A stretch of DNA of 64,000 bases from Pseudomonadota bacterium (GTDB taxonomy: Bacteria > Pseudomonadota > Alphaproteobacteria > Reyranellales > Reyranellaceae), in the NCBI GenBank assembly GCA_018240695.1, contig JAFEFH010000001.1, forward strand, positions 1 to 64,000. Reading direction: 5' to 3'. Positions within the stretch are counted from its first letter, which is position 1, and each line of letters starts with the position of its first letter. This document shows, piece by piece, positions 1 through 64,000 of this stretch. The translations under genes and the position numbers were made by a program. Below the pieces are notes generated by a model. The model had not been told where the DNA came from. It was given only the letters and a program-made list of their open reading frames with translations, and made no database searches.

Positions 1-2
1 GC

Positions 3-1139
3 CTGCAATTCCAGGCGATCTACGAGGGCGAGCGGATGGACGTCGTCGTCCTCACCTTCGTCTACGATCTCATCCGCCTGGTGCCCGTCCTCCAGGCGCA
101 GCGCACCGAGCGCCAGGCCTTCGTGCAATGGGCGCAGAACTTCCTCGCCTTCCAGAGCCGCATCGTGCGCTCGACCCGCATCGGCAACGTGCTGAGCGCG
201 CTGGAAGCGGGCTGGGAAGTGCTGACCCTGGCGCTCTGCTTCGTGGCCGTCGCCTATGTCGGCGTCGGCGCGGCCTTCGCCACCGGTGCGGCGATCGCCT
301 TCGTCGTGGCGCTGGGCAAGCTCAACGCCGCCGGCCTCAAGGCCTCGCACGCGCTGATCGGGCTCGCGAAGCTGATGCCGATGGCCAAGCTCGCGCGCTC
401 CCTGATCGAGCAGACCGTGTCGCCGCAGGCCGGCGGTGCGCCGCTGTCGGAGATCAAGGGCCGGGTGACGCTGAACAACGTGAGCTTCAGCTACGACACG
501 CGGCCCGTCCTGAACGGCGTCAGCGTCGACATCGCGCCGGGCGACTTCGTGGGCATCAGCGGGCCGTCGGGCGGCGGCAAGTCGACCCTGCTGCGCCTGC
601 TGCTCGGCCTCGACGCGCCGCGCGCGGGCGCGGTGCTGATCGACGGGCTCGACCTGCGCGCGCTCGATCAGACCAGCGTGTCGCGCCGCATCGGCGTGGT
701 GATGCAGAACGGCCAGCTCTGGGCCGGCACGATCTTCGACAATATCCGCGGCGCCTCGACGATCTCGCTGGAAGAGGCCGAAGCGCTCTCCGTGCGCGTC
801 GGTCTCGCCGCCGAGCTCGCGCACATGCCGATGGGCCTGCAGACCGTGATCGGCGAAGGCGGGCTCGGCCTGTCGAGCGGCGAGGTGCAGCGCATCCTGA
901 TCGCCCGCGCACTGGCGATGTCGCCCAGCATCCTGATCCTCGACGAGCCGGCCGGCGCCCTGCGCGGCGCCGCGCAGCAGGCCATCCTCGACATGCTGGC
1001 CGGGCTCGACATCACGCGTATCGTCGTCAGCCACGATGTCGACCTCCTGGCCGGCGCCACGCGCCTGTTCGTGCTCGACCGCGGGGCATTGAACGAGGTG
1101 ACGACGTCGGCGACACCGTTCGAGAACGAAAGCCCCTGA
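3..1139 (+). CDS. NHLP/bacteriocin-type ABC exporter, permease-ATPase subunit (5' truncated by window edge)
   Basis: The reading frame is open to the left edge, so only the C-terminal part is present. It begins in the last part of the membrane domain, with a long hydrophobic stretch around bases 215-320, and continues into a complete ABC ATPase domain. That domain has Walker A (GPSGGGKST), a Q-loop (VMQNGQ), an unusual signature LSSGEVQR in place of LSGGQ, Walker B (ILILDEP) and a switch His (VSHD). This pattern fits exporters of the NHLP/peptidase-containing bacteriocin family, which move leader-bearing peptides across the inner membrane. The adaptor gene starts 2 bp after its stop. Whether a C39 leader peptidase sits at the missing N-terminus cannot be seen. 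Confidence 0.88.
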   Translation: MQFQAIYEGERMDVVVLTFVYDLIRLVPVLQAQRTERQAFVQWAQNFLAFQSRIVRSTRIGNVLSALEAGWEVLTLALCFVAVAYVGVGAAFATGAAIAFVVALGKLNAAGLKASHALIGLAKLMPMAKLARSLIEQTVSPQAGGAPLSEIKGRVTLNNVSFSYDTRPVLNGVSVDIAPGDFVGISGPSGGGKSTLLRLLLGLDAPRAGAVLIDGLDLRALDQTSVSRRIGVVMQNGQLWAGTIFDNIRGASTISLEEAEALSVRVGLAAELAHMPMGLQTVIGEGGLGLSSGEVQRILIARALAMSPSILILDEPAGALRGAAQQAILDMLAGLDITRIVVSHDVDLLAGATRLFVLDRGALNEVTTSATPFENESP

Positions 1140-1141
1140 CC

Positions 1142-2431
1142 ATGCTCGACCAGACCCTCTTCAGGCCCGAGGCGCTCGAAAGCCTGCGCAATCCCGAGCA
1201 GGTCGGCCGCGCCCTCCAGCTCGTGCGCGCGCCGTACCGGCTGGTCGTGGTTGCCGTCGCCGTCGTCCTCGCGGCGGGCCTCGCGGCCAGCGCGCTGATC
1301 AAGGTGCCGATCTCGGTCAATGCCAACGGCGTGATCCTGCCGCAGAGCGCCACGCTCGAGAGCACGGTCGCCGCCCAGCACGACGGGCAGATCGCGCGGC
1401 TGAAGGTGAAGGTGGGCGACATGGTCGCCGCCGGCGACGTGATCGCCGAGATGTCCCAGCCGACCCTGGAGCACGACCTCGCGCTCGCCCGTGACGAGGA
1501 GGCCGGGGCGACGCAGCGCCTGCACGACATCCAGCAGCTCCAGAAGCAGAGCACCGCCACGCTGGAGCCGCTGCACGCGTTGCAGGCCAAGGAGGCCGAG
1601 GAGAGCATCCGGCGCCTGACCGTGCGCGAGGCCGACCTGACCAAGCTCACCTCCGACAGCACGGCGCTTCGGGCCAACGGCGTGGTCTCGCTGGACCGCC
1701 TGTTGCAGTTGCGCGGCCAGCTCTCGGAGACGCAGGATGCGATCGCGGCCAAGAAGGCGGCGCTCCTGAACCTGCGGGTCGAATGGGCGGAGAAGGCCAA
1801 TCAATACGCGCGCGAGACCAAGGAACTGGAAGAGAAGGCCGACCAGGCGGATCGCCAGGTGCGGCGCCTCGAGGCCCAGCTTGGCGAGGCCTCGGTCGTG
1901 CGCGCGACGCAGGCCGGCCGGGTGACCGAGATCAAGCTCGTGCCCGGCGACCTGGTGCGCTTCAACAGCGCCGTGATCGGCCTGTTGCCGGAGGCGACCG
2001 ATGGGACCAAGGCCAAGACCCTGATCGCGATCGCGCTGGTGCCGCTGAACGAGGGCAAGAAGGTCGCGCCCGGCATGCAGTCGTACATCGATCCCGCGAG
2101 CGTGCGCCGCGACGTCTACGGCGAGATCCCCGGCAAGGTGGTCGACATCTCCTCGACGCCGGCAACGCCCGAGTTCCTGCGCAACATCCTGCGCAACGAC
2201 GAGCTGGTGCGGAAGGTGACGGAAGGCGGACCGACCTTCCTGGCGACGATCGAGCTGGAGCGCGATCCGTCGACGCCGTCGGGCTATGCCTGGAGCGCGT
2301 CGAAGGGCCCCGAGATGCAGCTCACGGCCGGCACGGCGCTGAGGGCCGAGATCCAGACGGAGCAGGTGAGCCTGCTTGGACTATTGATGCCGGCGCTGCG
2401 CCAATTGTTGCGCGGCGAGCCGGTGCACTGA
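1142..2431 (+). CDS. HlyD-family membrane-fusion protein of the same exporter
   Basis: This 429-aa protein has a single N-terminal membrane helix at about residues 30-50 (VVVAVAVVLAAGLAAS). It is followed by a biotinyl-lipoyl-like beta segment, a long charged alpha-helical hairpin rich in Glu, Lys and Gln (about 120-260), and a second half-motif with the typical GDLVRF strand. That is the HlyD/NHLM adaptor layout. It would bridge the inner-membrane ABC protein to the outer membrane. The start ATG lies 2 bp after the ABC stop codon, so the two are probably co-translated. A much longer open frame extends upstream through the ABC gene, but that extension is Arg/Ala-rich shadow sequence, so I chose the internal ATG. 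Confidence 0.9.
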   Translation: MLDQTLFRPEALESLRNPEQVGRALQLVRAPYRLVVVAVAVVLAAGLAASALIKVPISVNANGVILPQSATLESTVAAQHDGQIARLKVKVGDMVAAGDVIAEMSQPTLEHDLALARDEEAGATQRLHDIQQLQKQSTATLEPLHALQAKEAEESIRRLTVREADLTKLTSDSTALRANGVVSLDRLLQLRGQLSETQDAIAAKKAALLNLRVEWAEKANQYARETKELEEKADQADRQVRRLEAQLGEASVVRATQAGRVTEIKLVPGDLVRFNSAVIGLLPEATDGTKAKTLIAIALVPLNEGKKVAPGMQSYIDPASVRRDVYGEIPGKVVDISSTPATPEFLRNILRNDELVRKVTEGGPTFLATIELERDPSTPSGYAWSASKGPEMQLTAGTALRAEIQTEQVSLLGLLMPALRQLLRGEPVH

Positions 2432-2465
2432 ACAGCTTGCCCATTGATCGATCGAGGAACGCATA

Positions 2466-5400
2466 ATGTCTGCTTCCAGGAATTCCGACCGCAAGCCGCT
2501 CTCATCCGATGCCCTGCGCAGGGTCATGGGCGGGCAGGGCGACAATAATCGTGACCGCCCGGAGCCCGCGGTCCTGCTCGAGCAGAGCATCGTCGCCTCG
2601 GAAGCGCCTCCGCCGGAGGAGGCCGAACCCGCCGAGCCGGCGGTGATGGCGACCCTCGAGGCCGAGCAAACCGGCCCCGATCCGGCCTGGGTGAGCGAGG
2701 AGATGGCGCGGCTGGGCGTGGACGAGATCGGCGATTTCGAGGCGATCGAGCACGAGGAGCCGGACGTCGCGCCGGAGCAGGACGAGACGAGGATTGCCGA
2801 AGAAGGCCTGGTCGTCGATACCGAGGGAGAGACGATCGACGAGACGCGCCTGCAAGCCGCCGAGGCGGGGCTGGAGCCGCTCGATCCCGTGCCGCCGCCA
2901 GCCGAGGCGCCGACGGACGATCCCGAGGCCTTGACTGCCGAGGCGCCGGACGAGCCCGCGCCGCGGCAGGACGCGGCGCCGCCGGAGCCGGTGCGCGAAG
3001 TGGCCGAAGCGCCGATCTCGATGCAGGACGAAGTGCCGGCCCTGCCGGCCACGCCGGCGCCGGTCGATTTCGATCCGGCCCTCGCCGTGGTCGCCGCCAA
3101 GATGGCGGCGGCGAAGGCCAAGCCCGCGCCGGTGGTGATCGCGCCGGAAGCCGAGCCGCTGGTCTACATGACGCAGAGCCGGATGAATTTCGATACGCCG
3201 CATGGGCGCGCGATCCTGGCCAAGGCCTTCGCCGATCCCTTCGCGCGGATCGTCAATGCGCAGCGCTACATCCTCAACCATCCCGACCTCGACGCGGCAC
3301 GCGCATCCGAGAGGAGCTTCATCCAGGCCAAGGCACAGTACGAGGCCTCGCTGAAGGAGCACGAGGGCCAGAGGAAGGCCGGCGTCCGGGACATGTCGGC
3401 CTTCAAGGCCAAGGTGGAGCGCGCCGAGGAAGCGCTCATGAAGGCGGGGCGGGATTTCAGCGGCCGTCTCGTGCCGGCCAAGTACGTGCCGTACGAGCGG
3501 ATGGCCGTGGCCGATCCGTGGGAGCGCGAGCGAACCGCGCGCGCCGACCTCGTGAAGGCAATCAAGACCGGCACGGCGGCCGACGTGCAGAAGGCGCAGG
3601 ACAAGCTCAACGCGGCCAAGCTGCCGCCGGATGCCGCGGGCAAGTTGAAGCTGTTCGACGGCCAGAAGAAGACGATCGAACGCAAGATCATGGCGACCAT
3701 GATGAAGATCCAGGGCGTCGAGGATCGCGTGAAGTCGATCACGCCGATGAAGGAGCGGGCCGACAACAATGCCGCCAAGAACATCGCCAAGCAGGGCAGC
3801 TCGATCGAGCGCCAGGGCGACAAGATGGCGTCGCTGACCTATCACGCCAACAAGTTCCTGTCGCCGCAGATGGCGTCGTTCCTCGACAACAAGCAGTTCG
3901 CCGCGCGCGGCGACATGGAGCTCCGCATGGCCGCCCACTACAAGGGCGAGCTCCTGAAGGACCTGCACAAGCTCAACCTCGATCTCGCGCGCGTCGAGAC
4001 CTTCCGCGAGGTTGCCCAGCAGTCCAAGCCGGTGCTGGTGACCGATCTCGGCGACGCAAACGCCAAGGTCGATGCCGCCCACAAGGAATGGAATGCCCGC
4101 ACCGGCGAGGTCGGGACGGCGATCAAGGCCAGCAACGGCGCCACTGAGGCGACCAAGACGGCGACGGCGGAGGCAGGCAAGACGCTGAAGACGCTGCACG
4201 AGAAGATGGCGGCGATGCGCGCGGCCGATCCGACGACCAACATGGCGGTCCAGGCGATGGAAAGGGCCCAGAAGATGGAAGGCGGCCTGCTGGGCTTGCC
4301 GGGTGGTCTGCCGGGCATATCTCTCTTTGTCGGCCTGCCCTACATACCGGGTCTGCTGCCGATGATGCCGTCGACGACGCCGGGCGTCTCGCTGAAGCAT
4401 GTGGCGGACGCGCAGGCGAACTTCGACCAGAAGATGAAAGTGCGCGGCGAGAAGGAAGCGGCTCTCAAGGCCGGATACGAGGCCGTCGGCGAGAAAGCGG
4501 GCTGGGGCGCCAATATCAAGAACGACAACGACAACAGTGCCGAGGGCCGTTTCAGGGCCTACGCCGCGACGACCAAGGACGCGGCCAGGCAGGTGAAGGA
4601 GTTCGCCAAGGCCAACACCGAGGCCGTCGAGGCCTACCGCGCGCTCGCCAGCCTCAAGGCCAAGTTGCCGGAGCATGTGCGCGCCGTGAACATGCTGGGC
4701 AAGCAGATCGATCTCGTCCAGCTGGGCGCGCCGCTGGCGCTCAAGGCGGCCGAGGCGGAGTACGCCAGGACCGGCGCGGCGGCCAAGCAGGTGGACGCGC
4801 TGAAGCCCAAGCTGCAGCAGGACGCGCGGATCGCCGATGCCGCGCGCGACCATGCCAAGCAGCAACTCGACATCACGGCGCGAACCCTGTTCAAGGCCTA
4901 TGTCGACAAGGCGCCGGGCCTGCGCATCGAGTTCCTGAACTACACGATGAACGACCAGTACACGAAGTGGTACGCCGCCTCGAAGGCGGCGGCGAAGGTC
5001 CATGCCGATATCGCGGCGCTGCCCGATCATCCCGCCCACAAGGCGCATGCGGAGGCCGGCGAGATTCTCAAGAACGCGCGGGACTGGGCGGTCAAGTCGG
5101 TCGAATTCGCCCGGCTCGACAGCGAGCCGGTCAAGCAGGCCAAGCAGAAGGCCGCCGCCGAGGTCGCGAAGGCATGGGAGGCCCACCAGGCGTCGCTCGA
5201 GAGCGTGAAAGCGAAGATGAAGGCGGAGTTGGATGCCGCCAACGCCGTCGGCCAGGCCGCGGCGAACGCGCAGGGCGCGCTTCAGAAGATCGACGAGGCG
5301 GTCGACGCGAAGAACGCGCTCGAGATCCGCATCCTCTCCGGCGAGGTGTCGGTGAAGAACGGCGCGCAGGCGGACTTCGACGCCCGGCTCGCTGCGGCAA

Positions 5401-7094
5401 AGAGCAAGGCGGAGGCGGCCGACAAGACCGCGATGGACGCCCGTGAGACCTATCTGAAGGCGACACAGGGACCGGTGAAAGTCGACCGGTTCAAGGAGCT
5501 GGATCTCGCCCGGCACACCAGCAAGGCCTATCAGGAGGCGCGGGCGGCGAAGGCCGAGTACGAAACGTTGCGGACCAGCGGCAAGGCCATCGTCGAGGCG
5601 CAGAACAAGGCGCTGGCGGAACTTTTCGCCGGCGTGGCGCTGACGCCGGGGACTGCCGCGGCGAAGGCAGGGGTGCCGGGTGCTGTGGAGGCTCCTGCCA
5701 AGACCACGATGCCCGCTGCCGCCGAGGGGCCGCCCAAGGCGACGCCGGACGCGAAGGCGTTGCCCGATGCGAAGGCCGAGGCCAAGGCCGCGCTCGAGGC
5801 GCTGCGCAGCGGCCACAAGCTCACCGGCGGCGGCAAGGCCACGGTGACCGGCGAGATCAAGAAGGAGACGGGCTCGCCCACCAAGGTCACGCCGTGGGGC
5901 ACCGTCTACCAGCAGGCGGCGCTGGCCGCGGCCAAGGAGGGCAAGGCCGCGCCGACCAAGGCCGAGGTCGACACCAAAACGCAGAAGAAGGCGCTGGAAT
6001 CGCTGAAGGAGTCGGTGACGTCCAAGTCGCACGAGCTGGTGGGCGCGCTGGGCCGCGACATCGGCCAGGACATCGCCCGCGAACTCGCGGTCAAGGCCGG
6101 CACCAACTACAAGGTCGGCAAGGACATGATGCTGGCCGGCGAGATCTTCCGGACCACCGTCTTCAACGGCACCACGAAGATCACCGCGCTTGCCCAGGTG
6201 TCGATGAAGACCGGCGCCGAGGCCTACTACAGCAACCTCGGTGCGCACGGATCGGCCGGTTTCGGACTCAAGTTCGATACCGGTGCGACGATCGACAGCA
6301 AGGCGCCGCTGGGCGGCGGCGCGTCGACGATCCTCGGCGGCAAGGCCTATCTCGGCGGCGGCGTCGATCTCTCGGCCAAGGGTGGGGCCAACATCCTGGG
6401 CGCCTCGGCCGATCTCGTGGCCAAGGCGCATGCCAACGGGGAGGTGAGCGGCATGGCGGGCTTTGCCTTCGGCGAGCATGTCGAGCTGTCGCAAGGCGGC
6501 CAGGCCAATGCCGATGCCGAGGCGCAGGCCAGCGCCGGCGCCAAGCTCGGCGCCGACGGCGGCAGCATCAAGCTCAGCGCCTCGGCCGACGCCTCGGTGC
6601 GCGCGGCCTTCCTGCAGAAGGCCAAGCTCGGCATGCTGAACTATACCGGCACGATGGAGGCCTGGGCCAAGGCGCGCGCCGAGGCGGTGGCCAGCGTCTC
6701 GGCCGGCATGGTGAGCGGCGAGTTCAAGCTCGGCGCCAAGCTCGGCGCGTCGGCCGGCGCCGGTGCCGGCCTCCAGGAGACCAAGAAGATCAATATCTCC
6801 GGCGTCGAGTTCGAGGCGACGCTGGGTGTTCATGCCGGCACGCTGGGCGCGTCCGCGGGCGTCGACGTGGGCTACAAGAACGGCGTGCTGAGATGGAGCG
6901 TCGATGTCGGCGCGGCCTTGGGCGTCGGCATCAACTTCAAGATCGGCGGCTCGATCGACTTCGTCGAGGCGGCGAAGGGCGCGGTGAAATTCTTCGCCGA
7001 TATCGCGCGGCTGTTCGATGCCCGTCTGGCGCACCAGATGGAAGTCTCGGCATGGAAAGACATGGCGCGCCGCGGCGTCGCCATTTTCAATTGA
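2466..7094 (+). CDS. Giant exported protein with double-glycine leader (bacteriocin-exporter substrate)
   Basis: This is a 1542-aa protein. The N-terminus carries L12, L17, V20, G22 and G23, which is the L-12, L-7, V-4, G-2, G-1 spacing of a class II bacteriocin leader, with predicted cleavage after G23. An acidic Pro/Ala/Glu-rich segment follows (about 30-220), then a long Ala/Lys-rich region predicted to be helical or coiled coil (about 230-1090). A short hydrophobic Gly/Pro/Leu insert lies near 615-640. The C-terminal third (about 1230-1520) is Gly/Ala/Ser-rich with alternating hydrophobics and looks like repetitive beta structure. It lies 34 bp after the HlyD gene, which suggests it is the exported substrate. 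I do not recognise a catalytic domain. It could be a toxin, an adhesin or a surface structure. Confidence 0.75.
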   Translation: MSASRNSDRKPLSSDALRRVMGGQGDNNRDRPEPAVLLEQSIVASEAPPPEEAEPAEPAVMATLEAEQTGPDPAWVSEEMARLGVDEIGDFEAIEHEEPDVAPEQDETRIAEEGLVVDTEGETIDETRLQAAEAGLEPLDPVPPPAEAPTDDPEALTAEAPDEPAPRQDAAPPEPVREVAEAPISMQDEVPALPATPAPVDFDPALAVVAAKMAAAKAKPAPVVIAPEAEPLVYMTQSRMNFDTPHGRAILAKAFADPFARIVNAQRYILNHPDLDAARASERSFIQAKAQYEASLKEHEGQRKAGVRDMSAFKAKVERAEEALMKAGRDFSGRLVPAKYVPYERMAVADPWERERTARADLVKAIKTGTAADVQKAQDKLNAAKLPPDAAGKLKLFDGQKKTIERKIMATMMKIQGVEDRVKSITPMKERADNNAAKNIAKQGSSIERQGDKMASLTYHANKFLSPQMASFLDNKQFAARGDMELRMAAHYKGELLKDLHKLNLDLARVETFREVAQQSKPVLVTDLGDANAKVDAAHKEWNARTGEVGTAIKASNGATEATKTATAEAGKTLKTLHEKMAAMRAADPTTNMAVQAMERAQKMEGGLLGLPGGLPGISLFVGLPYIPGLLPMMPSTTPGVSLKHVADAQANFDQKMKVRGEKEAALKAGYEAVGEKAGWGANIKNDNDNSAEGRFRAYAATTKDAARQVKEFAKANTEAVEAYRALASLKAKLPEHVRAVNMLGKQIDLVQLGAPLALKAAEAEYARTGAAAKQVDALKPKLQQDARIADAARDHAKQQLDITARTLFKAYVDKAPGLRIEFLNYTMNDQYTKWYAASKAAAKVHADIAALPDHPAHKAHAEAGEILKNARDWAVKSVEFARLDSEPVKQAKQKAAAEVAKAWEAHQASLESVKAKMKAELDAANAVGQAAANAQGALQKIDEAVDAKNALEIRILSGEVSVKNGAQADFDARLAAAKSKAEAADKTAMDARETYLKATQGPVKVDRFKELDLARHTSKAYQEARAAKAEYETLRTSGKAIVEAQNKALAELFAGVALTPGTAAAKAGVPGAVEAPAKTTMPAAAEGPPKATPDAKALPDAKAEAKAALEALRSGHKLTGGGKATVTGEIKKETGSPTKVTPWGTVYQQAALAAAKEGKAAPTKAEVDTKTQKKALESLKESVTSKSHELVGALGRDIGQDIARELAVKAGTNYKVGKDMMLAGEIFRTTVFNGTTKITALAQVSMKTGAEAYYSNLGAHGSAGFGLKFDTGATIDSKAPLGGGASTILGGKAYLGGGVDLSAKGGANILGASADLVAKAHANGEVSGMAGFAFGEHVELSQGGQANADAEAQASAGAKLGADGGSIKLSASADASVRAAFLQKAKLGMLNYTGTMEAWAKARAEAVASVSAGMVSGEFKLGAKLGASAGAGAGLQETKKINISGVEFEATLGVHAGTLGASAGVDVGYKNGVLRWSVDVGAALGVGINFKIGGSIDFVEAAKGAVKFFADIARLFDARLAHQMEVSAWKDMARRGVAIFN

Positions 7095-7102
7095 GGTCGG
7101 TC

Positions 7103-7612
7103 ATGGACGAGAAGGTCGAAGCCCTCCGCAAGAAGCTGGAAACCGAGCTGCCGCCGGTGCTGGCGGAACTCGCCATCGTGGCGCGCGGCACCGTGCAGCG
7201 CATCGCCGAATCCGACGGTTGGTCGGTCGAGCAGAGCCAGTGGATCGCCGAGAAGGCGCTGCCGCCGATCGTCGAGGATCTCGCGGCGGCGATGTCGCCG
7301 GAAGACGCCCTGGCCGACGGCTACAAGAAGGCACTCCAGGCCATGGCGCTGTCGATCTTCGAGGACGCACTGGCCGAAGGGAAGACGCGCGACGTGGCCT
7401 TCCTGATGCTGGTCGAGCTCGAGAAGCAGCTCGCGCTGCATCGCGGCGAGGCGCCGGCGGCCTATTCCGACGCCCTGCTGATGGCCGGCTGCGAGGCCGT
7501 CGAGGCGGCGGCGCAGGAAGGCGGCTCGAACGCCGACCAGATCGAGACCGGCTTCGCCATGATGCGCGAACTGGTGCGGGACTACGGCACCGGCACGGGC
7601 CCCGACGCCTGA
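7103..7612 (+). CDS. Small acidic helical protein, possible partner or immunity protein
   Basis: The protein is 169 aa, acidic and almost entirely helix-forming, with no signal peptide or membrane segment. It starts 8 bp after the giant leader-bearing protein and ends the exporter operon. I do not recognise a family. Its position directly after the presumed exported protein is where an immunity protein, chaperone or secretion accessory would be expected, but that is inference from position only. The start ATG at 7103 is preceded by a GAGG-like Shine-Dalgarno sequence. The same frame is open far upstream through the large gene, but that part is shadow sequence. Confidence 0.65.
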   Translation: MDEKVEALRKKLETELPPVLAELAIVARGTVQRIAESDGWSVEQSQWIAEKALPPIVEDLAAAMSPEDALADGYKKALQAMALSIFEDALAEGKTRDVAFLMLVELEKQLALHRGEAPAAYSDALLMAGCEAVEAAAQEGGSNADQIETGFAMMRELVRDYGTGTGPDA

Positions 7613-7616
7613 ACCG

Positions 7617-9245
7617 TCAGGCGGCCTTCGCGGCCGCCAGCACCATCTCGGCGCACTTCTCGCCGATCATGATGCAGGGCGCGTTGGTGTTGCCGCTGGT
7701 CAAGGTCGGCATGATCGAGGCGTCGGCGACGCGCAGGCCTGCGATTCCGTGCACGCGCAGCTGCGGGTCGACCACGGCCGTGCTGTCCGATCCCATCTTG
7801 CAGGTGCCGACGGGGTGATAGGTCGTCTCGGCGGTGGTGCGCACCCACTCGAGGATGTCCTCGTCGCTCTGCTTGTCGATGCCGGGCGCGATCTCCTCGC
7901 CGGTCATTTCCTTGAGCGGCGAGGTCGCCATCAGCTCGCGGCCCTTGCGGATCGCGGCCAGCACGCCGTCGCGATCGGCCTTGGCCGACAGGAAGTTGAA
8001 GCGGATCGCCGGCGCCTCGGCGGCGTCGGCCGACTTGATGTGGATCGAGCCCGTGCTCTCGGAGCGCAGCACGTTCACGTTCATGGTGATGCCGCGGCGC
8101 TTCGAGATGCGCCGCTCGTGGCCGACGCGCTCGTAGAGGAACGGCAGGACCGAGATCGTCGCGTCCGGCGTCTCCAGGCCGGGCCGGGTGCGGAAATACA
8201 TGCGGATCGGCACCGCGGTCGAGGCGAGGAAGCCCTCGCCCAGCAGCGCGTACTTGATCGCCTCGCGGGCGAGCCGCCAGCTGCGCGCATTGTCGTTGAA
8301 GGTGGCGTTGCGCGCGGTGATCGCGAACTTCACCCGCGGCGAATAGTGGTCGCGCAGGTTCTCGCCGACGCCCTTCAGCTCGTGCACCGGCGTCACGCCG
8401 CGCGCCCGCAGCAGCTCGGCCTGGCCGATGCCGGACAGTTCCAGCAGCTTGGGCGAGTTGATCGAGCCCGACGACACGATCACTTCGCGCGTCGCGCGGG
8501 CCTCGCGCTTCTCGCCGCCGACGGCGTAGCGCACGCCGACGCAGCGCTTGCCGTCGAGGATCAGCCGTTCGGCCAGGGCGCCGCGCTCGATCGTGAGGTT
8601 GGCGCGGCCGCGCGCCGGATCGAGATAGCAGAAGGCCGTGCTCTGGCGGCGTCCCTTGGCGATCGTCACCTGGGACATGCCGATGCCTTCCTGCGTGCGG
8701 CCGTTGAGGTCGGTGTTGAAGGGTAGGCCGATCTTGGCCGCGGCCTCGATCATGTTCTCGAGCAGCGGTACCTTGTGGCGCGGCGTGTCGGTGATCTTGA
8801 GCGGCCCGTCGCGGCCGCGCAGCTCGTCCGAGCCGCCGGCATAGTTCTCCATGCGCTTGAACACCGGTAGCACGTCCTGCCAGCTCCAGCCGCGATTGCC
8901 GAGCTGCGCCCAGTGGTCGTAGTCCTGCGCCTGGCCGCGGATATAGACCATGCCGTTGATCGAGCTGGAGCCGCCCAGCATCTTGCCGCGCGGCACCTCG
9001 ATGCGGCGACCGCCGGAGCCTTCGTCGGGCTCGGACGTGAAGCACCAGTTGACCGCCGGATGCTCGATCATCTTCGACACCCCGACCGGGATGCGCGACC
9101 AGAGATAGTCCGATCCGGCCGTGCCAGCCTCGAGCAGCAGCACGCGATGGGCGCCGCTCTCGGACAGCCGGCTGGCCGCCGTCGCGCCCGACGAGCCGGC
9201 GCCGATCACGATGAAGTCGAACTGGTCGGAAAAAGGGGTCGGCAT
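7617..9245 (-). CDS. GMC-family FAD-dependent oxidoreductase (choline/alcohol dehydrogenase type)
   Basis: At 542 aa this is the usual GMC length. The N-terminus has the dinucleotide-binding motif GAGSSG inside FDFIVIGAGSSGATA. The GMC signature region GSSSINGMVYIRG follows near residue 85. The C-terminus has the HPVGTCKMG motif carrying the catalytic His. Members oxidise alcohols such as choline or other hydroxylated substrates with FAD; the substrate cannot be read from sequence. The gene is convergent with the exporter operon, with a 4-bp gap, and appears to be ordinary chromosomal content lying outside the integrated element. Confidence 0.93.
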   Translation of the reverse strand: MPTPFSDQFDFIVIGAGSSGATAASRLSESGAHRVLLLEAGTAGSDYLWSRIPVGVSKMIEHPAVNWCFTSEPDEGSGGRRIEVPRGKMLGGSSSINGMVYIRGQAQDYDHWAQLGNRGWSWQDVLPVFKRMENYAGGSDELRGRDGPLKITDTPRHKVPLLENMIEAAAKIGLPFNTDLNGRTQEGIGMSQVTIAKGRRQSTAFCYLDPARGRANLTIERGALAERLILDGKRCVGVRYAVGGEKREARATREVIVSSGSINSPKLLELSGIGQAELLRARGVTPVHELKGVGENLRDHYSPRVKFAITARNATFNDNARSWRLAREAIKYALLGEGFLASTAVPIRMYFRTRPGLETPDATISVLPFLYERVGHERRISKRRGITMNVNVLRSESTGSIHIKSADAAEAPAIRFNFLSAKADRDGVLAAIRKGRELMATSPLKEMTGEEIAPGIDKQSDEDILEWVRTTAETTYHPVGTCKMGSDSTAVVDPQLRVHGIAGLRVADASIMPTLTSGNTNAPCIMIGEKCAEMVLAAAKAA

Positions 9246-9301
9246 GATCGCGCGGGCTCCATATCGTCGAGGGGCGTCGCGCCGACACTAGCAAATGCTG
9301 A

Positions 9302-9358
9302 TGGTACCCGCTGCCGGACTTGAACCGGCACGGCCTCGCGGCCTCAGGATTTTAAGTC
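9302..9358 (-). tRNA. 3' half of tRNA-Leu(UAA)-like gene, attachment-site remnant
   Basis: Read on the minus strand, this contains the 3' part of the anticodon loop (CTTAAAA, anticodon UAA), a long class II variable arm, a T-arm with TTCAAGT loop closed by GCCGG/CCGGC, a 3' acceptor strand and an encoded CCA. The 5' anticodon stem strand does not pair (GCCGA against TCCTG), and no D-arm or 5' acceptor follows, so the gene is cut at the anticodon loop. A tyrosine integrase lies immediately to the right. I read it as the chromosomal-side attachment site of an integrated element. The intact tRNA-Leu should lie at the other end. Confidence 0.75.
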
Positions 9359-9535
9359 GGCCTTTGTAGGTTAGCCTACTTGTATCCGGCAGCACGCATT
9401 CCTTCGCTAAGCGCTTGGGGTAAATGGACTTTGTGCCCATTGCGTTCGACCGTGCGTAGCCGGAACTACGAAGCGGCTCGCTTTCTGGTGGCTCCTAGTC
9501 GGCCCCTGGAAAGTGGCAAGGATGGAGCATCCGGA

Positions 9536-10930
9536 ATGGCCAAGATCAAACTCACGAAGAGCGTAGTCGACGCAGCCACTTTCTGCGCAAAGGAGTACGA
9601 ACTGCGCGACACCGTCGTGCCTGGGTTTCTTCTGAAGGTAACCCCCGCTGGCCGAAAAGTCTTCATGATCCAGTATCGGACCAATGCCGGAGAGCGCAGG
9701 AAGCCCGCAATCGGCCGGTTCGGTGAGCTTACAGTCGAGCAAGCACGTTCGATTGCCCAAGATTGGCTTGCGGACGTGCGCAAAGGCAAGGATCCAAGCG
9801 CCGAGAAAACTGCTGCCAGAGACGCTCCGAGTGTGAAGGAACTCTGCCCGAAATTCATAGAAGACTACTCGAAGCCAAAGAATCGGCCGAAAACTGTTGA
9901 GAGCAACCAAGGCTATATCGACCGCCACATAATTCCCAGTCTTGGGACCCTCAAGGTTCGTGAAGTCACCCGGTCAGATGTCTCGAGCCTCGTTACCCGA
10001 ATGAAGAAAATTCCGGTGACCGCCAATCGCGTTCTGTCCTGTCTGCGCAAGATGTTCAACATGGCTGAGGTCTGGGGCTTCCGCGACGACGGCACCAATC
10101 CGTGTCGCCACATCCCGAAGTACCCCGAGAACGGCAAGACGAAGCTGATCGCCGACGAGGAGATGTTTCGACTGTTTAGCTATCTAGAACGCGCAGATGT
10201 GGAGGGCTTGGAGCACCCGTTCCTCACTCTCGCGATCCGCCTGCAATTCGCCTTTGCGGCGCGAATGTCGGAGATCATCAGCATGGAATGGGGCTGGGTT
10301 GACTTTACAAATCGTCGTGTTGTCTGGCCGGACAGCAAGACCGGCGAAATCTCGAAGCCCATGAGCGAGGATGTCGTCGCGCTTCTTACGAACGCACCGC
10401 GCCTGGAAGGTTCGCCCTACGTCGTGCCCTCCATCTTCAAAGCGGACCGACCGATGTCCGCGATCACTTACTCTAGAGGCTGGAAGCGCGTCCTCGAGCG
10501 AGCGGAGATCCCACATGTGGGGACGCACGGAATCCGGCACCGTGCCACTACTGAGATTGCGAATTCCGGCGTTCCGCTAAAAGTCGGAATGCAACTCACG
10601 GCGCACAAGACGGTCACGCAGTTCATGCGATACGTCCATATTGAGGACGACCCGGTTCGGGCCGCTGCCGAGACTGTCTCGTCGCGCAGGCTCGTCTTAC
10701 TTGCCGGCCAGCGAACTAGTACACAACCTGCTCACAACCTGATGGTGGTACAGCCCGCCAAGCTGTTGAGAGTGCCAGTTGCCACGCCCGCAGGCTTCGG
10801 CGACGGACAGTACAGCTCCAAGACAAAGCTCGGAAATTACCGCCCCTTCCGACATCGGTCGGGAGCAAATCGTGCAGCTCCGCCCGGAACAAAACGCACC
10901 AGGAAAGCTCGATTGGTTGCCGCGGAATAG
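9536..10930 (+). CDS. int: Tyrosine-type site-specific integrase
   Basis: This 464-aa protein has an N-terminal DUF4102-like arm-binding domain (GFLLKVTPAGRK, then IGRFGELTVEQAR), a SAM-like core-binding domain and a C-terminal catalytic domain. The visible catalytic residues are Arg in AARMSEI, His/Arg in HGIRHR, His in TAHK and the nucleophile Tyr in MRYVH. The P4/ICE integrase family integrates into the 3' ends of tRNA genes, and this gene sits about 180 bp from a truncated tRNA-Leu. The ATG at 9536 was chosen because the DUF4102-like domain begins there. The frame stays open upstream to 9380, but that part reads through the att region. The C-terminal 50 residues are a low-complexity basic tail. 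Confidence 0.93.
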   Translation: MAKIKLTKSVVDAATFCAKEYELRDTVVPGFLLKVTPAGRKVFMIQYRTNAGERRKPAIGRFGELTVEQARSIAQDWLADVRKGKDPSAEKTAARDAPSVKELCPKFIEDYSKPKNRPKTVESNQGYIDRHIIPSLGTLKVREVTRSDVSSLVTRMKKIPVTANRVLSCLRKMFNMAEVWGFRDDGTNPCRHIPKYPENGKTKLIADEEMFRLFSYLERADVEGLEHPFLTLAIRLQFAFAARMSEIISMEWGWVDFTNRRVVWPDSKTGEISKPMSEDVVALLTNAPRLEGSPYVVPSIFKADRPMSAITYSRGWKRVLERAEIPHVGTHGIRHRATTEIANSGVPLKVGMQLTAHKTVTQFMRYVHIEDDPVRAAAETVSSRRLVLLAGQRTSTQPAHNLMVVQPAKLLRVPVATPAGFGDGQYSSKTKLGNYRPFRHRSGANRAAPPGTKRTRKARLVAAE

Positions 10931-11440
10931 TTAAGACCGCAGCTCGCGACTACCCGCGCGAAAGGGTATCTCTTGCCGCTCGGCCCAATTCGCATCCTAT
11001 TACTAACTTCCCATTGAACGGGTGAACTCCTGGCGGTTGAAACCGGCAAGAGCTTTCACGCGTCGAGGCGAGAAGTCTCCGCGCGCCAGAGCCTAGCGAA
11101 TTTGGCGCAACTTTGCCTCGGCATTGTGACGCTCGCGCGAACCTTCGGGCAGGCCGCCCATCGCGCCCGCGATCTCGGTGAGCAGACCGCATAACTCGAG
11201 GCGGGTCATGCGCAAGAGCTCGATCAGCGACAGTACCTTTATGGATTCCTTCTTTTCATTGGGCTGCGCCAATCGCAGTCTTCTGGCGGAGGCGACAGCG
11301 ACGAAGGAGGCGGCAGCACCGCTTGCGACCGTAACGATGAGGAGGAGCGCGCTGGCGCTTGCGGCACACAGCCGACGAAGTTGCGATAAAGCCTCAGAAA
11401 GGATGCGGCGCGTGCTAAATAAGGGAGGAGGAAACAAATT
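10931..11440. other. Intergenic stretch with a small gene remnant
   Basis: This 510-bp stretch lies between the integrase and the Lit-like gene. Apart from the minus-strand small-protein remnant listed separately, I see no convincing gene. A 3' GGGAGGAGG ribosome-binding site just before 11441 serves the Lit-like gene. Confidence 0.5.
11093..11254 (-). pseudogene. Remnant of a small LIELLRMTR-type rhizobial protein
   Basis: The minus strand encodes a segment containing SLIELLRMTR, then LPEGSRERHNA, then LRQIR and a stop. This resembles a small (about 60 aa) protein often found in Hyphomicrobiales accessory regions. No ATG in a sensible position precedes it: the nearest upstream ATG is out of frame, and only rare start codons are available in frame. 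The usual C-terminal extension after LRxIR is also missing. I therefore call it a probable fragment. Function is unknown. Confidence 0.4.
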
Positions 11441-12379
11441 ATGACTAATCCGAAGACTGCCGTTATCAACCTCATGAATGGGGTTGCTCCCGAACGCCGC
11501 GCGGAGATCGCCGCGCTGTGGGATCGGTACAAGCCCGACGTCGATCTCTCCGTAGATGCTAAGAACACGACGATGATGGCCAGCAAGGACCACATCGTCT
11601 TCGACCAGAAGACCATTGACGTTTATTGGCTCATCGGTTTCGCCGGCTGGAAGGCGATTGAGACTTACAGCGCGTTGATCATGCTGGCGGTGGCGGCCGG
11701 CCAACCCATCGGGGCCGCCATCAAGGCGGACAACGCGTTGGGCGAATTTGAGCGAAGCTTTAAGGAGAGGCTTCAAGCGGCACAGACCCTCATTAACACC
11801 GACACCCTAGATGGTGTCGAATGGCCGCCGGATCTTCCTCACCCGACTGCCAATCGGGAGGACATGACAAACGATCAGGACAGAGCCGCCTACGACATTG
11901 TCCAGGTCGCTACGGGGTTCATCCTCTTGCATGAGTTCAAGCACGTCATGCTGGATCGCGACGGCGAGAGGCCCAAGGACCGTCGCGAAGAAGAACTCGC
12001 CTGCGATGTATGGGCGCGCTCTTTCGTCATGGAGAAAATCGGGGAGTATGTAGCGAGCAGCGGCCAGCCCTATGAGAAGGTTCTCAGGTTGCGATCCATG
12101 GGCTTGGCCGTCGCAGCCCTCATTCTCTACGAGATCACGCCGTCCTGGGACCACGGCGGCAATAAGGACTATTTCTCGCTCGCAACGCGCCTACGCGCGA
12201 TCCTTCAGGGTACCAACCTGCCGCCCAATGACTCGTTCTGGCTGTTGGCCGCCGGATTGCTGATTGGAATGTTAAGGAAGACGAGGCTGCCCATCGACGC
12301 TGGATCGATGTCGGCGCGCGATCTCGCCGACTATCTCATGGAGAGGATGGACCCGGAGGCAATGCACGAGGCCCCCTAA
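11441..12379 (+). CDS. Lit-like phage-exclusion protease (peptidase U49 type)
   Basis: The protein is 312 aa. It carries the zinc-protease motif H164-E165-F-K-H168, followed by an acidic cluster and D189 in EEELACDVWA, which matches the Lit/peptidase U49 layout. E. coli Lit cleaves elongation factor Tu when triggered by the T4 Gol peptide and aborts phage growth. This gene may do the same or a related job, but that is family-level inference. Two moderately hydrophobic segments flank the motif. The start has a strong Shine-Dalgarno (GGAGGAGG). It is the first cargo gene inside the integrase and sits among other defence-like genes. Confidence 0.8.
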   Translation: MTNPKTAVINLMNGVAPERRAEIAALWDRYKPDVDLSVDAKNTTMMASKDHIVFDQKTIDVYWLIGFAGWKAIETYSALIMLAVAAGQPIGAAIKADNALGEFERSFKERLQAAQTLINTDTLDGVEWPPDLPHPTANREDMTNDQDRAAYDIVQVATGFILLHEFKHVMLDRDGERPKDRREEELACDVWARSFVMEKIGEYVASSGQPYEKVLRLRSMGLAVAALILYEITPSWDHGGNKDYFSLATRLRAILQGTNLPPNDSFWLLAAGLLIGMLRKTRLPIDAGSMSARDLADYLMERMDPEAMHEAP

Positions 12380-12444
12380 GCCGCCACCTCTCGCCAAGGC
12401 GGCCGAGTAGAGTCCGGTCCGGCGTGCCGGACGCGCCAAGGTCT

Positions 12445-13626
12445 CTAGGTTCCTGTCTGAAGCGGAGCCGGGAAATGGGCTGCGTGATAGTTCGTAAGCG
12501 TGCGTTCCGCGACTTCGTAACCGTGACGGGAAATTCGATCGAACGCGTCCGTCGTAACGGCGTTGAGATCGGTCGGATAGTTCGCGACGCTGTCGACATT
12601 CTCTTCGGAGGAGAACGCGTCGTAGTCGGACGGTGATGCGTTGCGTCCGGCCTTCAGATCAAGATTGCGGTTGGAGTTGCCCATGCGGACGAGAACGCCC
12701 TGGACTTCGCCCCGCATGATCGCGCCGACGAGCATGCGGCTCCTGAGCGCGCGGATTTGGTCGCTGGCAATGCTGAACAGGCGCGGCGTGGCGAGGCGTC
12801 CTTTGAGGAGATTGGCGAGGGGTGGCGTGGGCGACGCCATCCCGAGCGGACCTGATGCATCGCTGCAAATCAGGAAATCGCAATCCACGAGGCCGCGGTC
12901 GATCTTGTAGACCGGCTCGAGTCCGAGATTTTCGTAAGCGCCGCCGTCCCAGAGATTGACCGCCGCAAGCGACGGCGAGGCGGCCTCGAGCGGTTTGCGC
13001 GTGGCGGGATCTGTTCGGTACCAGCCGGCCTTTGGGAGATCGAACCGCAGCGCGCCGATGGCGTAGGGCACGGCCGCGGACGCGGCCACGGCGCGAGCGA
13101 GTGGGAAGCGCGGTTCGTAGTGGCGACCGAAACGCCAGTCGCCCATCTCGCGCTTCGAGAAGCGCCAATTCTTCCCGGTCTCGATGCAGGTGGTATTGAT
13201 CCACCATGTCGGCGTCTCGGGCAGGTCGTTCAAATCCGTTTTGATGTTCCATTGCCGATCGAGAAGGTCGGTCAGAATTTCCGCGCGGTGGTGCAAAAGG
13301 CGGCTCCGATGCCGTGCGACGCCGCGCCAGCCGAGGGCGCCGAGGCTGAAGAGATCGCGCGTCGTCAGAAGCTGCCGGAGCTCGGGAAAGATGCGCTCGC
13401 GATAGAGCGACGAGCCCGGCCAGCGCATCGAACTCGCCGTAATGACGGCCGCCGACACGAGGCTCCCGCCCGACACAGTCGACAGGACCGAGACCCGTTC
13501 CAGGGCCCCGCGGTCGGCCAGGAGGCGAAGAACGCCGAGGTGGAAGACCGCCGCGCGGACCCCGCCGCCGGACAGGACCAACCCGATCTTTCCGAGGCTG
13601 GAGGGGTCGTTTCCTTCAGTGCCCAT
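12445..13626 (-). CDS. Patatin-like phospholipase
   Basis: This 393-aa protein has the patatin oxyanion motif LSGGGVRAA near residue 18-26, the nucleophile elbow STVSGGS with Ser52, and a DGG catalytic Asp motif (LWDGGAYENLG) in the second half. Patatin-like lipases hydrolyse membrane phospholipids and are common effectors in bacterial defence, for example CapV in CBASS. I chose the ATG at 13626 because GGGGAAAG lies just upstream; a longer frame reaches 13749 but has no ribosome-binding site. It is divergent from the E2/E1/JAMM operon across a 137-bp gap and could be the effector of that operon. No CD-NTase is present. Confidence 0.85.
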   Translation of the reverse strand: MGTEGNDPSSLGKIGLVLSGGGVRAAVFHLGVLRLLADRGALERVSVLSTVSGGSLVSAAVITASSMRWPGSSLYRERIFPELRQLLTTRDLFSLGALGWRGVARHRSRLLHHRAEILTDLLDRQWNIKTDLNDLPETPTWWINTTCIETGKNWRFSKREMGDWRFGRHYEPRFPLARAVAASAAVPYAIGALRFDLPKAGWYRTDPATRKPLEAASPSLAAVNLWDGGAYENLGLEPVYKIDRGLVDCDFLICSDASGPLGMASPTPPLANLLKGRLATPRLFSIASDQIRALRSRMLVGAIMRGEVQGVLVRMGNSNRNLDLKAGRNASPSDYDAFSSEENVDSVANYPTDLNAVTTDAFDRISRHGYEVAERTLTNYHAAHFPAPLQTGT

Positions 13627-13763
13627 GCCGACTTTCCCCACATTTACGAATCTACGGGCAACCATACCGCAGCCAGTTGACTCCCCGATTCCGATCTGCG
13701 ATCTTCCGTCCGTTATCGCACAGTCGCACGATCGCACGATAGTGTACACAAGGAGAACAGAAA
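13627..13763. promoter_or_regulatory. Divergent intergenic region between the patatin gene and the E1/E2 operon
   Basis: This 137-bp gap separates two outward-facing transcription units and must hold both promoters. A ribosome-binding site AAGGAG lies directly before 13764, and GGGGAAAG lies before the patatin start on the other strand. A run of CGCAC/CGATCGCACGAT around 13717-13740 contains repeated GATCGCAC/CGCACGAT words that could be an operator. I cannot place the promoters exactly. Confidence 0.45.
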
Positions 13764-13949
13764 ATGCCGAGGCCGTCCGTTACCGAGCTCGAAGCGATCC
13801 TTCAGCGCGAAGACGAAGTCGAAATCGAAATCCTCCCTAACGGTGAGGTGCGCGCCAAGGATCAGACCACCGCGACCGAGCGCGGCGGTCGCAAGCCCCT
13901 GACGATGCGCGAAGACCTCGGCGGCGAGTACGGGGGAGCGCGCTCATGA
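13764..13949 (+). CDS. 61-aa first gene of the ubiquitin-like operon; candidate modifier or accessory protein
   Basis: The protein is 61 aa with an excellent Shine-Dalgarno (AAGGAG) and an ATGA overlap with the following E2 gene, so it is very likely translated. It has an N-terminal helix, a likely beta-hairpin (EVEIEILPNGEVRAKD), and a C-terminus with three Gly-Gly pairs: residues 41-42, 53-54 and 57-58, the last followed by only Ala-Arg-Ser. It is too short to be sure of a beta-grasp fold, although ThiS-like proteins are only slightly longer. Removal of the last three residues by the JAMM protease of the operon would expose a C-terminal Gly-Gly. That is hypothesis; it could equally be a regulator or a substrate. 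Confidence 0.7.
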   Translation: MPRPSVTELEAILQREDEVEIEILPNGEVRAKDQTTATERGGRKPLTMREDLGGEYGGARS

Positions 13950-14326
13950 ACGTGCAGCGCGTCCGGGCGGAGATCGTGCAGGCCGCCGCCCATTTCCCGA
14001 ACATCGATACCTTCACCACGACCGACGGCGGCGTCTACATCAAGGCTGCTCTCCAGACCTCGGTCGGGCAGGCCTACGTGATCGCGATCACGTTCGTCGG
14101 CTATCCGAACAGCATGCCGAAGGTCACGGTGATCACGCCGGCGGTGCAGCACAGCATGCACATGTACAAGGGCGGCTACATCTGCTTCATGCACCCGAGC
14201 TACTGGAATCCGGCGCGCCACGACCTCAAATACGTGCTGATGCAGGCGGCCGTTTGGCTGAACAAGCACGAGATCTACAAGCAGAGGGGCGTATGGCCCG
14301 GCCCCTCCCTGGCGCACGCGTCATGA
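13946..14326 (+). CDS. E2/UBC-like conjugating protein
   Basis: At 126 aa this is a bare UBC-fold domain. Diagnostic features are YPNSMPKV (the E2 YPxxxP element at about 53-60), then HSMHMYKGGYICF with the predicted catalytic Cys80, and Trp87-x-Pro89 downstream, matching the E2 ICxxxxxxWxP pattern. It should accept a ubiquitin-like protein or small molecule from the E1-like protein as a thioester and pass it on. It overlaps the genes on both sides by 4 bp (ATGA). Bacterial E2 proteins of this kind occur in operons with E1 and JAMM proteins. Confidence 0.88.
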   Translation: MNVQRVRAEIVQAAAHFPNIDTFTTTDGGVYIKAALQTSVGQAYVIAITFVGYPNSMPKVTVITPAVQHSMHMYKGGYICFMHPSYWNPARHDLKYVLMQAAVWLNKHEIYKQRGVWPGPSLAHAS

Positions 14327-14859
14327 GGATCGACTTCACGCCGCTCCCGATGACGGAACTTCGGACGCGTCCGGGAGAAATCCTCGACCGCGTCGCCGAG
14401 GACGGCGAGGCCTTCGTCATCGAGCGCAACGGCCGGCAGCGCGCCTGTCTCGTTCCGATCTCGGTCTTCCTTCCCGATATCTCTCCGGCGCGCATCACCC
14501 GCGAACTCGACGAGCTTGAGAAGGCGGGCGAAGTCGCACAGACCACGATCAACGACGCCCGTGAAGTCGCGATCACCGTGAAGCAGCAGCAGAGCGACTG
14601 CGCCTACACGATCATCATCACACTACCCCACAACTATCCGAATTCCTGCCCGCGGGTTTACGTCGGCGAGCTGAAGGACGACGCCCCGCATCGCTTCGCC
14701 GACGGCGCGCTCTGCATCTTCGGCGTCGTTGGCGCCTGGAACCCCGGCAAACATACGGCGCGGGATGCGCTCGAAAACGCGCGTCGCTGGCTCGGCGGCT
14801 ACGAGGCGTGGCAACTCACCGGCGCATGGCCAGAGGCAGGATCGCAGCATGGACAGTAA
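14323..14859 (+). CDS. Phd/YefM-like antitoxin domain fused to a second E2/UBC-like domain
   Basis: The protein is 178 aa. Residues 5-50 match the Phd/YefM antitoxin fold pattern: ELR, GEILDRV, then FVIERNGRQRACLVPI. Residues 60-80 form a charged helix. Residues 95-170 are a second UBC-like domain with YPNSCPRV, the candidate catalytic Cys131 in GALCIF, and W139-x-P141. The start ATG overlaps the upstream stop (ATGA); an alternative TTG at 14254 is less likely. The Phd part normally binds DNA or a toxin, so this E2 may be recruited to DNA, autoregulate the operon, or recognise a protein target. I know of no established system with this fusion. Confidence 0.82.
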   Translation: MRIDFTPLPMTELRTRPGEILDRVAEDGEAFVIERNGRQRACLVPISVFLPDISPARITRELDELEKAGEVAQTTINDAREVAITVKQQQSDCAYTIIITLPHNYPNSCPRVYVGELKDDAPHRFADGALCIFGVVGAWNPGKHTARDALENARRWLGGYEAWQLTGAWPEAGSQHGQ

Positions 14860-15706
14860 GAGCAAGCTCTTCGAGCGGATCGAACGACTCTACGACGTCG
14901 GCCTCATCGGCCAGGCGAAGGTCCTCGTCGCCGGCTGCGGCTCGGGCGGCAGCCAGGTCGCGCTGCAATTGGCGATGTCCGGCATCCGCAATTTCAGCCT
15001 CTACGACAACCAGACGCTCGGCGAGGAGAACGTCATCCGCCACGCCTGCGGCTTGCGCTATGTCGGCTGGAACAAGACCGAAGCCCTGCTCGACCTGCTC
15101 CGGGACCGCAACCCCGAGATCAAGGCCGAGATTCACAACGAGGATTTGATGGAGACAGTTGATCTCGACGATCGCGTCCGTGACGCAAGCGTCGTGATCC
15201 TCGCGACGGACAACGAGCCGTCGCGGTTCCGGCTGAACGAAGCCTGCGTTCGCACTGGCACGCCCTTCGTCGTCGGCAAGGTGTTCACGCGCGGCATCGG
15301 CGGCGAAGTCTTCGCCTACCGGCCGAAGGAAGGCGGCTGCCTCGGCTGCCTCGAAATGCTGCTGGAGCGCTCGAAGTTTCGCGACAAGGTCCGCGAAATC
15401 GATCTCGTCAGCCAGGAAGAGCGTGACGCGATGTACGGGCTGCCGGTGGCCGAGATCAAGGACTCGCCGGGCCTGAACGTCGACATCGCCTTCATCACGA
15501 ACTTCCACACGCGCTTCGCGCTCGACGCGATCGCGCGGCGGTTGCCCGAGCGGCCGAGAAACATGGAGCCGATCCCCGGCAACTACGTGGCGTGGGGCAA
15601 TCGCCCCGTCCATCCCTTCGACAAGCACTTCCAGATCGAGAAGATGAGTTTGCCTCCGCTCGATGCCTGCAAGATCTGCCAGGAGGAGAACGGCGATGAT
15701 GTTTAA
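14849..15706 (+). CDS. ThiF/E1-like adenylyltransferase
   Basis: This 285-aa protein has the nucleotide-binding loop GCGSGGSQ at 29-36, the E1-type LGEENVIRHACG segment (57-68) with Asn-x-x-Arg, and D121 and N130 in the ATP/Mg region. Two CxxC pairs, C164/C167 and C274/C277, probably bind zinc. This is the E1/MoeB/ThiF fold, which adenylates the C-terminus of a ubiquitin-like protein. There is no separate catalytic-Cys domain or Ub-fold domain. It overlaps the Phd-E2 gene by 11 bp and the JAMM gene by 11 bp. It should be the activating enzyme for the two E2-like proteins. Confidence 0.92.
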   Translation: MDSKSKLFERIERLYDVGLIGQAKVLVAGCGSGGSQVALQLAMSGIRNFSLYDNQTLGEENVIRHACGLRYVGWNKTEALLDLLRDRNPEIKAEIHNEDLMETVDLDDRVRDASVVILATDNEPSRFRLNEACVRTGTPFVVGKVFTRGIGGEVFAYRPKEGGCLGCLEMLLERSKFRDKVREIDLVSQEERDAMYGLPVAEIKDSPGLNVDIAFITNFHTRFALDAIARRLPERPRNMEPIPGNYVAWGNRPVHPFDKHFQIEKMSLPPLDACKICQEENGDDV

Positions 15707-16634
15707 GCGCGCCGAGGGCGTCGAGCTCCAGATTCCCCGCGCGGCGGTCGGGGCAATCTTCGACGAGTGCGATCGTTACGACGTCGACGAAACCGGCGGC
15801 CGCATCCTTGGAACCTACAAGGGCGGCGATCGCCGGCTCGGCATCACGGTCAGCGGCGTCATCGAGCCTGGCCCGAACGCCCAGCGGTCGCAGACCTATT
15901 TCAAGCAGGACGGCGAGTATCAGGAGTCGGTGTTCCGGCGGGTCGAGGACCACGTCCCGGAAATCGAGCACCTGGGCAACTGGCATACGCATCATGTGAA
16001 CGGTCTCCGCCACCTGAGCGGTGGCGACATCGAGACTTACTTTCGCACCGTAAATCGCCCGACGCACAACACCGACTTCTTCTATGCCCTGCTCGTGACG
16101 GAGCGCGTGCCGGGCAAAAGCGGTCTTCAGCGCTACATCTTCAAGAACTACCTCATGCGTCGGAACGACGACAATGTTTATGAAATCCCCGCGAGCGCCG
16201 TGACCTTGGTCGATGCGCCGCTCGTCTGGCCGGCATCGGAGGAAAGCGTGCCCAGGAAGGTCAAGACGCGGTCGGCGGAAGCCGTTCCGACCATGGATCT
16301 GGTTCATGATCAGGACGTGGTTTCTCAGTTCTTCCCGAAGGTGAAGATGCTGAAGTCGGCCGAGCTCGGGATTTACTGGCGCGGCACCTTGCGGACGGCG
16401 GACGGCGCCGATCTCGAGGTGGTGGTTCTCCGTGACAGCGACGCGCCGCACGGTTGCGCGGTCACGCTTCGCAACGCGCCCGATGTTCTCGAGCCAGTGA
16501 CGAAGGCTCTGGCCAAGGAAGTGTTTCCGAATGCGCGCTCGGCACTGGTCGCCGCCGAGCGGGCGTGTAACGCGCAGCTTCTGGCGACCGCAACTTCGGC
16601 TAAGAAAAAACGGGGGCGTCTATGGATGTTCTGA
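15696..16634 (+). CDS. JAB/JAMM (MPN+) metalloprotease with C-terminal extension
   Basis: This 312-aa protein has the JAMM signature: E32 in the N-terminal strand, H97-x-H99 (in WHTHH), then S108-x-x-D111. All zinc ligands and the catalytic Glu appear intact. JAMM proteins cut isopeptide bonds or trim ubiquitin-like precursors. Residues after about 200 form a second, unassigned region with a basic C-terminus (KKKRGR). The start is preceded by AGGAGG. It overlaps the upstream E1-like gene and the downstream MBL-fold gene, which points to strict co-expression. It probably processes or removes the modifier handled by the E1 and E2 proteins. Confidence 0.92.
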   Translation: MMFKRAEGVELQIPRAAVGAIFDECDRYDVDETGGRILGTYKGGDRRLGITVSGVIEPGPNAQRSQTYFKQDGEYQESVFRRVEDHVPEIEHLGNWHTHHVNGLRHLSGGDIETYFRTVNRPTHNTDFFYALLVTERVPGKSGLQRYIFKNYLMRRNDDNVYEIPASAVTLVDAPLVWPASEESVPRKVKTRSAEAVPTMDLVHDQDVVSQFFPKVKMLKSAELGIYWRGTLRTADGADLEVVVLRDSDAPHGCAVTLRNAPDVLEPVTKALAKEVFPNARSALVAAERACNAQLLATATSAKKKRGRLWMF

Positions 16635-17476
16635 CTCTTTTTGTCGATCAGGGTGCGTTGGCGGGTGTTCGGGTCGGCGGCGAGGGCATCGTGATCGATG
16701 CTCACATGCCGCAGTGTGAGAATGTGAGCCCGGAAGAAATCCAGCAAAGCCTCTCGAGCTATTTCCGCGGCGTCGACGTTCGCGGATTTGTTCTGACGGG
16801 CTTCGACTCGGACCACGCGCATGATCTCGGCGTCGATTGGGTTTTGACCAACCTCAAGCCCGCCTGGATCATGTATCCGAAGTACTACAAGGATACGGAT
16901 TGCGCGCGGGCGGTGTTCAACGCTATCAACAAGCATGAGCGGCGACGCGAGGGCACCGCCCGGCCGCTGATCCGTCACTCGGTCCGCCTCGACAAGATGG
17001 AGTCGCGCTTCATTCCGGGGCTCGGCGCAAACTTCTCGGTCGAGCTCTTCTCCCCGCACTTCGAGGACATGGATACCTCGAATAATTGCAGCATCGTGGC
17101 GAAGATCGTCGGCAAGGACGCGACGGGCTTCAGCTACCTCGCGACCGGCGATACCGAGATCGACCGCTGGGAGACGATCAGCCGGATCTTCGGCGATCGG
17201 CTGGCGTCCGACGTGATGGCCGCGTCCCATCACGGCTCGATCTCCGGCGTCTACCCGCAGGCGCTTTTGGACATCAGCCCCAACACGGTGCTCATCAGCG
17301 CCGGGGTGGACAGCCAGTATGATCACCCCCACGGCGCGTCGCTCCTGGCCTATCAGGCCGTCGCCGAGCATGTGTGGGCGACGAACGCCGGGGGCGTTGG
17401 CCAGAACCTGCTTACGCGCCGTCGCGGCACGGACTTCGAGACGGTGGTGTTTCAGCACGCGAAGGCGGCGGCATAG
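16622..17476 (+). CDS. Metallo-beta-lactamase-fold hydrolase, ComEC-like subtype
   Basis: The protein is 284 aa. The metal motif region reads F61-D-S-D64-H65-A-H67-D; the ComEC-type SHxDxDH pattern is present with Phe replacing the first His. Further ligands appear as Asp in TGDTEID, the His pair in ASHHGS and His in YDHPHG. This is the ComEC/Rec2-like MBL branch, which includes nucleases and phosphodiesterases. It is the last gene of the operon and overlaps the JAMM gene by 13 bp. It could be an effector nuclease or a small-molecule hydrolase; the missing His could lower activity or leave a mono-metal site. Confidence 0.85.
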   Translation: MDVLTLFVDQGALAGVRVGGEGIVIDAHMPQCENVSPEEIQQSLSSYFRGVDVRGFVLTGFDSDHAHDLGVDWVLTNLKPAWIMYPKYYKDTDCARAVFNAINKHERRREGTARPLIRHSVRLDKMESRFIPGLGANFSVELFSPHFEDMDTSNNCSIVAKIVGKDATGFSYLATGDTEIDRWETISRIFGDRLASDVMAASHHGSISGVYPQALLDISPNTVLISAGVDSQYDHPHGASLLAYQAVAEHVWATNAGGVGQNLLTRRRGTDFETVVFQHAKAAA

Positions 17477-17568
17477 CCTTTGCTCAATAGTGAATAAGAG
17501 ATTCGCGTTGGCTGAGACCGGGCAGCCAACACGAGTTCGAGCAGACGCCCGGCGAGAAGTGAGGATCG

Positions 17569-17775
17569 ATGTCAAAGGATAGATTGTTTGTCGAGCGTCG
17601 CCCGCAGGGCGACTATGCCGTTCGTCGCGGTGGTTCACAGCGGGCGAGCGATGTACTTCCAACCCAGCATCAGGCGATCGAGCGGGCCAAGGAATTAAAT
17701 CCTTCGAAGCAGCCTCTGGTCGAGCGCGTGCGTCACACCGACCAGGGCAGACCTGACAAGTGGCGTAAGCCCTGA
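17569..17775 (+). CDS. DUF2188-like small protein
   Basis: The protein is 68 aa, basic and hydrophilic. The pattern FVERRPQGDYAVRRGGSQRAS, then TQHQAIERAKEL and a C-terminal GRPDKWR, resembles DUF2188 proteins, which have a short beta-sheet plus one helix and no known role. It starts 92 bp after the MBL-fold gene, so it may be a separate unit. A GC-rich palindrome follows its stop. Confidence 0.7.
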   Translation: MSKDRLFVERRPQGDYAVRRGGSQRASDVLPTQHQAIERAKELNPSKQPLVERVRHTDQGRPDKWRKP

Positions 17776-17780
17776 AAGGT

Positions 17781-17796
17781 TCGGCCCCCGGGCCGA
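17781..17796 (+). terminator. GC-rich palindrome after the DUF2188-like gene
   Basis: Arms TCGGCCC and GGGCCGA (7 bp, perfect) enclose a 2-base loop, 5 bp after the stop codon. There is no T-run, so this is only a possible terminator. Confidence 0.35.
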
Positions 17797-18257
17797 CAAG
17801 AGCAGGCCTGCGCCTGCCGTGAGATCGCGTAGGCGGCGCGACGATCCGATTGAAGCTGGTGCGGACGGAGGGAATTGAACCCTCACGAGAGTGACCTCCC
17901 TACGGATTTTCATACCACTTCGGCTTTCGCCGCCGCTCCTCGCGTTCGTGGTGGACTAACCGATACTGTGATGAGTGACGGCAAACGCAAAAAAATCCGT
18001 GGATAGACGCGTCCAGAGGCCGGACCGGCTCTATTTCGGCCGCCTGGGCGAGCGGCGTCACGAAGCCGCCCGGTCAGCTAGTTGGGGTGGTGCCTCTTCG
18101 CCATTCGGTGACGATCCTCGCGCAGCTATTTGATCCGAATGTAAGTTTGCCCTTCGAGAACGCGCTTTACCTGAGCCGAGTCAATGGCGCCGGCTTGCTG
18201 TCGTATCGCCTCGATGCCTGTATCGTCACACTGATCTAGGTGAAAGCGACGGTCTCA
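17797..18257. other. 461-bp non-coding stretch containing a tRNA-like remnant
   Basis: Besides the tRNA 3'-end-like segment at 17857-17912, I see no open gene here. A CGGC...GCCG hairpin and an ACCAC/GTGGT pairing lie just to the right of the remnant (17918-17955). The promoter of the helicase gene must be somewhere in the right half. This stretch separates the E1/E2 operon from the kinase-helicase pair and may be the seam of an older insertion. Confidence 0.5.
17857..17912 (-). tRNA. tRNA 3'-end-like remnant (class II type), possible old attachment site
   Basis: On the minus strand this reads as a T-arm (GAGGG-TTCAATT-CCCTC), a 7-base 3' acceptor strand CGTCCGC, discriminator A and CCA, preceded by a variable-arm-like segment and a TGAAAATCC anticodon-loop-like end. 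No 5' half (expected to start GCGGACG) is found within about 150 bp, so it is not an intact tRNA. The break again falls at the anticodon loop, as at 9302. The A discriminator and long variable arm would suit a Leu tRNA, but the anticodon cannot be assigned. Confidence 0.5.
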
Positions 18258-21200
18258 ATGAAAAACAGCAAGTCCACCAAAGCGCACGGACTCGAGGAAC
18301 GCTTCGAGTTTCCGGAGGACGCCCTCGCGCCGGGTAACCGCGAAGCGCTACGTCCTGCGATATTCGAGGTTCGGGAAAGAAGCACCGGTACCGAGCGGAT
18401 GCTGAAACTTTGGCGCAAGACAGCCGGTCCCCTCGACGACGATCTGAGAAATCTCTGGTTGCACGAGATGCGTCAGGTGCAGCGTGTCATGGCGTACGCT
18501 GGTGCCCGGGATGTTGTGGTTGATGTGCTTGAGTTCGTCGAGGACGACGACAATTTTGGCGTCGTGCTCGAGTGCATCGGCCAGCCGCTGGGCGTAAGGC
18601 GGCGGCGAGTGGGCCGCCAGCACTGGTTGCGAAACTTGGCTGGACCCAGGCCTCGCGTGCTCTTCTGGCAGAATCTTCGGCGCATTGTCGCCGCCTTGGG
18701 CATTATACATTCGCAAGGTCTGGTTCACGGCCAGCTGACCACCGATACGATCATGACAGAAGGCAGCGACGAACCCGATTTTCAATTGGGCGGCTTCGAA
18801 TGGAGCCTTTGGCTCAATGCAGGGACCCCCGAGCTAACCCAGGCCAAAGTAGGCGCAGTGGCCGCAGCCCTGAGATCGGAGAGTTATTCCTTCGCTCAGG
18901 ACTGGCATGCGCTCGGGCTTGTTGCACTTGAATGTCTAGACTTGGAGGCTCGGGCCTCCGGCGAAATCCTTCCCCGACGGGGCAGCGAAGTGCCGGTCAA
19001 CCTTCAGGTCGCGGAGCGTGTGCTGCTAAAGCGGCTGATCGCTCCGGCGCGGATGGACCAGTTGGATGCTGACTCGATCATACGAACGATCGATGACCTC
19101 TTGACTAGTGTCGCACGCGCCGTGAGTTCGCCATCGGGCTCCTTTTTGATGAGATTTGACCGGCAATCGAAGCTCGCCGACGTCATCTATGACATTAGCG
19201 CCGGCGAGATAGCTATCGACGAGTATCGGCGGCAGTTGGAGTGGGTCCGGGGCGATTTGGACGGCGGGGCTACGCTTCTCATGCCTAGAGCCGATGGCGA
19301 TATCACCCGCCTAAAACTCGTCACGGCAAACATGATCTACCACTTGCAAGCCTCTCGCGATGAGGGCGCAGCGCTGTGGGATGTCGCCGTGTGCCGGTCC
19401 GTAGAGATACGGAAGGATACATTCAGGATTGGAGAGGCGGAGCCTCATACGTTGATGCAGCCCGTCATCGTGGCTGCAAATGCGCGTGAGGCTCAGGAGA
19501 CACGGGCGCGACTTGGACCGGATTTGCTGGATTGGAGTGCCTATTCGAGTCGTCGTCCAGATCAAGGTGCGGCAGGCGAGGTCGACGCCGTTCGTCGTGC
19601 CTTGCTGTTGGTGCAGATTGTCGAGGCGGTAGTCAAGGCGCTCGAAGTTTATCCTGTGCAGGTGCTTGGTCAGGGCCTCCGGAGCGGCCGGCCGTACGTG
19701 GATGTCCGTGCTGAACCGAACAGCGAGCGGGATCGGATCGCAAAGCGGATCGGCTTGCATTCGGGTGCCAACTCTCTCAGGAGGCTGTTCGAAGAGGAGC
19801 ATCGGGACGCTGAGACGCAGTGGCGACTGAGTGAAGCGCGTAGCCTGGGCGCCTCCCAAATCGGCGATGTAGTGGCAACGTTTGTCGATGTTGTGGAGCA
19901 TCGCGGCCGTCGATCATACCGATTCGAGCTCGACGAGGCCCTCCCGGAGCACCGTCCACTGTTTCTGCGAGCGGCACGCGACACAGGAACCGAACAGGCA
20001 ATCCAGCGCCGGCTACGCAACATCAAGGCGCTCGACACCCGGATCGACCTTGCCGAGATGCTGGCGGACCCTTGGCGCGTGCGTAGGTCCAGCAGGGAGA
20101 GCCTCAGCGAGAAGGAGCGCAAGGACAAAGAGTACCTCGACTTGGATAAGCCGAAACAGGAGGCGCTGGTTAGTCTGTGGTCGACCCTGCCGTCATTCTT
20201 CGTGGTCGGGCCGCCAGGAGTTGGCAAGACGAAGCTCGCGACCGAGGTCGTCCGCAGGCGCTTTTTGAAGGACCGTTCGAGCCGGATGCTGCTGAGCGCG
20301 CAAGGGCACGACGCGCTCGACAATCTTCAGGTCAAGGTCAAAGAGACGCTCACAGTCGCTGGCCTGACAGACGTGCTGGTAGTCCGATCGACAACACCGG
20401 ATCGTCGCAAAGGAAGCGACGAAGAGGTTCATCGCGCCGGGTTCGAATATCTCGACCGGCTTTCGCAAAGCCTCCTGGCGCAAATGGCGCCCGACACGAC
20501 CCGACGTCGGATGGAATCACTCAAGGAAGCAGCGCGCCGGCTGGAGACGTCGAAGGAGAGCGTCAGCCGCGAAGAACGTACGGGCCTCGGCGCCATCTCC
20601 AGCCTGGTGCTCGATGCGGCCAACATCGTAATTTCGACGGCAAATTCGCCGGATGTCGAACGGCTCGTCGAAGCACGCGAGCAGTTCGACTGGGTGATTG
20701 TGGAGGAGGCAGCCAAGGCGATCGGACCGGAGCTGGTAGGTCCTTTGATGCTGTCCGGCCGACGCCTCCTCATTGGTGACCACCATCAGTTACCGCCGTT
20801 CGACTCGGATCGTCTGATTAGAATTCTTCGCGATCACGGTCTCGTCTCGGAGGCAGTAGGCATCGCGGAGGACATGGTTGGGCCTCTCTTCCGGGATGGC
20901 GAACTTGAGGAAATTCAGAAGGTCGCCGCTGATGCTGCGGTGTTCAGGGACCTCTCTGGATTGGCACTGCGTCTGCTTGAGCCATTTCGCTCGGTTGTGG
21001 AGGAGGACGAACGCCGCAAGGATGCGAACTCTGCCCATCGTCCTGTAGCAGCTACCCTTACGGAGCAGCGGCGCATGGACCCAGCCATAGCTGAGGTGGT
21101 GTCGCGGGTCTTTTACCAGAAGAGCCGCCTCACTACCGAATCAGGGCGCGCCATGGCCGCCGAGCGTGGACCGGCCCCAGTTGCGCAACTGGGACCACTT

Positions 21201-21827
21201 CCCAAATCCCCCATCGTCATCGTTGGTTTTCCGCATGTCAGCGCCACAGGGAAACCAGACGCCTTTGAACGGGCACGACCGCGCTGGCACAACCCGTCCG
21301 AGGTAGAGAGCGTTGTCGACACCTTGCGCCTCCTCAGGCCATGTGATTTGGCAAAGCCGCCAACATTGGCAATCCTTTCGCCTTACAATGCCCAGGTCGC
21401 CAAGATTCGCCAGCGCGTGCAATCGCTTCGTTCTGGCCCGCTTTCCCACCTGGACACGTTTGTGCCCGTGCTCAGCAACGGCGACTTCGTTGGCACCGTC
21501 GACGCCTTTCAGGGTAGCGAAGCGGATGTCGTGGTCCTTTCGCTGGTTCGGAACAATCCGATGACCGGTGGACGGGCCCTGGGCTTTCTCCGCGATCGAC
21601 GCCGCATGAATGTCGCGCTCAGCCGTGCGAAGTGGCAGCTAGTCATCGTGGGCAGTCTGGCCTTTCTCGAGGAAGCTGTCAGGGGAGTAAACCCTGGCGA
21701 GGAGACGCACGACCTTTCTTTCCTGACGGACATGGTTACCCTGTTCGAAGAGCTGAAAGGCCGCAAGCGCGGAGACACAATGCTGGCCATCGAGGTGACG
21801 CCAGAGAGTCTCGCGAGGCGATCATGA
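18258..21827 (+). CDS. Pseudokinase-like domain fused to a UPF1-type SF1 helicase
   Basis: This is a 1189-aa protein. The N-terminal 280 residues resemble a Ser/Thr kinase fold: HGQLTTDTI (about 157-165) stands where HRDxKxxN is expected, and the DFG Asp is replaced (LGGFEW), so it is probably inactive. The C-terminal half is a complete superfamily 1 helicase. It has Walker A GPPGVGKT (about 652-659), Walker B VIVEEAA (about 813), GDHHQLPPF, TEQRRMDP, then VDAFQGSEADVV and NVALSRAK. UPF1/Dna2-like helicases translocate on RNA or DNA. The stop overlaps the start of the PLD gene by 4 bp. A GTG start at 18240 is possible, and neither candidate has a strong ribosome-binding site. A two-gene defence system is likely but not identified. 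Confidence 0.85.
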   Translation: MKNSKSTKAHGLEERFEFPEDALAPGNREALRPAIFEVRERSTGTERMLKLWRKTAGPLDDDLRNLWLHEMRQVQRVMAYAGARDVVVDVLEFVEDDDNFGVVLECIGQPLGVRRRRVGRQHWLRNLAGPRPRVLFWQNLRRIVAALGIIHSQGLVHGQLTTDTIMTEGSDEPDFQLGGFEWSLWLNAGTPELTQAKVGAVAAALRSESYSFAQDWHALGLVALECLDLEARASGEILPRRGSEVPVNLQVAERVLLKRLIAPARMDQLDADSIIRTIDDLLTSVARAVSSPSGSFLMRFDRQSKLADVIYDISAGEIAIDEYRRQLEWVRGDLDGGATLLMPRADGDITRLKLVTANMIYHLQASRDEGAALWDVAVCRSVEIRKDTFRIGEAEPHTLMQPVIVAANAREAQETRARLGPDLLDWSAYSSRRPDQGAAGEVDAVRRALLLVQIVEAVVKALEVYPVQVLGQGLRSGRPYVDVRAEPNSERDRIAKRIGLHSGANSLRRLFEEEHRDAETQWRLSEARSLGASQIGDVVATFVDVVEHRGRRSYRFELDEALPEHRPLFLRAARDTGTEQAIQRRLRNIKALDTRIDLAEMLADPWRVRRSSRESLSEKERKDKEYLDLDKPKQEALVSLWSTLPSFFVVGPPGVGKTKLATEVVRRRFLKDRSSRMLLSAQGHDALDNLQVKVKETLTVAGLTDVLVVRSTTPDRRKGSDEEVHRAGFEYLDRLSQSLLAQMAPDTTRRRMESLKEAARRLETSKESVSREERTGLGAISSLVLDAANIVISTANSPDVERLVEAREQFDWVIVEEAAKAIGPELVGPLMLSGRRLLIGDHHQLPPFDSDRLIRILRDHGLVSEAVGIAEDMVGPLFRDGELEEIQKVAADAAVFRDLSGLALRLLEPFRSVVEEDERRKDANSAHRPVAATLTEQRRMDPAIAEVVSRVFYQKSRLTTESGRAMAAERGPAPVAQLGPLPKSPIVIVGFPHVSATGKPDAFERARPRWHNPSEVESVVDTLRLLRPCDLAKPPTLAILSPYNAQVAKIRQRVQSLRSGPLSHLDTFVPVLSNGDFVGTVDAFQGSEADVVVLSLVRNNPMTGGRALGFLRDRRRMNVALSRAKWQLVIVGSLAFLEEAVRGVNPGEETHDLSFLTDMVTLFEELKGRKRGDTMLAIEVTPESLARRS

Positions 21828-23623
21828 GCCTGACAATTGCGATCCCCGTCTTTCGCATCGGCTGCAAGGTAGGTATTGACCGCGGTCGAGCGTGGAGCGT
21901 AGTCGACGAGACCGTTCTGTGGGCAGTGACGCGCCAGTCACGGTCGATCGCATCGCTGGCAAAGGATGCTGACCTGCCTCGCCAGATCGTCACCGCATCG
22001 ATCGCGCGCCTAATGCGGTTCAGGCTAGTGGAGGTGGTAGTTATGGAAGCGGGGGTCGCCTTCCGTGCGAGCCCCTACGGGTTCGACATCATCAGCAGTG
22101 GTGCCGCCTTGCCGTTCTTTCCAAAGCGGATTTCAAGGCCGGTCAGCTTCGTTGTCGAGTGGGCTACCGGCGATTTCTTTCCCACGCGGCAGATCCGGTT
22201 ACTGTCGCCGAACAAGCTGGAGCAGGCACGCCGTGCCGGAAGCGAGGTGCGCGTAATCGCGGTTGAAGGCGGTGGCCCTTCCATGTCGCCGGACGCCAAT
22301 CTGAACCGGCTCTCCGAGATTGCTGCTCGCGGATGGAATGAGCAGGTCGCAGTCATCGACAGCCGGACAGCTACCATGCATGACAATGAATACATGGCGC
22401 TGCGAGTGGTAGACGGGATGGTGCAGGGGCTGCCGGATACCGCCGGTCCTGCATTGCGACGGATGGTCAGCGAAGCCGCAGCTCTTCCGGCGGGAGCGGA
22501 GCGGGTTCCAGTCACATATGCAGGCGTCCAAGAGACGCTTGACCACGAGCCTGCGGCGCATTCGTGCAAATTTGATCCATCCGATATCGTCATCGGGGGA
22601 TCGGCGCAACGAGCCTGTCTAGAGAGCCTGATAGCAAGCGCGCAAAGTCGCGTGATCATCCATTCGACTTTTCTCGACGCAAAACGGTTCGACGTCCTGC
22701 TCGACCTGATCCGGTCGGCATGCCGTCGGGGTGTCCGCTTTGATCTACTCTGGGGTGCGGAAAAGGACGAAGAAACCGAAATTAGGAATGCTGCGGAAGC
22801 GGCAAAGATTGCAGCCTTGATTCGGTCCGATCGCGATCTGGCCGGACGAGTCATAATTCACATGCGGACCACAGGATCGCACGCCAAGTTGATCTTGGTC
22901 GACACTCCGGACGCCGGATGGATCGCGGGCGTGGGATCTTGCAATTGGGTGTCCTCCCCCTTTCAGTCCGTTGAACTTACAGTTGTCCTGCGCGATCAGC
23001 ATGCGGTCGCAGACGTCATGGTGGCTTTTCAGCAAATGGTCGGGCGCCGGGGACTAGCGGATGGAATCGCCAATGAGTTGGGCATTACGGCGCGAGACCT
23101 GCGCCGCATGCCAACGGGCGCAGGCACCGCCAGCGTAACGGTCGTTGTCGGCGACGGTCACGAGAGATTGGCCCGAGCAGCAAGCGGTCAGGCGCGCGCG
23201 CGACTTGTCATAGGTAGCAATAGATTGGGTTCGACTGCCCGGCCAGGCGCGATCATGCCGGGCGAGGTTGCTGCGGAGCGGGCAGGCGTCCGGGCTGTCG
23301 TGCTTTATACGCAAACGACTGGCCCCATAAAGAATCGGCATGGCCGCGCGTTGACAGAAGAGGCGTATGCAAACGGGGTTGTCCTCGCCAGAACTCCCAA
23401 GAAATTGCCGTTACATGGGAAGTTCGTCGCTTGGGACCAGGACGATGTCATCGTAACAAGCCTGAACTGGGCTTCGGCGTCGAGCGATCCGGACTTTCCG
23501 TGGGGCGATATTGGAGTGCATGTTCACGGAACGGGGATTGCATCAAGCGTTCTCGCCCGGCTCGAGATTTTGTTCCCGGAAATTGCGGCTGACGCAGGCG
23601 GACCCGGATACAGGTCGGAATAA
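21824..23623 (+). CDS. Phospholipase D-superfamily protein with two HKD motifs (nuclease-like partner)
   Basis: The protein is 599 aa. The first HKD-like motif is SHAKLILVD followed by GSCNW (about residue 352). The second is LHGKFVAWDQDD followed by TSLNWAS (about 530). These are the two half-sites of a PLD active site. The N-terminal 100 residues contain a winged-helix-like segment (SIASLAKDADLPRQIV). PLD proteins paired with helicases often act as nucleases, as in DISARM DrmC. The gene is coupled to the kinase-helicase by an ATGA overlap, so the two products probably form one complex. Confidence 0.85.
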   Translation: MSLTIAIPVFRIGCKVGIDRGRAWSVVDETVLWAVTRQSRSIASLAKDADLPRQIVTASIARLMRFRLVEVVVMEAGVAFRASPYGFDIISSGAALPFFPKRISRPVSFVVEWATGDFFPTRQIRLLSPNKLEQARRAGSEVRVIAVEGGGPSMSPDANLNRLSEIAARGWNEQVAVIDSRTATMHDNEYMALRVVDGMVQGLPDTAGPALRRMVSEAAALPAGAERVPVTYAGVQETLDHEPAAHSCKFDPSDIVIGGSAQRACLESLIASAQSRVIIHSTFLDAKRFDVLLDLIRSACRRGVRFDLLWGAEKDEETEIRNAAEAAKIAALIRSDRDLAGRVIIHMRTTGSHAKLILVDTPDAGWIAGVGSCNWVSSPFQSVELTVVLRDQHAVADVMVAFQQMVGRRGLADGIANELGITARDLRRMPTGAGTASVTVVVGDGHERLARAASGQARARLVIGSNRLGSTARPGAIMPGEVAAERAGVRAVVLYTQTTGPIKNRHGRALTEEAYANGVVLARTPKKLPLHGKFVAWDQDDVIVTSLNWASASSDPDFPWGDIGVHVHGTGIASSVLARLEILFPEIAADAGGPGYRSE

Positions 23624-23810
23624 CCGGTGATCAGGTAGCGCGCCGCTTCTGTCGCCAGGTGCGCCTCGCGGGCTGGAAATGTCCCGGAGAACATGCTGCT
23701 CGACCCGCGAGGTGACCTTGATGCACGCGATGCAGCTCGACTCCGGTAGGATCAGCTTGGGCCTTCCATTACGCGCTGTAGCCCCACACGATCAAAGTCT
23801 GGAGGAGCTT

Positions 23811-24629
23811 ATGAAACCATCCGTAACTTATAAATATCACTCGCTAGACGACTACCTGCTCTCAAAGCGGCTCGACGTAGATGGCATGCTTGATGATGGA
23901 TGGGGAGCACACTTTCCCGTTAAGGCACGAGAGATTGACGCTGCTGTGCTATTCGCCGACATCTGCTCGTTTTCCGCGCGCACCAAAGATTTGTCTCCAA
24001 TCGAAACTCTTATCTTCCTGAATAATTTTCTCGCTTGGATAAGTGCAGAAGCGTTACGAGATGGAACGCTCATCGTCGATAAATATATCGGAGATGAAAT
24101 CATGCTTGTCTTCTCAAAGGAATTTGGCTCGCTAGATCCCTTTGTCGACGCCTTGCGGGTGGGGCGAGCCATGCTCGATCGCGATGCGCTTGGGTTTGCG
24201 CCAAGGATCGGAATAGCCATGGGCCGCGTTGCCGTCGGCTACGTCGGTACACCTCTTCGCTACAATTGCACCGTGCTGGGGGCGCCCGTTGTCGTCGCAA
24301 AGCGCTGTTGCGGCATTGGAGAGGAGCCATTCTCGTCGATTACATTCCCTGCCGAGTTGTGGGCCCAGCACCAACTCGAGGAGGTCTTCCCAAGGCGAAA
24401 GCGTCAGGCACGCGACGGAACAATTTTCGAGGAGCCATTGAACTGGCAACTCGGCGATTCGCGTGTGACAGCCTTGAAGAATATTGGTGAACGCCAAGTA
24501 AGGACACTCTTCACCAACCTCGTTCATTTTTCACAATACGCGCCCGAAGACCGGGCTCGGGATGGGCTGACTCATCTAAAAAGAGAGGGCAGCTATCACT
24601 ACGCGCGTTATTCTTATGAAGCCGAATAA
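23811..24629 (+). CDS. Class III nucleotide cyclase
   Basis: The protein is 272 aa with one catalytic domain. Metal Asp50 lies in FADICSF and D95 in KYIGDE, and the base-contacting Lys of the VxKxxGD motif is retained (K91). In the segment that normally reads YTVxGxxVNxAxR, here about TVLGAPVVVAKR, the transition-state Asn is replaced by Val and only the Arg remains. I chose ATG 23811 because GGAGGAG sits just upstream; the frame opens earlier at 23679 without support. Free-standing class III cyclases make cCMP or cUMP in Pycsar defence or cAMP in ordinary signalling. No PycTM or PycTIR effector is adjacent. No regulatory domain is visible. Confidence 0.8.
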   Translation: MKPSVTYKYHSLDDYLLSKRLDVDGMLDDGWGAHFPVKAREIDAAVLFADICSFSARTKDLSPIETLIFLNNFLAWISAEALRDGTLIVDKYIGDEIMLVFSKEFGSLDPFVDALRVGRAMLDRDALGFAPRIGIAMGRVAVGYVGTPLRYNCTVLGAPVVVAKRCCGIGEEPFSSITFPAELWAQHQLEEVFPRRKRQARDGTIFEEPLNWQLGDSRVTALKNIGERQVRTLFTNLVHFSQYAPEDRARDGLTHLKREGSYHYARYSYEAE

Positions 24630-24725
24630 AGCGAACATGGATAAGCCTGCGACGCATCTGCGGTCATCACGAACATGTGGCGCACGATTTCATTTGTATG
24701 GATTTTCAGCTTCTCGCTGCGTGGA

Positions 24726-27700
24726 TCAGATGTCCCATTTCGCTCTTTGTTCATCATCGTGACTACGGGCTTCTTTAATATGATGTTCCATATCTGCCAG
24801 CATCTTCTTGGCCCATCGCCGGACTTCGCCGGTGGGGTGCTTTTCGAGAGACATCAGGGGAGCTTGATAGCGCACGTAATACGTCGCGAGTGAACCCATC
24901 CAGCCGAAGGTGTGCATGTTCTGCTCGATCTTCCGAAGGACGTCTTCGCGATCACCGAACTCGTCCAAGAGGCGGCGCGTCAAGGAATGAAATTCTTGCG
25001 GACCTTCGGTCGAGGCGTCGGGAGTGAGGACCGGAGCTACGCCCGCTAAAAAGGCAGGGCCGACGTCGGGATGGGCGTGGCACCAGGCAAAGAGGACGTC
25101 CTCCGGCAGACTGAGAATGGGCGGCACTTTCTTATCCCCGAAGGAATACGGGTCGCCGAGGGCGCTCTCCATGCGCCAGGATTTCAGCCTGTCTTCTGAG
25201 CCGATCGCTTCGCTCAAGATAGGCCAAACTACGCCCGAGAATTCGGACAAGAGCTTGGGCAGAAGCGGCTTTATCAGGTCCTTCATGTCGCGATCCGGAT
25301 CGGCCGCCAGATGCTTGGCAAGTGTTAGGGCGACTGACCTGGCGTCGGAATCTTCCCATCCCTTCTTGAGCATCCAACCGATCAGCACCTTGAAGTGATG
25401 GGCGTCCATCTGGGAGCCGCCCTTCCTTTCACGGCGATTGAGATTGACCGCGGCCAGCTTGAGCTGCGGGCGAAGCCCCTCGATCTTGTCCCGTGCGCCG
25501 TGGACGTACATGCCCATAAGGTCAAGGGCAACGGAGTACGCATCACCATCCATGGACAGCATTTGGTCGAATAGCGGGCTAACTGAATCAGTGGGCAATT
25601 TCGCGAGAACGCCGCCCGTGGTCCAATTTGCGAGCGTGCTGGGCGGCAGGACGCCGTCGCGCAACCCTGCTCTTACAAGCTGCACGTCCTCGTCGGTAAT
25701 CCCAATACTCGCGGTCGCCATAACGAGCACTGGCGCGAATACCTTGGATGCCATCGCTTCCTTTTTGAACTGCTCGACCACGCCTGGATGCTTTGCGGCA
25801 AGGCCCGTCAGATAGCCGACAAGCACACCATAGTTTCTCTGGCCCTCCGGCGCAGCGACCACGGCGGATTTGATCGGTGTCAACCAATCGAGCGGCGTCG
25901 ACGAATGAGCGGCAATAAATTGGCCGAATTCATAGACCATGCGATGGTCGCCGGTGCTCAATTGAGGGAGCAGGCGAACGATGAGCTCCGGCTCCTTGAG
26001 CAGATCGTGCGTCAGCTGCTCGACGGCGGCAATTTGATCATTTCTGGCCTTCTCGAAGTCGTGCTCTTCGTCGAGCAGGTAGTCCCACGGCATATCGGTC
26101 AGCAGGAACTTGGCCCGCGTTGGCAGATCGTTGGGCGTGAGTTTGTCGATAAGCTTTTGCACGCGCTCGGGCACACCGTCGCCAAGATCCTTCTTTTCGA
26201 ATTGCAGCACGTCGGCGAGGCTATCCAGCGCTTCCGGCCAATAGGGATAAACGGCCGAGATGGCCTCGATCCATTGTTCAGCATTGTCAATGAGGCCATG
26301 GGAGACCAGCGAGCGCAGCCCTTGGCCGATGCCCTTTCGCGCCCGCGTTCCGACGTCGTCGTCTCGTTGGGCGAGGGTGACGAGTCGCTCGGCACAGGCG
26401 ATGATGTAGTCAGAGACATCTTTCCAGGTATTCGGTTGCCAAGGCTGCAGGGCGGGACGGCTACCCTGGATTTCGGGGCCGACGCTTCTCGAAAAGCTAT
26501 GGGTCCTTGCTCCTTCCAGGAGCGCGTCTACCACCAGAGGCATTTCCGCGCCGTCATTCCTGCGAATCAGATCATCGAGCAGGCGCAAGCGGGCGTCGCC
26601 GTCGGCCTCGGTATTTCCAAGAAAGACCGGAAAGATCGCCTTGAATTCGCCCGTGGCGTTGTTGGCCCAGTCTTCGTTCTCCGCCAAGGCAAGCTTGAGA
26701 AGGAGTAGGCCGCCTTGTTCGAATCCCTCGTTTGTAAATGCAATTTTTTCCAGCGCCCAAACAAGATTGCGCCGCAGATCGCCGCCTATTTGCCTTGTCT
26801 CCTCGTGCGACAACTGGCCCACGACCCGTTCGATCAGCATGACGACGGATGCCGCGTCGATCTCCGCAAGGGACGAGAGAATTTCGGCGTTTCCGCCCGC
26901 GCGTAGGGCATCAAGTGAAGCGAAGGGTCCATTTAGGCGACAGACGAATTTCGCAACGTCCTTTGCGATCTGCCTGTCATTCAGAACGGCCAACTGCTCG
27001 GCGAGCCTCGTCCGCAGATGCTTCGGTAGTTTACCGGCAAGGATGTCGTCCCATCGTGCGTCGCCCCATTGCCGCCATTGCCGTTCGGCCAATCGCAGAG
27101 CGATGGGGCGAGGTTGCAGGACCAGAAGACGGCCGCGTGTCTGGGCGACGCCGCGCCCCGACAGATCTTCGAGCGCCGCATAAATCTCCGGCGCCGTTCG
27201 ATGTCGCGCCAAATGGGTTACATCTTCGACGTCGGTCGTCGGCGACTTCGTTCCGAGTAGGCCGAAAGCGCCAAGAAGCATGCCGGCGTCCAGCAATATT
27301 TGGCGATCGAAGAGACTTCTTCCCACAAGGACCCGCTCGACCAGATCATCGTCGCTGACGGTCGCGATCGAGCCGTCCTTTAACCAAGCCTGACCGATGA
27401 GGACCGCCATTTTGGGGTAGCCGGACGCAAACTTAAGCAAACGACTTTGATCGTCGCTCGGAAGATCCGGAGCCACTTGCTTGAGGAGTCCTTCGACAAC
27501 TTCGGGAGGCGCTAGATCGACCTGCAATGTGCCGGACGGCAGCGTGCCTGCCGGCAATTCCGGATCGATCGTTACCAGGGACAAGCGACTGCTCGTCCGT
27601 TTGACCATCGCCGCAAGGTCCTGGTGCGTCTCCGTGGTGCACTGGTCGACGACGACGATTGCTCGAACCGAGCTGTCGGCCAGGCTCTGAACGACCGACT

Positions 27701-28796
27701 TGATATTGACCGTGCCCGCTTCGGGTTCCGAACTGTAAAGGACGAGGTCGCTCAATAGGAGACCGGAAATTTCCTCGTCGTCGGTCGGCCGAAAAGCTTC
27801 GAGCGCCAAGCGGGATTTTCCGGTGCCTGAAAGACCAACGATCCTGGCGACGCCGCGCGCCGGTTCGATCAGCTTGTGAAGCTCGCTACGGAAGGACTCG
27901 AGGCGGCTGTCGGGCACGAAGGTAAATCCGTCGTGTTCGGAGCGACCAGCCCAATGCGACCAGTCGCGCATGGGGCCGGCCAACCCGGGCTGAGTTTGTT
28001 CTAGAACCCAAGTCGCGACGGCCGGGTTGGAGTTGACCCAGTGAGCTATTTGCGAGGCGTCGCGAAATTGGACGCGGCTAGCCTCGACGGTCAGTCCGTA
28101 GAGTGAGAGAGCTTTGAGGACTGCGGTTGTGCGCTTTTGGATTTCTTGGCGCGTATAGGGACGCGAGCACAGCACGACATAGGCGCCATCCGCTGCCAAG
28201 GCGGAGCGCACCATGGGTTTGAGATCGCCGTCCTTGGTGACTATTTCTTTGCCCGCTTGTCCCGGGCCGATCTTGGTTGCCTTCAATTGAAATTGGGTCA
28301 AACGCGCTGGGAGAAAGGGCGTGCGTTCCGGTCCACCTTTCCATTCGATGCGGGCGTCTTCGCCGCCGTCCGGGGCGTTAATGTTTGTGGCGACATGGAT
28401 GCCGTCCATCGGCAGGTCATGCGTCTTCGCTTCGGCGGCAAGCAAGCGGCGTGTGAGGACGGCGAGTTTGCGGTCGCTGAGCGCTGCGATGTGGTCGCTG
28501 GTGACTTCGAACGGTTTGGCGTTATCGTTCTCGATCGGCACCATGTCAGGCCCGGCGAGGGTCTTGAGCGCCGATGGATTGGCGTCTAGCAGTCGCAGAA
28601 GATTGGCGACGGACGCTGCCGGTTTGATCGTGCCGCTCTCGTATTTAGTAAAGGCGCGAGGGCCTCCGCCGAGGAGCTCACCGGCCTCGACTTGTGATAA
28701 GCCCAAGCGCTCCCGGATGCGCCGAATGTCATCTGGCGTGAATTCAGGAGGAGCTAGCTCGATTTCGGGTTGTTTCTTAACCATTTTGGCCATCAT
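24726..28796 (-). CDS. HTH-nuclease-STAND NTPase fusion, Avs-like defence protein
   Basis: This is a 1356-aa protein. Residues 22-75 are an Xre/MqsA-type helix-turn-helix (LGLSQVEAGELLGGG, KYESGTIKP). Residues 130-250 look like a PD-(D/E)xK/Mrr-type nuclease, with D147 in GGEDARIEW and Q170-L-K172 in FQLKAT. Residues 310-530 are a STAND-type P-loop NTPase, with Walker A GLSGTGKS (321-328) and a Walker B-like VVVDQ at D384. The remaining 800 residues are alpha-helical repeat-like sequence, the usual sensor part. This order resembles Avs/bNACHT proteins, which detect phage proteins and activate an N-terminal nuclease. The extra N-terminal DNA-binding domain is unusual. It is divergent from the Fic gene over a tandem-repeat region. 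Confidence 0.85.
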   Translation of the reverse strand: MMAKMVKKQPEIELAPPEFTPDDIRRIRERLGLSQVEAGELLGGGPRAFTKYESGTIKPAASVANLLRLLDANPSALKTLAGPDMVPIENDNAKPFEVTSDHIAALSDRKLAVLTRRLLAAEAKTHDLPMDGIHVATNINAPDGGEDARIEWKGGPERTPFLPARLTQFQLKATKIGPGQAGKEIVTKDGDLKPMVRSALAADGAYVVLCSRPYTRQEIQKRTTAVLKALSLYGLTVEASRVQFRDASQIAHWVNSNPAVATWVLEQTQPGLAGPMRDWSHWAGRSEHDGFTFVPDSRLESFRSELHKLIEPARGVARIVGLSGTGKSRLALEAFRPTDDEEISGLLLSDLVLYSSEPEAGTVNIKSVVQSLADSSVRAIVVVDQCTTETHQDLAAMVKRTSSRLSLVTIDPELPAGTLPSGTLQVDLAPPEVVEGLLKQVAPDLPSDDQSRLLKFASGYPKMAVLIGQAWLKDGSIATVSDDDLVERVLVGRSLFDRQILLDAGMLLGAFGLLGTKSPTTDVEDVTHLARHRTAPEIYAALEDLSGRGVAQTRGRLLVLQPRPIALRLAERQWRQWGDARWDDILAGKLPKHLRTRLAEQLAVLNDRQIAKDVAKFVCRLNGPFASLDALRAGGNAEILSSLAEIDAASVVMLIERVVGQLSHEETRQIGGDLRRNLVWALEKIAFTNEGFEQGGLLLLKLALAENEDWANNATGEFKAIFPVFLGNTEADGDARLRLLDDLIRRNDGAEMPLVVDALLEGARTHSFSRSVGPEIQGSRPALQPWQPNTWKDVSDYIIACAERLVTLAQRDDDVGTRARKGIGQGLRSLVSHGLIDNAEQWIEAISAVYPYWPEALDSLADVLQFEKKDLGDGVPERVQKLIDKLTPNDLPTRAKFLLTDMPWDYLLDEEHDFEKARNDQIAAVEQLTHDLLKEPELIVRLLPQLSTGDHRMVYEFGQFIAAHSSTPLDWLTPIKSAVVAAPEGQRNYGVLVGYLTGLAAKHPGVVEQFKKEAMASKVFAPVLVMATASIGITDEDVQLVRAGLRDGVLPPSTLANWTTGGVLAKLPTDSVSPLFDQMLSMDGDAYSVALDLMGMYVHGARDKIEGLRPQLKLAAVNLNRRERKGGSQMDAHHFKVLIGWMLKKGWEDSDARSVALTLAKHLAADPDRDMKDLIKPLLPKLLSEFSGVVWPILSEAIGSEDRLKSWRMESALGDPYSFGDKKVPPILSLPEDVLFAWCHAHPDVGPAFLAGVAPVLTPDASTEGPQEFHSLTRRLLDEFGDREDVLRKIEQNMHTFGWMGSLATYYVRYQAPLMSLEKHPTGEVRRWAKKMLADMEHHIKEARSHDDEQRAKWDI

Positions 28797-29018
28797 TTAG
28801 TTAAATGTACCACAATGGTCACATGATGTCTCTATGGAGGTTTTTCAAGCTCTGTCTCTGGCGGCACCAATTCTTCTGAAAAATATCAGTATTTATTGAT
28901 TTTTACAGAATGTACGCCTATTGCCACAACATCTTAAACGCCTATTGCCACAACATAATAAACGCCTACACCCACAGCATAAAATACGCCTACTTCAGAG
29001 AAGCTTGATCAACCCCAA
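28797..29018. promoter_or_regulatory. AT-rich divergent promoter region with 24-bp repeats
   Basis: This 222-bp gap lies between the STAND protein gene (minus) and the Fic gene (plus). It is much more AT-rich than the surrounding DNA, for example 28878-28913. It contains four tandem 24-bp units on the Fic side. Both promoters must lie here. The HTH domain of the STAND protein is a natural candidate to bind the repeats. Confidence 0.6.
28914..28998 (+). repeat. Four tandem 24-bp repeats (iteron- or operator-like)
   Basis: Units begin at 28914, 28938, 28962 and 28986, an exact 24-bp period. Each starts ACGCCTA. The first two share ACGCCTATTGCCACAACAT, the third has ACACCCACAGCAT, and the fourth is only the first part. 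The 24-bp spacing is close to two helical turns, so bound proteins would sit on nearly the same face of the DNA. They end about 20 bp before the Fic start codon. Confidence 0.85.
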
Positions 29019-30824
29019 ATGCCAACTCCTAATGAGAAGCTCGCCGAAGCGCTGACCGCCCTCCAAGAGCTGCAAAAGGAGGGGCGGCGCGTATTCCGCA
29101 CAAGCGAGCTCAGCCGTATGCACCGCGAACGGCTGATGAGAAATGCCTTTGTCCAAGAGGTCATCAAAGGATGGCTGATCTCTTCAAGTCCGAACGCGCG
29201 CGATGGCGACAGTACGCCTTGGTATGCATCCTTCTGGGAATTTTGCGCTCGCTACTGTGACGACCGTTTTGGAGACCAATGGCACCTCTCGCCGGAGCAA
29301 TCGTTGCTGCTGCATGCCGAGAACACTGTCATCCCGCCCCAAGTCATCGTCTATAGCCCCAAGGGCGCGCGCAATAACACCAAGCTTCTCTTCGGTACGT
29401 CGATTTACGACGTTGTCCAACGAATGCCCCCGCCGGCTGATCTCACCATCCGCGACGGACTGCGCCTGTTCACACCGGAAGCGGCCCTGGTGAAGGTTCC
29501 GGAGACATTCTTCCAGCAGCATCCGATTGAAGCCCAGGTTGTCCTGTCCTCGATCAGGGACGCGTCCGACATCTTGCGGCGGGTGCTCGACGGGGGGAAT
29601 TCCTATGTCGCAGGCAGGCTCGCAGGAGCTCTCCGACGCATGGGCCGTGCCGAGATCGCAGATGAGATCGCGACGACGATGAAGGCGGCTGAATATCCCA
29701 TTCGAGAATCCGATCCCTTCAATGCGCAACAAGTGTTTGGCACCTATCGCGGCACAACGGCCCCCATCGTGTCGCGGATCGAAGCGCTTTGGAAAGCAGC
29801 GCGCGATCCGGTGATCGCGGCCTTTCCGAAAGCGCCCGGTCTCCCGAGGAACAAAGACGAGTACATGCGCTTTGTGGAGGAAATCTACAAAAGCGACGCG
29901 TATCACTCGCTCTCCATCGAAGGCTATAGCGTGACGCCCGAATTGATCGAGCGTGTCCGCTCCGGCAATTGGGACCCCGACATCCACGACAGCGATCGAA
30001 AAAACCGCGATGCGTTGGCGGCTCGAGGGTATTGGCAGGCCTTCGAGGCGGTAAAGGCAAACGTCGCCCAAATTGTGAACGGCACGGAACCAGGCGGGTT
30101 GGTTCGCGTCAGCCATCGCCGCTGGTATCGAGAATTATTTACGCCCTGTGTCACCGCCGGTCTGATTTCTGCGAGTGCGCTCGCGGGCTACCGAAACGAC
30201 GCCGTCTATCTCAGAACCTCTCGCTATGTGCCGCCGAGATGGGAAGCCGTACGCGATGCTATGCCGGCGCTGTTCGATCTCATTGAAGGCGAGAAGGAGG
30301 CAAGTGTTCGCGCAGTGCTGGGTCACTGGCTCATCGGCTACATCCACCCTTACCCGGACGGCAATGGCCGCATGGCCCGCTTTCTCATGAATGCAATGCT
30401 CGCCTCCGGCGGATATCCTTGGACGGTTGTCCGGGTCGAAGATCGAGTTGCCTATCTGCAAGCGCTCGATCGGGCGAGCATCGACGCGGATATCGGACCT
30501 TTTGCGACGTTTCTCGCTGAGCGTGTGCAATGGTCGATGGAGGCCAGAGCACAGGGTGAGATAGCGGACCGGCGTTTCGAGGTCGGCGATCTCGTGAGGC
30601 TCCGGCCGAATTCCCGAGTTGGATTCGGCTATCAACCCAATATTCGCGCCGATGAAATTGGCGAAGTCTATGCGGTCGAGCCCCATCCGCCGCAGACGGG
30701 GCCAACCTATCGGATTTGGGTCAGATTTCCGGGCGAACGAGTCGTCCAGGGTACGTTCGCCTTTGAATATGTGCTCGTGAAGGCAGCAGAAAAACCTCGG
30801 GACGATTCTTCTTTGCAGCCTTAG
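29019..30824 (+). CDS. Fic-domain protein (AMPylase family) with N- and C-terminal extensions
   Basis: This 601-aa protein carries the full Fic motif HPYPDGNGRMAR at about residue 442 (consensus HPFxxGNGRxxR), which supports an active nucleotidyltransferase. An inhibitory helix motif of the S/TxxxE(G/N) type, SLSIEG, occurs about 145 residues earlier in the same chain, so the enzyme is probably self-inhibited. The first 250 residues include helical and winged-helix-like sequence, and the last 90 form a small beta-rich domain. Fic enzymes usually AMPylate protein targets and act as toxins or signalling enzymes. It is divergent from the STAND gene over the 24-bp repeats. Confidence 0.9.
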   Translation: MPTPNEKLAEALTALQELQKEGRRVFRTSELSRMHRERLMRNAFVQEVIKGWLISSSPNARDGDSTPWYASFWEFCARYCDDRFGDQWHLSPEQSLLLHAENTVIPPQVIVYSPKGARNNTKLLFGTSIYDVVQRMPPPADLTIRDGLRLFTPEAALVKVPETFFQQHPIEAQVVLSSIRDASDILRRVLDGGNSYVAGRLAGALRRMGRAEIADEIATTMKAAEYPIRESDPFNAQQVFGTYRGTTAPIVSRIEALWKAARDPVIAAFPKAPGLPRNKDEYMRFVEEIYKSDAYHSLSIEGYSVTPELIERVRSGNWDPDIHDSDRKNRDALAARGYWQAFEAVKANVAQIVNGTEPGGLVRVSHRRWYRELFTPCVTAGLISASALAGYRNDAVYLRTSRYVPPRWEAVRDAMPALFDLIEGEKEASVRAVLGHWLIGYIHPYPDGNGRMARFLMNAMLASGGYPWTVVRVEDRVAYLQALDRASIDADIGPFATFLAERVQWSMEARAQGEIADRRFEVGDLVRLRPNSRVGFGYQPNIRADEIGEVYAVEPHPPQTGPTYRIWVRFPGERVVQGTFAFEYVLVKAAEKPRDDSSLQP

Positions 30825-31030
30825 GGCCCATGCAATTTGAGTTGAAGCATTTCCAACTGAGAGTCTCCAGTTCCTCTCGTCGGCGTGTCGGCGCAGTTAT
30901 GACTGTAGCGCATCGTCCCGAAAAAGCTGGTCATTCAAGAGGCCTCGGCGTAAGCCGAGTCGCATCAACATCGCCTTAGCCGCCGCGGCGCGGTCGCGGG
31001 TCGACCACTGCCCCGGGGGGATGTGCTCTA

Positions 31031-31258
31031 TTAAGCTTTCGCCCTCGCTGCGTTCTCTTGGAGAAGATCGGCCGGCGCTACACCAAGCGCCTGAGATATC
31101 TCCAGAATTGTAAGAAGCGTCGCGTTTTGATGGCCGCGCTCGATCGAACTCACATAAGCGCGATCGACGCCCATACGCTCAGCAACAGCCTCCTGGCTGA
31201 GCTCAGCCGCGAGCCGATAGCGGCGAACGTTGGCGCCGAAGAGCCTGCGAATATCCAT
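31031..31258 (-). CDS. Xre-family helix-turn-helix regulator
   Basis: At 75 aa, this is a single Xre/Cro HTH domain: LSQEAVAERMGVDRAYVSSIERG with a following helix LLTILEISQALGV and a short tail. It probably acts as a small DNA-binding repressor. I chose ATG 31258 (MDIRRLF); an upstream in-frame ATG at 31276 also exists. It stands alone between the Fic gene and the conjugation module and marks the edge of the transfer region. Confidence 0.88.
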   Translation of the reverse strand: MDIRRLFGANVRRYRLAAELSQEAVAERMGVDRAYVSSIERGHQNATLLTILEISQALGVAPADLLQENAARAKA

Positions 31259-31501
31259 TCGCAGGATAGGACGCAATGGCGTACTTTAGCGCTACGTATT
31301 ATAATACGCGGGTAGCAGCCCAAACTGCCGACTACGCTTCACTATTCGCGTTGTGCAAACCTACCATTTGCCTTTGGTCTGAATGCTGATCGGTGATGCA
31401 TACTGCGGGCATACGTAATGCTCTACATGCATTGCCGAACCAACGGCTGTTTGCGGCCGGCGTTGATGAACCTGTCAAATTTGCATATCTAGAGTCGTCG
31501 C

Positions 31502-31765
31502 ATGTCTAACTTTACGTTCGATGACAAACCGCCGCTCAGTCCGGAGCTTACTCCCTATGACGAGCGGCATTTTGTGACCTATCTGCGACTGCTGGACGCT
31601 GCAGAAGAACAAGCCGACTGGCGCGAGGTAGTTAGAATTATTTTTGGACTGGATCCCATCCAGGAACCGGAACGTGCGCGGATCGTCCATGACAGTCATC
31701 TGTCGCGTGCCCGCTGGATGACGGAGGCTGGTTACCGTCAGCTCCTTAGGTCGGCCAAGGATTGA
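31502..31765 (+). CDS. DUF2285-related small protein
   Basis: The protein is 87 aa. The pattern LTPYDERHFVTYLRLLDA, then DWREVVRIIFGLDP and SHLSRARWMTEAGYRQLL, is typical of short DUF2285-type proteins that sit at the head of alphaproteobacterial conjugation modules. The C-terminal GYRQLL helix matches the end of the larger DUF2285 DNA-binding domain. It probably has a regulatory role. The start ATG follows an A/T-rich stretch without a clear ribosome-binding site. Confidence 0.75.
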   Translation: MSNFTFDDKPPLSPELTPYDERHFVTYLRLLDAAEEQADWREVVRIIFGLDPIQEPERARIVHDSHLSRARWMTEAGYRQLLRSAKD

Positions 31766-31903
31766 AACAGAGAGGCATGAATACGCCTCTGGAGAGTCTC
31801 TATCGGTGCATCGCGCGTTCGACTCTTGGGCCCTTCCATATTTTTTCTCACGAGAATATGTCTTCGGTTGCTCAACTGAAGGGTCCGTCAACGGAGGTCG
31901 CGC

Positions 31904-32675
31904 GTGTCAGGAGTACCAAACTGGAGGACATCGAGCGCTAGTGAAACCCTAGGTCAGCTCGACCGCGCGGGCTTCGCGTGGGAGTTTCTCCGCCGCAACC
32001 CCAACTATCGAAGAGACTTCGCTCGAATTCCGAAGGGCGCCGCGAGCATAGAACCGGCGGCAATAGCCGCCGGAGAACGCTGGGGGCTTTGCTTTCGCGT
32101 GCGATCCCGAGCTAGCCGCTGCGGATGCACCGGTTCTTTGGCGTCCGGAGCTCTCGCCGCTTAGCATTGTTCTCGTGCCCGCGCCGGCAGCTTTCAACAT
32201 TCCGTACCGTCTCGATGCGAACAATCTGAACCCCGACTTCAGCTATATGGGTCCGGACGGCAATCACGTCGTGCTGATCGAGGCTGAGGGCGCTCATCGC
32301 CTGTGGTTACAGGGCGTGAGTCTTGGGGCGCCGCTCGCCGCTCTGTTGCCTCTGGATGACAATATCGCCCTTCGCATTGCCGGACTGCAGCGCTTTCATC
32401 GTCGACTTGTGGGCCGACCGGCGGGGCCCTTACCCCAAACTTGGACAATCACCCCGCGTTTGCGCCTCCGTCTTCTTCTGATGTTGCGTGCACTCGACGC
32501 CCATCTCGCTCGTGCGAGTTATCGCGAAATCGCCCAGGCTCTTTATGGGCCCGACGCGGTTGACCGATATCCTTGGAAAACATCCTCGATCCGTGGCCAG
32601 ACGATCCGGCTCGCCAAAGACGCCATCGCCCTCATGAAAGGAGGGTATCGCAAGCTGCTGCGCGGCAATCGCTAG
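31904..32675 (+). pseudogene. DUF6499-DUF2285 transcriptional regulator, split by a frameshift
   Basis: The first frame (31904 onward) encodes LDRAGFAWEFLRRNPNYRRDFA, the DUF6499 domain, up to ERWGLCF. It then changes character and stops at 32164. If one base near 32096 is dropped (TTT-C-GCG), the frame continues smoothly as ACDPELAAADAPVLWRPEL into the frame that ends at 32675. That frame carries the DUF2285/RovC-type DNA-binding domain (HRLWLQG, ending GGYRKLL). The intact relative would be about 255 aa. The mutation is real or a sequencing error. The gene is followed by an AlpA-like gene, as in intact modules. Confidence 0.8.
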
Positions 32676-32830
32676 CAGGTGACCTGAATGAGCTATTCAG
32701 TCCGCTCATCGGGGTGATGCCGACAAGACCTTCCAACTCCGTCATCCGCCGCGCAGCTGTTCGTCGGCATTGTGGGGATAACTCCGCCGCCACCGCCGAC
32801 GGCCCTCGTCAGGAACACGGAGCCTGTCCA

Positions 32831-33205
32831 ATGCCCGACCCCGCAGCCGGCCTGCCGCCACGCTATCTACGCACCTCTGAAGCCGCCCGCTTTTTGAGCC
32901 TGTCGGGTCGTACCCTGGAGAAGCATCGGACCTATGGCACCGGCCCGAGCTACCGGAAGATCGGAGGTCGCGTCGTCTACACATTGGACGATCTTAAGAG
33001 CTGGGCCGATCGCGGGACTAAGACTTCGACTTCTGATCCCGGTGCTGGGACCGTGTTGCCGGCTAAGCGCAGCGTGGCGATCTCTCCTGCATACGCCAAC
33101 CGCAGGGCCGATCGTCCCACAACATGTGCAACCTTACCTGTCGCCCCCGCGCTGGCAGCGGCTGACGGCGCGAGCGGTCGGGTGTTTGTCAGGGTGCCAA
33201 AATGA
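32831..33205 (+). CDS. AlpA/MerR-like helix-turn-helix protein
   Basis: The protein is 124 aa. Residues 10-65 form a winged HTH of the excisionase/AlpA type: LRTSEAARFLSLSGRTLEKHR, then GPSYRKIGGRVVYTLDDLKSW. The rest is a low-complexity tail. Such proteins act as excisionases or transcription activators in mobile elements. The ATG at 32831 was chosen because the HTH begins directly after it. Its stop overlaps the next start by 4 bp, so it is translationally coupled to the MT-A70 gene. Confidence 0.85.
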   Translation: MPDPAAGLPPRYLRTSEAARFLSLSGRTLEKHRTYGTGPSYRKIGGRVVYTLDDLKSWADRGTKTSTSDPGAGTVLPAKRSVAISPAYANRRADRPTTCATLPVAPALAAADGASGRVFVRVPK

Positions 33206-34254
33206 GTCCGGCCCTGGGGGTGATGAAATACGATATCGCCGCAGGCGCCCTGACAGAGGCGCGCACGCTCGACGAAGTGAAGGCAGTCACCGACAAGGCG
33301 ACCGCGATAAAGGAATACGCCCGGCGTGCAAAGAACCGTCAACTTGAAATCGACGCTGCCGAGATCCGCATACGGGCAGAGCGGCGTTACGGCGAGATGC
33401 TCGCGGAGATCAAGCAGACAACAGGCCTAAATGGCGGCAGTCGAGGTCAACTGAGGGGCCGGAACGCGTCTGGCGGTCTCGCTACCAAACCGCCAGAAGA
33501 CAGCCGGCCCACGTTATTCGATCTTGGGGTCGACAAGAAATTGTCAGCGCGTTCACAACGGCTGGCAGAGGTACCGCCGAAGGCATTTGAACGGGCGCTT
33601 CTGACGTGGCGCGACCACGCTACCCGCGAAGACATGCGGGTCACTTCCAATCTCTTGCGCGTAGTGGGCCAGGTTAATGCGGCCCATCGACCCGAGAGGT
33701 CGAGCGAACCGCTCGAGCCGCCGGCAGAGGGACGTTACCGCGTGATCGTGATCGATCCCGCGTGGCCGGCTGACAAGCGCGAGCGTGTGAGCAGGCCGAA
33801 CCAGTTCTGCCTCGACTATCAAATGATGACCTTGCCGGAAATTCAGTCGTTTGATGTCGCCGGCATGGCCAGCGAGACGTGTCATTTGTTCTGCTGGACG
33901 ACGCAACGATTCCTGCGCGAGGCCTTCGGTATCGTAGAAGGTTGGGGCTTCGCTCCCCTCTGGACGATGGTCTGGCACAAGAAAGGGGGCTTTCAGCCGC
34001 TTGGTCGGCCTCAATTCAATTGCGAATTCATCGTCTACGGACGCAAGGGATTGCCCCAGTTTCGCGAAACGCGCGACTTCAAGTCCTGCTTCGAGGGCGC
34101 TCGGCGCGAGCATTCGCGCAAGCCAGTTGAATTCTACGAAATGATCGCACGCGTGACGGAGGGGCCACGCATCGACGTGTTCGGCCGTGAGCGGCGTGCG
34201 GAGTTCGACGTATGGGGCGATCAAGCCGATCGTTTCGCGAAGCCAGAACATTGA
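33202..34254 (+). CDS. MT-A70-family adenine methyltransferase
   Basis: This 350-aa protein has an N-terminal helical region of about 170 residues, like the DNA-binding or ParB-associated part seen in plasmid versions. The MT-A70 catalytic domain follows, with IVIDPAWPADK (DPAW in place of DPPW) and downstream WTTQRFL, WGFAPL and CEFIVYGRKG elements. It should transfer a methyl group from S-adenosylmethionine to adenine N6 in DNA. No matching restriction enzyme is adjacent, so it may protect the element during transfer or regulate its genes. It overlaps the AlpA-like gene and is followed 12 bp later by ssb. Confidence 0.88.
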   Translation: MSPALGVMKYDIAAGALTEARTLDEVKAVTDKATAIKEYARRAKNRQLEIDAAEIRIRAERRYGEMLAEIKQTTGLNGGSRGQLRGRNASGGLATKPPEDSRPTLFDLGVDKKLSARSQRLAEVPPKAFERALLTWRDHATREDMRVTSNLLRVVGQVNAAHRPERSSEPLEPPAEGRYRVIVIDPAWPADKRERVSRPNQFCLDYQMMTLPEIQSFDVAGMASETCHLFCWTTQRFLREAFGIVEGWGFAPLWTMVWHKKGGFQPLGRPQFNCEFIVYGRKGLPQFRETRDFKSCFEGARREHSRKPVEFYEMIARVTEGPRIDVFGRERRAEFDVWGDQADRFAKPEH

Positions 34255-34266
34255 GGGAGGACTGTC

Positions 34267-34701
34267 ATGGCGGGTGCTTTGAACAAAGTTCAGCTAATCG
34301 GTCACCTGGGGCGCGCTCCGGAAATCAAGACGAACGGCGACGGCAGCGTGCGGGCGATGCTGTCGCTGGCGACGTCCGATCGGTGGACAGATAGGGAAGG
34401 CGGCGAAAAACGAGAGCGTACCGAGTGGCATCGCGTGGTGATCTGGAATCCCACGGTGGCGGGGAACGCGCAAAAGTACCTTGAAAAGGGCTCGCTCGTT
34501 TACGTTGAAGGCGAGCTCCGGACGCGCAAGTGGACGGACCGTAGCGGCGTAGAGCGCTGGACGACGGAAGTAAACGTAACAAAGTTCAACAGTCAGGTCG
34601 TGTTCCTGTCCAGTGGGCGCGGTGACGAAGCCGACGCAGCGGCCGCCGTCGCGCCTGACGACGCGACGCCGCTAAACGTCGACGAAGAAATACCGTTCTA
34701 G
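34267..34701 (+). CDS. ssb: Single-stranded DNA-binding protein
   Basis: This 144-aa protein has a complete OB fold: NKVQLIGHLGRAPEI, TEWHRVVIW, LEKGSLVYVEGEL, then WTTEVNV. It ends in the acidic tip DEEIPF that recruits partner proteins. Mobile elements often carry their own SSB to coat the transferred strand. It lies in the leader part of the conjugation operon, 8 bp before a small membrane protein gene and just upstream of virB1. GGGAGG precedes the start. Confidence 0.95.
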   Translation: MAGALNKVQLIGHLGRAPEIKTNGDGSVRAMLSLATSDRWTDREGGEKRERTEWHRVVIWNPTVAGNAQKYLEKGSLVYVEGELRTRKWTDRSGVERWTTEVNVTKFNSQVVFLSSGRGDEADAAAAVAPDDATPLNVDEEIPF

Positions 34702-34708
34702 GCACGTC

Positions 34709-34993
34709 ATGAAGTTCCCCATCGGACGACTGCAACAGTTCAGCACAAGCCTGGACGATGTGAGCCGTTTTGCCGGCCTCGCTGCGACGGTGACTTGGGC
34801 ACTTGCTGGTCTCGCCGCCTATACGGCGATTATTCTTTACGTCGGCTGGCGTGTCGGAGTTATCGAAGGGGCACCGCTCGGCGGGCCACTCCACAATAAC
34901 GTGTATCGACAGATTGGCGTCGCTCCCCCGCCTTTGTCCGGGTTTCCCTCCCAGAGTTGTGCTTCTTCAAATCAGGAAGGATGGCCGCTGTGA
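34709..34993 (+). CDS. Small single-pass membrane protein
   Basis: The protein is 94 aa with one strong transmembrane segment at about residues 22-48 (AATVTWALAGLAAYTAIILYV). The N-terminal tail is short, and the C-terminal tail is Pro/Ser-rich and contains one Cys. I do not recognise a family. Its 3' end overlaps the start of the virB1-like gene by 13 bp, so it belongs to the type IV secretion operon and may be an accessory subunit. Confidence 0.6.
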   Translation: MKFPIGRLQQFSTSLDDVSRFAGLAATVTWALAGLAAYTAIILYVGWRVGVIEGAPLGGPLHNNVYRQIGVAPPPLSGFPSQSCASSNQEGWPL

Positions 34994-35682
34994 TTATTGA
35001 CGCCGCCGCCTTCCTGGCTTTGGCGCTGCAATGCAGTCCCACGGTAGCGCCAGACACGCTGCTGGCAGTCGCGCGTCAGGAGTCGGGGCTGCATGCCTGG
35101 CTGTTGCGCGATAACACGACCAAGGATGTAGTGGAAGGGCGCGATCTCGAGCAGACGGCGGGCGTAGCCGAGGCATTGATCGCCGCAAGACACAGCGTCG
35201 ACATCGGCTTGATGCAAATCAATTCGCGCAATCTCGCGTTCCTGGGGCTGAGTGTTGCCGCGGTATTGAAGCCCTGCGGCAACGTGGCCGCGGGAGGTCG
35301 CGTGCTCATGGAAGCTTATGCCGTCGCCTCCCGGAGGGTGGGACCTGGCGCCGAGGCGCTTCGGATTGCGCTTAGCCGCTACAACACGGGCGACGACCAG
35401 GCCGGTCTTCGAAATGGCTACGTCGGACAGGTAGAGCAACGAGCAGCCGCCTACGTCGTGCCGTCGCTCGTGGGGTCCAAGCAGGCGGATAGTGATCAGG
35501 CGGCTATGATATCGGCTGCTGGCCTGCCGATCGCAGCCGGACAACCGCAGGTGGGATCCTTCATGCGGCGACAATTTGGAGACCACGTCGCTGCTGCTGG
35601 TGCCGTGGAAGGGACGGCCATTTCGGCCGACGCGTTCGCGCGGCGTCCGCGCGATTTGTTCGCAGTAGAGGGAAGACAATGA
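34981..35682 (+). CDS. virB1: VirB1-like lytic transglycosylase
   Basis: The protein is 233 aa. A lytic-transglycosylase domain spans about 15-165, with catalytic Glu in ARQESGLHAW, the core VDIGLMQINSRN and a later ALSRYNTGD. It should cut peptidoglycan locally to let the type IV secretion channel through the wall. The N-terminus is hydrophobic, and the C-terminal part is variable, as in other VirB1 proteins. AGGAAGG lies directly before the ATG, so a GTG at 34990 is also possible. It overlaps the virB2 start. Confidence 0.88.
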   Translation: MAAVIIDAAAFLALALQCSPTVAPDTLLAVARQESGLHAWLLRDNTTKDVVEGRDLEQTAGVAEALIAARHSVDIGLMQINSRNLAFLGLSVAAVLKPCGNVAAGGRVLMEAYAVASRRVGPGAEALRIALSRYNTGDDQAGLRNGYVGQVEQRAAAYVVPSLVGSKQADSDQAAMISAAGLPIAAGQPQVGSFMRRQFGDHVAAAGAVEGTAISADAFARRPRDLFAVEGRQ

Positions 35683-35990
35683 TGACGTATAGGAACGCCA
35701 AGTTGCGCGATCATCTGCGCAGGACCAGAGCCGGTATGATGTGCGGGTTGCCGCTGATGTTCGTTGCTGGCGCGGCGTCTGCGCAGACGTTGACCAACGG
35801 TATCAACAACATCATCTCATTGCTCAGCGGCAACTTCGTGCTGGCGGTGGCGACTCTCGCCATCATGATCGTGGGCTTCCTGTGGATGTCTGGGCGCCTC
35901 GAGATCATGCGGGCGCTAACCATCGTGATCGGCATCGGGGTTGTCGGTGCAGCCGCATCCATAGCCACGTCGTTGGTGGGCTCGTCGTGA
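35679..35990 (+). CDS. virB2: VirB2/TrbC-like pilin
   Basis: The protein is 103 aa. It has a long signal sequence ending in AASA (about residue 35) and then two hydrophobic helices (FVLAVATLAIMIVGFLWM and the MRALTIVIGIGVVGAAASIATSL region) with a short polar loop. This is the pilin-subunit layout of VirB2/TrbC. The protein would be cleaved and assembled into the conjugative pilus. It overlaps virB1 upstream (ATGATGA) and virB3 downstream. Confidence 0.9.
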   Translation: MMTYRNAKLRDHLRRTRAGMMCGLPLMFVAGAASAQTLTNGINNIISLLSGNFVLAVATLAIMIVGFLWMSGRLEIMRALTIVIGIGVVGAAASIATSLVGSS

Positions 35991-36361
35991 GCGAGCGCTC
36001 CGAGCGCGAGCCGGATGAGCCGCTTGAGCATGTGCTGTTTCTGGCAGTGACCCGGCCAGCCTTATTTTTGGGCATGCCCATGGAAGCAGCGGCATTCTGC
36101 CTGATCGGCGGCCAGCTTATGGCGCTGGCGATGGGCAGCATGATTTACATGCCGCTCGCAGCGGGCTCGCTCGGGCTGATTTCCTCGGCCCTGTCACGTT
36201 ACGACCCTCTGATTTTTCGGGTGCTGCTGTCGTGGGGGAACTCACGGCCGCAGAACCCCGACTTGGGACGCGCGGCGCGGCATTGGTGGGGAGGACTCAG
36301 CATGAGTCCTCTCCGTCCCCTGTGTCATTACAAGCCGTCGGAGCTCGGGCGCAATGTCTGA
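35987..36361 (+). CDS. virB3: VirB3-like inner-membrane protein
   Basis: This 124-aa protein uses a GTG start that overlaps the virB2 stop (GTGA). The pattern LFLAVTRPALFLGMPM followed by a hydrophobic pair of helices (about 35-75) and YDPLIFRVLL is typical of VirB3, a small subunit that works with VirB4. The C-terminal 30 residues are polar, and the gene overlaps virB4 by 8 bp. Confidence 0.88.
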   Translation: MSERSEREPDEPLEHVLFLAVTRPALFLGMPMEAAAFCLIGGQLMALAMGSMIYMPLAAGSLGLISSALSRYDPLIFRVLLSWGNSRPQNPDLGRAARHWWGGLSMSPLRPLCHYKPSELGRNV

Positions 36362-38786
36362 CAACTGGACCTGGCGCGAGCGCATATGTAGGAGTGAACT
36401 CGAGATTGAGCGCTTCGTGCCGTATGTGCGCCACCTCGATGAGCGCACGATCGCGCTCGAAAGTGGCGCACTCCTCCGCATGTGGCGCGTCCGCGGACTC
36501 TCGGCGGAGTCTTTGGACCAGCTGGTCATCAATCGTATGGCCATCGCGCACAACCATGCGCTGAGATCCATGGCGCACGAACGCGCTGCGCTATGGACAC
36601 ACCTCGTACGGCTGAATCAGACCGCGATGCCTGTGCGCGAGACCGCCGTTAGTGCGTTCGTTGACGAACTGCTGGGCCAGTACGAGGCAGCACTAGCCGG
36701 CGAAAGACTCTATGCCAACGCGCTCTATGTGAGCCTGGTGATCAACCCGAAGCCGCTTCGCTTGGGTGCCCTCCCGGCAATGATTACGGGCCGAGCGAAG
36801 ACGCAGGCGATCGATCCTGCCGACGTTGAGCTACTGGAGGACCTTAGCACCCGGCTTGAAGCGCTGTTGCGACCCTATGGGGTGAAGGTACTCGAAGTCG
36901 TGGAACGGAATGAGGCGCTCTTCAGCGAGCCAGCCGCGGCTCTGCGGTCGATTCTCGCTGGAGTCGAGGAACCCGTGGCACTCGTCGAAGGTGATCTGGG
37001 GCGGTCGCTGATGACGTTTCGCCCGATCTTCGGTCGCGAAGCAATCGAGATCCGCGAAGCGAATGCACGACGGTTCGTGGGCATGGTGAGCGTTGGCGAG
37101 TATCCCGCGCGTACGCGCCTTGGCATGCTCGATCGGCTGGCATCGGCTCCCTTCCAACTGGTGCTGACGCAAAGCTTTCGCTTCCTGCCGCGGGCCGTTT
37201 CGCGAGAGTTATTCGGTCGCCGGCAGAACCAAATGGCGAGCGCCGGCGATCGCGCGATCACGCAGGCGGGGTTGCTGTCGGAGGCAGCAGACGAGCTGGA
37301 GAGTGGCACTTTCTGCGTCGGTCAGCACCATTTGACGTTAGCCGTCGTCGAGGATGAGCCGAAGCGGCTCCCGATGACTGTCGCAATGGCCCGCCGGCTG
37401 CTGTCGGATGCCGGCATCGTGGCGGCGCGAGAGGATTTGTCGCTTATCCAGAGCTGGTTCGCCCAGCTGCCGGGCAACTTCAAGCACCGCGTGCGGCGGG
37501 CGGAAGGCATAACGAGCCAGAACTTTGCGTCGCTGTCGCCGCATCACAGTTTCCCCAGTGGCCGCGAAAGTGGCGTCCATTGGGGCGCGCCGATTGCTTA
37601 TTTTCGGACGAGTGCGGCCTCGCGGTACGCCTTTAATTTTCACGTTCGCGACGTCGGGCATACGCTGATCCTGGGCGCGACTGGCGCTGGCAAGTCGGTA
37701 CTACTGAACTTCTCATTGTCTGGTGCACTGCGGCTCGGTGCGTCCGTGGTGTTGTTCGACAAGGACCGCGGCGCCGAAGTCTTCGTGGGCGTTAACGGCG
37801 GCAAATATTTGTCGCTGCGCCTTGGACGGCCGACCGGTGCCGCGCCCTTTAAGGCGATGGAGACTTATACAGACCGCTACCGCTCGTTCCTGGCAACCTT
37901 GGTACAGCGCTTGGTGCAAGAACCGACCGCGCCCCTGTTGGCGGCCGACAAGGTGGGTATCGAACAGGCGATCCGGTCAGTCGAACGACTGCCGCGTACG
38001 GCACGTGGCCTCGAGACCGTCGCCGCCAATCTGAGCAGTGTCGGCGAGAGCTCGATCAGTCGTCGGTTGCAGCGGTGGTGCCACGGTGGCGAACTCGGCT
38101 GGGTGCTTGATTGCGAGGACGACGTTCTGCCCTTCGAATTCGGCAGTGATGCGTCACTGGTCGGGTTCGATCTTAGTCAGATCCTGCGCGCAGACGAGGC
38201 ACGCGAGCCGCTATTGATGTACTTCTTCGAGCGCCTGGACGCGATGGTCGACGGTCGCCGTCTGGTCTGGGCGGTCGAAGAATTTCACGCCGCCTTGAAC
38301 GATCCGCTGGTCCGCCGCCAGGTCGACGATGCGTTGCGCGTTTGGCGCCGCCGCAATGGAATGGCGATTCTGGTCAGCCAGAATCCGGGCGACGCCATCC
38401 GCTCACAGATCGGCGAGACGTTGGTTCAGCAGACACCGACCAAGATCTATCTCCCCAATCCTTCCGCCCGGAAGGAAGACTATGTCGGCAAGCTCAATTG
38501 TCTGGAGCGCGAATACGAGCTGATCCAAGGACTCGGCATCACGAGTCGCAAGTTTCTGGTGTGCCAACGCGACCCCGATGCTGCCGCCGACGACATGGGC
38601 GCGGCGCTGACAGGGGGGCTGGCGGCGTCGGTGCTGTGTGATCTTGACCTGGGCGCCCATGGGAAATTCCTGCGGGCTTTGTCGCCGCAGGCCGAACGTG
38701 GCGACTTTGTTCGGTGGGATCGGGTACGTGCCGAAGGCGGAGACGGTGGCGCGTTGTGGCGACGTTTTTGTGGTGAACCGACCTAG
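36354..38786 (+). CDS. virB4: VirB4 ATPase of the type IV secretion system
   Basis: This 810-aa protein is the usual VirB4 length. It has an N-terminal CagE/TrbE domain, Walker A GATGAGKS near residue 443, a Walker B region VWAVEEFHAAL near 645 and the RRRNGMAILVSQNP motif that follows. VirB4 powers pilus assembly and substrate transfer at the inner membrane. It is embedded in the virB operon and shows no damage. Confidence 0.95.
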   Translation: MSDNWTWRERICRSELEIERFVPYVRHLDERTIALESGALLRMWRVRGLSAESLDQLVINRMAIAHNHALRSMAHERAALWTHLVRLNQTAMPVRETAVSAFVDELLGQYEAALAGERLYANALYVSLVINPKPLRLGALPAMITGRAKTQAIDPADVELLEDLSTRLEALLRPYGVKVLEVVERNEALFSEPAAALRSILAGVEEPVALVEGDLGRSLMTFRPIFGREAIEIREANARRFVGMVSVGEYPARTRLGMLDRLASAPFQLVLTQSFRFLPRAVSRELFGRRQNQMASAGDRAITQAGLLSEAADELESGTFCVGQHHLTLAVVEDEPKRLPMTVAMARRLLSDAGIVAAREDLSLIQSWFAQLPGNFKHRVRRAEGITSQNFASLSPHHSFPSGRESGVHWGAPIAYFRTSAASRYAFNFHVRDVGHTLILGATGAGKSVLLNFSLSGALRLGASVVLFDKDRGAEVFVGVNGGKYLSLRLGRPTGAAPFKAMETYTDRYRSFLATLVQRLVQEPTAPLLAADKVGIEQAIRSVERLPRTARGLETVAANLSSVGESSISRRLQRWCHGGELGWVLDCEDDVLPFEFGSDASLVGFDLSQILRADEAREPLLMYFFERLDAMVDGRRLVWAVEEFHAALNDPLVRRQVDDALRVWRRRNGMAILVSQNPGDAIRSQIGETLVQQTPTKIYLPNPSARKEDYVGKLNCLEREYELIQGLGITSRKFLVCQRDPDAAADDMGAALTGGLAASVLCDLDLGAHGKFLRALSPQAERGDFVRWDRVRAEGGDGGALWRRFCGEPT

Positions 38787-38796
38787 GGAGGCTTCG

Positions 38797-39519
38797 ATGA
38801 GGAAGGCGCTCTGTACAGTGGTTCTTGTAGGGATGCTTGGCGTCGTTAGTGGTGCTCCGGCGAGGGCGCAAGTGCCTGTGATCGACACGACGGCCGTCGC
38901 GCAGTTGATTCAACAAGTATCGCAGAGCCTCCAGCAACTGCAGGCGGCGCAGTCTGAGTTACAGCAAGTGCAGACACTGGTGACGGGCGTCACGGGCGGG
39001 CGCGGCATGGATCAGATTGCCGGCACGCTCTTTCAGCCGACTGTACGCACGGCAATCCCTGACACCACGGCCAATCTGTTGGGGACGGTCGGAAGTGCAA
39101 TCAACACTTTTGGTTCACTTTCCAGCGCCGCGCAAACCATCCGGAGCAACGGTCAGATCACGACCTATCCAGGGAATAGTTGGTTCGCCGCGGAGTTGTC
39201 GCGGACCGGCGATCGCCGGGCGGTCGAAATGGCGGCTGCATTGCAGATCTACAATACCTCGGTCACTCGGCGCGCCAACCTCGACCTGCTTCGCCAGCAA
39301 CTCGCAAACACGACGGACCAGGCCACGGCTCTGCAGTTGGGAGCTCGTATCCAAACCGAGATGGCGCAAGGCATCAATGACTTGCAAGCGTCCAATGCCT
39401 TGCTGATCCAGCAGACGGCGAACGCCGCCACGGACGCACAGCGCCAACACGAGACCGGTGCCACGCAGCTCAACGATTTCATCACCCGCATGCGGAACGG
39501 CAAGGGTTGGTGGCAGTAG
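38797..39519 (+). CDS. virB5: VirB5-like pilus-tip protein
   Basis: The protein is 240 aa with a clear signal peptide (about residues 1-24, ending PARAQ). The mature chain is alpha-helical and Gln-rich (AQLIQQVSQSLQQLQAAQSEL), as in VirB5/TrbJ minor pilins. It sits between virB4 and virB6. The ATG at 38797 has GGGAGG upstream; an in-frame extension into virB4 is shadow sequence. Confidence 0.88.
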   Translation: MRKALCTVVLVGMLGVVSGAPARAQVPVIDTTAVAQLIQQVSQSLQQLQAAQSELQQVQTLVTGVTGGRGMDQIAGTLFQPTVRTAIPDTTANLLGTVGSAINTFGSLSSAAQTIRSNGQITTYPGNSWFAAELSRTGDRRAVEMAAALQIYNTSVTRRANLDLLRQQLANTTDQATALQLGARIQTEMAQGINDLQASNALLIQQTANAATDAQRQHETGATQLNDFITRMRNGKGWWQ

Positions 39520-39531
39520 GGAGGGCGAACG

Positions 39532-40533
39532 GTGTACGCACTACTGTTTACAGCCTATATCAACCAGTTCGACGCGGGTATCGCTGGCGTGGGCACGCTG
39601 GCAGGATCGCTCGCGGATCCGTTCGTGGCGATGGCGACGCTTTATGTGATGGCCTGGGGCTACCTGATCATGACAGGGCGCGTCCAGGATCTTCTGAGCG
39701 ATACGATCGCGCGGGTGGTGCGCGTCGTGATCATCGGCGCGCTGGTGACCAATGTCGGAACCTATAACACCTACGTCGGGAACTTCTTTCTCAATGCTGT
39801 GCCCTGCTGGGTCATGACGGCGGTTGGCAACCTGGGCAATGCGGCCTGCGGCGGCACTGGCGTGGAAGCCGCGGGACCGGTGTTGGCGGGTTCCGCCGAC
39901 CAATTGTGGACCTTGGGCTGGCAGGCCGTGGCGACCGCATTCAATGGCGCCAGCATCTGGACCCCATCGACGTGGCTTGGGATTGCCGTTGGCTTCATCG
40001 GCGCGCTGTTTACGAGCGTCGCGTCTCTGTTCGTCTTCTTCCAAGTGGCACTGATCATAAGTGTCCTCAAGCTCGTGATTTTGCTCGGGCCGATATTCAT
40101 TGCCCTCGGGCTTTTTGAGCGAACAAGCACTTTCTTCATGAGCTGGGTCGGCCGGGTGGCGCACAGCCTCGTGGAACTGTTGCTGGTGGCGTTGGCTAGC
40201 CAAGTGCTGATTAGCATCGTCAATAACGCCGCAACGATCCCGGCCACCAGCAATCCTTGGACGCAATCCCTGGCGAACCTCATTGGCGTCCTGGTGTCGA
40301 TGGCGTTGTTCCTGATCGTGCCGTCGCTCGCCGCTGCGCTTACTGGCAGTGGGGGCTCACTCACGTTGGCAATGGTGATGGGAGGCAGCCGTGCCCTGGG
40401 TGCCGGAAGATTTGCTGCGGCCAGTGTTGGTGTCGCGCGCGGCGCCGCTGGTTGGGGAGCCAGCCGTGTCGCAAGAGGCGTCGGTTACGGCGCCGGTGCG
40501 GCGCACGCCGGCCTCGGAAGACTGCGGAGGTAA
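39532..40533 (+). CDS. virB6: VirB6/TrbL-like polytopic membrane protein
   Basis: The protein is 333 aa with a GTG start. At least five hydrophobic segments occur in residues 25-270, with a Trp-rich periplasmic loop (SADQLWTLGWQAVATAF). The C-terminal 60 residues are Gly/Ala/Arg-rich. This is the VirB6/TrbL layout, a channel component of the inner-membrane complex. GGGAGGGC lies upstream of the start. Confidence 0.9.
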   Translation: MYALLFTAYINQFDAGIAGVGTLAGSLADPFVAMATLYVMAWGYLIMTGRVQDLLSDTIARVVRVVIIGALVTNVGTYNTYVGNFFLNAVPCWVMTAVGNLGNAACGGTGVEAAGPVLAGSADQLWTLGWQAVATAFNGASIWTPSTWLGIAVGFIGALFTSVASLFVFFQVALIISVLKLVILLGPIFIALGLFERTSTFFMSWVGRVAHSLVELLLVALASQVLISIVNNAATIPATSNPWTQSLANLIGVLVSMALFLIVPSLAAALTGSGGSLTLAMVMGGSRALGAGRFAAASVGVARGAAGWGASRVARGVGYGAGAAHAGLGRLRR

Positions 40534-40535
40534 CT

Positions 40536-40931
40536 ATGTCCAAGAGCAAGCCGCTGCTCATCGGCCTGGCGCTCGCCCTAGTGGCAGGGTGCGCCACTGG
40601 CGTTAAGCGGCCGCTGCCGGGGTGTTCAGACACCGCCCAGCGTCGGCCCCTCAATCCCAGTCATTGGCCGGCAAAACCTTCGGCAGTCACGCCGCTGAGG
40701 CCTGCTCGAGACAATGCACCCTCCGCTCTTACCGTTGGGCCTGCAGGTCAAACTCCTGCCGGGCCAACGGCGGGCGGACGAGACCATCCCGGCGAGGTTG
40801 CGCCCCCGCCGGCAGCCACTCCCGCTGCGCCGGAACCATCGACACCAAAGCCGCCGTGGTGGCGCAGGCTGTTGGGCTCGGCTGACTTGGCTACTCCGAC
40901 CTGGGAGTGCGAGGTGCACCGTCATGAGTGA
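40536..40931 (+). CDS. virB7: VirB7-like lipoprotein
   Basis: The protein is 131 aa. A short signal sequence ends in the lipobox LVAGC (Cys about residue 20). The rest is Pro/Ala-rich with a WWRRLLGS motif near the C-terminus. VirB7 lipoproteins anchor VirB9 in the outer membrane; this one is longer than the classical 50-aa form because of the Pro-rich linker. It overlaps virB8 by 8 bp. The assignment rests on the lipobox and position. Confidence 0.75.
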   Translation: MSKSKPLLIGLALALVAGCATGVKRPLPGCSDTAQRRPLNPSHWPAKPSAVTPLRPARDNAPSALTVGPAGQTPAGPTAGGRDHPGEVAPPPAATPAAPEPSTPKPPWWRRLLGSADLATPTWECEVHRHE

Positions 40932-41610
40932 CCGGGTGAAACTCGCACAATACTTCCAGGAGGCAAAATCGTTCGACGATGATCGGGTGGCGCGCTTGAC
41001 GACATCGGAGCGGCGCGCGTGGCGCGTCGCCATAGGCGGCATCGGGTGTATTGTGGCGCTGTGTTGTGCCCTGGCCGCACTTGCACCTCTCAAAACCGTC
41101 GCACGTCCTGTGGTGATCGAAGTCGATCGGTCAACCGGCGAGGTCGACGTCGTGACCACGATCAACGGCGTCAAGTTTGTACCCGCCTCGGAGCTCGAGC
41201 AAAAATATTGGCTGTGGCAGTACGTGACAGCACGCGAAAGCTACGTCTGGCAGGATCGTGCAGCGTATTTCGAGCGGGTGACGTTGATGAGCGAGGCGGG
41301 CGAACAGAACCGCTACGCCAAAGCGGTTGGGGCGGACAATCCCAAATCACCGCAACGAGTGCTCGGCCACAACTCGATTATTGAGGTCAAGGTCAGGTCG
41401 ATCGCGCTCGGTCGCGATGGTGCATCCGCCTCGGTGCGCTTCACGCGTACAACGCGTGATCTTGGCGGTGGCGTTAGCGACCAGGCTCAATCATTCATCG
41501 CGACGATCACCTACTCATTTGTCGAGGCCACAATGTCCGAAGGAGATCGGCTGATCAACCCACGCGGTTTCACCGTTCGGCTTTATCGCCTGGACGAAGA
41601 GATGAAGTAG
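40924..41610 (+). CDS. virB8: VirB8-like assembly protein
   Basis: The protein is 228 aa. It has a cytoplasmic N-terminus, one transmembrane helix (about residues 38-60: VAIGGIGCIVALCCALAALAP), then a periplasmic NTF2-like domain with the VirB8 pattern KYWLWQYVTARESY and a C-terminal RLYRLDEE. VirB8 nucleates the inner-membrane part of the secretion channel. It overlaps virB7. Confidence 0.93.
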   Translation: MSDRVKLAQYFQEAKSFDDDRVARLTTSERRAWRVAIGGIGCIVALCCALAALAPLKTVARPVVIEVDRSTGEVDVVTTINGVKFVPASELEQKYWLWQYVTARESYVWQDRAAYFERVTLMSEAGEQNRYAKAVGADNPKSPQRVLGHNSIIEVKVRSIALGRDGASASVRFTRTTRDLGGGVSDQAQSFIATITYSFVEATMSEGDRLINPRGFTVRLYRLDEEMK

Positions 41611-41627
41611 AACGACAGGGGAATTGA

Positions 41628-42485
41628 ATGGAAACCACGACGCGACAATGCTGTGCAGGTATGTTGTTGGCCTTGGGACTCATGGCAGGCGCAGCCGAGG
41701 GCGTTGCCGACGAGGTGCCGCGGGTTGGACCGGCCGACCCTGCGGTGAGAACTGCCGCCTACAATGAATGGCAGGTCTACGAACTGCGCGGCGCCTATCG
41801 CGCCGCCATGGCCGTGGAGTTTGGGGTTGGTGAGATCATCGAGAATGTCGGCATCGGCGATTCGGCTGCCTGGGACTTTTCGCACTATCAGAATTTGTTG
41901 TTCCTCAAACCACGCCAGAAAGCAGCGCCGACAAATGCGATCGTGCAGACCACGACCAAGGACGGACGGTTACGGCTGTACAATTTCAAACTATCGGCAA
42001 CCGACTCTCCTGCCGCTGAAATGGTCAAAGTGAAGTTTGTCTATCCAGGCGACGTGGCCGATGACCGTAGGGTGGCGGAGCGCAAACGCCTTGAGAATGA
42101 AGCGGCCGAAAGAGCTGCGGCGGAGAGCCAGAGCGCCATCTACAGCGGCCCGCGCAATTGGGCGTACACGGTCACCGGCGCGACGCCCTTCGTGCCAAAC
42201 GAGACCTGGGACAATGGCCGCGCGACTGCGTTCCGGTTTCCCGGCCAAACCGATCTGCCGGCGATCTACGCCGTGGATAGCGACGGCAGCGAGCGGCTGG
42301 CGCCGTCGCACACGCAGGACAATCTCGTGGTCGTTCACGAAGTAGCCGCCAAGTGGCGCGTGCGGAGCGGTGCCGAGGTGATCTGCATCTACAACGAAGA
42401 CTTCCGGCCCGGATGGGGACCAGAACGGGGCAACGGTAGCGGCAGCGAGAGCTGGTGGCGCAAGATCCTCGGATCGAACGAGTAG
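41628..42485 (+). CDS. virB9: VirB9-like outer-membrane complex protein
   Basis: This 285-aa protein has an N-terminal signal peptide (LLALGLMAGAAEG). The typical VirB9 pattern follows: WEVY-like YNEWQVYEL, VGEIIENVGIGDSAAWDF, KPRQKAAPTNAIVQT, and a C-terminal CagX domain with RVRSGAEVICIYN. VirB9 forms the outer-membrane core complex with VirB7 and VirB10. The start follows AGGGGAAT, 17 bp after virB8. Confidence 0.93.
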   Translation: METTTRQCCAGMLLALGLMAGAAEGVADEVPRVGPADPAVRTAAYNEWQVYELRGAYRAAMAVEFGVGEIIENVGIGDSAAWDFSHYQNLLFLKPRQKAAPTNAIVQTTTKDGRLRLYNFKLSATDSPAAEMVKVKFVYPGDVADDRRVAERKRLENEAAERAAAESQSAIYSGPRNWAYTVTGATPFVPNETWDNGRATAFRFPGQTDLPAIYAVDSDGSERLAPSHTQDNLVVVHEVAAKWRVRSGAEVICIYNEDFRPGWGPERGNGSGSESWWRKILGSNE

Positions 42486-42497
42486 AAGGCAAGCCCA

Positions 42498-42578
42498 ATG
42501 TGGAAATGGGCGGATCTGGAAACGAATGACCAGGACACGCAAAAAAGATGCGAAGCCTTACAGGTCAGGCTGAAGTGA
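42498..42578 (+). other. Very short open frame between virB9 and virB10
   Basis: A 26-codon frame (MWKWADLETNDQ...) lies in the 232-bp gap between virB9 and virB10. Other virB genes here are nearly contiguous, so the gap is odd. I see no clear ribosome-binding site and cannot say if it is translated. Confidence 0.2.
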
Positions 42579-42717
42579 TCGGCATGGCGATCTGCAGAAC
42601 GCATACCGGCAGCGGGGCATCCTGTCGGGGCCGGCACTCGAAATATAGCCAGTAGATGCGGCTCGAAGGACTCGGAGATCAGGAGCGAGAATATCCATCG
42701 TAAGCCAGGAGAATGCC

Positions 42718-43797
42718 ATGAGCGATCCGTCACCTGATGGTAGCGACGCGGGGCGGGGTGCAACGCCCCTCGATGCCGGTAAGGCAACTCTACCGTGGTA
42801 TCAGATGCGACCCGTAATCGGAGGGGGCGTGATCGCACTGGGATTAGTGATCGTATGGGGCTTCAGAATGCTGTCCCCACCTCATCCGGATGTGCAAAAA
42901 GCAGAACCGCCGCCGCCACCCGCCAAGACCAAGATCGCGGTGGCCGCCGACCCGACGCCAGTTGCGCCACCCCGGGTCGCGGCGAAGCCATTGCAGGCCG
43001 CCGATCCAAAGCCCCCGGAAGACGACACGGGGTTGCGTTCGCCGGTTATGGCCATCAAGACCCAAGGACAACCGAAGTCCGCTCAGACGCCGGCCGGGGC
43101 TGTCGGTGGGCGCCTGACAGCGCCGAACGGCACGGTAGGCGCGAGCATGATCGCCACTGACGTCGTGCAGGTGCAGGCGGTCAAATCCGGAAATGGCACG
43201 TTTCGCCTCAGCGCGGGCACTGTCATTCCTTGCATTCTCGATACTGCGATGGACACCACCCTCGCCGGCTTCATCCGCTGCCATCTCGACAAGGACATCT
43301 ACAGCGATACAGGGGCCGTCGTTGTCCTCGATGCCGGCACGGTCGTGATGGGTGAATACCAGGCTTCGCTCAAGCAGGGTCAGGAACGCATCGGAGTTGT
43401 CTGGTCACGCGCGCGTACTCCCAAAGGAATCACCATCAAGCTCGACTCGCCAGGCACTGACCCGGTAGGTCGCGCCGGCATGGATGGCGAAGTCGAGACC
43501 TTCTTCTGGACGCGCTATGGCGCTGCCGTGATGTTCAGCCTGTTGCAGGACGCCGGCGCTTTCGCTCGCGCCTACGCGACCTATCTCGCCACGAACGGCG
43601 GCAGCAATAGCAATGGCGCCGTCAACCCGAGCGTAATCGGTATCAATACTCAAAGTGCCAGCGAACAGACCGTCGGATCCACACTGCGCAATAGCGCGAA
43701 CATTGCCCCGGTGCTGAAAAAAAATCAGGGCGAGCGTGTCGATATCTTCGTTCGCAACGATTTGGAGTTCTCGCAGGTGTACGCCCTTCAGAAGTAG
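42718..43797 (+). CDS. virB10: VirB10/TrbI-like core protein
   Basis: This 359-aa protein has one transmembrane helix near residues 32-47 (VIGGGVIALGLVIVWGF) followed by a Pro/Ala/Lys-rich periplasmic linker (about 55-150). The conserved C-terminal TrbI domain has AGTVIPCILDTAMDT, GFIRCHLDKDIYSDTG and RIGVVWSRARTP. VirB10 spans both membranes and gates the channel. The gap of 232 bp from virB9 is unusual. It closes the first type IV secretion cluster; virB11 and virD4 are encoded 8 kb away. Confidence 0.94.
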   Translation: MSDPSPDGSDAGRGATPLDAGKATLPWYQMRPVIGGGVIALGLVIVWGFRMLSPPHPDVQKAEPPPPPAKTKIAVAADPTPVAPPRVAAKPLQAADPKPPEDDTGLRSPVMAIKTQGQPKSAQTPAGAVGGRLTAPNGTVGASMIATDVVQVQAVKSGNGTFRLSAGTVIPCILDTAMDTTLAGFIRCHLDKDIYSDTGAVVVLDAGTVVMGEYQASLKQGQERIGVVWSRARTPKGITIKLDSPGTDPVGRAGMDGEVETFFWTRYGAAVMFSLLQDAGAFARAYATYLATNGGSNSNGAVNPSVIGINTQSASEQTVGSTLRNSANIAPVLKKNQGERVDIFVRNDLEFSQVYALQK

Positions 43798-44121
43798 CGC
43801 ACCTTGCGGTGGAAGGGGTTCTCTCCATTGTTGCCTTTTCGCGCCGCCAGCCGTCAGCAGGAAACGGTCCGCTTCCGCCTCTGGGTCTGGGGGATTGAAG
43901 GAAGGAACTGGAGTGCGGTCATCCTCAGGCAGGGCGGGAGGTCGCATCCCGCCCAATCCGCCCTTTCTCAACGTGTCACCCATATTTACTGGGCGTTTCG
44001 GCGGCGCATGCTCGTCATCCCCGCCAAGCTACCCGCCATCTTGGTGGCGCTATGCGTCTCGACGCCGCCCGTTTGTTCCGGACGATCGACCGGACGCGGT
44101 TGACCGTTAAGGAGAAAGGCA
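43798..44121. other. 324-bp non-coding stretch after virB10
   Basis: I see no convincing gene here. Several short frames overlap in both strands but have Arg/Ser-rich shadow composition. A GGAG ribosome-binding site at its right end serves the CoiA-like remnant. Confidence 0.5.
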
Positions 44122-44301
44122 ATGAAGTTCGCCATCGTCGAAGGGAAACGTCGGGAAGCGGAGCCGGGGCTATCCGCCATTTGTGCAGGTTGCAGCAACG
44201 CAATGGTCGCAAAATGCGGAGACCTTAACTGCAGCGGTTACTCGACGATGTCGCTCCAGGAGACCATCGCTGTGAATTTTCCGCACACGGCCAAGCACTA
44301 A
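44122..44301 (+). pseudogene. N-terminal fragment of a CoiA-like nuclease
   Basis: This frame encodes 59 aa after a good ribosome-binding site (AAGGAG). The first 33 residues (MKFAIVEGKRREAEPGLS, then CAGC and MVAKCG) match the N-terminal zinc-like segment of competence protein CoiA-like nucleases found in alphaproteobacteria. After KCG, where relatives continue with a WHWAH motif, the sequence changes completely and soon stops. The nuclease core is absent, so I read it as a decayed remnant left after a deletion or frameshift. Confidence 0.6.
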
Positions 44302-44361
44302 CACTGCTGGCCCGAAGACGGATGCATCGTCTTATTTGCCGGGGCTCATGGATGGGGCTGG

Positions 44362-45231
44362 CTATTCGCTCGTCACATCATCCAAGGCTGCTTCCGCATA
44401 CTCCCAATACTTTTCGCTTAACTCGATTTTGTCGCCGTCTTTTAACTTCCACACCGTCCACGGGTCCGTTTTCGTGTCGATCAAAAACACCTCGTCCGGC
44501 AGGTCTTCACGGCCAACGCATGCTGCCTCGAAGGCGTCCGCAACGGTAACGTGGTTCGAGAGCGATATGTCGGCATCTTCGAGGATTAGAACCGTCCATG
44601 CGCCAGCCTGCTTGAACTTTTGCAGCTTCGGGCACTTGTTGGTCAACGCTCGAGTCATTTGCGTAACTCGCTGCTCCTCCAAATTTTCGGGACCAAATCT
44701 GCCCAACGTCAACACGCCGTCGAAGCGGCCAGCTAAACTCCAATGCAATTCCCGCCACAAAGTGATCTCGAACGGCAGGCCCGTTGGGGCGCCGGTGATG
44801 GACGCCTCGTGGCCGAAGGGCTCCACATTCTTCGCACGCCGTTCAGGATGCGAAGCGTGAAGCTGTCCGGCCGTAGCAATGACCCATTCACGGAGCGCGT
44901 TCCGCGCCATGTCCATGGTCATGCTCCTCCCCACGGTTGAGAAGGTGGGAAAGTACAGCTTGTAGACCCCCGGCTTCGGAAGTTGACCGGATAGCGAAGA
45001 GACGACTTCTAACGCCAACTCATAGAATTGTTTCGCTGAGCCGATCTGCTGGGCGAACGTCTGCAGCAGCGTATGCTCAACGGCAACGTGCTGATCGCCA
45101 ATGTCAAAATCCAATTCGACCGGCGGCAGGCCATTCGTAACTTCGGACCGGCGGACATTGGCGCGCACCTTGCCGGCCCGCTCTTCCAGGAGACGGATAA
45201 TAGCGTCGCAGGCTTTCCCTTCGTTGGACAT
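44362..45231 (-). CDS. Hypothetical 289-aa protein, possible PD-(D/E)xK-like fold
   Basis: The protein is soluble with mixed helix and strand and no signal peptide. Near residues 38-55 it reads VELDFDIGDQHVAVEHTLL, an acidic-strand-acidic pattern that recalls nuclease-like folds, but the usual Lys is not obvious, so the link is weak. The rest (MTRALTNKCPKLQKF, WTVLILED) suggests an alpha/beta domain. It is the only minus-strand gene between virB10 and the HTH gene and looks like cargo. I cannot assign a function. Confidence 0.65.
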   Translation of the reverse strand: MSNEGKACDAIIRLLEERAGKVRANVRRSEVTNGLPPVELDFDIGDQHVAVEHTLLQTFAQQIGSAKQFYELALEVVSSLSGQLPKPGVYKLYFPTFSTVGRSMTMDMARNALREWVIATAGQLHASHPERRAKNVEPFGHEASITGAPTGLPFEITLWRELHWSLAGRFDGVLTLGRFGPENLEEQRVTQMTRALTNKCPKLQKFKQAGAWTVLILEDADISLSNHVTVADAFEAACVGREDLPDEVFLIDTKTDPWTVWKLKDGDKIELSEKYWEYAEAALDDVTSE

Positions 45232-45353
45232 GAGACGCTCTCACTCTTGCGGCAGCGGCTGATACACCGCGCTTCCATCTCTGCCAAGTCTTTGATCACG
45301 CTGGCGGCCTCAAGCTCGGCAGCGTCAAGCGAGGGCACGCCTAGCTGAAAGGA

Positions 45354-45379
45354 AAGCCCGGCACTGAGGCCGGGCTTTT
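45354..45379 (+). terminator. Rho-independent terminator-like hairpin
   Basis: Arms AAGCCCGGC and GCCGGGCTT (9 bp, perfect) enclose the loop ACTGAG, followed by TT. On the other strand an A/T-poor tail follows, so it probably works mainly for plus-strand transcripts. Confidence 0.65.
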
Positions 45380-45413
45380 AAACTGATGTGGGGGAGAGGG
45401 GTGACCCTCTCGC

Positions 45414-45686
45414 TTATCGGTGCGCCTCGGCGGCCAAGTCGTCCGCTACTCGATCCTCGCGACGTAGTTGGCACCGCCTTTCGGCTCCCACGCTGACACC
45501 GGGTGCTTTCCCACGTTCCTTGAAGACCGCTTCCGGCTGGTCATTGCGTTGCTTTGACCCTTCATTAGCGGCCTCCCCGACGACGCAAATTGTTACTGTT
45601 CCCATGTGAACCTCCACGTTGAACGTTGCCGTTACTGTGGGGGCCGGTTGCAGTGCCAACCACGCCGCGATTGCTGCAAGCAGCAT
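45414..45686 (-). CDS. Possible small secreted protein
   Basis: This 90-aa frame has a signal-like N-terminus (MLLAAIAAWLALQ) and a beta-like segment (TVTATFNVEVHMGTVTICVV) before a charged tail. No clear ribosome-binding site precedes the ATG and I know no family. It is kept because the hydrophobic start and beta segment look less random than other frames here. Confidence 0.3.
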   Translation of the reverse strand: MLLAAIAAWLALQPAPTVTATFNVEVHMGTVTICVVGEAANEGSKQRNDQPEAVFKERGKAPGVSVGAERRCQLRREDRVADDLAAEAHR

Positions 45687-46074
45687 TCGGCTTGGCTTCT
45701 TGCCCGAGCTGAATATCTCACCTGCATATAGGCTTGCTTGCGCGCTTGCTCAAGGGTTCGGGGGCCTTATGAATGACCGGTGGATGCGCAGCAGCCCCAG
45801 TCTTTTTCGGCTCTCGTACTGCCCGTAATCTCGTGGCATCCGGCCGATACGCCACCAAGCCTGACTTATCGCGAGCCATCAAGCGGGCCCTCGGTGGCCG
45901 ACTTCAAATTATGCGACGGATGCCGCAATTTGGCCCTGGCTGGAGTTGGAGAAATTCTTGGATGTAGTGTGAATGCAGAGCTCTTCGCAGCAGTTCGACA
46001 TGCGTGCGTAGCTTTTTGCCACGCCAATTTACGCGGAGTTGCACAACTGGTCGGGATTGGCCAATGATCCGCTT

Positions 46075-46554
46075 ATGGTCGTCCGTGTAGACCCTCATCC
46101 GATCGACCTCCATGTCGGAGGTCAGATCCGGCAGCGACGCATGCAACTCGGCATGACGCTCGCGGAGCTTGGCCGCAAGGTTGGCGTCGTCAATCAACAG
46201 GTGCACCGCCACGAAAAATGGGGCCACCGCTTGTATCCCCTCCAGATTCTCAAATACGCCGCGGCTCTCGACGTACCCGTACCCTATTTTTTCGAGGGGG
46301 CGCCGTCGAAGACTGCCGGCCTGGTACGGCGGGGAGACGCGCGCTATGCCGGCGCTGCTCCGAAGCCGGCGAAGCAGAGCGTATTCGACCGAGCAGAGAC
46401 ACGGCGTCTCCTCGAGGTGTTCTTCACGATCCTTGAGCCCAAGCAACGACGTATGATTATTCAGCTCGTCAAGAGGATGGCGAGCGCAGAGCCCAAGTCC
46501 ACACGGCCTGTCAAAGGGCGCGCAACCGTTGGAGCCCGCAAGGGAAGCCGCTGA
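46075..46554 (+). CDS. Xre-family regulator with C-terminal extension
   Basis: The protein is 159 aa. An Xre/Cro HTH domain spans residues 12-70 (VGGQIRQRRMQLGMTLAELGRKVGV, then HEKWGHRLYPLQILKYAAALDV). A helical region and a basic C-terminal tail (KGRATVGARKGSR) follow. It resembles the alphaproteobacterial Xre regulators that control relaxase or conjugation genes. It is convergent with the TraA gene, 14 bp from its end, and may regulate transfer. Confidence 0.82.
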   Translation: MVVRVDPHPIDLHVGGQIRQRRMQLGMTLAELGRKVGVVNQQVHRHEKWGHRLYPLQILKYAAALDVPVPYFFEGAPSKTAGLVRRGDARYAGAAPKPAKQSVFDRAETRRLLEVFFTILEPKQRRMIIQLVKRMASAEPKSTRPVKGRATVGARKGSR

Positions 46555-46568
46555 TTCCTCTGAGTTTT

Positions 46569-49500
46569 TCAGCGGTCGAGGCTTCGGCCCGTCCGAGATG
46601 TTCCTCGAACCCGGCGGTCGAGATCAAGTTGAAGATCAAGATCGTGGACAGTGGTCAGCAATTCGCGGGCGGCGGCCGTCGCCTTGGCCCATGGATCGGC
46701 CTCCCGCTCACGGCCGCGTACGGGATGGCCGGTTCGCCGTTGATGTGTTGCCGGCGGCGTTGCAAAGATCATGTCCTTGATGGCTTGGTCGAGCTCGCCA
46801 TTGGTCGCGCGACCTTCATTGTAGCGGCCGATCAGGGCGAAGACCGCCTTGGCGGCGCGACCGGCTTCGCTTGTTGCCGAAAGATGTGGCGCTGCTATTT
46901 GCAGCGCCTCGACGGTGGCCACCATCCGGGTGCCGATCGACACCTGGCCGGTCGTGCCGAAGCTCGCATAGCCGCGACTGGCAAAGGCCCTGTGCTGGGG
47001 CGTGTCGGGAAGCGCCGCGGCTTGGCGTTCACGCGCGCGTGGTCGGCGATCCTGCAGAAGTCCTTTCGCACGTGCGCCGATGTCCCGGTAATAGGGAGCG
47101 CCGGCCGGCATCGCCCGGAACTGATCGCTAGTGGAGAAGCGCTCTGCCGCTGCGTCGTACTCCTGTGGTGTGCGGGGCGGGCTGTGCCGGCCGATCAGGG
47201 TCGATCGGACAAACGGCGGAGGGACAAGGAGCTGCCGCTCGCGGTGCGGCCTTGGCGGCGGAGACGTGTCGACCACGGCGAGCGACTGCTGCTGCAGGCC
47301 GGCGATCTCGGTCCGCATGTCGCGGGCAAAATCCGCTGGAGCGGGACGGCGGCGCGCGAGCACGTCGCAGAGGGTCCGGTAGGCTCGATGTCGGTCTCGT
47401 GTGCGAATAAGCGTGTCGCTGGCCAGCGCCCATTCCGCTCGATTGAACGTTGGTGACGGCCGCCCCTCGTACCGCAGCAGGGTCGGCATGGCGGCCGACG
47501 CCTGGCGCTCATGGACGATCGCTGCGGCTTCATGGCGTACCAGGGCGGCCACGCGCAGCGTGTCCGCACGCCAGCGCTGATCGTATTCTGCCGTCACCTG
47601 ACGCTCGCGGCGCTCGCGGGCTGTCCCCAGGCGGGTCAGTATCTCTGGGGGTGTCGAGCCGCCGCGCGCCTCCGCGAGCTGGCGATCGAGATCCAACAGG
47701 GTCGCGTCGGCGGCGAGGACGCCGGCCAGCGGCGGCGGGCGATAGCGGGCCGCCAGGGCTGCGATCTCGGTGGAGCTTCGGCCAAAGGTTTCCCGGCGGG
47801 CCTCATAGTCAGCGGTCGCATGCAAGATCCGCAGCTGCTCGAGTTCGGGGCTGCGGCGTCGCTCGGCTTCGGCCGCGACCCAGGCCCGCTCCGCCGGCGC
47901 CAGGCCAGGGCCTTCATAGTCGAGAGTCATCTCCTTGACGTTGTGGCGGCGTGCCAGGGAGCGGATGAGTCCGTCTACGTCCTTGTGAGACGCCTTGTCG
48001 GCGATCAGCAGGCAATCCTGGCGATGACGCGACATCGCCACGTACAGCAGATTTCTGTCCATGCCAGCGCTTTCGAGGGCGTAGACCCGGTCGAGCGTGG
48101 CGCCCTGAGTCTTGTGGACGGTGAGCGCGTAGCCATGGTCGACGTCGGGATATTCCCCGAGGGACACCTGCACCATGCCGCCGTCGTCGATCTTGACGGT
48201 GAGCGCACCGTGATCGGCGCGCACGACGTTGCCGAGCTGGCCATTGCGGACCTCCAGGAGGCCGCGGCCGTCGGCCGAGCGCAGACGCGCGTTCCGCAGT
48301 AGAGTGATCCGGTCGCCGGACAGGAATTCGCGAGCTCCAGCCCGAGTCTGATAGACGCCGCCTTGTCCTCCTACCAGCACGCCGATACGCTTCAGCCCGG
48401 ACCGGATGCCGTCATTCAGCGCCGTCACGTCGGAGTTGGTGTGTGCGAGCGCTGCCTGTGTCCCTGGCCGGGTGTAACTCTCGAGGAACAGCTCGATGGC
48501 CCGCGCCACGGGATCGGCTTCCAGCCGAATCCGACTCTCGGCCGAATACGCCTGCAGGGCGTCGGCCGTTCGCGATTGGGCGAAAGCCACGGTGGCCGCT
48601 CGCTGCCATTCCAGGGATTGCCGACGAACCTCGAGGAGCCTGACCGGCTCGACCCGTTCGATCAGCGCACGGAACGGCGCGCCCGCACCGATCGCCGGCA
48701 GCTGTTCGGGATCTCCGACCAGCACGATCTTGGCGCCTGCCAGGCGGACCTCGTGGACCAGCCGGGCCATCGTCTTGCTGTCGATCATGCCGGCTTCGTC
48801 GATGACCAGCACGTCCCTCGAGATGAGGCGTGCGGCGCCCTTATCCCAGGACAGGATCAGCGAGGCGATCGTGGTGCTGCGAATGCCCGAGGACTGGCCG
48901 AGGCCTTGGGCCGCTTTGCCAGCGGTGGCGGCCCCGAATACCCTAAAGCCCTCGCGCTCCCAGCCCAGCCTTGCCGCCTTGAGCAGGGTGCTCTTGCCGG
49001 CGCCGGCCACTCCGACGATTGCCGACAACGACTCTGGCCCCGTCACATGGTCCAAGGCACTGCGCTGCGACGGGCTGAGCTCTATGCCGTCCCGCTCGGC
49101 CAGGGTGGCCACCGCGATCGCCAGCGTCTGGGCCGTGAGGCCACGGTTCGTCTGCGGTCCGAGGGTGCGCGTACTCGCCAACGCGAGCGCATCGGCCAGC
49201 AGCTTCCATTCCAGATCGGCCGTGGATTTGAGCGTGTACTTTGCTGGCAGGTCGACGGTGCGGCCCTCCGGCAATGTCAGCGTTTGGCGCTCCCGGCGGG
49301 ACGGCAACGCCAGAAGCTCTGGGCACGCCATGACGGCGGCCAGACAGATCTGGAATTGCGCGTGGTCGGCGACGTAGCGATCGAGCGTCTGGGCGATCTC
49401 CTGGCGAGTGAAAACCGACTGGCTGTCGCCCAGCAGGCGCAGCAATTGCTCGGGGTGGGCGCGGATCAACTCGGCATTGACCGCCTGTGTTTGGGGACTG

Positions 49501-50231
49501 ATCGACAGCATGTCGGGGACGATAAAGCGCCGTTGCAGACCGTTCCCGGCCGGGCCTTTCTTCGGTTGCGGTCCAATGTCGATGCCACGGTCGCGGTAAC
49601 TGCGCGGGTCGAGGCGCGCTTCCTGGCCGGCCCGCTCGAGCGCCCGGTTGGCCAGTTGTGCCCACTCCTCGCGGAGATTGCGGATTTCTGCCGCCCTCCG
49701 GAGCAGCCCCAGCGCTTTGCGCTTGTCCTCGTTGTGCTCGAGGGCGCTCCGCTCACCCATGCCTTGGGCGCTAATTCGACGCGTCGTCATCAGCAAATGG
49801 GCATGGTGGTTGCGCTGGTCGCCGGCTTTGCTGGGAGGATGGATCGCGTAGTCCACGGCAACGTCATAGCGGTCGGCCAGCATTTGCGCGTATTGGGTCG
49901 TGAGCGCCCGCCGCTGGACGCGGTCCAGTTCGGCGGGGAGTGCCAAGAGGATCTCCGTTGCGACCCGCGAATCCTTGCGACGCTCGGCCCGCTCGGCGGC
50001 GTTCCAGAGCTGACCGCGGTCGAGGGCCCACGTCGCCGCCACGCCTTGCGGCAGGAGAATGCCGGTCTCTGCCGGATCGATCTCGCCCGAACGGACGCGC
50101 CGGGAGTAGTCATGACGCTTGCCTGTCGCCTCGTTGGTGAGTGCCGTGCCGCTGCGATAGGCGGCCGCTGCAATCGACGAGCGCCCTTTGCCGCGGCTGA
50201 TCGCCTGCAACGCAAAATGGCAGACGGCCAT
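46569..50231 (-). CDS. traA: Ti-type TraA relaxase with MobA/MobL and RecD-like helicase domains
   Basis: This is a 1220-aa protein. The N-terminal 250 residues are a MobA/MobL relaxase: CHFALQAISRGKGRSSIAAAAYRSG, then the metal-binding His cluster NHHAHLL. The middle is a RecD/TrwC-like helicase with Walker A GVAGAGKS, VIDEAGMID, GDPEQLPAIG, then LTVHKTQGATLDRVY and LYVAMSRHR. It nicks oriT and unwinds the strand to be transferred. The C-terminal 150 residues form a separate domain also found in the small protein at 59415. The ATG at 50231 starts directly before the relaxase motif. A HTH gene lies 2 bp upstream. Confidence 0.94.
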   Translation of the reverse strand: MAVCHFALQAISRGKGRSSIAAAAYRSGTALTNEATGKRHDYSRRVRSGEIDPAETGILLPQGVAATWALDRGQLWNAAERAERRKDSRVATEILLALPAELDRVQRRALTTQYAQMLADRYDVAVDYAIHPPSKAGDQRNHHAHLLMTTRRISAQGMGERSALEHNEDKRKALGLLRRAAEIRNLREEWAQLANRALERAGQEARLDPRSYRDRGIDIGPQPKKGPAGNGLQRRFIVPDMLSISPQTQAVNAELIRAHPEQLLRLLGDSQSVFTRQEIAQTLDRYVADHAQFQICLAAVMACPELLALPSRRERQTLTLPEGRTVDLPAKYTLKSTADLEWKLLADALALASTRTLGPQTNRGLTAQTLAIAVATLAERDGIELSPSQRSALDHVTGPESLSAIVGVAGAGKSTLLKAARLGWEREGFRVFGAATAGKAAQGLGQSSGIRSTTIASLILSWDKGAARLISRDVLVIDEAGMIDSKTMARLVHEVRLAGAKIVLVGDPEQLPAIGAGAPFRALIERVEPVRLLEVRRQSLEWQRAATVAFAQSRTADALQAYSAESRIRLEADPVARAIELFLESYTRPGTQAALAHTNSDVTALNDGIRSGLKRIGVLVGGQGGVYQTRAGAREFLSGDRITLLRNARLRSADGRGLLEVRNGQLGNVVRADHGALTVKIDDGGMVQVSLGEYPDVDHGYALTVHKTQGATLDRVYALESAGMDRNLLYVAMSRHRQDCLLIADKASHKDVDGLIRSLARRHNVKEMTLDYEGPGLAPAERAWVAAEAERRRSPELEQLRILHATADYEARRETFGRSSTEIAALAARYRPPPLAGVLAADATLLDLDRQLAEARGGSTPPEILTRLGTARERRERQVTAEYDQRWRADTLRVAALVRHEAAAIVHERQASAAMPTLLRYEGRPSPTFNRAEWALASDTLIRTRDRHRAYRTLCDVLARRRPAPADFARDMRTEIAGLQQQSLAVVDTSPPPRPHRERQLLVPPPFVRSTLIGRHSPPRTPQEYDAAAERFSTSDQFRAMPAGAPYYRDIGARAKGLLQDRRPRARERQAAALPDTPQHRAFASRGYASFGTTGQVSIGTRMVATVEALQIAAPHLSATSEAGRAAKAVFALIGRYNEGRATNGELDQAIKDMIFATPPATHQRRTGHPVRGREREADPWAKATAAARELLTTVHDLDLQLDLDRRVRGTSRTGRSLDR

Positions 50232-50233
50232 GG

Positions 50234-50512
50234 TCAGCGCCGGCCCTGTCCGCCCTGGCGGGCGATATTGCCGAGATGCCGTTTCTGGCGCCGCCGCTTT
50301 TCGTCGGCATCGGTGAGGTATGGGCGGGTGCGTTCGTACGCCTCGATGTGCTGGCGCTCCCACAGCCGGGTCCGCCGCTCAGCGCCTCGGCTGATGCTGG
50401 CGGTGGGCGCAGGAAAGAGAGGATCGCGCCCGATGAGGCGGCGGATGCCCTCTCTGGTGTAAATCCAGCGACGGCTCAGGTCGGGAATCGACAACAGCTC
50501 GGAGGGTGCCAT
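50234..50512 (-). CDS. Small HTH protein upstream of traA
   Basis: The protein is 92 aa. A helix-turn-helix-like N-terminus (LLSIPDLSRRWIYTREGIRRLIGRD) is followed by GAERRTRLWERQHIEAYER and a strongly basic tail. It is separated from the traA start by 2 bp, so it is almost certainly in the same operon. Proteins of this kind near relaxase genes may bind oriT or repress the transfer operon. The palindrome in the upstream gap could be its site. Confidence 0.75.
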   Translation of the reverse strand: MAPSELLSIPDLSRRWIYTREGIRRLIGRDPLFPAPTASISRGAERRTRLWERQHIEAYERTRPYLTDADEKRRRQKRHLGNIARQGGQGRR

Positions 50513-50781
50513 TCACGTTACGCGGGCGTTGCCACTTGGCAACGCGGTACCGCGCCCTTCGGGTTTCTTGATGTGATTTCCCTCCCCAACGATTTGTCGT
50601 CAAGACGAGGCCGGAGTTAAACGGGGATCGGGGATTCGCTATTTCTATCCGATTGTACGCTCGACATGAGAAAGGCATGGCGCGTCGCACATCACGACAT
50701 TATTTTTAATCGACTAGGCATCAGAACGGTCCAGTCCCTCCGGGACGTGTGCATCGCATCGACGATTGGGGAACGCTCGCC
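50513..50781. promoter_or_regulatory. Divergent control region of the transfer genes, with palindromes
   Basis: This 269-bp gap separates the HTH-traA operon (minus) from the virB11-virD4 side (plus). At 50526-50545 it has a perfect inverted repeat GCGTTGCCA-CT-TGGCAACGC, and at 50544-50553 the palindrome GCGGTACCGC, partly overlapping. It must contain both promoters. The palindrome lies just upstream of the HTH gene, so it could be an operator or part of an oriT. Confidence 0.5.
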
Positions 50782-51120
50782 ATGGCGCAACCGAATCAGA
50801 AGAAACCGAGTCATCGGGAATCCTCCCCGCCGAAGGTGCGGGGGCCGCGCTATTCCTTCGGTGCGCTCGCGGAAGCGCTGGAAGAAACCCGCACCCGTCT
50901 CGCCGAGCTCGAGGCGCGGGAGGCGAGGCGTCTGCAACAACTTGCTGAGTATGTCGGCACGCGCCTGCTCGCCGAAGCGCGCGACCCCTCCACGCGTGTT
51001 GCGGCGGTCGACTGGCTGAAGCGCCAGCAAAACCCGGAATTCAGCAGCACTGCCGAACGGGAAATCCTCGAAGACTTTCTGGCGTCAATCGACAACCAAG
51101 GAGAGGCATATGGACACTAA
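50782..51120 (+). CDS. Helical conjugation-module protein
   Basis: The protein is 112 aa, with a polar basic N-terminus followed by a long predicted helix (ALAEALEETRTRLAELEAREARRLQQLAEYV) that may form a coiled coil. I do not recognise a family, but mobilisation accessory proteins next to relaxase genes often have this form. It overlaps the next gene by 11 bp and is divergent from the traA operon. Confidence 0.6.
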   Translation: MAQPNQKKPSHRESSPPKVRGPRYSFGALAEALEETRTRLAELEAREARRLQQLAEYVGTRLLAEARDPSTRVAAVDWLKRQQNPEFSSTAEREILEDFLASIDNQGEAYGH

Positions 51121-51517
51121 CACCGTGACGACGGCACCGGCGGTCAACAACAGGGCGGCCTGCGAGCAGGCGATTCGGGCGCGCAGCGAGATCGAGCGAT
51201 GCGACGACGGGTCGATCATCGTCTTGACGCACTACCATTGGCCCGATCACAGGCCGGTGGAGGTGCGCCTTTCTGCCCTGACCGATCCTTTCATCGAAGC
51301 GAGCGACATGGGCCTGCTCTCTCAGTATGTCGGAAGCCGCGATGACGAGATCGCCGAGCTGATCGAACAGGACACGCCGGTCGGTGGTCTTGTCTTCTCC
51401 GACGGCATCTTGTCAGCCTTCGTCGACAACAGCGTCCATGCCGGGCACGCCATGGTGTCGGTCGCGGAGGCCGTGGCAATTCTCGCGCAACGACTTGGGC
51501 CGCCGTCCTTAGGCTGA
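51110..51517 (+). CDS. Hypothetical 135-aa protein of the transfer cluster
   Basis: The protein is soluble and acidic and contains HYHWPDHRPVEV, FVDNSVHAGHAMVSV and similar mixed segments. No signal peptide, membrane helix or known motif is visible. It overlaps the coiled-coil gene before it (TATGGAC overlap) and is followed 16 bp later by virB11. Its role is probably linked to conjugation, but that is positional inference. Confidence 0.6.
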   Translation: MDTNTVTTAPAVNNRAACEQAIRARSEIERCDDGSIIVLTHYHWPDHRPVEVRLSALTDPFIEASDMGLLSQYVGSRDDEIAELIEQDTPVGGLVFSDGILSAFVDNSVHAGHAMVSVAEAVAILAQRLGPPSLG

Positions 51518-51533
51518 ACCCGCGGCGCGCCCC

Positions 51534-52583
51534 GTGCCGGAAGTGTCGACCGAGATCCCTGCGACTCCGTCGAGGTCCGACGGCGCGGCCTCGGCGTTGA
51601 GGTTCTTTCTGGAGCCGCTGACGCCCCTTCTCGCGCGTGAGGGGGTCACGGATCTTGTGGTGAACAAGCCAGGCGAGATCGGCATAGAGCTAGACGACGT
51701 CTGGCACTGGTCAGAAGACAAGCGGCTCGACCGTGAATGGTTGGAATCCCTGTTCAACAGGCTGGCTCACTATGCGCGCCAATCCATTGATGAACACAAT
51801 CCGGTTTGCTCCGTCGCCTTGCCGAACGGCGAGCGCGCCCAGTTGGTGCGACCGCCTTGCGTGATCGCCGGTCAATTCTCCCTCACCATCCGCAAACCGC
51901 CAACGCGACTCTGGTCTTCCCTCGAATTGGAAGCGAAGGGCCTCTTCGCCGCGGTCGCCAACGGCAAAAGCACCACTGATGAAGACGAGCTTCGTGATCT
52001 TTTGAATCGAGGGCGCTGGCGTAAATTTCTCAAGCAGGCGGTCAAGGGCCGCAAGAATATCGTGATATCGGGCGCGACCGGCTCGGGCAAAACCTCGCTC
52101 GCCCGCGCCCTGATGTGCCACATTCAGCCCGACGATCGGCTGATCACCGGGGAAGACACCCATGAGTTGGTGAACCTGCCGCACCGGAACATCGTCAACA
52201 TGATCTATCCAAAGGACGTGGGGCAGGCGGTGGCGCAGGTCGGGCCGAAGAATCTCATGGAGGCGGCCCTTCGCATGCGGCCGGATCGGGTGATCTTCCC
52301 CGAGCTGCGTGACGGGACGGCCTATTACTTCCTGCGAGCGGTGGCGTCGGGCCATCCGGGCGTCATAACGACAGTACACGCCAACGACTGCCGTATGGCG
52401 TGGGAAGTGCTCACGCTGCTGGTGCGCGAAAGCGAAGGCGGGGCCGATCTCGATCGCGAGGACATTCGGGGGCTCCTCAAGCAAACCGTCGACGTCGTCG
52501 TTCAGATCGAGAAGACGTCTGCCGGACGGCGCGTCACCGAGGTTGAATTCAACGACAGGGGAAGCGGGGCACCCCACGGCTAG
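51534..52583 (+). CDS. virB11: VirB11-family secretion ATPase
   Basis: This 349-aa protein uses a GTG start. It has an N-terminal domain of about 140 residues, Walker A GATGSGKT near residue 180, an Asp box (TGEDTHEL), Walker B RVIFPELRDG and the His box VTTVHAND. These are the hallmarks of VirB11/TrbB hexameric ATPases, which drive pilus biogenesis and substrate transfer. It is separated from virB1-virB10 by about 8 kb and lies directly before virD4. Confidence 0.95.
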   Translation: MPEVSTEIPATPSRSDGAASALRFFLEPLTPLLAREGVTDLVVNKPGEIGIELDDVWHWSEDKRLDREWLESLFNRLAHYARQSIDEHNPVCSVALPNGERAQLVRPPCVIAGQFSLTIRKPPTRLWSSLELEAKGLFAAVANGKSTTDEDELRDLLNRGRWRKFLKQAVKGRKNIVISGATGSGKTSLARALMCHIQPDDRLITGEDTHELVNLPHRNIVNMIYPKDVGQAVAQVGPKNLMEAALRMRPDRVIFPELRDGTAYYFLRAVASGHPGVITTVHANDCRMAWEVLTLLVRESEGGADLDREDIRGLLKQTVDVVVQIEKTSAGRRVTEVEFNDRGSGAPHG

Positions 52584-52657
52584 GACAGCCTCGCACCCGC
52601 GGCGTCGGCTGGCGTGAGCCGACGCGAAACTTCAATTCGATTGAAGCGGAGCGGACG

Positions 52658-54943
52658 ATGACGGGATCTCAGTGGCGGCGGCGAGGGGCCACGCTTGCGG
52701 GTTGGGCGGCCGGTATCTGGGGCGCCTGGCTGGTTGGGGCCTGGTGCTGCGGCCTGGTGTTCTGGCTCGCGGGTTACGGTCAGCAGGGCTGGGAGCTGTG
52801 GTGGCAAAATATGTTCGATCAGGAGCGGGCGATCGCAATCGTCCGCGCGACCTACGGCGCCGATCCGGATGTGGCTTTGGGACTGTTGCTGGGTCGGGCA
52901 GTGCAGGGGACCGTACTGATACTGGCAATCGCGTTTTATGCGGTTCTCACCCTCGGGCTCAACGCCGTCAGCCGCCTCTTCAAGGAACTCGCCACCACTA
53001 TGTTGGGTATATTAGAGTCGGTCAGTGGACGGGGCTGGGCACTCCTGGCCGTCGGCCTTGTCGCTTTCGTTGGGGCGACCGGGGCCGGCTTCCTGATGTT
53101 CTGGTTCCATCTGAACAGCGTGCACGGTGTCATGGCCTGGCTGGACGCGCCGTGGAACCAGAGTCTCGCGGCGGTCGATCTGCTCTGGAATTATCCCGAC
53201 CATTCCCGGATCGTGCAGGCGCGTGGGTTCGCCTTTCTTGTCGCGATGATGGTCTTGGCGTTGGTCGGGATCGCGCTGGCCAAGCTGTTTGGCCTGGCCG
53301 AGCCGAAACCGCTCTATGGCCGTTCATCGTTCGGCTCTTGGCGCCAACTGGTAAAAGGTCAGCTATTGGATGCCAAGCGCCGGCGACCGGGTGCAATCGT
53401 CGGGCGCTGGCGTCGCCGTCTCGGACTTGGGCCGCTGGTCAGCCACTCCGAGGACTGGACACACGTCTTCGTGCTCGGTCCGACGGGCTGCGGGAAGGGG
53501 CAGGGATTCGTGCTGCCCAATGGTTTGAGTTGGCCAGACAGCCTGATCGCCTTCGACCTCAAAGGCGAAGCGTGGCAGAAGACGGCTGGCTATCGGCGGC
53601 GCGCGTTGCACAACGATGTCTATTATTTCAATCCGACCGACCCAGAGCGTCGGACCTGCCGGTTCAACCCGCTTGGCCACATTGACCGGACCAATGAGGT
53701 ACAGCTGATCGGCGAGCTGAAGAAGGTCGCCGAAATGCTCATGCCCGTGCCTGACGTCGGTGAAAAGTTTTGGGCACAAAGCGGTCATACGGGTTTTGTC
53801 GCCGCAGGAATGGTCTTGGCGCAGCGCGGCGACACGCTTTCCATTGGCACCATCCTACAGGAACTGAAGCGGCCAGACCTTCAGCAATACTTCATTGCCA
53901 TCGCAGAAGGACGCGAGAGGCCGGCCGCCCAAAACCCGCGTAGCCGCTTCTCGCTTGACTGTACGTTGCAATGCTCGTCTTTCGCCGCTGGCGGCGACGA
54001 GAAGACCTTCGGCAACAAGCGTGACACGCTGACGGCCGCGCTGAACCTGTGGGACGACCCAAATGTGCGTCTCGCCACGGAGGCGAGCGACTTCGATCTT
54101 CGCCAAATGCGCTCGGGCAAGAGAAAGATGTCCGTATATCTTTGCGCGTCGGCCGGAAACCTGAAGATCCTGCGCTCGCTTTACGCCACGATCTTCCAGC
54201 TCCTGTACGACCAGATGACGGTGAGGGAACCGGCAACGACCGATCACGGGGTACTCGTCATCTTGGATGAGTTCGCCCGGCTCGGTCGCATGAGCGATTT
54301 GCAAGCAGCCTTCGCCCTCACGCGTTCCTACAAGATGCGCTTCCTGATCGTTGTGCAGTCCCTCAATCAGCTCAAGGATGCGTCGCTCTACGGCGTGCAC
54401 GGCGCCGAAGACATAGCCATCAACTGCGACACGGAAGTATATTTCACCCCGGCACGCCAGAGCGATGCCGAGGAGCTGTCGAAGATGCTGGGCGACGTCA
54501 CGGTCAAAAGTCGGTCGCGCACGCGCCAGATGCGAGGTGGCGGTTCGACGAGCTACAGCGACCAGCGGCAGCCGCTCATGTCACCCCAGGAACTGATGGA
54601 ATTCCCGCAACACGAAGTGCTGGTCAAGACGCGTGGCCGGCGGGCCTTCCGCCTGCACAAGATCGTGGCTTGGAGGGATCGATTGTTCGCGCAACGCCTG
54701 CTCGAGGCGCCGCCAGCCGTGCCGCCCCTCAGGCTGCCGGAGGAGAAGGCTGATGCGCTGGCTGCCATCGAGAACGCCCTTCTCTCAAGAATGTCGTCGG
54801 GACTCGCGTTGAGAAGCCGCCCGGGGTCTGGAGAGGAAGCAGGAGCGGCACCGGCAGTTATTGACGACGACGCGGCCGACGCTCTGCTCGATGCCGAGCT
54901 GGTTCGCATGGCAGAGAGGATAGGCTTAACGACCGGCGGATGA
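52658..54943 (+). CDS. virD4: VirD4/TraG type IV coupling protein
   Basis: This 761-aa protein has N-terminal transmembrane helices near residues 12-45 and 85-200. Walker A GPTGCGKG lies near residue 275 and Walker B VLVILDEFARLG near 528. The QSLNQLKDASLYG region follows. This is the coupling protein that brings the relaxase-DNA complex to the secretion channel. The SD region GGAGCGGACG precedes the ATG, 74 bp after virB11. Confidence 0.95.
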   Translation: MTGSQWRRRGATLAGWAAGIWGAWLVGAWCCGLVFWLAGYGQQGWELWWQNMFDQERAIAIVRATYGADPDVALGLLLGRAVQGTVLILAIAFYAVLTLGLNAVSRLFKELATTMLGILESVSGRGWALLAVGLVAFVGATGAGFLMFWFHLNSVHGVMAWLDAPWNQSLAAVDLLWNYPDHSRIVQARGFAFLVAMMVLALVGIALAKLFGLAEPKPLYGRSSFGSWRQLVKGQLLDAKRRRPGAIVGRWRRRLGLGPLVSHSEDWTHVFVLGPTGCGKGQGFVLPNGLSWPDSLIAFDLKGEAWQKTAGYRRRALHNDVYYFNPTDPERRTCRFNPLGHIDRTNEVQLIGELKKVAEMLMPVPDVGEKFWAQSGHTGFVAAGMVLAQRGDTLSIGTILQELKRPDLQQYFIAIAEGRERPAAQNPRSRFSLDCTLQCSSFAAGGDEKTFGNKRDTLTAALNLWDDPNVRLATEASDFDLRQMRSGKRKMSVYLCASAGNLKILRSLYATIFQLLYDQMTVREPATTDHGVLVILDEFARLGRMSDLQAAFALTRSYKMRFLIVVQSLNQLKDASLYGVHGAEDIAINCDTEVYFTPARQSDAEELSKMLGDVTVKSRSRTRQMRGGGSTSYSDQRQPLMSPQELMEFPQHEVLVKTRGRRAFRLHKIVAWRDRLFAQRLLEAPPAVPPLRLPEEKADALAAIENALLSRMSSGLALRSRPGSGEEAGAAPAVIDDDAADALLDAELVRMAERIGLTTGG

Positions 54944-54974
54944 GGATAGCCGAGGCGAAGGCCGGAGAGAGTTA

Positions 54975-54991
54975 GACCGGCCGAGCCGGTC
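54975..54991 (+). terminator. Hairpin after virD4
   Basis: Arms GACCGGC and GCCGGTC with a 3-base loop lie 32 bp after the virD4 stop. There is no T-run; a weak terminator is possible between this gene and the convergent gene at 55004. Confidence 0.35.
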
Positions 54992-55003
54992 GTGCGCCTG
55001 TCT

Positions 55004-55384
55004 TCAGTATTGGAAGAATTTGTCTTTGTCCTGGTGGTTCAGGCAGGTTTCGATATTGCTCTTCCCGAGAAGCAGCGGATTCGGTGCCTTCTTCTTGTTG
55101 GACGCAACCGCGCGCTGCTCAAAAAGTGTGAGCGCCAGCTTCTCGACTTTGAACCGTGTCTTCGGTTGCTTGTTGGCGAGTTTGGCCGCTTCGATGAATG
55201 CAGTGAGGGCCACTGTGCGATCTGCGAACACCCCCCACAGCGTCGTATCCGGCAGCCGATTCAATTTGCCGTCGGGGGCTAGAAACACATACGTCCAGCC
55301 CTTCGATGCGCCGGCATCGACCATGGCCTTGTGGTTGTTGTGTTCGGTCGAATCGATGTCGTAGCTCGCCAGAAAATCGGGCAA
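55004..55384 (-). CDS. Small Cas2/SinR-like protein
   Basis: The protein is about 126 aa from a TTG start at 55384, which has GGAGG placed 7 bp upstream; a TTG at 55420 is also possible. It begins LPDFLASYDIDS and has beta-alpha-beta segments (GWTYVFLAPDGKLNRLPDTTLWG), which recall the SinR/Cas2-like or VapD-like ferredoxin fold seen in small ribonuclease-like proteins. The similarity is to the pattern only, and a catalytic residue cannot be confirmed. It is convergent with virD4. Confidence 0.6.
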   Translation of the reverse strand: MPDFLASYDIDSTEHNNHKAMVDAGASKGWTYVFLAPDGKLNRLPDTTLWGVFADRTVALTAFIEAAKLANKQPKTRFKVEKLALTLFEQRAVASNKKKAPNPLLLGKSNIETCLNHQDKDKFFQY

Positions 55385-55589
55385 GTGAACGCCTCCAAAA
55401 TTCGGGCCGCTTTCTAGCAATTAGGGGTAGCCAAAGCAATGCTGTCAGCAACGGACAGGGGCACGATGGTCTTCATCGAGGGCGCCCCTGCTTCGATGCT
55501 GAATTCTGGCCGCACCGTCCTCACGTGGCCGGGGAGGCTTCGAGATCGTCCGCTGCCCGTGCTTCGGGCGCTGGCAGGCGATTGAGCAG

Positions 55590-56426
55590 TCAGTCGGCCG
55601 CCGCCTGCGCGCGCGAAGCGGCTGTGGAGAGGGCGTTCGGCTGAGACTTGAGATGGGCGAGCCAAGACGCGACGTAGGGCGCATGGTCGGTGCGTGGCGC
55701 ATTGGTGAGGCCGAGCCGCGCGCAACAGAAGGCAGCGCCGAGTTCGGCGACGAGCTCTTCAGCGGCCCGGACGCTCAGGTCGGCGCCGTAGCGCACTATG
55801 CTGTCTCGATCAAGGCGGTGCTTGGCACCCGTTGCGTGCGTAAGCTCGTGAAGCACGGTGGCATAGTACGCCGTCGTGGCAGAGCCCGCGTCGGTCGCGC
55901 GAAACCGCCATGGCTCGGGCAGGACGACGGTGTCGGTAGAGGGCCGGTAAAAGGCGATCTGGCCTGCGTGCACGATCTCGACGCCGCTTGCGGCGATGAT
56001 CGTGTCGGCAGCGCCATGCGCCTCGACGCTATTGGGCGTGCGTTTGGCGTCGGGCGGCGCGAAGCCGTCAACCTGGTCGGCGTTGAACACGGTGAAGCCG
56101 AGCGGCACACGGCGCAGCTCGCCGGCACGGGCAGGGTCCGGGAGCTCCTTCCATTTCACGCAGGGCGTGCCGCGCTCGCCCTTGCGCACCTGGGCGCCGA
56201 TTGAGTCCCACTGCCGGTAAGTCGCCCAACTGCTCGTGCCATAGTGGCGTTTCTGGGTGGCGGTCCAGAGGGCCAGAATGTTGAGTCCACGGTAAGCGTC
56301 GCCGGTCGTCGCATTGGTCGGAAGAGCGAACGGCGCGGCGGTGGCGTGCCACGGCATCTGGTAGGTGTCGGCACCGCGCTCGATGTCGGCGACGATGGAC
56401 GCGAGGACGGTCTGGTAGACGGACAT
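55590..56426 (-). CDS. ardC: ArdC-family antirestriction protein
   Basis: This 278-aa protein has an ArdC N-terminal domain (WHATAAPFALPTNATTGDAYRGLNIL, the ssDNA-binding domain) and a C-terminal zincin-type metalloprotease motif HELTHATG. ArdC proteins enter or act early in the recipient and shield the transferred DNA from restriction. The start has AAAGGAA upstream. It is the first of a group of typical ICE/plasmid genes (ArdC, DUF3768, ParB-like). Confidence 0.92.
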   Translation of the reverse strand: MSVYQTVLASIVADIERGADTYQMPWHATAAPFALPTNATTGDAYRGLNILALWTATQKRHYGTSSWATYRQWDSIGAQVRKGERGTPCVKWKELPDPARAGELRRVPLGFTVFNADQVDGFAPPDAKRTPNSVEAHGAADTIIAASGVEIVHAGQIAFYRPSTDTVVLPEPWRFRATDAGSATTAYYATVLHELTHATGAKHRLDRDSIVRYGADLSVRAAEELVAELGAAFCCARLGLTNAPRTDHAPYVASWLAHLKSQPNALSTAASRAQAAAD

Positions 56427-56506
56427 GAGGGTTCCTTTCAGGCATGAAAAAGCCGCCTCGGAGGACCGGGCGGCGGCCGTTGCGATGTGGGCGAATGGGC
56501 GGCGGT

Positions 56507-56857
56507 TCAGTATTCGTCGGCCCGCATGAGGGTGAGCACACGCGTGGTCTTGGTCGGATCGGCTGGGTCGTCCGACCCGAACTCCAGGGAGAGGTCGTAG
56601 TAATCGATCTTGAAGAAGTAGCGCTCGCCATCGAGATCGACGGCGCCAAAGTCGTGCTGTTGAAGAGAATCGTTGTCTTCTTCGAAGAGATCGAACCGGC
56701 GCACGAGTCCGATCAGGCGGCGTAGTTCGCCGGGCGCGAGGGCTTGCACGCCCGGCGTGACGACGATTTGGCCGCCGGTCAGGGTTCGACGAAAGGTATC
56801 GTTCAACAGTCGCAAGATTGCGACGCGCGCGGGGAGCGCTGGGTCGGAGTCAGACAT
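56507..56857 (-). CDS. DUF3768 protein
   Basis: The protein is 116 aa. Its pattern of GGQIVVTPGVQAL, RFDLFEEDNDSL, QHDFGAVDLDGERYFFKIDYYD and DPTKTTRVLTLM matches DUF3768, a family common on rhizobial plasmids and ICEs with no known function. I chose ATG 56857 because GGAGG lies 8 bp upstream; ATGs upstream at 56872 and 56911 lack support. It lies between ArdC and the ParB-like gene. Confidence 0.88.
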   Translation of the reverse strand: MSDSDPALPARVAILRLLNDTFRRTLTGGQIVVTPGVQALAPGELRRLIGLVRRFDLFEEDNDSLQQHDFGAVDLDGERYFFKIDYYDLSLEFGSDDPADPTKTTRVLTLMRADEY

Positions 56858-56907
56858 GAGGAGAGCCTCCATGCGGGCGGTGGTGCGAGAAAAGCAGCGA
56901 CAGAAAT

Positions 56908-56937
56908 GCAAACGGCCGCCCGGAGGCGGCCGTTTGC
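56908..56937 (-). terminator. Strong GC-rich hairpin between the DUF3768 and ParB-like genes
   Basis: Arms of 13 bp (GCAAACGGCCGCC and its complement) enclose loop CGGA, perfect pairing. It lies 22 bp downstream of the ParB-like stop on the minus strand, and TTTC follows the hairpin on that strand. It probably ends the ParB-like transcript, although a T-run is weak. Confidence 0.6.
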
Positions 56938-56959
56938 GGCGAGCGATCAGCAGGCTGCG

Positions 56960-58489
56960 CTAGGCGCGGCCCTTGATTGGCACGAACGTGGCGGGTTCCT
57001 TGAGGTCAAGGATCGCCTTGACCAGTTGACCCTTCTTGAGGTCCTGGCTTGGCACCTTGAGGTGCTTGGCCAGATCCTGCAGCTGATCGAGGCGGTAGCG
57101 CGTCAGCAGGCTCTCGTCGTAGGTGAACCAGGCGATGTCGGAGCCCTTGAGGATTCTCATGGCCTCGGCATCGGGTTGGTCCAGCCCGACCATGGCGTGC
57201 AACGCGGCCGCCCGAACGATCGGCATCACCTCGTCCCAGGACATTTTGTCGAAGACGGCCCGCGAGGGGAACGAAAGCCCCTTGGAGCAGTCGTGACTGA
57301 GCTTGCTGGCCAGCATGGCGTTGACCCCGGTGTAATTCGGCATCGTGCCCTTGAGACCGGCCCAGGCCGGACCTTCGTCGACCAGGAGCGGTTCGACGAG
57401 GGTCTTGAGCGCAAGCCAGGTGTCGCCGGCGGCGATCGCGGCGGCCAAGCCAGCAGTGAGGCGGGCGCCGATGATTTCCCGTTGGCTACGGCTGTGGTCG
57501 TAGCAGGTGAGAGGCTTCACATCCTCGGCCTTGGCCTTGCCGGTCTTGGCGGCTTTCTCGGCAGCCTTGAGGTCTCGGCGCGTAGTATAGCCACGCAATT
57601 CCTCGACGCGGCCGCTGTGGCTTGAGTATTCAACGAAGGCGTTGAAGCGGCCGCGATCGGCCTTCAGGATGCGGCCCTCGACAGCGATATTGTCCTGGCG
57701 AAACTTGTAGTCGGGATTGACCACGAGCTGGACGTCGGACCAGCCTTCGGCCTTGAGGGCTTCGACCTTGGCCGTCAGCGCTGCCATCTGCAGCTCGTCG
57801 AACTTCTCGCGATCGGTGAGCCACACTTCGGTGCTGAACAGGTCGCGTCGGATCGCCTCGGCCGGGTAAAGCTCGAGCGGAAACAAGGCGTGTCCAGCGG
57901 GGAGATCGCCCCGCGTGAGCTGATTGCGAATCTCACGCGCCTCGAGCTGCCAGTCGTGGCGGGCCTTCTTGAGATAGGCCTCCTGGGTTTTCACGTCCAC
58001 GATGGTGAGTGCTTCCGCACCGCCCAGGGTCAGGTGGTTGTGCCTCAGGAGTTTCTTGGCGAGATCGCAGAGGCCGTCCAGCTTGACTCGCTGGCTGGCC
58101 CAGCGTTCGGACTGACCGAAGCGCACGGCAATGTCGGCCGGCTTCTCGCCGGCGGCGATGCGGTGGGCGATCACCGCCGCTTCGTCGAGCGGATGCATCT
58201 GGGCGCGGGCCTGGTTGGCGGCGGTGCCCACTTCCTCGGGGGTGCGATCGCCTTCGTAGAGCTCGGCTTTGAGCGCTGCCAGTCCCGCCTTACGCGCGAG
58301 CATGTAGCGGCGGCCGCCCTCGATGATGTCGAAAAAGTCGCCGCCCTCGGCGGCCGGTTTCACGAGGATGCTGGTGAGCTGACCGTGCGCCTTGAGCGAG
58401 GCGATGAGTCGGGCATCGTCCGCGGGGGCGGCCTTGGTCTTGCGCGGGTTGGTATCGGTCAGCCTGAGGTTTGCGAGAGGAATAAGCAT
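56960..58489 (-). CDS. ParB-like DNA-binding protein of the ICE/plasmid type
   Basis: This 509-aa protein has the ParB/Spo0J N-terminal domain: IPLANLRLTDTNPRK (box I), HGQLTSILVK, then FFDIIEGGRRYMLARK (box II), followed by a HTH region (PADIAVRFGQSERWASQRVKL). The long C-terminal half is Lys/Glu-rich. No partner ParA is adjacent, so it may act in gene control or plasmid-like maintenance of the element. I chose ATG 58489 because GGAG sits just upstream; a second ATG at 58519 lies ten codons earlier without a ribosome-binding site. Confidence 0.88.
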   Translation of the reverse strand: MLIPLANLRLTDTNPRKTKAAPADDARLIASLKAHGQLTSILVKPAAEGGDFFDIIEGGRRYMLARKAGLAALKAELYEGDRTPEEVGTAANQARAQMHPLDEAAVIAHRIAAGEKPADIAVRFGQSERWASQRVKLDGLCDLAKKLLRHNHLTLGGAEALTIVDVKTQEAYLKKARHDWQLEAREIRNQLTRGDLPAGHALFPLELYPAEAIRRDLFSTEVWLTDREKFDELQMAALTAKVEALKAEGWSDVQLVVNPDYKFRQDNIAVEGRILKADRGRFNAFVEYSSHSGRVEELRGYTTRRDLKAAEKAAKTGKAKAEDVKPLTCYDHSRSQREIIGARLTAGLAAAIAAGDTWLALKTLVEPLLVDEGPAWAGLKGTMPNYTGVNAMLASKLSHDCSKGLSFPSRAVFDKMSWDEVMPIVRAAALHAMVGLDQPDAEAMRILKGSDIAWFTYDESLLTRYRLDQLQDLAKHLKVPSQDLKKGQLVKAILDLKEPATFVPIKGRA

Positions 58490-58719
58490 TTGAAACTCCG
58501 TTGGTTGAGGTTTGGACATGAAAAACCGACCGCGTTAGAGGGTCGCGGCCGGGCCGTAGGCGTGCCGTCTGCGGATGAGACCGGGCAGTGAGTGCTGCCC
58601 GGCGTTATGACGATTGAGAACGGCGATAGGTGTTGAAGCGGGCAGGACCAGTCGGTCAGCCGCCGGCGGGTGCAGTCCCCCGTGGGGGAGTCACCAGCAA
58701 CAAAGCTGGTGTCAGGAAG

Positions 58720-58751
58720 TGCCGATGATCCGGACATCACGCTGCGCGACG
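58720..58751 (+). repeat. Left arm of 32-bp inverted repeat
   Basis: It starts TGCCGATGATCCGGACATCA and is matched, with one mismatch, by the reverse complement of 59121-59152. The arms are separated by 369 bp. Confidence 0.85.
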
Positions 58752-59120
58752 TTGCTTCGCTGCGATGCTGCGGGCCGTTGATGCCTTCCCTGCTTGAGCC
58801 TATTCGGCCGCCGGGTATAGCCGCCCTGTGCGCGTGGTGCTGGTCCCCGTTGTCGGCAGGGAGTGGGGTATTCTATGGCTCCTGCCGTTGCGTAGACCCA
58901 GCCACAGGACGAGCCCGGAGCAAGAGACAAACTGTTGCACCGGATGGTGCGACAGGTTTGTTTCTTGCAGGCGGCCGAAGGCCGACGGTCCGCGCGCAGG
59001 CCTGTGGCGTCATGGGTCGAAGCAGGCAGGAGCCGTCCCACTCCCCAACGGGGAAGAGGACACATGGCGCGGTGACTGGCGGTACGGCGAGGGGGAGGCA
59101 GCGGCCCGCGCGGGCGACAG

Positions 59121-59152
59121 CGTCTCGCAGCGTGATGTCCGGATCATCGGCA
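59121..59152 (-). repeat. Right arm of 32-bp inverted repeat
   Basis: This is the reverse complement of 58720-58751 at 31 of 32 positions. The flanks do not show an obvious target duplication, which argues against a recent transposon end. Confidence 0.85.
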
Positions 59153-59358
59153 GGGCTGGCAAGCCCTCATCAGGCGCTTGGCGTTACCAAGCGCCGCGGA
59201 AGGGATGGAAACCCGAAGGGCGGAGACCCGTCTGCGGGGCTCCGTTCACGACAGCCCGGTCCGGCGACAGCGCCGGGCCGCCCCTCTACTCCTCAAAACA
59301 GCATCAGAGATCATCCAACCGCCGACGCGATTGGTCCTGCGCTTCCCGGCCAAACAAG

Positions 59359-59390
59359 AACGCCGCGCCTCAGTGATGAGGCGCGGCGTT
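59359..59390 (-). terminator. Strong hairpin after the TraA-C-like gene
   Basis: Arms of 14 bp (AACGCCGCGCCTCA and complement) enclose loop GTGA with perfect pairing, 24 bp downstream of the minus-strand stop at 59415. On that strand CTTGTTTGG follows, a weak T-rich tail. Confidence 0.65.
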
Positions 59391-59414
59391 GTCGAGGGGG
59401 CGGGTCTGGCGCTC

Positions 59415-60107
59415 TCAGCGGGCGGGGCCGTCCTTGCCGGGAGCCGTTGGCGCCTTATCGGGATGGTGTTCGCGGTCGGCGGTGCGCACGACGTCGACCA
59501 GCTTCTGCGCCTGCTTGATATTGGCCGCCCATAGGTCCGCCGCCTTCTGCCGTTCCGGCGTGATCTCGCCGGTCTGCCGGTTCGCCGCCGTCGGCGGGTT
59601 GGCGTAGATCATGTCCTTCATTGCCTTGTCGAGGTCGCCATTATTGGCGCGGCCCTGTTCGTATAGCCCGACGACGGCGAAGGCGTGCTTGGCCGTGCGC
59701 CCGGGCTCGCTGCTTTCCCAGAGACCGGGCGCGGCGGCTTGGATCGTGCCGACGATGGCGAGCAACTCTGTGCCGACCTTGGCCTGTTCCTTTCCGAAAT
59801 CGCCATAACCGCGGCCGGCGAAGGCTCGCTCCTGGGGCGTGTCCGGCAGGGTTGCGCGCGCCCGCTCGGCGGCGCGCGCCTCGCGGGTTTGGTCGAAGGC
59901 GGTCTGGCGCCGATCGCGCTCCTGCTGTCGGCCCAGGAGGCGATCCTTCTCGAGGGCGACGCGCGCCTGAAAATGAGGACTCGCCATATACCGCCTCTGG
60001 GCAGCCTCCTGCTGTTCGGGCGTTCGCTCCGACCGGGGCCGGGGCTCGAAGCGACGCGGCGCGCCACCAAAGGTGAGTCCGTCGCCGGATTTGGTCGTGC
60101 TTTCCAT
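59415..60107 (-). CDS. Small protein sharing the TraA C-terminal domain
   Basis: This 230-aa protein starts at 60107, with GGAGA just upstream, and has a charged, Arg/Gln-rich helical N-terminal half. From about residue 88 it is clearly homologous to the TraA C-terminus: LPDTPQERAFAGRGYGDFG against LPDTPQHRAFASRGYASFG, then AMKDMIYANPPTA against AIKDMIFATPPAT. The shared block suggests a common partner, such as the coupling protein or another transfer factor. It may compete with, or dock beside, the relaxase. It is followed by the structured non-coding stretch. Confidence 0.8.
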   Translation of the reverse strand: MESTTKSGDGLTFGGAPRRFEPRPRSERTPEQQEAAQRRYMASPHFQARVALEKDRLLGRQQERDRRQTAFDQTREARAAERARATLPDTPQERAFAGRGYGDFGKEQAKVGTELLAIVGTIQAAAPGLWESSEPGRTAKHAFAVVGLYEQGRANNGDLDKAMKDMIYANPPTAANRQTGEITPERQKAADLWAANIKQAQKLVDVVRTADREHHPDKAPTAPGKDGPAR

Positions 60108-60193
60108 GACAATCTCCATTGCTGGTTGGTTAAAAGATTTGTCTTGGTTCGCCGTCTGGCGCGGCGCTGACAGGCGTTTGCCAAGCAAGACGC

Positions 60194-61177
60194 CTAACGG
60201 GCTGGTCCCTCCGGCTGCTTGACTACAGCCGGCGCTGGCGGCGCGGCAGAATGGCCGAGTTGCTGGGCAAGGGTTGCGATGTTGCGGGCATCGAGGACGA
60301 CGCAACGCCAGGCGCTATCCGCCGGATGAGCGGGATCGTGGCTTCTGCGGGACGGGGCGGCGTCGAGAGCGGCCGAAGCGAAGGCGAGGTCGCCCGGGCT
60401 CGCCTGGTCTTTGGTGTAAGCCCGAACGGTGCGCAGGTACGCGCTGAGGGCTGCTTGCTGGGTCTCGCTCAGTCCCTTGTGGGGCAGGCGGTCGATGTCG
60501 CTCAGGGTAAGCCGGATTTGGTCGCGGATTTGGCCGCGTTCGGCAAAGGGCAGGCTGTGGTAGGCCTCCTTATCGGCCGGCGGCGTGAACACGAGCTCGG
60601 TGCGCGGCCGCGGCGCAGTCTGCTCTTGTTGGCCCTTGGCGGCGCGATGATTTTTGAACGCTTTCGACTTCGTTGCAAAGGTGAGTGTCGTGTACTCGGC
60701 CTTGGCTAACGCATGCTGCGTCGAGATCTCAGCCGCCTTGAGGATGGCCGACAGTTGGGACAGGTAGCATTCATGGCGCGCCTCTCCGACGCGCTGCCAA
60801 AACGTTTTCTCTAGATCCGCTGGGGTTCGGGCGGGCAAAAGCGACGTGCTGAGCTTGTCGAGTGACTTCTCGACGTGGCCCAGGGTGATGCTGCTGCCCT
60901 CGGCCAGGAAGCCGGTGAGCATCTCTTTGGCATCTGCCAGTGGCTTGGCGGTGTACTTATCCGCCCAGAACGTTTGGTTCAGGTCTTCGCGGATTTGGCT
61001 CCATCTGCGGTGAGCCTCGGGCCCGAGCTCCTCGAGACATCGGTCCTGGGCGAGCAGAACCGACAGGGCGGTTGGAAAGGCGCGAGGCGAGCGGGCGGGG
61101 CTGGGCTCCGGCGCGGCGACCTGGCCGGCAGGCGGGGCGTCGGGGCGGGACACTGAGCCGGCGTTGTCGATGCTCAA
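60194..61177 (-). CDS. Hypothetical 327-aa helical protein
   Basis: The protein is mostly alpha-helical, with an N-terminal Pro/Ala-rich segment (about 10-32) and a charged central part. No signal peptide, membrane helix or known motif is visible. It lies 86 bp upstream of the TraA-C-like gene on the same strand, so the two are probably co-transcribed. A Shine-Dalgarno GGAGG lies upstream of the ATG at 61177. Role unknown. Confidence 0.65.
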   Translation of the reverse strand: MSIDNAGSVSRPDAPPAGQVAAPEPSPARSPRAFPTALSVLLAQDRCLEELGPEAHRRWSQIREDLNQTFWADKYTAKPLADAKEMLTGFLAEGSSITLGHVEKSLDKLSTSLLPARTPADLEKTFWQRVGEARHECYLSQLSAILKAAEISTQHALAKAEYTTLTFATKSKAFKNHRAAKGQQEQTAPRPRTELVFTPPADKEAYHSLPFAERGQIRDQIRLTLSDIDRLPHKGLSETQQAALSAYLRTVRAYTKDQASPGDLAFASAALDAAPSRRSHDPAHPADSAWRCVVLDARNIATLAQQLGHSAAPPAPAVVKQPEGPAR

Positions 61178-61342
61178 GACGACCTCCTATCCGGGTCTGC
61201 ACATGCAGGACCGGCTTAAGCCTTCCCTCCGTCCGGTCCACGAGTCAATACGTATTTCCCTCCGTTGCGTGTGGTCTAGTACATGACTAGACTGCGTCGC
61301 GTCATCTGTCGGTTTCGGCTTCTTGTTGAGAGGAGATCCGTC

Positions 61343-62293
61343 ATGGCGCTACAACTCTGGAAAATCACGGGCGCCGCGCTGGCGCTCTCGGCCGCAGGCG
61401 TTTTCTCGGCCGCGCGATCGCAACAAGTGGTGCCAACGGCTGCGCTGCAGACCGTCGCTCCATCGGCAGTGCCGGCAAACGCTACGACGGTGGGCACGAA
61501 TGCGGATGGATCCAAGATCGTGCAGACGACCGACGCTTCCATCCTGTCCGCGAACGCCTTTCCATACTCGTACGGCAATCTCCAGCTGCCGAAGTACTCG
61601 GCGCCCGCGCTGCAGTTCAATGTCAGCGGTGCGGGCACGATCGAATACTCTGTCGCGCCGTCCGGCACGGCGGGTTCCGGCTCGCATGTCGCGGGGGTGG
61701 ACGACGGGACGGCTGGACTACTTGCCCTGCAAGATAATAACGGCGGCGGCTGCGCCATCGCTCTCTGCGTCGCGGCGGGGGCCAATGCGCCTATCCAAGC
61801 GGGAGCCTGCCAAACGATCCTCAATGACATGGCGCGGCTATTGCGCTTGGGTCAGTCGGTGCCCTCGTGCGCCGGCTCGACGGTGACCTATCGGCCGGTC
61901 ACGTGTGCCGCGCCGTGGACCCTGGTGAGCCTCGGGGGTTGGGAGAGCTTTGCGTGCCAGGCGATCATTCCGCCCTCGGGGCCATCGGTTGCCGAGCAAT
62001 GTGCCGTGGCGTACGCCACGGCGGAAAATCAGCTCACCAGCATTGAGACGGGCGTTTATGCCGATGCGGCCGGGAACTGGTACGCGTGGGACTTCGCCGG
62101 CAACACGTTAGAATATTCCGCGAGCACCACCGCCTGTCCCAATGTTGCGGGCGGCGCGGACTTTGCCGGGAATTCGGGTGCCGGGGGAACGGGCGCCGAC
62201 GGCAACAGCTCCGGCAATGGCAACAGTGGCAATGCGGGGGACAGCGGAGCAGGTGGGGCGAGCGGCGATGGTGGCGGAGATGGCGGCGGCTAG
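61343..62293 (+). CDS. Secreted protein with Gly/Asn/Ser-rich C-terminal tail
   Basis: The protein is 316 aa. A signal peptide spans about residues 1-27 (WKITGAALALSAAGVFSAARS). The mature part has beta-rich sequence with seven Cys residues, likely forming disulphides. The final 45 residues are almost only Gly, Asn, Ser, Asp and Ala, ending GGGDGGG. I chose ATG 61343 because GAGGAGA lies upstream; the frame is open to 61283. It may be a surface or cell-wall-associated protein of the element, for example for mating-pair contact. No family recognised. Confidence 0.7.
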   Translation: MALQLWKITGAALALSAAGVFSAARSQQVVPTAALQTVAPSAVPANATTVGTNADGSKIVQTTDASILSANAFPYSYGNLQLPKYSAPALQFNVSGAGTIEYSVAPSGTAGSGSHVAGVDDGTAGLLALQDNNGGGCAIALCVAAGANAPIQAGACQTILNDMARLLRLGQSVPSCAGSTVTYRPVTCAAPWTLVSLGGWESFACQAIIPPSGPSVAEQCAVAYATAENQLTSIETGVYADAAGNWYAWDFAGNTLEYSASTTACPNVAGGADFAGNSGAGGTGADGNSSGNGNSGNAGDSGAGGASGDGGGDGGG

Positions 62294-62312
62294 TTTGCGA
62301 ATGCCAGTACAT

Positions 62313-62702
62313 TCAAAGAATTTTGAATCGCCACGCACAGAGCGATTTGTTGTTAGCAGTTCGGATATCGGGGACTCCTTCGGACGTGAGTTGCCCTGTA
62401 AAGGTAACGTCAACGTTAGGAACATTGCTAGGGATTGTCAGAGAGCGAAGCGGCGTAGGTCGCCCGGGCTCACGGGGGATTGCAAAAAAGAGGTCAAGAG
62501 ACTTGCCAGTGGGCGAGGTTTTTCTGATTCGGTCCGACAGTACCTCAAGCGTGCTCACTTGGACGCCATCAGCGCAACCTGTCTCGGTTGAAACCGTGCG
62601 TTCGGTATCAACGACGACAACGCTTTGGAAAATGGTTTGAGCTCGGATTTCGCCTGGTGCCGTGGCTGCGAGAACGAAAGATAGAGTTAGGAGCTTGCGC
62701 AT
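62313..62702 (-). CDS. Small secreted protein
   Basis: The protein is 129 aa with a signal peptide ending in IRAQ (about residue 21). The mature part is beta-rich, with two Cys residues and no known motif. It is convergent with the secreted Gly-rich gene, 19 bp from its end. The AGGAGA ribosome-binding site upstream supports the ATG at 62702. Function unknown; it could be an exported inhibitor or a minor surface protein. Confidence 0.65.
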   Translation of the reverse strand: MRKLLTLSFVLAATAPGEIRAQTIFQSVVVVDTERTVSTETGCADGVQVSTLEVLSDRIRKTSPTGKSLDLFFAIPREPGRPTPLRSLTIPSNVPNVDVTFTGQLTSEGVPDIRTANNKSLCAWRFKIL

Positions 62703-62821
62703 CGAGATTCTCCTAGGAGTGCATCGAGGATGCGATGAAGGGCCGTAACGACGCCGGTCACGTAGGAGCGCATGCTGCTGCCCTACTACTCGGAAAGCCG
62801 ACCGGCCGCTGTCTTCGGACG

Positions 62822-63778
62822 TCAGCGCCGGCCGCACCTAGTGGACTCCGTTGGTCGCGGGACGGCGGCAGGGTCCGCTGATAAAGCCGGGCGATTAGCA
62901 CGAAGGTGAGCGAGGAACGGCGAGATCGTGGGATTGGAAGGTACCTTTTTCCAGCAAGCAGCGAAGCTCATCCAACTAGCGCCAGATCGGTCGTGCATTT
63001 CCCGATGCACAACGTCGCGCTGACGAGCCTGCAGAGCCCCTTCGCACTGTATCGTCAGTCCCAGACCTGCTGAAACGAGACTTAAGAGAGCCTCTGCACT
63101 GGCCGGGTGGTATTGAATGCGGGCGCTGCCGCCGAAGGCGGCCAGCTTCGTCGCCAGCAATTCCTGCAGCTCGGGCCCCAGGCCCTGACGACTCATAAAG
63201 ACAATCTCTCCGTCGAGATCTGTCCAGTTGGCGAACCGTCGATCAGACAGGGGATGCGACAGGGGTAGGACGAGAAGGATTCGTTCAGACCACAGCGATA
63301 ATATCTCACAACTCTCTTCATGTGTGTATCCGGCGACGATTGCCAAATCGAGGGTGCCGTCCAGCACCCGCCTCAGAAGGACGCGCTTGGATGCTTCAAC
63401 CAAGCGTACGCTCACTTCCGGCCGCTCCTTAGCGAAGCCGACCAACGCTGGTTGCATTGGTACCGCTGCCGTGAATGTCAAAAGCCCCAGTGACAGGTGA
63501 CCCGCTGCCCCTATGCCTCGAGCCTTGGCGCTTTCCAAAAGCTCGTCGAAGTCTTCGAGCAAATGCGCAGCCGTCTCCACGAAATGGACACCCGCCGGAG
63601 TCGGACGAACCCCGCCACTTGAACGCAAGAAGAGAGTGAGGCCGAGCGCATGTTCCAATTGCCAGATCGTTCGACTGAGGGTCGATTGGCGAACGCGCAG
63701 CGAATGAGCGGCACGGCGAAAGCTCCCGTGATGTGCGGCTTCCACTGCGAACCGGAGATGACGTAATCCAACAGTCAT
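62822..63778 (-). CDS. LysR-type transcriptional regulator
   Basis: This 318-aa protein has an N-terminal winged HTH (LRHLRFAVEAAHHGSFRRAAHSL, QSTLSRTIWQLEHALG) and a C-terminal substrate-binding domain. This is the LysR pattern with a typical length. It would bind a small-molecule inducer and activate nearby genes. LysR regulators of this type are often found in alphaproteobacterial ICEs. I chose ATG 63778 (MTVGLRHL); an ATG at 63793 precedes it by five codons. The C-terminal 25 residues are unusually basic and Pro-rich. Confidence 0.9.
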   Translation of the reverse strand: MTVGLRHLRFAVEAAHHGSFRRAAHSLRVRQSTLSRTIWQLEHALGLTLFLRSSGGVRPTPAGVHFVETAAHLLEDFDELLESAKARGIGAAGHLSLGLLTFTAAVPMQPALVGFAKERPEVSVRLVEASKRVLLRRVLDGTLDLAIVAGYTHEESCEILSLWSERILLVLPLSHPLSDRRFANWTDLDGEIVFMSRQGLGPELQELLATKLAAFGGSARIQYHPASAEALLSLVSAGLGLTIQCEGALQARQRDVVHREMHDRSGASWMSFAACWKKVPSNPTISPFLAHLRANRPALSADPAAVPRPTESTRCGRR

Positions 63779-64000
63779 CGGATTGCCTGTCATGCCTATT
63801 CATGAGCGTTCGATCACGTTCAAAGTCGACAGTCTGCTTGAGGCGTCGCAGTACTCGTCGCCGCTAGGCGTGCATTCTTCCAAGAGCACTGGTCAGAACA
63901 GCCTACGCTGTAAGATGAGCGTGAGCAGACTACAGCACATAATTTGTGCGCCGGACAACAGACAGGATCGCATTTCTTATTTTGATTTTTGCAGTCGTGG
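63779..64000. other. Right-end stretch, no gene seen
   Basis: These 222 bp upstream of the LysR gene contain no open frame that I can support. They probably hold the LysR promoter and the start of the next intergenic region. Confidence 0.4.

What the first reader, a model, noticed from the sequence alone, without database searches (positions are those of the whole stretch)
2466..7094. A 1542-residue protein with a class II bacteriocin leader
The N-terminus fits the double-glycine leader exactly (L-12, L-7, V-4, G-2, G-1), and the gene follows an NHLP-type ABC and HlyD pair. Substrates of such exporters are usually peptides under 150 aa. A giant substrate with a helical body and a Gly-rich beta-like C-terminus suggests a secreted toxin, a surface fibre or a contact-dependent effector of a type not clearly described.
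Basis: partly seen in the sequence, partly recalled or inferred. Interest (0 to 1): 0.8.

Follow-up and report, generated by a model that had tools for sequence, protein, structure and literature searches.

The report
Giant exoprotein with a bacteriocin-type leader
A very large bacterial protein carries the short export tag normally found on small antibiotic peptides, and related species show that it belongs to a rare, undescribed cassette of leader-cleaving exporter, large modular substrate and small acidic partner protein, whose final job (surface structure or weapon) is still unproven.

Summary
Window 2466-7094 encodes a 1542-aa, cysteine-free protein with a strict double-glycine leader (LSSDALRRVMGG|Q), 34 nt after an NHLM-type HlyD. 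It is not an isolated oddity. A sister-species homologue (CAIKZO010000077.1) keeps only two parts well: the leader (57% identity) and a C-terminal Gly/Ala-rich, strongly beta-periodic domain (66%); most of the rest is 21-28%. The window's ABC belongs to a rare subclass of peptidase-less NHLM ABC2. In three other species of the genus this subclass sits beside an ABC1 with an intact C39 peptidase and a large protein with the same beta-type domain. A fourth locus lies in another family. The substrates span 382-1542 aa. In five of six loci the next gene is a new family of small, acidic, all-helical proteins (window 7103-7612). The window's own C39 gene cannot be seen because base 1 is a contig end. 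Most likely this is a leader-cleaving type I secretion system adapted to large modular exoproteins, with the acidic protein as dedicated chaperone. Toxin versus surface fibre is undecided: the C-terminal AlphaFold model failed and no domain matches anything known. It is a new variant of a known kind.

The parts
3..1139 (+). NHLM-type ABC exporter, ABC2 subclass (permease end and ATPase); 5' part lost at the contig end
   Evidence: TIGR03797 E 3e-91; 48-50% identical to full-length ABC2 of G043, G013, G041; subclass profile 274 bits for the 150-residue fragment
1142..2431 (+). HlyD-type membrane fusion protein of NHLM systems
   Evidence: TIGR03794 E 3e-68, over cut-off
2466..7094 (+). 1542-aa large exported protein, 162 kDa, no cysteine
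   Evidence: ORF; no Pfam, NCBIfam, PHROGs, PADLOC or PDB sequence match; 0 Cys
2466..2534 (+). double-glycine leader, predicted cleavage after Gly23
   Evidence: strict motif, shuffle frequency 9.5e-5; residues 9-45 are 57% identical in homologue L090 against 21-28% in the body
2535..3185 (+). acidic Pro/Ala/Glu-rich, probably disordered linker (residues 24-240, pI 4.05)
   Evidence: composition and charge
3186..5645 (+). basic Ala/Lys-rich body (residues 241-1060, pI 9.5), probably helical, fast-evolving (21-26% identity)
6336..6980 (+). conserved Gly/Ala-rich beta-periodic domain (residues 1291-1505)
   Evidence: 66% identity to L090, beta periodicity z 9.6; profile match to the G043 substrate, 93.6% probability, E 2e-7, reversed control E 0.055
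7103..7612 (+). 169-aa acidic (pI 4.35), all-helical partner protein, proposed export chaperone
   Evidence: family found directly after the large protein in 5 of 6 loci; AF2 mean pLDDT 84.5, 7 helices

Best explanation
The gene encodes a large modular exoprotein of a two-ABC, leader-cleaving type I secretion system. Proposed steps: (1) the leader is recognised by the C39 peptidase of a partner ABC1, which is present in the relatives and lost at the contig edge here (inferred from relatives); (2) it is cut after Gly23 (inferred); (3) the unfolded, cysteine-free chain passes through ABC1/ABC2, HlyD and an unlinked TolC-like pore (inferred); (4) the acidic helical protein encoded just downstream keeps the chain, probably its beta-periodic domain, unfolded in the cytosol (inferred from position, acidity and co-conservation); (5) outside, the Gly/Ala-rich beta domain folds and either anchors the protein at the surface or drives self-assembly, while the fast-evolving remainder makes the contact with neighbours or surfaces (speculative). 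Shown by the sequences: the leader, the exporter subclass, the adjacency and the conserved partner.
For: Leader and beta domain are the only strongly conserved parts against the homologue. The ABC2 subclass is sharply separated in the family-wide search: 579-609 bits for three full-length members and 274 for the window fragment, against at most 121 for the rest. Beside the full-length members stand an ABC1 with PF03412 (E < 1e-30, catalytic Q/C/H/D retained) and a large protein with the beta-type domain, leader-bearing wherever its N-terminus is present (G043, G041; G013's is cut off). An unbiased scan of 303 genes for Gly/Ala/Ser-rich beta-periodic segments ranks exactly these substrates on top, next to all five subclass exporters (window included) and to none of the ordinary NHLM loci. 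The acidic partner family directly follows the large protein in the window, G008, G041, G013 and G438. There is no cysteine in either full-length homologue. No RTX nonapeptides or known domains were found.
Against: No C39 peptidase is present in the window's own assembly. In G008 the giant and partner are not beside an exporter, and the ABC2 subclass was not detected in that 90%-complete genome. The leader of the G043 substrate is weak (VRDEDAARMAGG). The G043 giant has no partner gene directly downstream. No structure of the beta domain could be obtained (mean pLDDT 33). The giant itself has a homologue in only one other genome of the 75 searched.
Confidence: 0.68

Rival explanations
1. It is a contact-dependent antibacterial weapon, working like a scaled-up Cdz bacteriocin: exported, retained on the surface through the Gly-rich domain and toxic to neighbours, with the acidic downstream protein as immunity factor.
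For: Double-glycine-like leaders and Gly-rich sequences next to a C39-type exporter; patchy distribution; fast-evolving body; the G043 substrate carries a different, unrelated C-terminal region of about 470 aa after the beta domain, as polymorphic toxins do; Cdz shows that surface-held, type I-exported Gly-rich proteins can kill in Alphaproteobacteria (PMC5380434).
Against: No toxin domain was found; the partner is predicted soluble whereas CdzI has three transmembrane segments; the partner is better conserved (62%) than the giant (34%) and also accompanies a 382-aa substrate that shares only the leader and a beta-type domain, which fits a chaperone better than an immunity protein; only short GxxxGxxxG runs, with charged residues in between.
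Confidence: 0.3
2. It is a surface adhesin or fibre used for attachment, aggregation or matrix building, like the giant T1SS adhesins but exported by an N-terminal cleaved leader.
For: Size, long extended-looking acidic linker and Ala/Lys helical body, beta-periodic Gly-rich end suited to self-assembly or outer-membrane retention, no enzymatic domain.
Against: No adhesion domains or tandem Ig-like repeats by Pfam; amyloid or adhesive behaviour untested.
Confidence: 0.35
3. The leader-like N-terminus is a chance match and the protein is cytosolic or exported otherwise, merely adjacent to the exporter.
For: No C39 in the assembly; in G008 the gene lies next to prophage-type genes rather than an exporter.
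Against: Shuffle frequency about 1e-4, leader conservation in the homologue, and the same architecture at four other exporter loci.
Confidence: 0.07

Closest known systems
NHLM/NHLP two-ABC peptide exporters (TIGR03794, TIGR03796, TIGR03797; PMC2887384)
   Same: HlyD over the curated cut-off; best ABC family is NHLM ABC2; relatives have the C39 ABC1 next to ABC2 and HlyD
   Different: The cargo is a 382-1542-aa protein, not a nitrile-hydratase- or Nif11-type peptide precursor; no modification enzymes recognised beside it; the ABC proteins score below the curated equivalog cut-offs; a new acidic partner gene is present
Class II microcins / double-glycine bacteriocins (colicin V type)
   Same: Leader pattern L-12, L-7, V-4, G-2, G-1 and dependence on a C39 ABC exporter (inferred)
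   Different: More than ten times larger than usual substrates; no immunity membrane protein seen; mature part is modular
Cdz contact-dependent bacteriocin of Caulobacter (CdzABCDI, PMC5380434)
   Same: Alphaproteobacterial type I export of Gly-rich proteins with an N-terminal signal
   Different: CdzC and CdzD are 86 and 84 aa with hydrophobic glycine zippers; the giant has alternating small/charged residues, and its partner is predicted soluble and acidic, not a 3-TM immunity protein
RTX and LapA-type T1SS exoproteins
   Same: Large, Cys-poor, Gly-rich C-terminal part, HlyD-type export
   Different: No RTX nonapeptides (0 found); N-terminal cleaved-type leader instead of an uncleaved C-terminal signal

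Membership tests
NHLM exporter | HlyD of TIGR03794 | tested here: met
   230.7 bits against cut-off 156.2
NHLM exporter | ABC2 of TIGR03797 over the curated cut-off | tested here: not met
   Window fragment 306.8 bits (truncated); full-length relatives 377-507 bits against cut-off 709.4, although TIGR03797 is the best family
NHLM exporter | ABC1 with C39 peptidase (TIGR03796) | tested here: inconclusive
   Absent from the window's assembly, which stops inside ABC2; present with intact catalytic residues in three relatives, 555-705 bits against cut-off 853.3
NHLM exporter | NHLP or Nif11 precursor peptide as cargo | tested here: not met
   No NHLP, Nif11 or other over-cut-off match in Pfam or NCBIfam for the giant or the other large substrates
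Double-glycine leader substrate | Leader with hydrophobic -12, -7, -4 and GG/GA/GS at the cleavage site | tested here: met
   LSSDALRRVMGG; conserved in L090
Double-glycine leader substrate | Cleavage after GG and export | not testable with these tools
   Needs N-terminal sequencing or mass spectrometry
Cdz glycine-zipper bacteriocin | Short protein with extended hydrophobic GxxxG zippers | tested here: not met
   1542 aa; GxxxGxxxG runs are short and charged residues interrupt them
Cdz glycine-zipper bacteriocin | Multi-TM immunity protein | tested here: not met
   Partner is acidic, mildly hydrophilic (GRAVY -0.08) and all-helical in the model; no dedicated TM predictor was run
RTX exoprotein | GGxGxDxUx nonapeptide repeats | tested here: not met
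   0 in all seven large or leader proteins
T1SS adhesin (LapA/Bap type) | Tandem Ig-like or VCBS repeats | tested here: not met
   No Pfam domain at E <= 1

The most novel reading that the evidence does not exclude
A distinct, undescribed secretion module: a two-ABC leader-cleaving type I system specialised for very large modular proteins, in which a Gly/Ala beta-periodic domain takes the place of the RTX domain (unfolded inside, folding outside) and a dedicated acidic chaperone family is co-encoded, with interchangeable cargo regions used in cell-cell contact.
Probability: 0.35. Interest if true: 0.8.

Novelty: new variant of a known kind. Interest (0 to 1): 0.62.

Why it matters
Peptidase-containing ABC exporters are usually discussed as peptide exporters. 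If cleavage and export of a 162-kDa chain is shown, the size limit and mechanism of these transporters (how a long chain is threaded while the leader is held by the C39 domain) become directly testable. The conserved two-gene cassette also gives a search key for an unrecognised class of large exoproteins in environmental Alphaproteobacteria, and a new small protein family with a testable chaperone role.

Tried and rejected
C-terminal AlphaFold model with a two-row alignment: mean pLDDT 33, not used. PDB fold search with the partner model: no match at E <= 0.001. Giant in plasmids, phages and viral contigs: none; other substrates in plasmids: none; exporter permease in plasmids: none; partner in viral contigs: none. 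Genome-contig scan with the single protein found nothing; with the two-row alignment it found only the known homologue. Weak partner-family hits in G133, G425, G143, G747, G625, G725 (E 1e-4 to 1e-6) were not accepted: those inspected (G133, G425, G143) are low-complexity or unrelated loci, though G133 and G425 lie next to a T1SS. A beta-periodicity hit in L059 (2-3874) is a long ORF running off the locus edge with no similarity to the exporter set; it scored below all the substrates. Considered and rejected: NHLP/TOMM precursor, RTX protein, Cdz member.

Full report
Observation. The 4629-nt ORF at 2466-7094 exists as described. The leader LSSDALRRVMGG is the only strict double-glycine match among 49 called genes of the window and appears in about 1 in 10,000 shuffles of its own N-terminus. 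It follows HlyD (1142-2431, TIGR03794 over cut-off) and an ABC fragment (3-1139, best TIGR03797) within one apparent transcription unit.

The missing peptidase. TIGR03797 is by definition the peptidase-less NHLM ABC (PMC2887384). The peptidase is expected in ABC1. The window's assembly has no PF03412 match, but window base 1 is a contig end that cuts ABC2, and no other contig was found to carry the missing ABC2 N-terminal part. So the absence is an assembly gap as far as can be told, and it does not refute the idea.

Relatives supply the missing parts. A profile of the ABC2 permease finds only four clear members in 75 genomes of the family, with a wide gap: 579-609 bits for the three full-length ones and 274 for the window fragment, against at most 121 for the others. 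In G043 the gene order is HlyD, 1076-aa protein (leader-like N-terminus), ABC1 with C39, ABC2. In G013 it is a large protein cut at a contig end (N-terminus not seen), the partner, ABC1 with C39, ABC2, HlyD. In G041 it is a 183-aa leader protein, a 787-aa leader protein, the partner, ABC1 with C39, ABC2, HlyD. All three ABC1 proteins retain the Q, C, H and D of the C39 active site. Outside the family, G438 has ABC1 (cut), ABC2, a 382-aa GG-leader protein and the partner. The subclass is rare: one clear member outside the family among 385 genomes sampled across the class.

What is conserved in the cargo. The only homologue of the giant itself, in a MAG labelled Enhydrobacter aerosaccus (CAIKZO010000077.1, L090/L004), shares the leader region (57%) and residues 1291-1505 (66%); all other long segments are 21-28% identical, apart from 40% just before the beta domain. 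Residues 1280-1510 are 19% Gly and 20% Ala, and residues 1291-1505 show a strong two-residue hydrophobic periodicity (z = 9.6). The same kind of domain aligns with the other substrates better than reversed controls, most clearly for G043 (93.6% probability, E 2e-7) and G013 (80%, E 1.4e-5), weakly for G041 and hardly at all for G438. A scan of 303 genes from all fetched neighbourhoods for Gly/Ala/Ser-rich, beta-periodic segments puts exactly these substrates at the top. They stand beside every subclass exporter and beside none of the ordinary NHLM loci of the same genus. The window protein and its homologue contain no cysteine and no RTX repeats.

A new partner. The gene at 7103-7612 encodes a 169-aa acidic protein (pI 4.35). 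Members with pI 4.35-4.56 stand directly behind the large protein in five of six loci. AlphaFold gives a seven-helix model with mean pLDDT 84.5 that matches nothing convincingly in the PDB, and no family library searched knows it. It is more conserved than the body of the giant and also accompanies a cargo of only 382 aa that shares just the leader and a beta-type domain. This points to a role in handling the conserved parts, that is, an export chaperone rather than an immunity protein. That is inference.

Mechanism. The published model for C39 exporters is that the leader docks on the peptidase and the chain is threaded, cut at the double glycine and exported (PMC8277102). Applied here, a 162-kDa chain would be handled the same way, kept unfolded by the partner, and its beta domain would fold outside. 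Cleavage, export, the TolC-like partner, chaperone function and biological role are not shown. Two roles fit: a surface fibre or adhesin, and a contact-dependent weapon. G043's substrate has a different long C-terminal region after the beta domain, which recalls modular toxins, but that region has no known domain.

Mobility. In the window a tyrosine integrase lies 2-3 kb downstream. In G008 the giant-partner pair sits beside a prophage-type terminase and replication-initiation gene and away from any exporter of the subclass. Together with the patchy distribution (2 of 75 genomes for the giant) this suggests horizontal spread of the cassette.

Verdict. It is a new variant of the NHLM/C39 type I secretion kind, with large modular cargo and a new accessory family. 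The function of the cargo remains open.

Noticed in passing
L072 4500-5702 (-); L084 17452-18516 (+): A FGE-sulfatase-domain protein, with a PEGA domain above cut-off in L072, is encoded next to HlyD in two of the related exporter loci (G013, G041); its link to the system is unknown.
   Followed up: partly
window 9533-10930 (+): Tyrosine integrase (Arm-DNA-bind_3 plus Phage_integrase) about 2 kb downstream of the cassette, past a GMC oxidoreductase at 7617-9245 (-).
   Followed up: partly
L090 427-2574: Prophage-type replication-initiation and terminase-large genes directly upstream of the homologous giant in G008.
   Followed up: partly
L084 8021-8572: A 183-aa second leader protein upstream of the 787-aa substrate in G041, 41% identical to its N-terminal part; possibly a truncated paralogue.
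   Followed up: no
L112 8079-8840; L113 7355-8029: Acidic Pro/Asp-rich proteins with A..G.SP.EA repeats resembling the turns of the partner family, just upstream of a type I secretion ABC pair in another alphaproteobacterial family.
   Followed up: no
window 4281-4373 (residues 606-636): A hydrophobic Gly/Pro-rich stretch (GGLLGLPGGLPGISLFVGLPYIPGLLPMM), the most hydrophobic part of the giant, largely missing from the homologue L090.
   Followed up: no
L066 1602-4119: Two tandem NHLM-type HlyD genes and a truncated C39-type ABC in G008, which might export its orphan giant in trans.
   Followed up: no

Follow-up and report, generated by a model that had tools for sequence, protein, structure and literature searches.

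Assignment of a helicase–phospholipase D gene pair to a pseudokinase branch of Mokosh type I

Judged from its profile matches, a pair of coupled genes in the 64,000-nucleotide stretch of DNA analyzed here (the window) is a typical representative of Mokosh type I, an anti-phage system already known and named in 2022, and belongs to its short-MkoA branch. In the published description, Mokosh type I divides its COG1112 RNA helicase and its PLD nuclease between two genes, and the helicase protein additionally carries an STK domain (PMC11672841). A review lists the type with NERD and PLD domains (PMC10952713). The same arrangement is found in the window, where one protein combines a kinase-like domain with a COG1112/UPF1-type helicase and a separate adjacent gene encodes a PLD-family nuclease. 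An earlier reading made from the sequence only had proposed a two-gene defense locus, which the MkoA and MkoB profile matches support. It had also considered the system unassigned. This part must be given up because both proteins have full-length Mokosh matches in the published domain order (PMC11672841), and Mokosh type I is thus a named system with the same arrangement.

Organization and conservation of the mkoA–mkoB pair

The mkoA gene (18240-21827, + strand) has an intact open reading frame encoding 1195 aa, counted from a GTG at 18240. The start used in the sequence-only reading, 18258, is an in-frame ATG inside this frame. The product is a short-form MkoA in which a kinase-like domain is followed by a middle region and a UPF1-type SF1 helicase. 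Its residues 18-1174 match positions 7-1102 of the 1112-position PADLOC profile PDLC03920 (E = 9.1e-245, 813.7 bits). The SF1 helicase core, which is UPF1/COG1112-like, occupies about residues 621-1160 (20100-21719, + strand), and the Pfam domains AAA_11 (E = 1.3e-24) and AAA_12 (E = 3.1e-36) span residues 635-1139. Within this core are a Walker A motif, GPPGVGKT, at residues 657-664 (20208-20231, + strand) and the sequence VEEA at residues 821-824. The helicase motifs are intact, and an alignment indicates that they are kept in relatives. When MkoA was searched by sequence against the PDB, only helicases were matched, UPF1, Dna2, Sen1, and SMUBP-2 among them, and the matches were confined to the helicase part.

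The second gene, mkoB (21824-23623, + strand), is also intact and encodes 599 aa from an ATG at 21824. Its start overlaps the mkoA stop by 4 bases (ATGA, 21824-21827). The predicted product is a nuclease-like protein of the PLD superfamily that matches the PADLOC MkoB profile PDLC03922 over nearly its full length (E = 4.5e-91, 304.9 bits) and contains a Pfam PLDc_2 domain (E = 1.3e-16). The first HKD motif, HAKLILVD ... GSCN (H353, K355, and D360; 22880-22945, + strand), is kept in relatives except in one broken open reading frame, and the second, HGKFVAWD ... TSLN (H531, K533, and D538; 23414-23467, + strand), is likewise kept. No solved structure was matched by MkoB in the PDB sequence search. 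An AlphaFold model of the protein (pLDDT 79) matches structures of phospholipase D, the PLD3/PLD4 nucleases, and phosphatidylserine synthase (PSS). The proposed coupling to a two-HKD PLD protein is therefore upheld by the overlap and by both intact motifs.

Relatives were drawn from genomes and plasmids. In 20 of them (18 loci plus L052 and L053), mkoB lies directly downstream of mkoA, usually with a stop/start overlap, and the coupling is thus conserved rather than lost. The mkoB frame appears to be broken in L026, and the contig of L012 ends too early to show mkoB. Loci L004-L009 and some phylum matches were left out because their similarity to MkoA lies in the helicase part only. L041, whose protein of about 2270 aa has an N-terminal extension, was not counted as a pair because the next gene has no MkoB match. 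Several copies are carried on conjugative plasmids, two of these beside Hachiman or Shedu genes. At a threshold of E = 1e-20, none of 50,697 phage records contained a relative.

The kinase-like domain lacks both catalytic aspartates

A putative pseudokinase domain occupies about residues 20-290 of MkoA (limits approximate; 18297-19109, + strand), as delineated by motifs, predicted fold, and a sub-threshold Pfam Pkinase match at residues 74-233. Residues 1-620 were modeled with AlphaFold from a 10-sequence alignment (mean pLDDT 72). The top PDB matches of this model in Foldseek are protein kinases, with E values of about 1e-9 and TM scores, normalized by target, of 0.6-0.7. A kinase fold for the N-terminal domain is supported by this model. 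Together with the AAA_11 and AAA_12 matches, it agrees with the earlier proposal that a kinase-like domain is fused to a full UPF1-type helicase.

An active Ser/Thr protein kinase would be expected to carry the Asp residues of the HRD and DFG motifs. In this protein, HRD reads HGQ at residues 163-165 (18726-18734, + strand) and DFG reads GFE at residues 185-187 (18792-18800, + strand), so both catalytic aspartates are absent, just as had been claimed. The β3 Lys (K56) is still present.

The same loss is seen in all 24 short-form MkoA sequences, which comprise 21 aligned sequences and three more distant ones (L038, L039, and L041) that also lack both residues. Among the aligned sequences, the position of the HRD Asp is occupied by R, N, A, G, S, or Q, but never by D, and that of the DFG Asp by G or A, followed by F/Y and E. 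The β3 position is K or R in every one of the 21, and the metal-binding Asn is gone in 20. Conservation of the pseudokinase domain among short forms is somewhat above that of the middle region and somewhat below that of the helicase, which argues that the domain is not simply decaying.

Mokosh type I has two branches

A second set of MkoA proteins is longer. Five of these (L030-L034), which match PDLC03921 over their full length or nearly so, keep the sequence HGDxxxxN. An N-terminal NERD domain is present in all three that were scanned, and the partner is a shorter MkoB of profile PDLC03923 (tested for L030 and L034). As a separate observation, the long-form MkoA of L034 (1423-6192) has two kinase-like catalytic loops, HRDxxxxN near residue 361 and HGDxxxxN near residue 626.

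Because the short forms lack the Asp residues whereas the long forms keep HGDxxxxN, kinase degeneration is characteristic of one branch of the type. As read from these motifs, Mokosh type I comprises a pseudokinase branch and another in which the catalytic loop is retained. The literature surveyed, which did not cover the founding description of Mokosh by Millman et al. 2022, contained no mention of this split. The branches might correspond to two mechanistic subtypes: a long MkoA with a competent-looking catalytic loop and a NERD domain, and a short MkoA whose pseudokinase has a binding or allosteric role in controlling a helicase–PLD complex. We regard this proposal as plausible but somewhat short of probable. 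The locus itself is a further Mokosh type I copy in a family already known. The loss of kinase catalysis throughout the short branch is of modest use, since findings made with a long MkoA may not hold for a short one. The role of the kinase domain therefore calls for testing in both branches.

Genomic setting

The window also encodes a tyrosine integrase (9380-10930), a TrbE/VirB4-like ATPase (36354-38786), and a MobA/MobL relaxase (46569-50363), whose co-occurrence suggests an integrative conjugative element with defense cargo. Defense-type neighbors of the Mokosh pair include PD-Lambda-4_A, Fic, and E1/E2/JAB genes. No tRNA or tmRNA gene was found in the window. A short stretch at 17868-17884 (- strand) resembles the tmRNA 3′ end, with 14 bits falling short of the gathering score, and is possibly a remnant of an attachment site.

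Upstream of the pair, a Lit-like protein is encoded near the integrase (11441-12379, + strand; PADLOC Lit, E = 7e-13). A patatin-like phospholipase (12445-13749, - strand; Pfam, E = 3e-17) is divergent from an operon-like run at 13946-17476 (+ strand) and is a possible effector. This run encodes an E2-like protein, a second E2-like protein that begins with a Phd/YefM part, a ThiF-type E1, a JAB protein, and an MBL-fold (ComEC-like) protein. Its weak matches, none of which exceeds the NCBIfam cut-off, are to anti-phage 6A-MBL and to CBASS/Bil ubiquitin-like components. The presence of two E2-like proteins, one with an antitoxin-like N terminus, is unusual. However, the Phd/YefM part may be no more than a consequence of having chosen the upstream start codon.

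Downstream, 55 bases after mkoB and on the same strand, is an orphan class III adenylate/guanylate cyclase domain (23679-24629, + strand; PADLOC PycC-like, E = 8e-11) without an obvious Pycsar effector. In a protein of 1356 aa (24726-28796, - strand), an N-terminal MqsA-type HTH precedes a PD-Lambda-4_A match of nearly full length (E = 2e-90), which makes the protein an HTH-fused variant. The Fic-domain protein (29019-30824, + strand; 601 aa) is SoFic-like in its Fic part only and has an N-terminal extension with weak AbiEi similarity.

A tblastn search with eight neighboring genes, the cyclase gene among them, matched nothing in the relatives' Mokosh loci. The E2/E1/JAB/MBL, cyclase, PD-Lambda-4_A, and Fic genes therefore look independent of the pair and were rejected as third components. 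Neighborhood analysis, which the sequence-only reading had recommended, thus finds the pair kept in relatives and none of the tested neighbors traveling with it.

Proposed mechanism and alternative explanations

Defense activity would be expected of this copy by homology. Most likely, the UPF1-like helicase MkoA would load on nucleic acid of phage origin, probably RNA, or on its replication or transcription intermediates. MkoA would also recruit or license the coupled MkoB nuclease, which would cut the nucleic acid. Degradation of phage transcripts is the proposed action of Mokosh in a secondary source (PMC11291487). The kinase-fold domain would most likely act without catalysis, as a scaffold or as a nucleotide-binding or sensing/regulatory domain. 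We infer the RNA target, a contact between MkoA and MkoB, and a regulatory function for the pseudokinase. As a whole, an account in which this short-branch Mokosh type I helicase recruits or licenses a PLD nuclease and carries a non-catalytic kinase fold is very probably correct.

One alternative concerns the kinase-like domain, which might still transfer phosphate or AMP in an unconventional manner, as SelO-type pseudokinases AMPylate, and so serve actively as an effector or regulator instead of as a scaffold. The Lys or Arg at the β3 position and the conservation of the domain, which is about as good as that of the rest of MkoA, are consistent with this idea, and pseudokinases with other chemistry exist (PMC12599244). 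However, the HRD Asp, the DFG Asp, and nearly always the metal-binding Asn are all lost, and no compensating acidic cluster was identified. We therefore consider retained transfer activity unlikely and favor a non-catalytic role.

Two other explanations concern the identity of the locus. Kinase degeneration goes unmentioned where Mokosh type I is described in general terms, with an 'STK domain' (PMC11672841), as might be expected if the pair were a previously unnamed system distinct from Mokosh. But both proteins match the Mokosh models nearly end to end with very strong scores, and degeneration is common to every short-form MkoA examined, which makes it a property of the known family. An unnamed system is accordingly highly improbable. 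A reduced DISARM locus, with a DrmC-type PLD protein and a helicase, deserves equally little credence. There is a weak DrmC match in the PLD domain (best PADLOC E = 2e-08), and NCBIfam DrmC scores 38.6 bits, where the cut-off is 133. Yet the PADLOC DrmC score of 31.9 bits is about a tenth of the 304.9 bits for MkoB, the match covers only about 145 residues, and the helicase is SF1 UPF1-like without a DrmA or DrmD match. DISARM membership was rejected because the PLD protein matches MkoB far better than DrmC, and the DrmC match is weak, partial, and below the NCBIfam cut-off. No DrmA, DrmB (DUF1998), or methyltransferase was found among the neighboring proteins scanned, and the earlier claim that the locus differs from DISARM is borne out.

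Comparison with known systems

DISARM resembles the pair in combining a PLD protein with a helicase, but the helicase belongs to another family. The helicase-linked bacterial pseudokinases (DLHK) described in a 2025 review are likewise pseudokinases fused to a helicase, in proteobacteria (PMC12599244). DLHK proteins keep the HRD Asp and the Asn and lack the β3 Lys, whereas the MkoA of the window shows the reverse. Assignment to the DLHK family was rejected on this difference in motif pattern.

Within Mokosh, type II (MkoC) shares the SF1 helicase and the PLD nuclease. However, it is a single gene with no kinase domain described (PMC11672841), whereas the helicase and PLD parts are encoded here by two open reading frames. 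The long-MkoA branch of type I (PDLC03921/PDLC03923) also places a kinase-like and SF1 helicase protein ahead of a coupled PLD protein, but differs in having an MkoA of about 1600 aa, with NERD and a kept HGDxxxxN, and an MkoB of about 465 aa. With the short-MkoA branch (PDLC03920/PDLC03922), the pair shares domain order, protein lengths, gene order, and coupling. No substantive difference separates them, since the degenerate kinase is common to every member of that branch examined.

Follow-up and report, generated by a model that had tools for sequence, protein, structure and literature searches.

Organization of the locus and its protein

Here we describe a locus in which a gene encoding a 1356-aa protein diverges from a Fic/DOC-domain gene across a 222-nt gap. 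The whole 64-kb stretch of DNA that was analysed is hereafter called the window, and the features discussed below are positioned in it as follows.

24726..28796, (-): HTH-nuclease-STAND gene, 1356 aa, ATG start; PD-Lambda-4_A homologue with an N-terminal MqsA-type HTH
28563..28739, (-): MqsA-type helix-turn-helix (HTH), aa 20-78 (Pfam, NCBIfam, phmmer)
27972..28511, (-): putative PD-(D/E)xK (Mrr-like) nuclease, about aa 96-275 (alignments and predicted secondary structure)
27027..27929, (-): STAND NTPase (NB-ARC-like) with arm domains, about aa 290-590 (Walker A K327, Walker B D384)
24729..27026, (-): C-terminal helical (HEAT/TPR-like) solenoid, presumed sensor, aa 591-1356 (model)
28809..28819, no strand: candidate autoregulatory operator ACCANNNTGGT (gene orientation: ACCATTGTGGT; pattern search)
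28914..28985, (+): three 24-bp tandem repeats (partial fourth by eye), adjoining the Fic gene
29019..30824, (+): divergent Fic/DOC-domain gene, 601 aa (ORF and Pfam)

The ORF has exactly the boundaries given in the first-pass annotation, and the order proposed there, an MqsA/Xre-type HTH ahead of a putative nuclease and then the STAND NTPase, was borne out by profile searches, alignments and the model; the helical solenoid follows. The PADLOC profile PD-Lambda-4_A (PDLC03991) matches aa 96-1350 end to end (2.2e-90; profile positions 4-1278 of 1283), and a PADLOC search of the protein with E up to 1 returned PD-Lambda-4_A profiles only, with no Avs model. The label 'Avs-like' in the first-pass annotation thus holds for the architecture of the protein and not for its family. 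PD-Lambda-4_B (PDLC03992) has no match in the window's own genome (93.8% complete), so the gene is filed as a PD-Lambda-4_A-like single gene and not as a complete PD-Lambda-4 system.

Within the NTPase, Walker A residues G321, G324, G326 and K327, Walker B residue D384 and G459 of a GLPL-like motif are invariant in 21 aligned relatives. The model of this domain matches NB-ARC, Apaf-1 and STAND structures (8bv0: Z 12.0, rmsd 5.4, 269 aligned; Apaf-1 3shf: Z 11.2, rmsd 5.5, 280 aligned; 6mfv: Z 10.6, rmsd 6.2, 257 aligned). The solenoid is modelled as all-helical (mean pLDDT 81), with Avs4 and Avs3 among its top Foldseek rows. Judged by its Walker A and B motifs, the modelled NB-ARC-like fold and the C-terminal repeat region, the protein is a STAND NTPase.

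The putative nuclease is delineated by D143, D147, Q170 and K172, all invariant in the aligned relatives. Its motif, D147 with Q170-x-K172, lies near or on predicted core strands (148-151 and 166-172), and the predicted beta-alpha layout fits PD-(D/E)xK. Two of the key residues singled out previously, D147 and K172, are therefore conserved, and the third, 'G327', is actually K327. Sequence profiles from Pfam and the PDB gave nothing convincing over this region: the best PDB row was a portal protein (0.0025), DUF4365 appeared at 0.0027 in one of 20 proteins searched, and the window protein itself matched no Pfam family here. Because none of these profiles names the region, the nuclease stays putative. 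Nuclease chains are not prominent among the rows of the structure search, which the NTPase fills, and this is no evidence against a nuclease.

The MqsA-type HTH and its candidate operator

The HTH matches PF15731 (MqsA_antitoxin) at 7e-14, with aa 20-78 corresponding to profile positions 70-128 of 131, PF13560 at 7.9e-7 and NCBIfam TIGR03830 at 3.8e-18, the last exceeding that model's cut-off; it scores above both curated cut-offs. In phmmer, aa 19-78 align ungapped to residues 69-128 of the solved E. coli MqsA (3fmy, 2kz8, 3gn5/3o9x). By these alignments the domain is the C-terminal, DNA-binding half of MqsA, and the N-terminal zinc- and toxin-binding half is missing from the protein. Model confidence for the HTH is low (pLDDT about 57-70, aa 21-70). 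In searches of the same genome this was the only HTH of its type, and no mqsR was seen beside the gene. The recognition segment, AFTKYE, spans aa 48-53, and its K51 aligns with residue 101 of MqsA, in which base contacts are attributed to Asn97 and Arg101. The HTH domain of E. coli MqsA dimerises, and its N-terminal domain, absent here, also touches DNA (PMC4803016, in excerpt); the antitoxin represses via AACCT-N3-AGGTT (PMC4894380, in excerpt).

A related palindrome, ACCATTGTGGT, sits at -23 to -13 from the start codon and is the sole ACCA-N3-TGGT match in the window. This motif was first spotted by eye in the window and in one relative (G058), and was tested afterwards. It occurs upstream of all three MqsA-HTH-fused members found: the window, G781 (two sites, at -35 and -6) and G058 (one, at -45). 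The site is missing from the 200 nt upstream of all 44 PD-Lambda-4_A relatives that lack a DNA-binding domain. A scan for sigma-70-type promoters around the candidate operator returned none.

The correspondence between helix and site was examined at 52 loci from HTH-only matches; of the 96 plasmid records with a match, 16 were covered. Within 900 nt upstream, ACCA-N3-TGGT accompanies 14 of 25 AFxKYE helices, none of 21 AFSRYE helices and none of six unrelated HTHs (Fisher p 1.9e-5, which is optimistic because related loci are not independent). Over the same distance, ACCT-N3-AGGT is present at six of the 21 AFSRYE loci. In the AFxKYE class, ACCA is the top of the 256 half-sites with N3, and the 3-nt spacer is found in 14 loci, every other spacer length in 0-2. 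The rule is not strict, because three of the 25 AFxKYE loci have ACCT-N3-AGGT upstream (L019, L065, L076) and four carry hybrid sites (L002, L053, L077, L086). Autorepression through ACCA-N3-TGGT is thus supported by comparative evidence, and since an MqsA-type site sits just before its own gene, the protein probably limits its own production.

Relatives, repressor fusions and alternative readings

The MqsA-HTH-fused members (three including the window) fall in two families, are 50-73% identical to the window protein over the aligned protein and all keep the AFxKYE recognition helix. The nuclease-like, NTPase and helical regions follow the same order in relatives, and 45 of 50 tree rows have no HTH, which makes the domain dispensable for the core function. 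The tree keeps the identical or nearly identical L136/L138 and L146/L154, so those rows are not independent; rows were dropped where the N-terminus was cut or missing (L008, L040, L149), where they came from the same contigs as L135-L154 (L172-L188 except L176) and where the script did not locate the motif (L151). Searches of viral contigs yielded no close relatives, either of the plain protein or of the HTH alone; the match to a single phage record was confined to the HTH.

Two further relatives carry other DNA-binding domains. In L150, LexA_DNA_bind (4.6e-13) is fused to PD-Lambda-4_A (6.3e-295), and a perfect LexA box, GAACATTTGTTC, the form of the B. subtilis SOS box (PMC4234289, in excerpt), lies at -37 as the sole match in 13.8 kb. 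G601 has a HipB-like HTH fusion located behind hipA; neither ACCA-N3-TGGT nor ACCT-N3-AGGT is present upstream, and its operon would begin before hipA. Going by these profile matches, the fusion of repressor domains to PD-Lambda-4_A arose again, with LexA and with a HipB-like HTH.

The first-pass annotation had the HTH silencing its own promoter through the 24-bp repeats. Self-silencing agrees with the comparative evidence, and it is the choice of the repeats that the evidence does not back. They are real and lie within the shared intergenic region, but about 118-190 nt from the HTH-STAND start and nearer to the Fic start; they contain no ACCA/TGGT site, and with up to 5 mismatches in 19 allowed, neither of the other two HTH-fused relatives has them at its locus, the one exception being a 5-mismatch match in G058 (L034 position 7272), inside a neighbouring coding region. 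They are local: beyond the three copies at this locus, the genome has one 1-mismatch match. The HTH probably does not use the repeats as its operator; repression through 28914-28985 is hardly credible, and the site at 28809-28819 fits better. The same gap would allow the HTH to control the Fic gene as well, which would put two potentially toxic defence genes under one switch, given their divergent arrangement and that Fic proteins can be toxic. However, no Fic relative was seen in the translated flanks of G781 and G058, G781 has no Fic match in the family search, and the genomes with the best two Fic matches, G802 and G775, have no HTH-STAND match in that search. With no conserved pairing seen in either the flanks or the family search, joint control is unlikely.

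Other readings assign the HTH a different role, or none. As a targeting module it would guide the nuclease towards sites in invading DNA, the site at its own promoter being secondary; the two domains adjoin, and other NTP-dependent conflict systems have DNA-binding domains in the effector position (PMC7159879, in excerpt). We consider this quite improbable, as relatives mostly do without the HTH and a cognate site stands at the gene's own start in all three MqsA-HTH fusions and in the LexA fusion. The HTH might also be a relic of an MqsRA operon, frozen in place with no function today. This would fit the missing toxin-binding half (the profile match starts at 70), and fusion through local rearrangement is plausible; but it appears very improbable when three members from two families retain the domain together with the core, the helix is kept, and the site is kept or doubled.

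Proposed mechanism and comparison with known systems

We favour, with a probability of roughly 0.7, an NLR-like immune nuclease of the PD-Lambda-4_A kind that would repress its own gene through a captured MqsA HTH and ACCA-N3-TGGT, with release on sensing. Computation gives the domain make-up, the conservation of catalytic and NTPase residues, where the site lies and how it matches the recognition helix; from these we infer binding, repression, release, nuclease activity and phage defence. A single-gene anti-phage effector would have acquired the DNA-binding part of an MqsA antitoxin. In the resting state, this HTH would occupy the site before the gene and keep a potentially self-harmful nuclease scarce. 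On sensing a phage product, the STAND module would take up ATP and assemble into oligomers, which would arm the nuclease, and the passage from DNA-bound dimer to higher oligomer would plausibly free the promoter for a burst of new protein. More tentatively, PD-Lambda-4_A nucleases may repeatedly have captured repressor domains (MqsA HTH, LexA, HipB-like), at least twice with an operator, and so have become their own transcription factors; the trigger would then both arm the nuclease and lift autorepression via the change of oligomer, and the LexA version would tie a defence gene to SOS.

The locus bears on how suicidal or self-toxic immune effectors can be held in check without loss of speed. 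In this case a single polypeptide would be sensor, effector and repressor, the candidate operator measuring 11 bp, and the relation between recognition helix and operator (AFxKYE with ACCA, AFSRYE with ACCT) is a testable by-product. Among the titles and abstract openings listed in searches of open-licence PMC literature, none describes such an HTH-STAND fusion.

The protein shares with PD-Lambda-4 (Vassallo et al. 2022, PMC9519451) the full-length PD-Lambda-4_A profile, to which it adds the N-terminal MqsA HTH and the candidate operator, without PD-Lambda-4_B. With Avs/AVAST it has in common the effector-STAND-helical sensor plan and fold matches to Avs3 and Avs4, but it matches no Avs profile, and an HTH precedes the effector. 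The HTH and the layout of the candidate operator (ACC-N5-GGT) are those of MqsA, whereas the zinc- and toxin-binding half is absent, no mqsR was seen beside the gene and the domain is fused to an immune effector. The known cases covered by the analysis have separate regulators, CapK/CapS (PMC13373217) being one example. In another, CdxB/LypABC, a toxic CARD-NLR-like system is likewise kept down by a repressor of the XRE type (PMC13236601, in excerpt); CdxB, however, is a separate 132-aa protein, whereas in the window the NLR-like protein itself contains the repressor domain.

The HTH-STAND protein and its defence-island setting

The HTH-STAND gene lies among the following features:
18240-21827, forward: Mokosh type I MkoA (PADLOC, 9.1e-245)
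21632-23623, forward: Mokosh type I MkoB (PADLOC, 4.5e-91)
23679-24629, forward: nucleotide-cyclase-domain ORF, 316 aa (PF00211, 1e-4)
24726-28796, reverse: HTH-STAND gene, ORF of 1356 aa
29019-30824, forward: Fic protein; a weak match to AbiEi precedes the Fic domain
36354-38786, forward: VirB4/TrbE-type ATPase
46569-50363, reverse: MobA/MobL relaxase-helicase

The ORF has the extent given in the first-pass annotation, and the MqsA-type HTH placed there at its N terminus is borne out by profile and sequence matches. Residues 20-78 correspond to the C-terminal half of MqsA, the part that binds DNA (PF15731, 7e-14, Pfam profile; TIGR03830, 3.8e-18, exceeding the profile's cut-off), and residues 19-78 align without gaps to E. 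coli MqsA of solved structure (residues 69-128); the N-terminal zinc/toxin-binding half is absent. Residues 96-1350 match the PADLOC anti-phage profile PD-Lambda-4_A end to end (2.2e-90); its partner, PD-Lambda-4_B, has no match in this genome. PD systems come from a functional selection (Vassallo et al., PMC9519451), and a review table files PD-Lambda-4 among P-loop NTPases (PMC10952713).

In an AlphaFold2 model of residues 1-590 (pLDDT 76.5, lower in the HTH), a five-helix HTH is followed by an alpha/beta domain, in which D147 precedes one strand and Q170-x-K172 lies on the next, and then by the NTPase. Columns invariant among 21 aligned relatives include D143, G144, D147, Q170 and K172 (nuclease), R318, G321, G324, G326, K327 and R329 (Walker A), D384 and C386 (Walker B), and the GLPL-like G459; residue 327, previously listed as a glycine, is the Walker A lysine. 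The structure and profile checks proposed earlier hold for the HTH and the NTPase and give a nuclease-like layout, but no named profile (Pfam, PDB sequences) identifies the nuclease region. The putative nuclease is supported by its invariant motif and predicted layout. The structure matches listed include NB-ARC, Apaf-1, a STAND protein and Avs3. The model from residue 290 onward (pLDDT 81) has a helical solenoid at its end, and its first five Foldseek rows include Avs4 and Avs3; because many HEAT-repeat proteins match too, this Avs likeness reflects a common plan, not family membership.

The nearby Mokosh type I pair places the gene in a defence island, and the VirB4/TrbE-type ATPase and MobA/MobL relaxase-helicase indicate that the island probably lies within a conjugative or integrative element. 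The 316-aa ORF directly after Mokosh matches part of the PADLOC PycC profile (7.6e-11) and is possibly a Pycsar-like cyclase, with no effector identified.

A candidate operator and its recognition helix

In gene orientation, the sequence upstream of the start codon reads GTG-ACCATTGTGGT-ACATTTAACTAA-ATG and holds the palindrome ACCA-N3-TGGT, which shares its half-site layout with the E. coli MqsA site AACCT-N3-AGGTT (PMC4894380) and differs by one base. The palindrome was first noticed on visual inspection of the window and of genome G058, ahead of any test. It lies close upstream in all three MqsA-HTH-fused members found (-23 in the window, -45 in G058, -35 and -6 in G781), and in 0/44 PD-Lambda-4_A relatives without a DNA-binding domain (200 nt upstream scanned). 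The 11-mer pattern occurs once in the 64-kb window, at the candidate operator, and in 0.4% of draws when the 222-nt intergenic region is modelled as a first-order Markov chain.

An independent set was provided by 52 free-HTH loci matched by the window HTH (900 nt upstream, strand-aware). ACCA-N3-TGGT was found at 14 of 25 loci with an AFxKYE recognition segment (a class that takes in one SFQKYE), at 0/21 with AFSRYE and at 0/6 of the remainder; for ACCT-N3-AGGT the counts were 3/25 and 6/21 in the two classes. In the AFxKYE class ACCA tops all 256 half-sites with N3 (14; runner-up 8), and a 3-nt spacer accounts for 14 loci, other lengths for 0-2. The window segment is AFTKYE, with K51 aligned to MqsA residue 101, which we take to be a base-contacting arginine. 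These counts suggest a simple specificity code in the MqsA family, AFxKYE to ACCA-N3-TGGT and AFSRYE to ACCT-N3-AGGT, which is not strict owing to exceptions (L019, L065, L076) and hybrid sites (L002, L053, L077, L086). Standalone examples are L012 and L013 (ACCA) and L024 and L085 (ACCT). Most ACCA sites fall ~530-570 nt upstream of the free HTH, a distance that would suit the promoter of an mqsR-type gene lying in front of it; mqsA follows the toxin gene (PMC4803016).

Silencing had earlier been tentatively assigned to the 24-bp repeats, present in three copies (28914-28985) with one 1-mismatch match elsewhere in the genome. They were not found in the G781 locus, and G058 has one 5-mismatch match, in a neighbouring coding region; nor were they found near the Fic relatives of G802 and G775 or near a partial relative in G005. 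The repeats stop ~30 nt upstream of where Fic begins and may belong to that gene. The Fic protein (residues 91-168, PADLOC AbiEi, a weak 1.5e-4) could be self-regulated through them; at relatives' loci, the Fic gene was not seen travelling with the HTH-STAND gene.

Probable capture of DNA-binding domains by PD-Lambda-4_A proteins

Fifty PD-Lambda-4_A rows (49 different) had a readable N terminus: the window, 12 unnamed-genome rows, one named genome, 16 plasmids and 20 viral contigs. Five of the 50, a non-random sample collected by similarity to the window protein and its relatives, carry an N-terminal DNA-binding domain; three are the MqsA-HTH fusions, a single clade (100/100). The two other fusions and a further HTH_3 locus are:
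L090:6787-12653, forward: hipA and, behind it with an overlapping ATGA, HTH_3-PD-Lambda-4_A of 1573 aa, genome G601
L150:4720-8780, forward: LexA DNA-binding domain-PD-Lambda-4_A fusion, IMG/VR contig
L134:4813-8931, reverse: HTH_3 protein, 1372 aa, Rhizobium leguminosarum plasmid pPR4 (HTH_3, 3.7e-8)

In G601, HTH_3 (6.5e-9) is followed by an extra stretch and PD-Lambda-4_A (8e-193), and the fusion's start overlaps the stop of hipA (HipA_C, 3.4e-42); an immune nuclease seems to fill the HipB-like place. The L150 fusion (LexA domain, 4.6e-13) has GAACATTTGTTC at -37, a perfect SOS-type box of the B. subtilis form (PMC4234289) and the only match in 13.8 kb. The tree of 50 rows needs three label changes, two of them forced by well-supported branches, with a long-branch warning; that the three domains come from different families argues for three separate captures.

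Immediately ahead of a plain PD-Lambda-4_A gene, L134 encodes this protein with an N-terminal HTH_3. It is remotely PD-Lambda-4_A-like (hhalign probability 95.8, 6.7e-9, HTH columns included), with no Walker A visible; it is possibly a dedicated regulator, or the two may be a paralogue pair. L123 has a similarly annotated gene upstream; searches covered the L134 protein only.

Probable autorepression and known systems

Computation gives the domain make-up, the invariant residues, the place of the candidate operator, its match to the recognition helix and a parallel LexA case. MqsA is a repressor with a dimerising HTH domain (PMC4803016, PMC4894380); by analogy, the fused HTH would bind the candidate operator as a dimer and repress its own gene. 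We put the probability of autorepression by this PD-Lambda-4_A immune protein at about 0.7. STAND/Avs proteins oligomerise on a phage trigger; phage might likewise oligomerise the window protein, and activation might, more speculatively, free its promoter. This full feed-forward model is tentative, and we hold it somewhat less probable than its negation.

Effector modules that contain an HTH are known from other NTPase conflict systems (PMC7159879), and the literature searched yielded no fused repressor with an operator ahead of its own gene. In NLR-like systems with CdxB the repressor is separate (PMC13236601), whereas here it is fused. Separate repressors of NLR-like systems were thus already known; what would be new is a PD-Lambda-4_A immune protein with its autorepressor built in.

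Follow-up and report, generated by a model that had tools for sequence, protein, structure and literature searches.

A probable single-stranded DNA promoter of the Frpo kind in the leading region of an alphaproteobacterial ICE

Frpo promoters determine the set of plasmid genes expressed during the first minutes in a new cell, ahead of the action of its defences, and have so far been studied almost only in enterobacterial plasmids. The F plasmid has two, Frpo2 in front of ssbF and Frpo1 in front of ygeA/ygeB; they are 92% identical and about 5 kb apart, and the stem-loops that they form as single-stranded DNA (ssDNA) serve as promoters in the recipient (Couturier et al., PMC9849209). Imperfect repeats with an ssDNA promoter upstream of ardA and psiAB have also been described for the ssi of ColIb-P9 (IncI1) and the Frpo repeats R1-R3 of pO26-CRL125 (PMC3817090). 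Anti-defence genes in T-strand orientation are over-represented in leading regions, which also carry Frpo promoters, and further candidates, termed Frpo' and Frpo*, have been found by BLAST to known Frpo or by their -35/-10/UP consensus (Samuel et al. 2024, PMC11541004).

Here we describe a large folded element found in a 64,000-nucleotide stretch of alphaproteobacterial DNA, the whole of which is referred to as the window. We think it probable, at roughly 0.85, that this element is a divergent ssDNA promoter of the Frpo/ssi type, situated in the leading region of an alphaproteobacterial ICE and serving early expression in recipients.

A nested fold between two leftward genes

The gap that contains the element is flanked by two - strand genes, a ParB_N gene at 56960-58519 and the one at 59415-60305. 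On the + strand the predicted DNA fold consists mainly of a long imperfect stem-loop of 433 nt (58720-59152), built from outer arms and inner helices. The first-pass annotation had described a 32-bp inverted repeat enclosing two long-range helices and an inner hairpin, with more hairpins on both sides. The repeat is present and slightly longer, with arms of 35 nt (58720-58754 and 59118-59152) that are 94% complementary and that pair in the DNA fold as 27 bp (58720-58746 with 59126-59152) plus 7 bp. Both long-range helices (58770-58791 with 59091-59109, and 58844-58886 with 59025-59054) are also found in this fold in their nested order, together with a further predicted inner helix (58895-58908 with 59001-59018) and, innermost, a tip hairpin of the form GCAAGAGACAAACTGTTGCACC-GGAT-GGTGCGACAGGTTTGTTTCTTGC (58920-58968), which is the least GC-rich part of the stem.

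Three of the flanking hairpins are likewise predicted on the + strand: CACCAGC..GCTGGTG on the 5' side (58687-58711, the hairpin also being given as 58692-58711), GGCGCTTGG..CCAAGCGCC (59173-59195), which separates the long stem from the conserved core described below, and a terminal hairpin 3' of that core (59258-59279). An outer closing helix pairs 58687-58691 with 59288-59292. The remaining hairpin, at 59359-59390, does not belong with these, as the sequence scan assigns it to a separate intrinsic terminator of gene 59415-60305 on the - strand, outside the element. This terminator is strong and sits just upstream of the element, where it would shield the promoter from transcription arriving from upstream while the DNA is duplex.

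Compared with dinucleotide shuffles, the segment 58640-59300 has a fold z of -13.7 as DNA (+ strand). The earlier opinion that no protein is credible in the gap also holds, as a Pfam search of its ORFs returned no matches, and a 1-nt indel disrupts every reading frame in the 96%-identical copy carried by a relative of the same genus (G028).

Long, near-perfect arms could also be an inverted repeat left behind by insertion of a transposon or MITE, an ancestry already raised as a doubt in the first-pass annotation. There is no transposase between the arms, however, nor a second copy of them in the contig or in related genomes; the nested helices go on within the arms, and the core and the layout recur in conjugative elements. 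Transposon or MITE ends were rejected for want of both repeated copies and a transposase, and we regard the chance of such an origin as close to negligible.

The conserved core and its homologues

At the 3' end of the element is a conserved core of 65 nt (59196-59260, + strand), homologous to Frpo1 and Frpo2 of F and composed of a CCC-GAA-GGG helix and a CGGAGaCCC..GGGgCTCCG helix, then GTTCACGACAGCCCGG. When the gap is compared with PLSDB by blastn 1,391 plasmids are matched, and the matches listed all cover approximately 59195-59263 with 81-85% identity. A 151-bp core query retrieves 3,932 PLSDB records, mostly of IncF type and also from Burkholderia, Pseudomonas and Sphingomonas. Against the F plasmid the identity is 82% to Frpo2 (E 1e-10) and 81% to Frpo1 (E 1e-9), the matches lying at 58110-58173, upstream of ssb (58643; ssbF), and at 63500-63561, in front of genes that occupy 64032-65259 (ygeA/ygeB). 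Their placement relative to ssbF and ygeA/ygeB, and the 5.4 kb between them, agree with the published description, and the two matches are Frpo2 and Frpo1 or the stretch that directly follows each on its 3' side in the transferred strand; the core may sit just 3' of the segment as originally defined.

The core helices covary strongly. In a first alignment of 16 sequences, found by blastn only, both-sided changes occur in five of 12 pairs and one-sided changes in none; nearly all the compensatory changes exchange one Watson-Crick pair for another, and one-sided G-U intermediates are absent. An alignment of 55 distinct sequences, which was fitted to the covariance model and leans towards it, has 97.8% of its cells paired, against 76.9% in shuffles, and 124 double-change cells, against 43; only 2.6% of cells are G.T, and sliding the partner by a single column lowers the score about seven-fold or more (collapse at 1-3 columns). 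Across eight enterobacterial Frpo elements and the whole 161-pair structure, double changes are seen in 16 pairs versus 6.5 in shuffles. The covariation covers the core and the enterobacterial Frpo stem; G028, the sole close relative of the window stem, carries its upper part only.

The covariance model built from the core (R1; 86 bits for its match at 59185-59264) was used to find the core in genomes. Among 65 genomes of the window's genus 11 have it, and at higher ranks it occurs in 23 of 276 genera for the class and in 27 of the 212 genera sampled from the phylum. That a covarying core extends over alpha-, beta- and gammaproteobacteria is possibly new, and the same may be said of its frequent position upstream of ArdC or ParB and of its frequent occurrence without a long hairpin. 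The 500 nt flanking the core have a mean fold z of -3.5 on the 5' side versus -1.3 on the 3' side (Mann-Whitney p 0.002), the 5' segment having outstanding stability in a few cases, among them the window, IncF and Klebsiella, and a z near 0 in P. aeruginosa, B. glumae and several others. The notion that a long hairpin accompanies every core is thus ruled out, and because so many core homologues have no unusually stable 5' hairpin, the core may have a role other than marking a hairpin promoter.

The converse arrangement is seen in G028, which lacks the core at this place but has 216 bp of the upper stem, the tip hairpin included, at 96% identity. Because the core occurs without the hairpin and the upper stem occurs without the core, the two look like separable parts. 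This copy of the upper hairpin (L014, 9662-10158 of contig C186 of G028) is 550 bp from oriT and has neither core nor outer arms. Immediately after it come a group I intron-like RNA (RF00028 at 39.7 bits, which is under the gathering score) and a tRNA 3' half, for which no 5' half was found. The copy was also considered as part of the neighbouring intron and this was rejected, as the intron match begins beyond the shared segment. Another relative in the genus (G011, contig C19) contains two core copies, at 41947-42027 and 45611-45691, 3.7 kb apart in the manner of Frpo1 and Frpo2 of F, one of them upstream of a DUF4942 gene.

These comparisons bear directly on the proposal of the first-pass annotation, namely a new large structured non-coding RNA of the GOLLD, ROOL or HEARO kind, made from one strand and acting as RNA. 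In its outline the proposal was right: the single-strand structure is large, nested and conserved, it belongs to a mobile element, and the suggested comparison of homologues did reveal compensatory double changes both in the core and in the enterobacterial Frpo relatives. The fold is very strong as RNA on either strand (58640-59300, z = -11.7 for - and -10.6 for +), the large nested fold and the mobile-element site are shared with GOLLD, ROOL and HEARO, and a + strand transcript could exploit the same strand asymmetry as ssDNA (see below). However, the suggested covariance-model search matched nothing in Rfam, with no hits at the gathering score over the 64 kb window and nothing credible at E <= 10, and the homology of the core is to Frpo, a documented ssDNA promoter. 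Moreover, the lack of one-sided G-U intermediates among the 16 sequences and the few G.T cells among the 55 count against an RNA, many homologues retain only the core of about 65 nt, and no promoter for a + strand RNA was found in 58450-59450. A new RNA of this class thus seems very unlikely.

A broader and more tentative suggestion, to which we give somewhat less than even odds, is that the core is a distinct, phylum-wide ssDNA control element, recognised by a conserved host factor (RNA polymerase, SSB or the primosome, for example) and marking the genes first expressed after conjugative entry in plasmids and ICEs of alpha-, beta- and gammaproteobacteria, with or without the long Frpo hairpin.

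Strand preference, transfer polarity and downstream genes

To see which strand folds, the folding energy of the core strand was set against that of its complement, and the difference was compared with shuffles. The core (transferred) strand is favoured in all 15 elements, the enterobacterial members being related to each other and KU987453 reaching only -0.3; the asymmetry z is -2.7 in the window, -3.4 in Frpo1 and -2.8 in Frpo2 of F. The window stem contains G.T pairs, and its 1x1 mismatches are mostly G.A/A.G with no A.C, although the folding program itself prefers G.T.

This comparison provides a simple way to separate an ssDNA structure from an mRNA leader, which is pertinent since the element might instead be a structured 5' leader of the ParB mRNA, riboswitch- or attenuator-like and acting as - strand RNA. 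The - strand RNA does fold well, and the element follows a plausible operon boundary and precedes the start of ParB, the core being 666 nt upstream of that start. Were the mRNA-sense strand the selected one, wobble pairs would be expected to favour it; since it is the complement of the mRNA that folds better in all 15 elements, the strand asymmetry argues against an mRNA leader; it is compatible with a + strand RNA. Likewise, G-U pairs in a - strand RNA would show as A.C among the mismatches, and the core is common to the leaders of unrelated genes (ssb, ArdC, ParB, DUF905 and antirestriction genes). We consider a leader of this type highly improbable.

The mobile element around the fold provides a second view of polarity. 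The integrase gene at 9380-10930 and the T4SS genes spanning 36 to 55 kb of the window suggest a probable ICE of about 9-62 kb. Inside it is a defence-like island (15663-30824) in which PADLOC reports a JAB protein (15663-16634), MkoA/MkoB (Mokosh-like, 18240-23623), a weak match to PycC (Pycsar cyclase, 23679-24629), PD-Lambda-4_A (24726-28796) and a Fic protein (29019-30824). A MOBQ relaxase-helicase of the Ti-type TraA-like kind is encoded at 46569-50363 on the - strand (MobA/MobL E 2e-52, AAA_30 E 2e-53, and tblastn to TraA). Beside it, a candidate oriT on the + strand at 50528-50558 consists of the inverted repeat GTTGCC-ACTT-GGCAAC, a spacer and a nic-like GCGCCCT; its layout and a comparison with G028 and Rhizobium led to it, searches with the RSF1010 nic consensus at up to 3 mismatches having given nothing above chance; blastn of the oriT region against plasmids gave no match. 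The layout is matched beside traA of R. leguminosarum pRL31b3 (AAGGGCGC-spacer-IR on the opposite strand), and the motif is identical letter for letter in the sister element, the one carried by G028. Nucleotide homology between the window and G028 (84% over 4 kb) ends at 50563, the nic-like end, as if these elements recombine at oriT.

In oriT sites of the RSF1010 type the nicked strand is the one that reads the inverted repeat and then GCGCCCT. By analogy with that layout the transferred strand would be the + strand, with the inferred nick placing the leading region to the right; the relaxase gene would enter last. The folded element is 8.1 kb from the candidate oriT in the leading direction. 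In F, with oriT near 66 kb and the leading region at lower coordinates, the core strand is the transferred strand and serves as template for the downstream genes. The agreement of the strand predicted from oriT with the Frpo orientation is an independent check of polarity.

The genes downstream are in keeping with early expression. ParB, ArdC and the genes at 59415-61830 are all on the - strand and are templated by the + strand. Directly downstream is the PRTRC ParB-like gene (Pfam ParB_N E 5e-5 and NCBIfam PRTRC_parB E 2e-16, both below the cut-offs, curated in the case of Pfam; tblastn to plasmid ParB proteins E 1e-20), whose protein found no relatives among the genome contigs, and next is an ArdC-like antirestriction gene (55590-56426, -; Pfam ArdcN E 3e-30, MPTase-PolyVal E 2e-38). 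The three leading-region genes at 59415-61830 (-), encoding 296, 327 and 184 aa, have no Pfam match and are candidates for undescribed establishment or anti-defence proteins. Among the homologues, the gene directly downstream on the core-templated strand is ArdC in seven and ParB_N in three; elsewhere P. aeruginosa p2 has ParB at this place, Klebsiella and Raoultella have antirestriction genes, and Enterobacteriaceae have ssb or DUF905. Where the sampled plasmid records are annotated, the core nearly always precedes ssb, ParB, DUF905 or an antirestriction gene that is read from the core strand as template; a Salmonella record, in which the core adjoins an IS, is an exception. The ArdC of R388 is reported to be required in the recipient and not in the donor (PMC7213743).

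Early expression of the ParB- and ArdC-like proteins is thus the simplest functional reading, by analogy with F. The TraA-like relaxase would nick oriT near 50,55x and the + strand would enter the recipient 5' end first; about 8 kb in, the segment 58687-59292 is predicted to fold into the long imperfect stem, hairpins and core. As inferred from F Frpo, host RNA polymerase would recognise the locally double-stranded stem as a promoter and copy the 5' arm of the stem, and transcription would run leftwards into the ParB-like and ArdC-like genes, so that antirestriction and establishment proteins could be made ahead of the complementary strand. Once the strand became duplex, the hairpin would be lost and expression would end, by analogy with F. 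A conventional sigma-70 promoter was not found in 58450-59450, nor a sigma-70 pair at 9/12 on either strand. No -35/-10 pair could be assigned in the window stem, and hand inspection of both arms of the F and window stems gave no convincing -10; the only suggestive feature is a TTGC at the base of the tip, which F also has.

The transcript may in addition act as a primer for synthesis of the complementary strand, a role that has been reported for Frpo. This raises the possibility that the element is in the first place a single-strand origin (sso/ssi), its fold priming that synthesis in the recipient and gene transcription being secondary, which would be compatible with the promoter reading. 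Frpo is reported as a site of primer RNA synthesis (Masai and Arai 1997, as cited in PMC11541004), and the sso of ICEBs1 appears, from its description in PMC4595007, to be a comparable case in an ICE. Placement in one orientation upstream of early genes nonetheless favours gene expression as the selected role, and an origin would not need more than one copy per element, whereas F and pO157 each have two or more. We consider priming as the principal function unlikely.

Comparison with known ssDNA promoters

Reading the element as an ssDNA promoter, we can compare it with those described previously. To the ssi of ColIb-P9 and repeats R1-R3 of pO26-CRL125 it is alike, by their description, in having an ssDNA promoter before leading-region genes, but the window holds one copy only, unlike the repeats of pO26-CRL125. 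With Frpo' and Frpo* it shares an intergenic Frpo-like structure, the anti-defence islands of conjugative elements and genes in T-strand orientation; unlike them, it was found through its covarying 3' core. The R1 model of this core makes early-expressed genes on entering ssDNA testable across Pseudomonadota by sequence search, rather than by degenerate -35/-10 boxes.

The likeness is closest to Frpo1 and Frpo2. When the transferred strand of F is folded it forms an imperfect stem of about 320 nt with an AT-rich tip, then two hairpins and then the core, and this order of long stem, hairpins and core is common to F and the window, as are the strand relation to the downstream genes and the leading-region site. 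The least GC-rich tip in the window is the counterpart of the AT-rich tip of F, and hairpin 59173-59195 is in the position of hairpin 496-527 of the F Frpo alignment. Early genes lie downstream in both, with ssb, a ParB-like gene and psiB in F and the ParB-like and ArdC genes in the window. In contrast, the window stem is longer (433 nt versus about 320), GC-rich and unrelated in sequence outside the core, and the settings differ, F being a MOBF plasmid of Enterobacteriaceae and the window element lying in an alphaproteobacterial ICE whose relaxase is of the MOBQ/TraA kind. The window element would therefore extend the Frpo kind of promoter to an alphaproteobacterial ICE that has a different relaxase.
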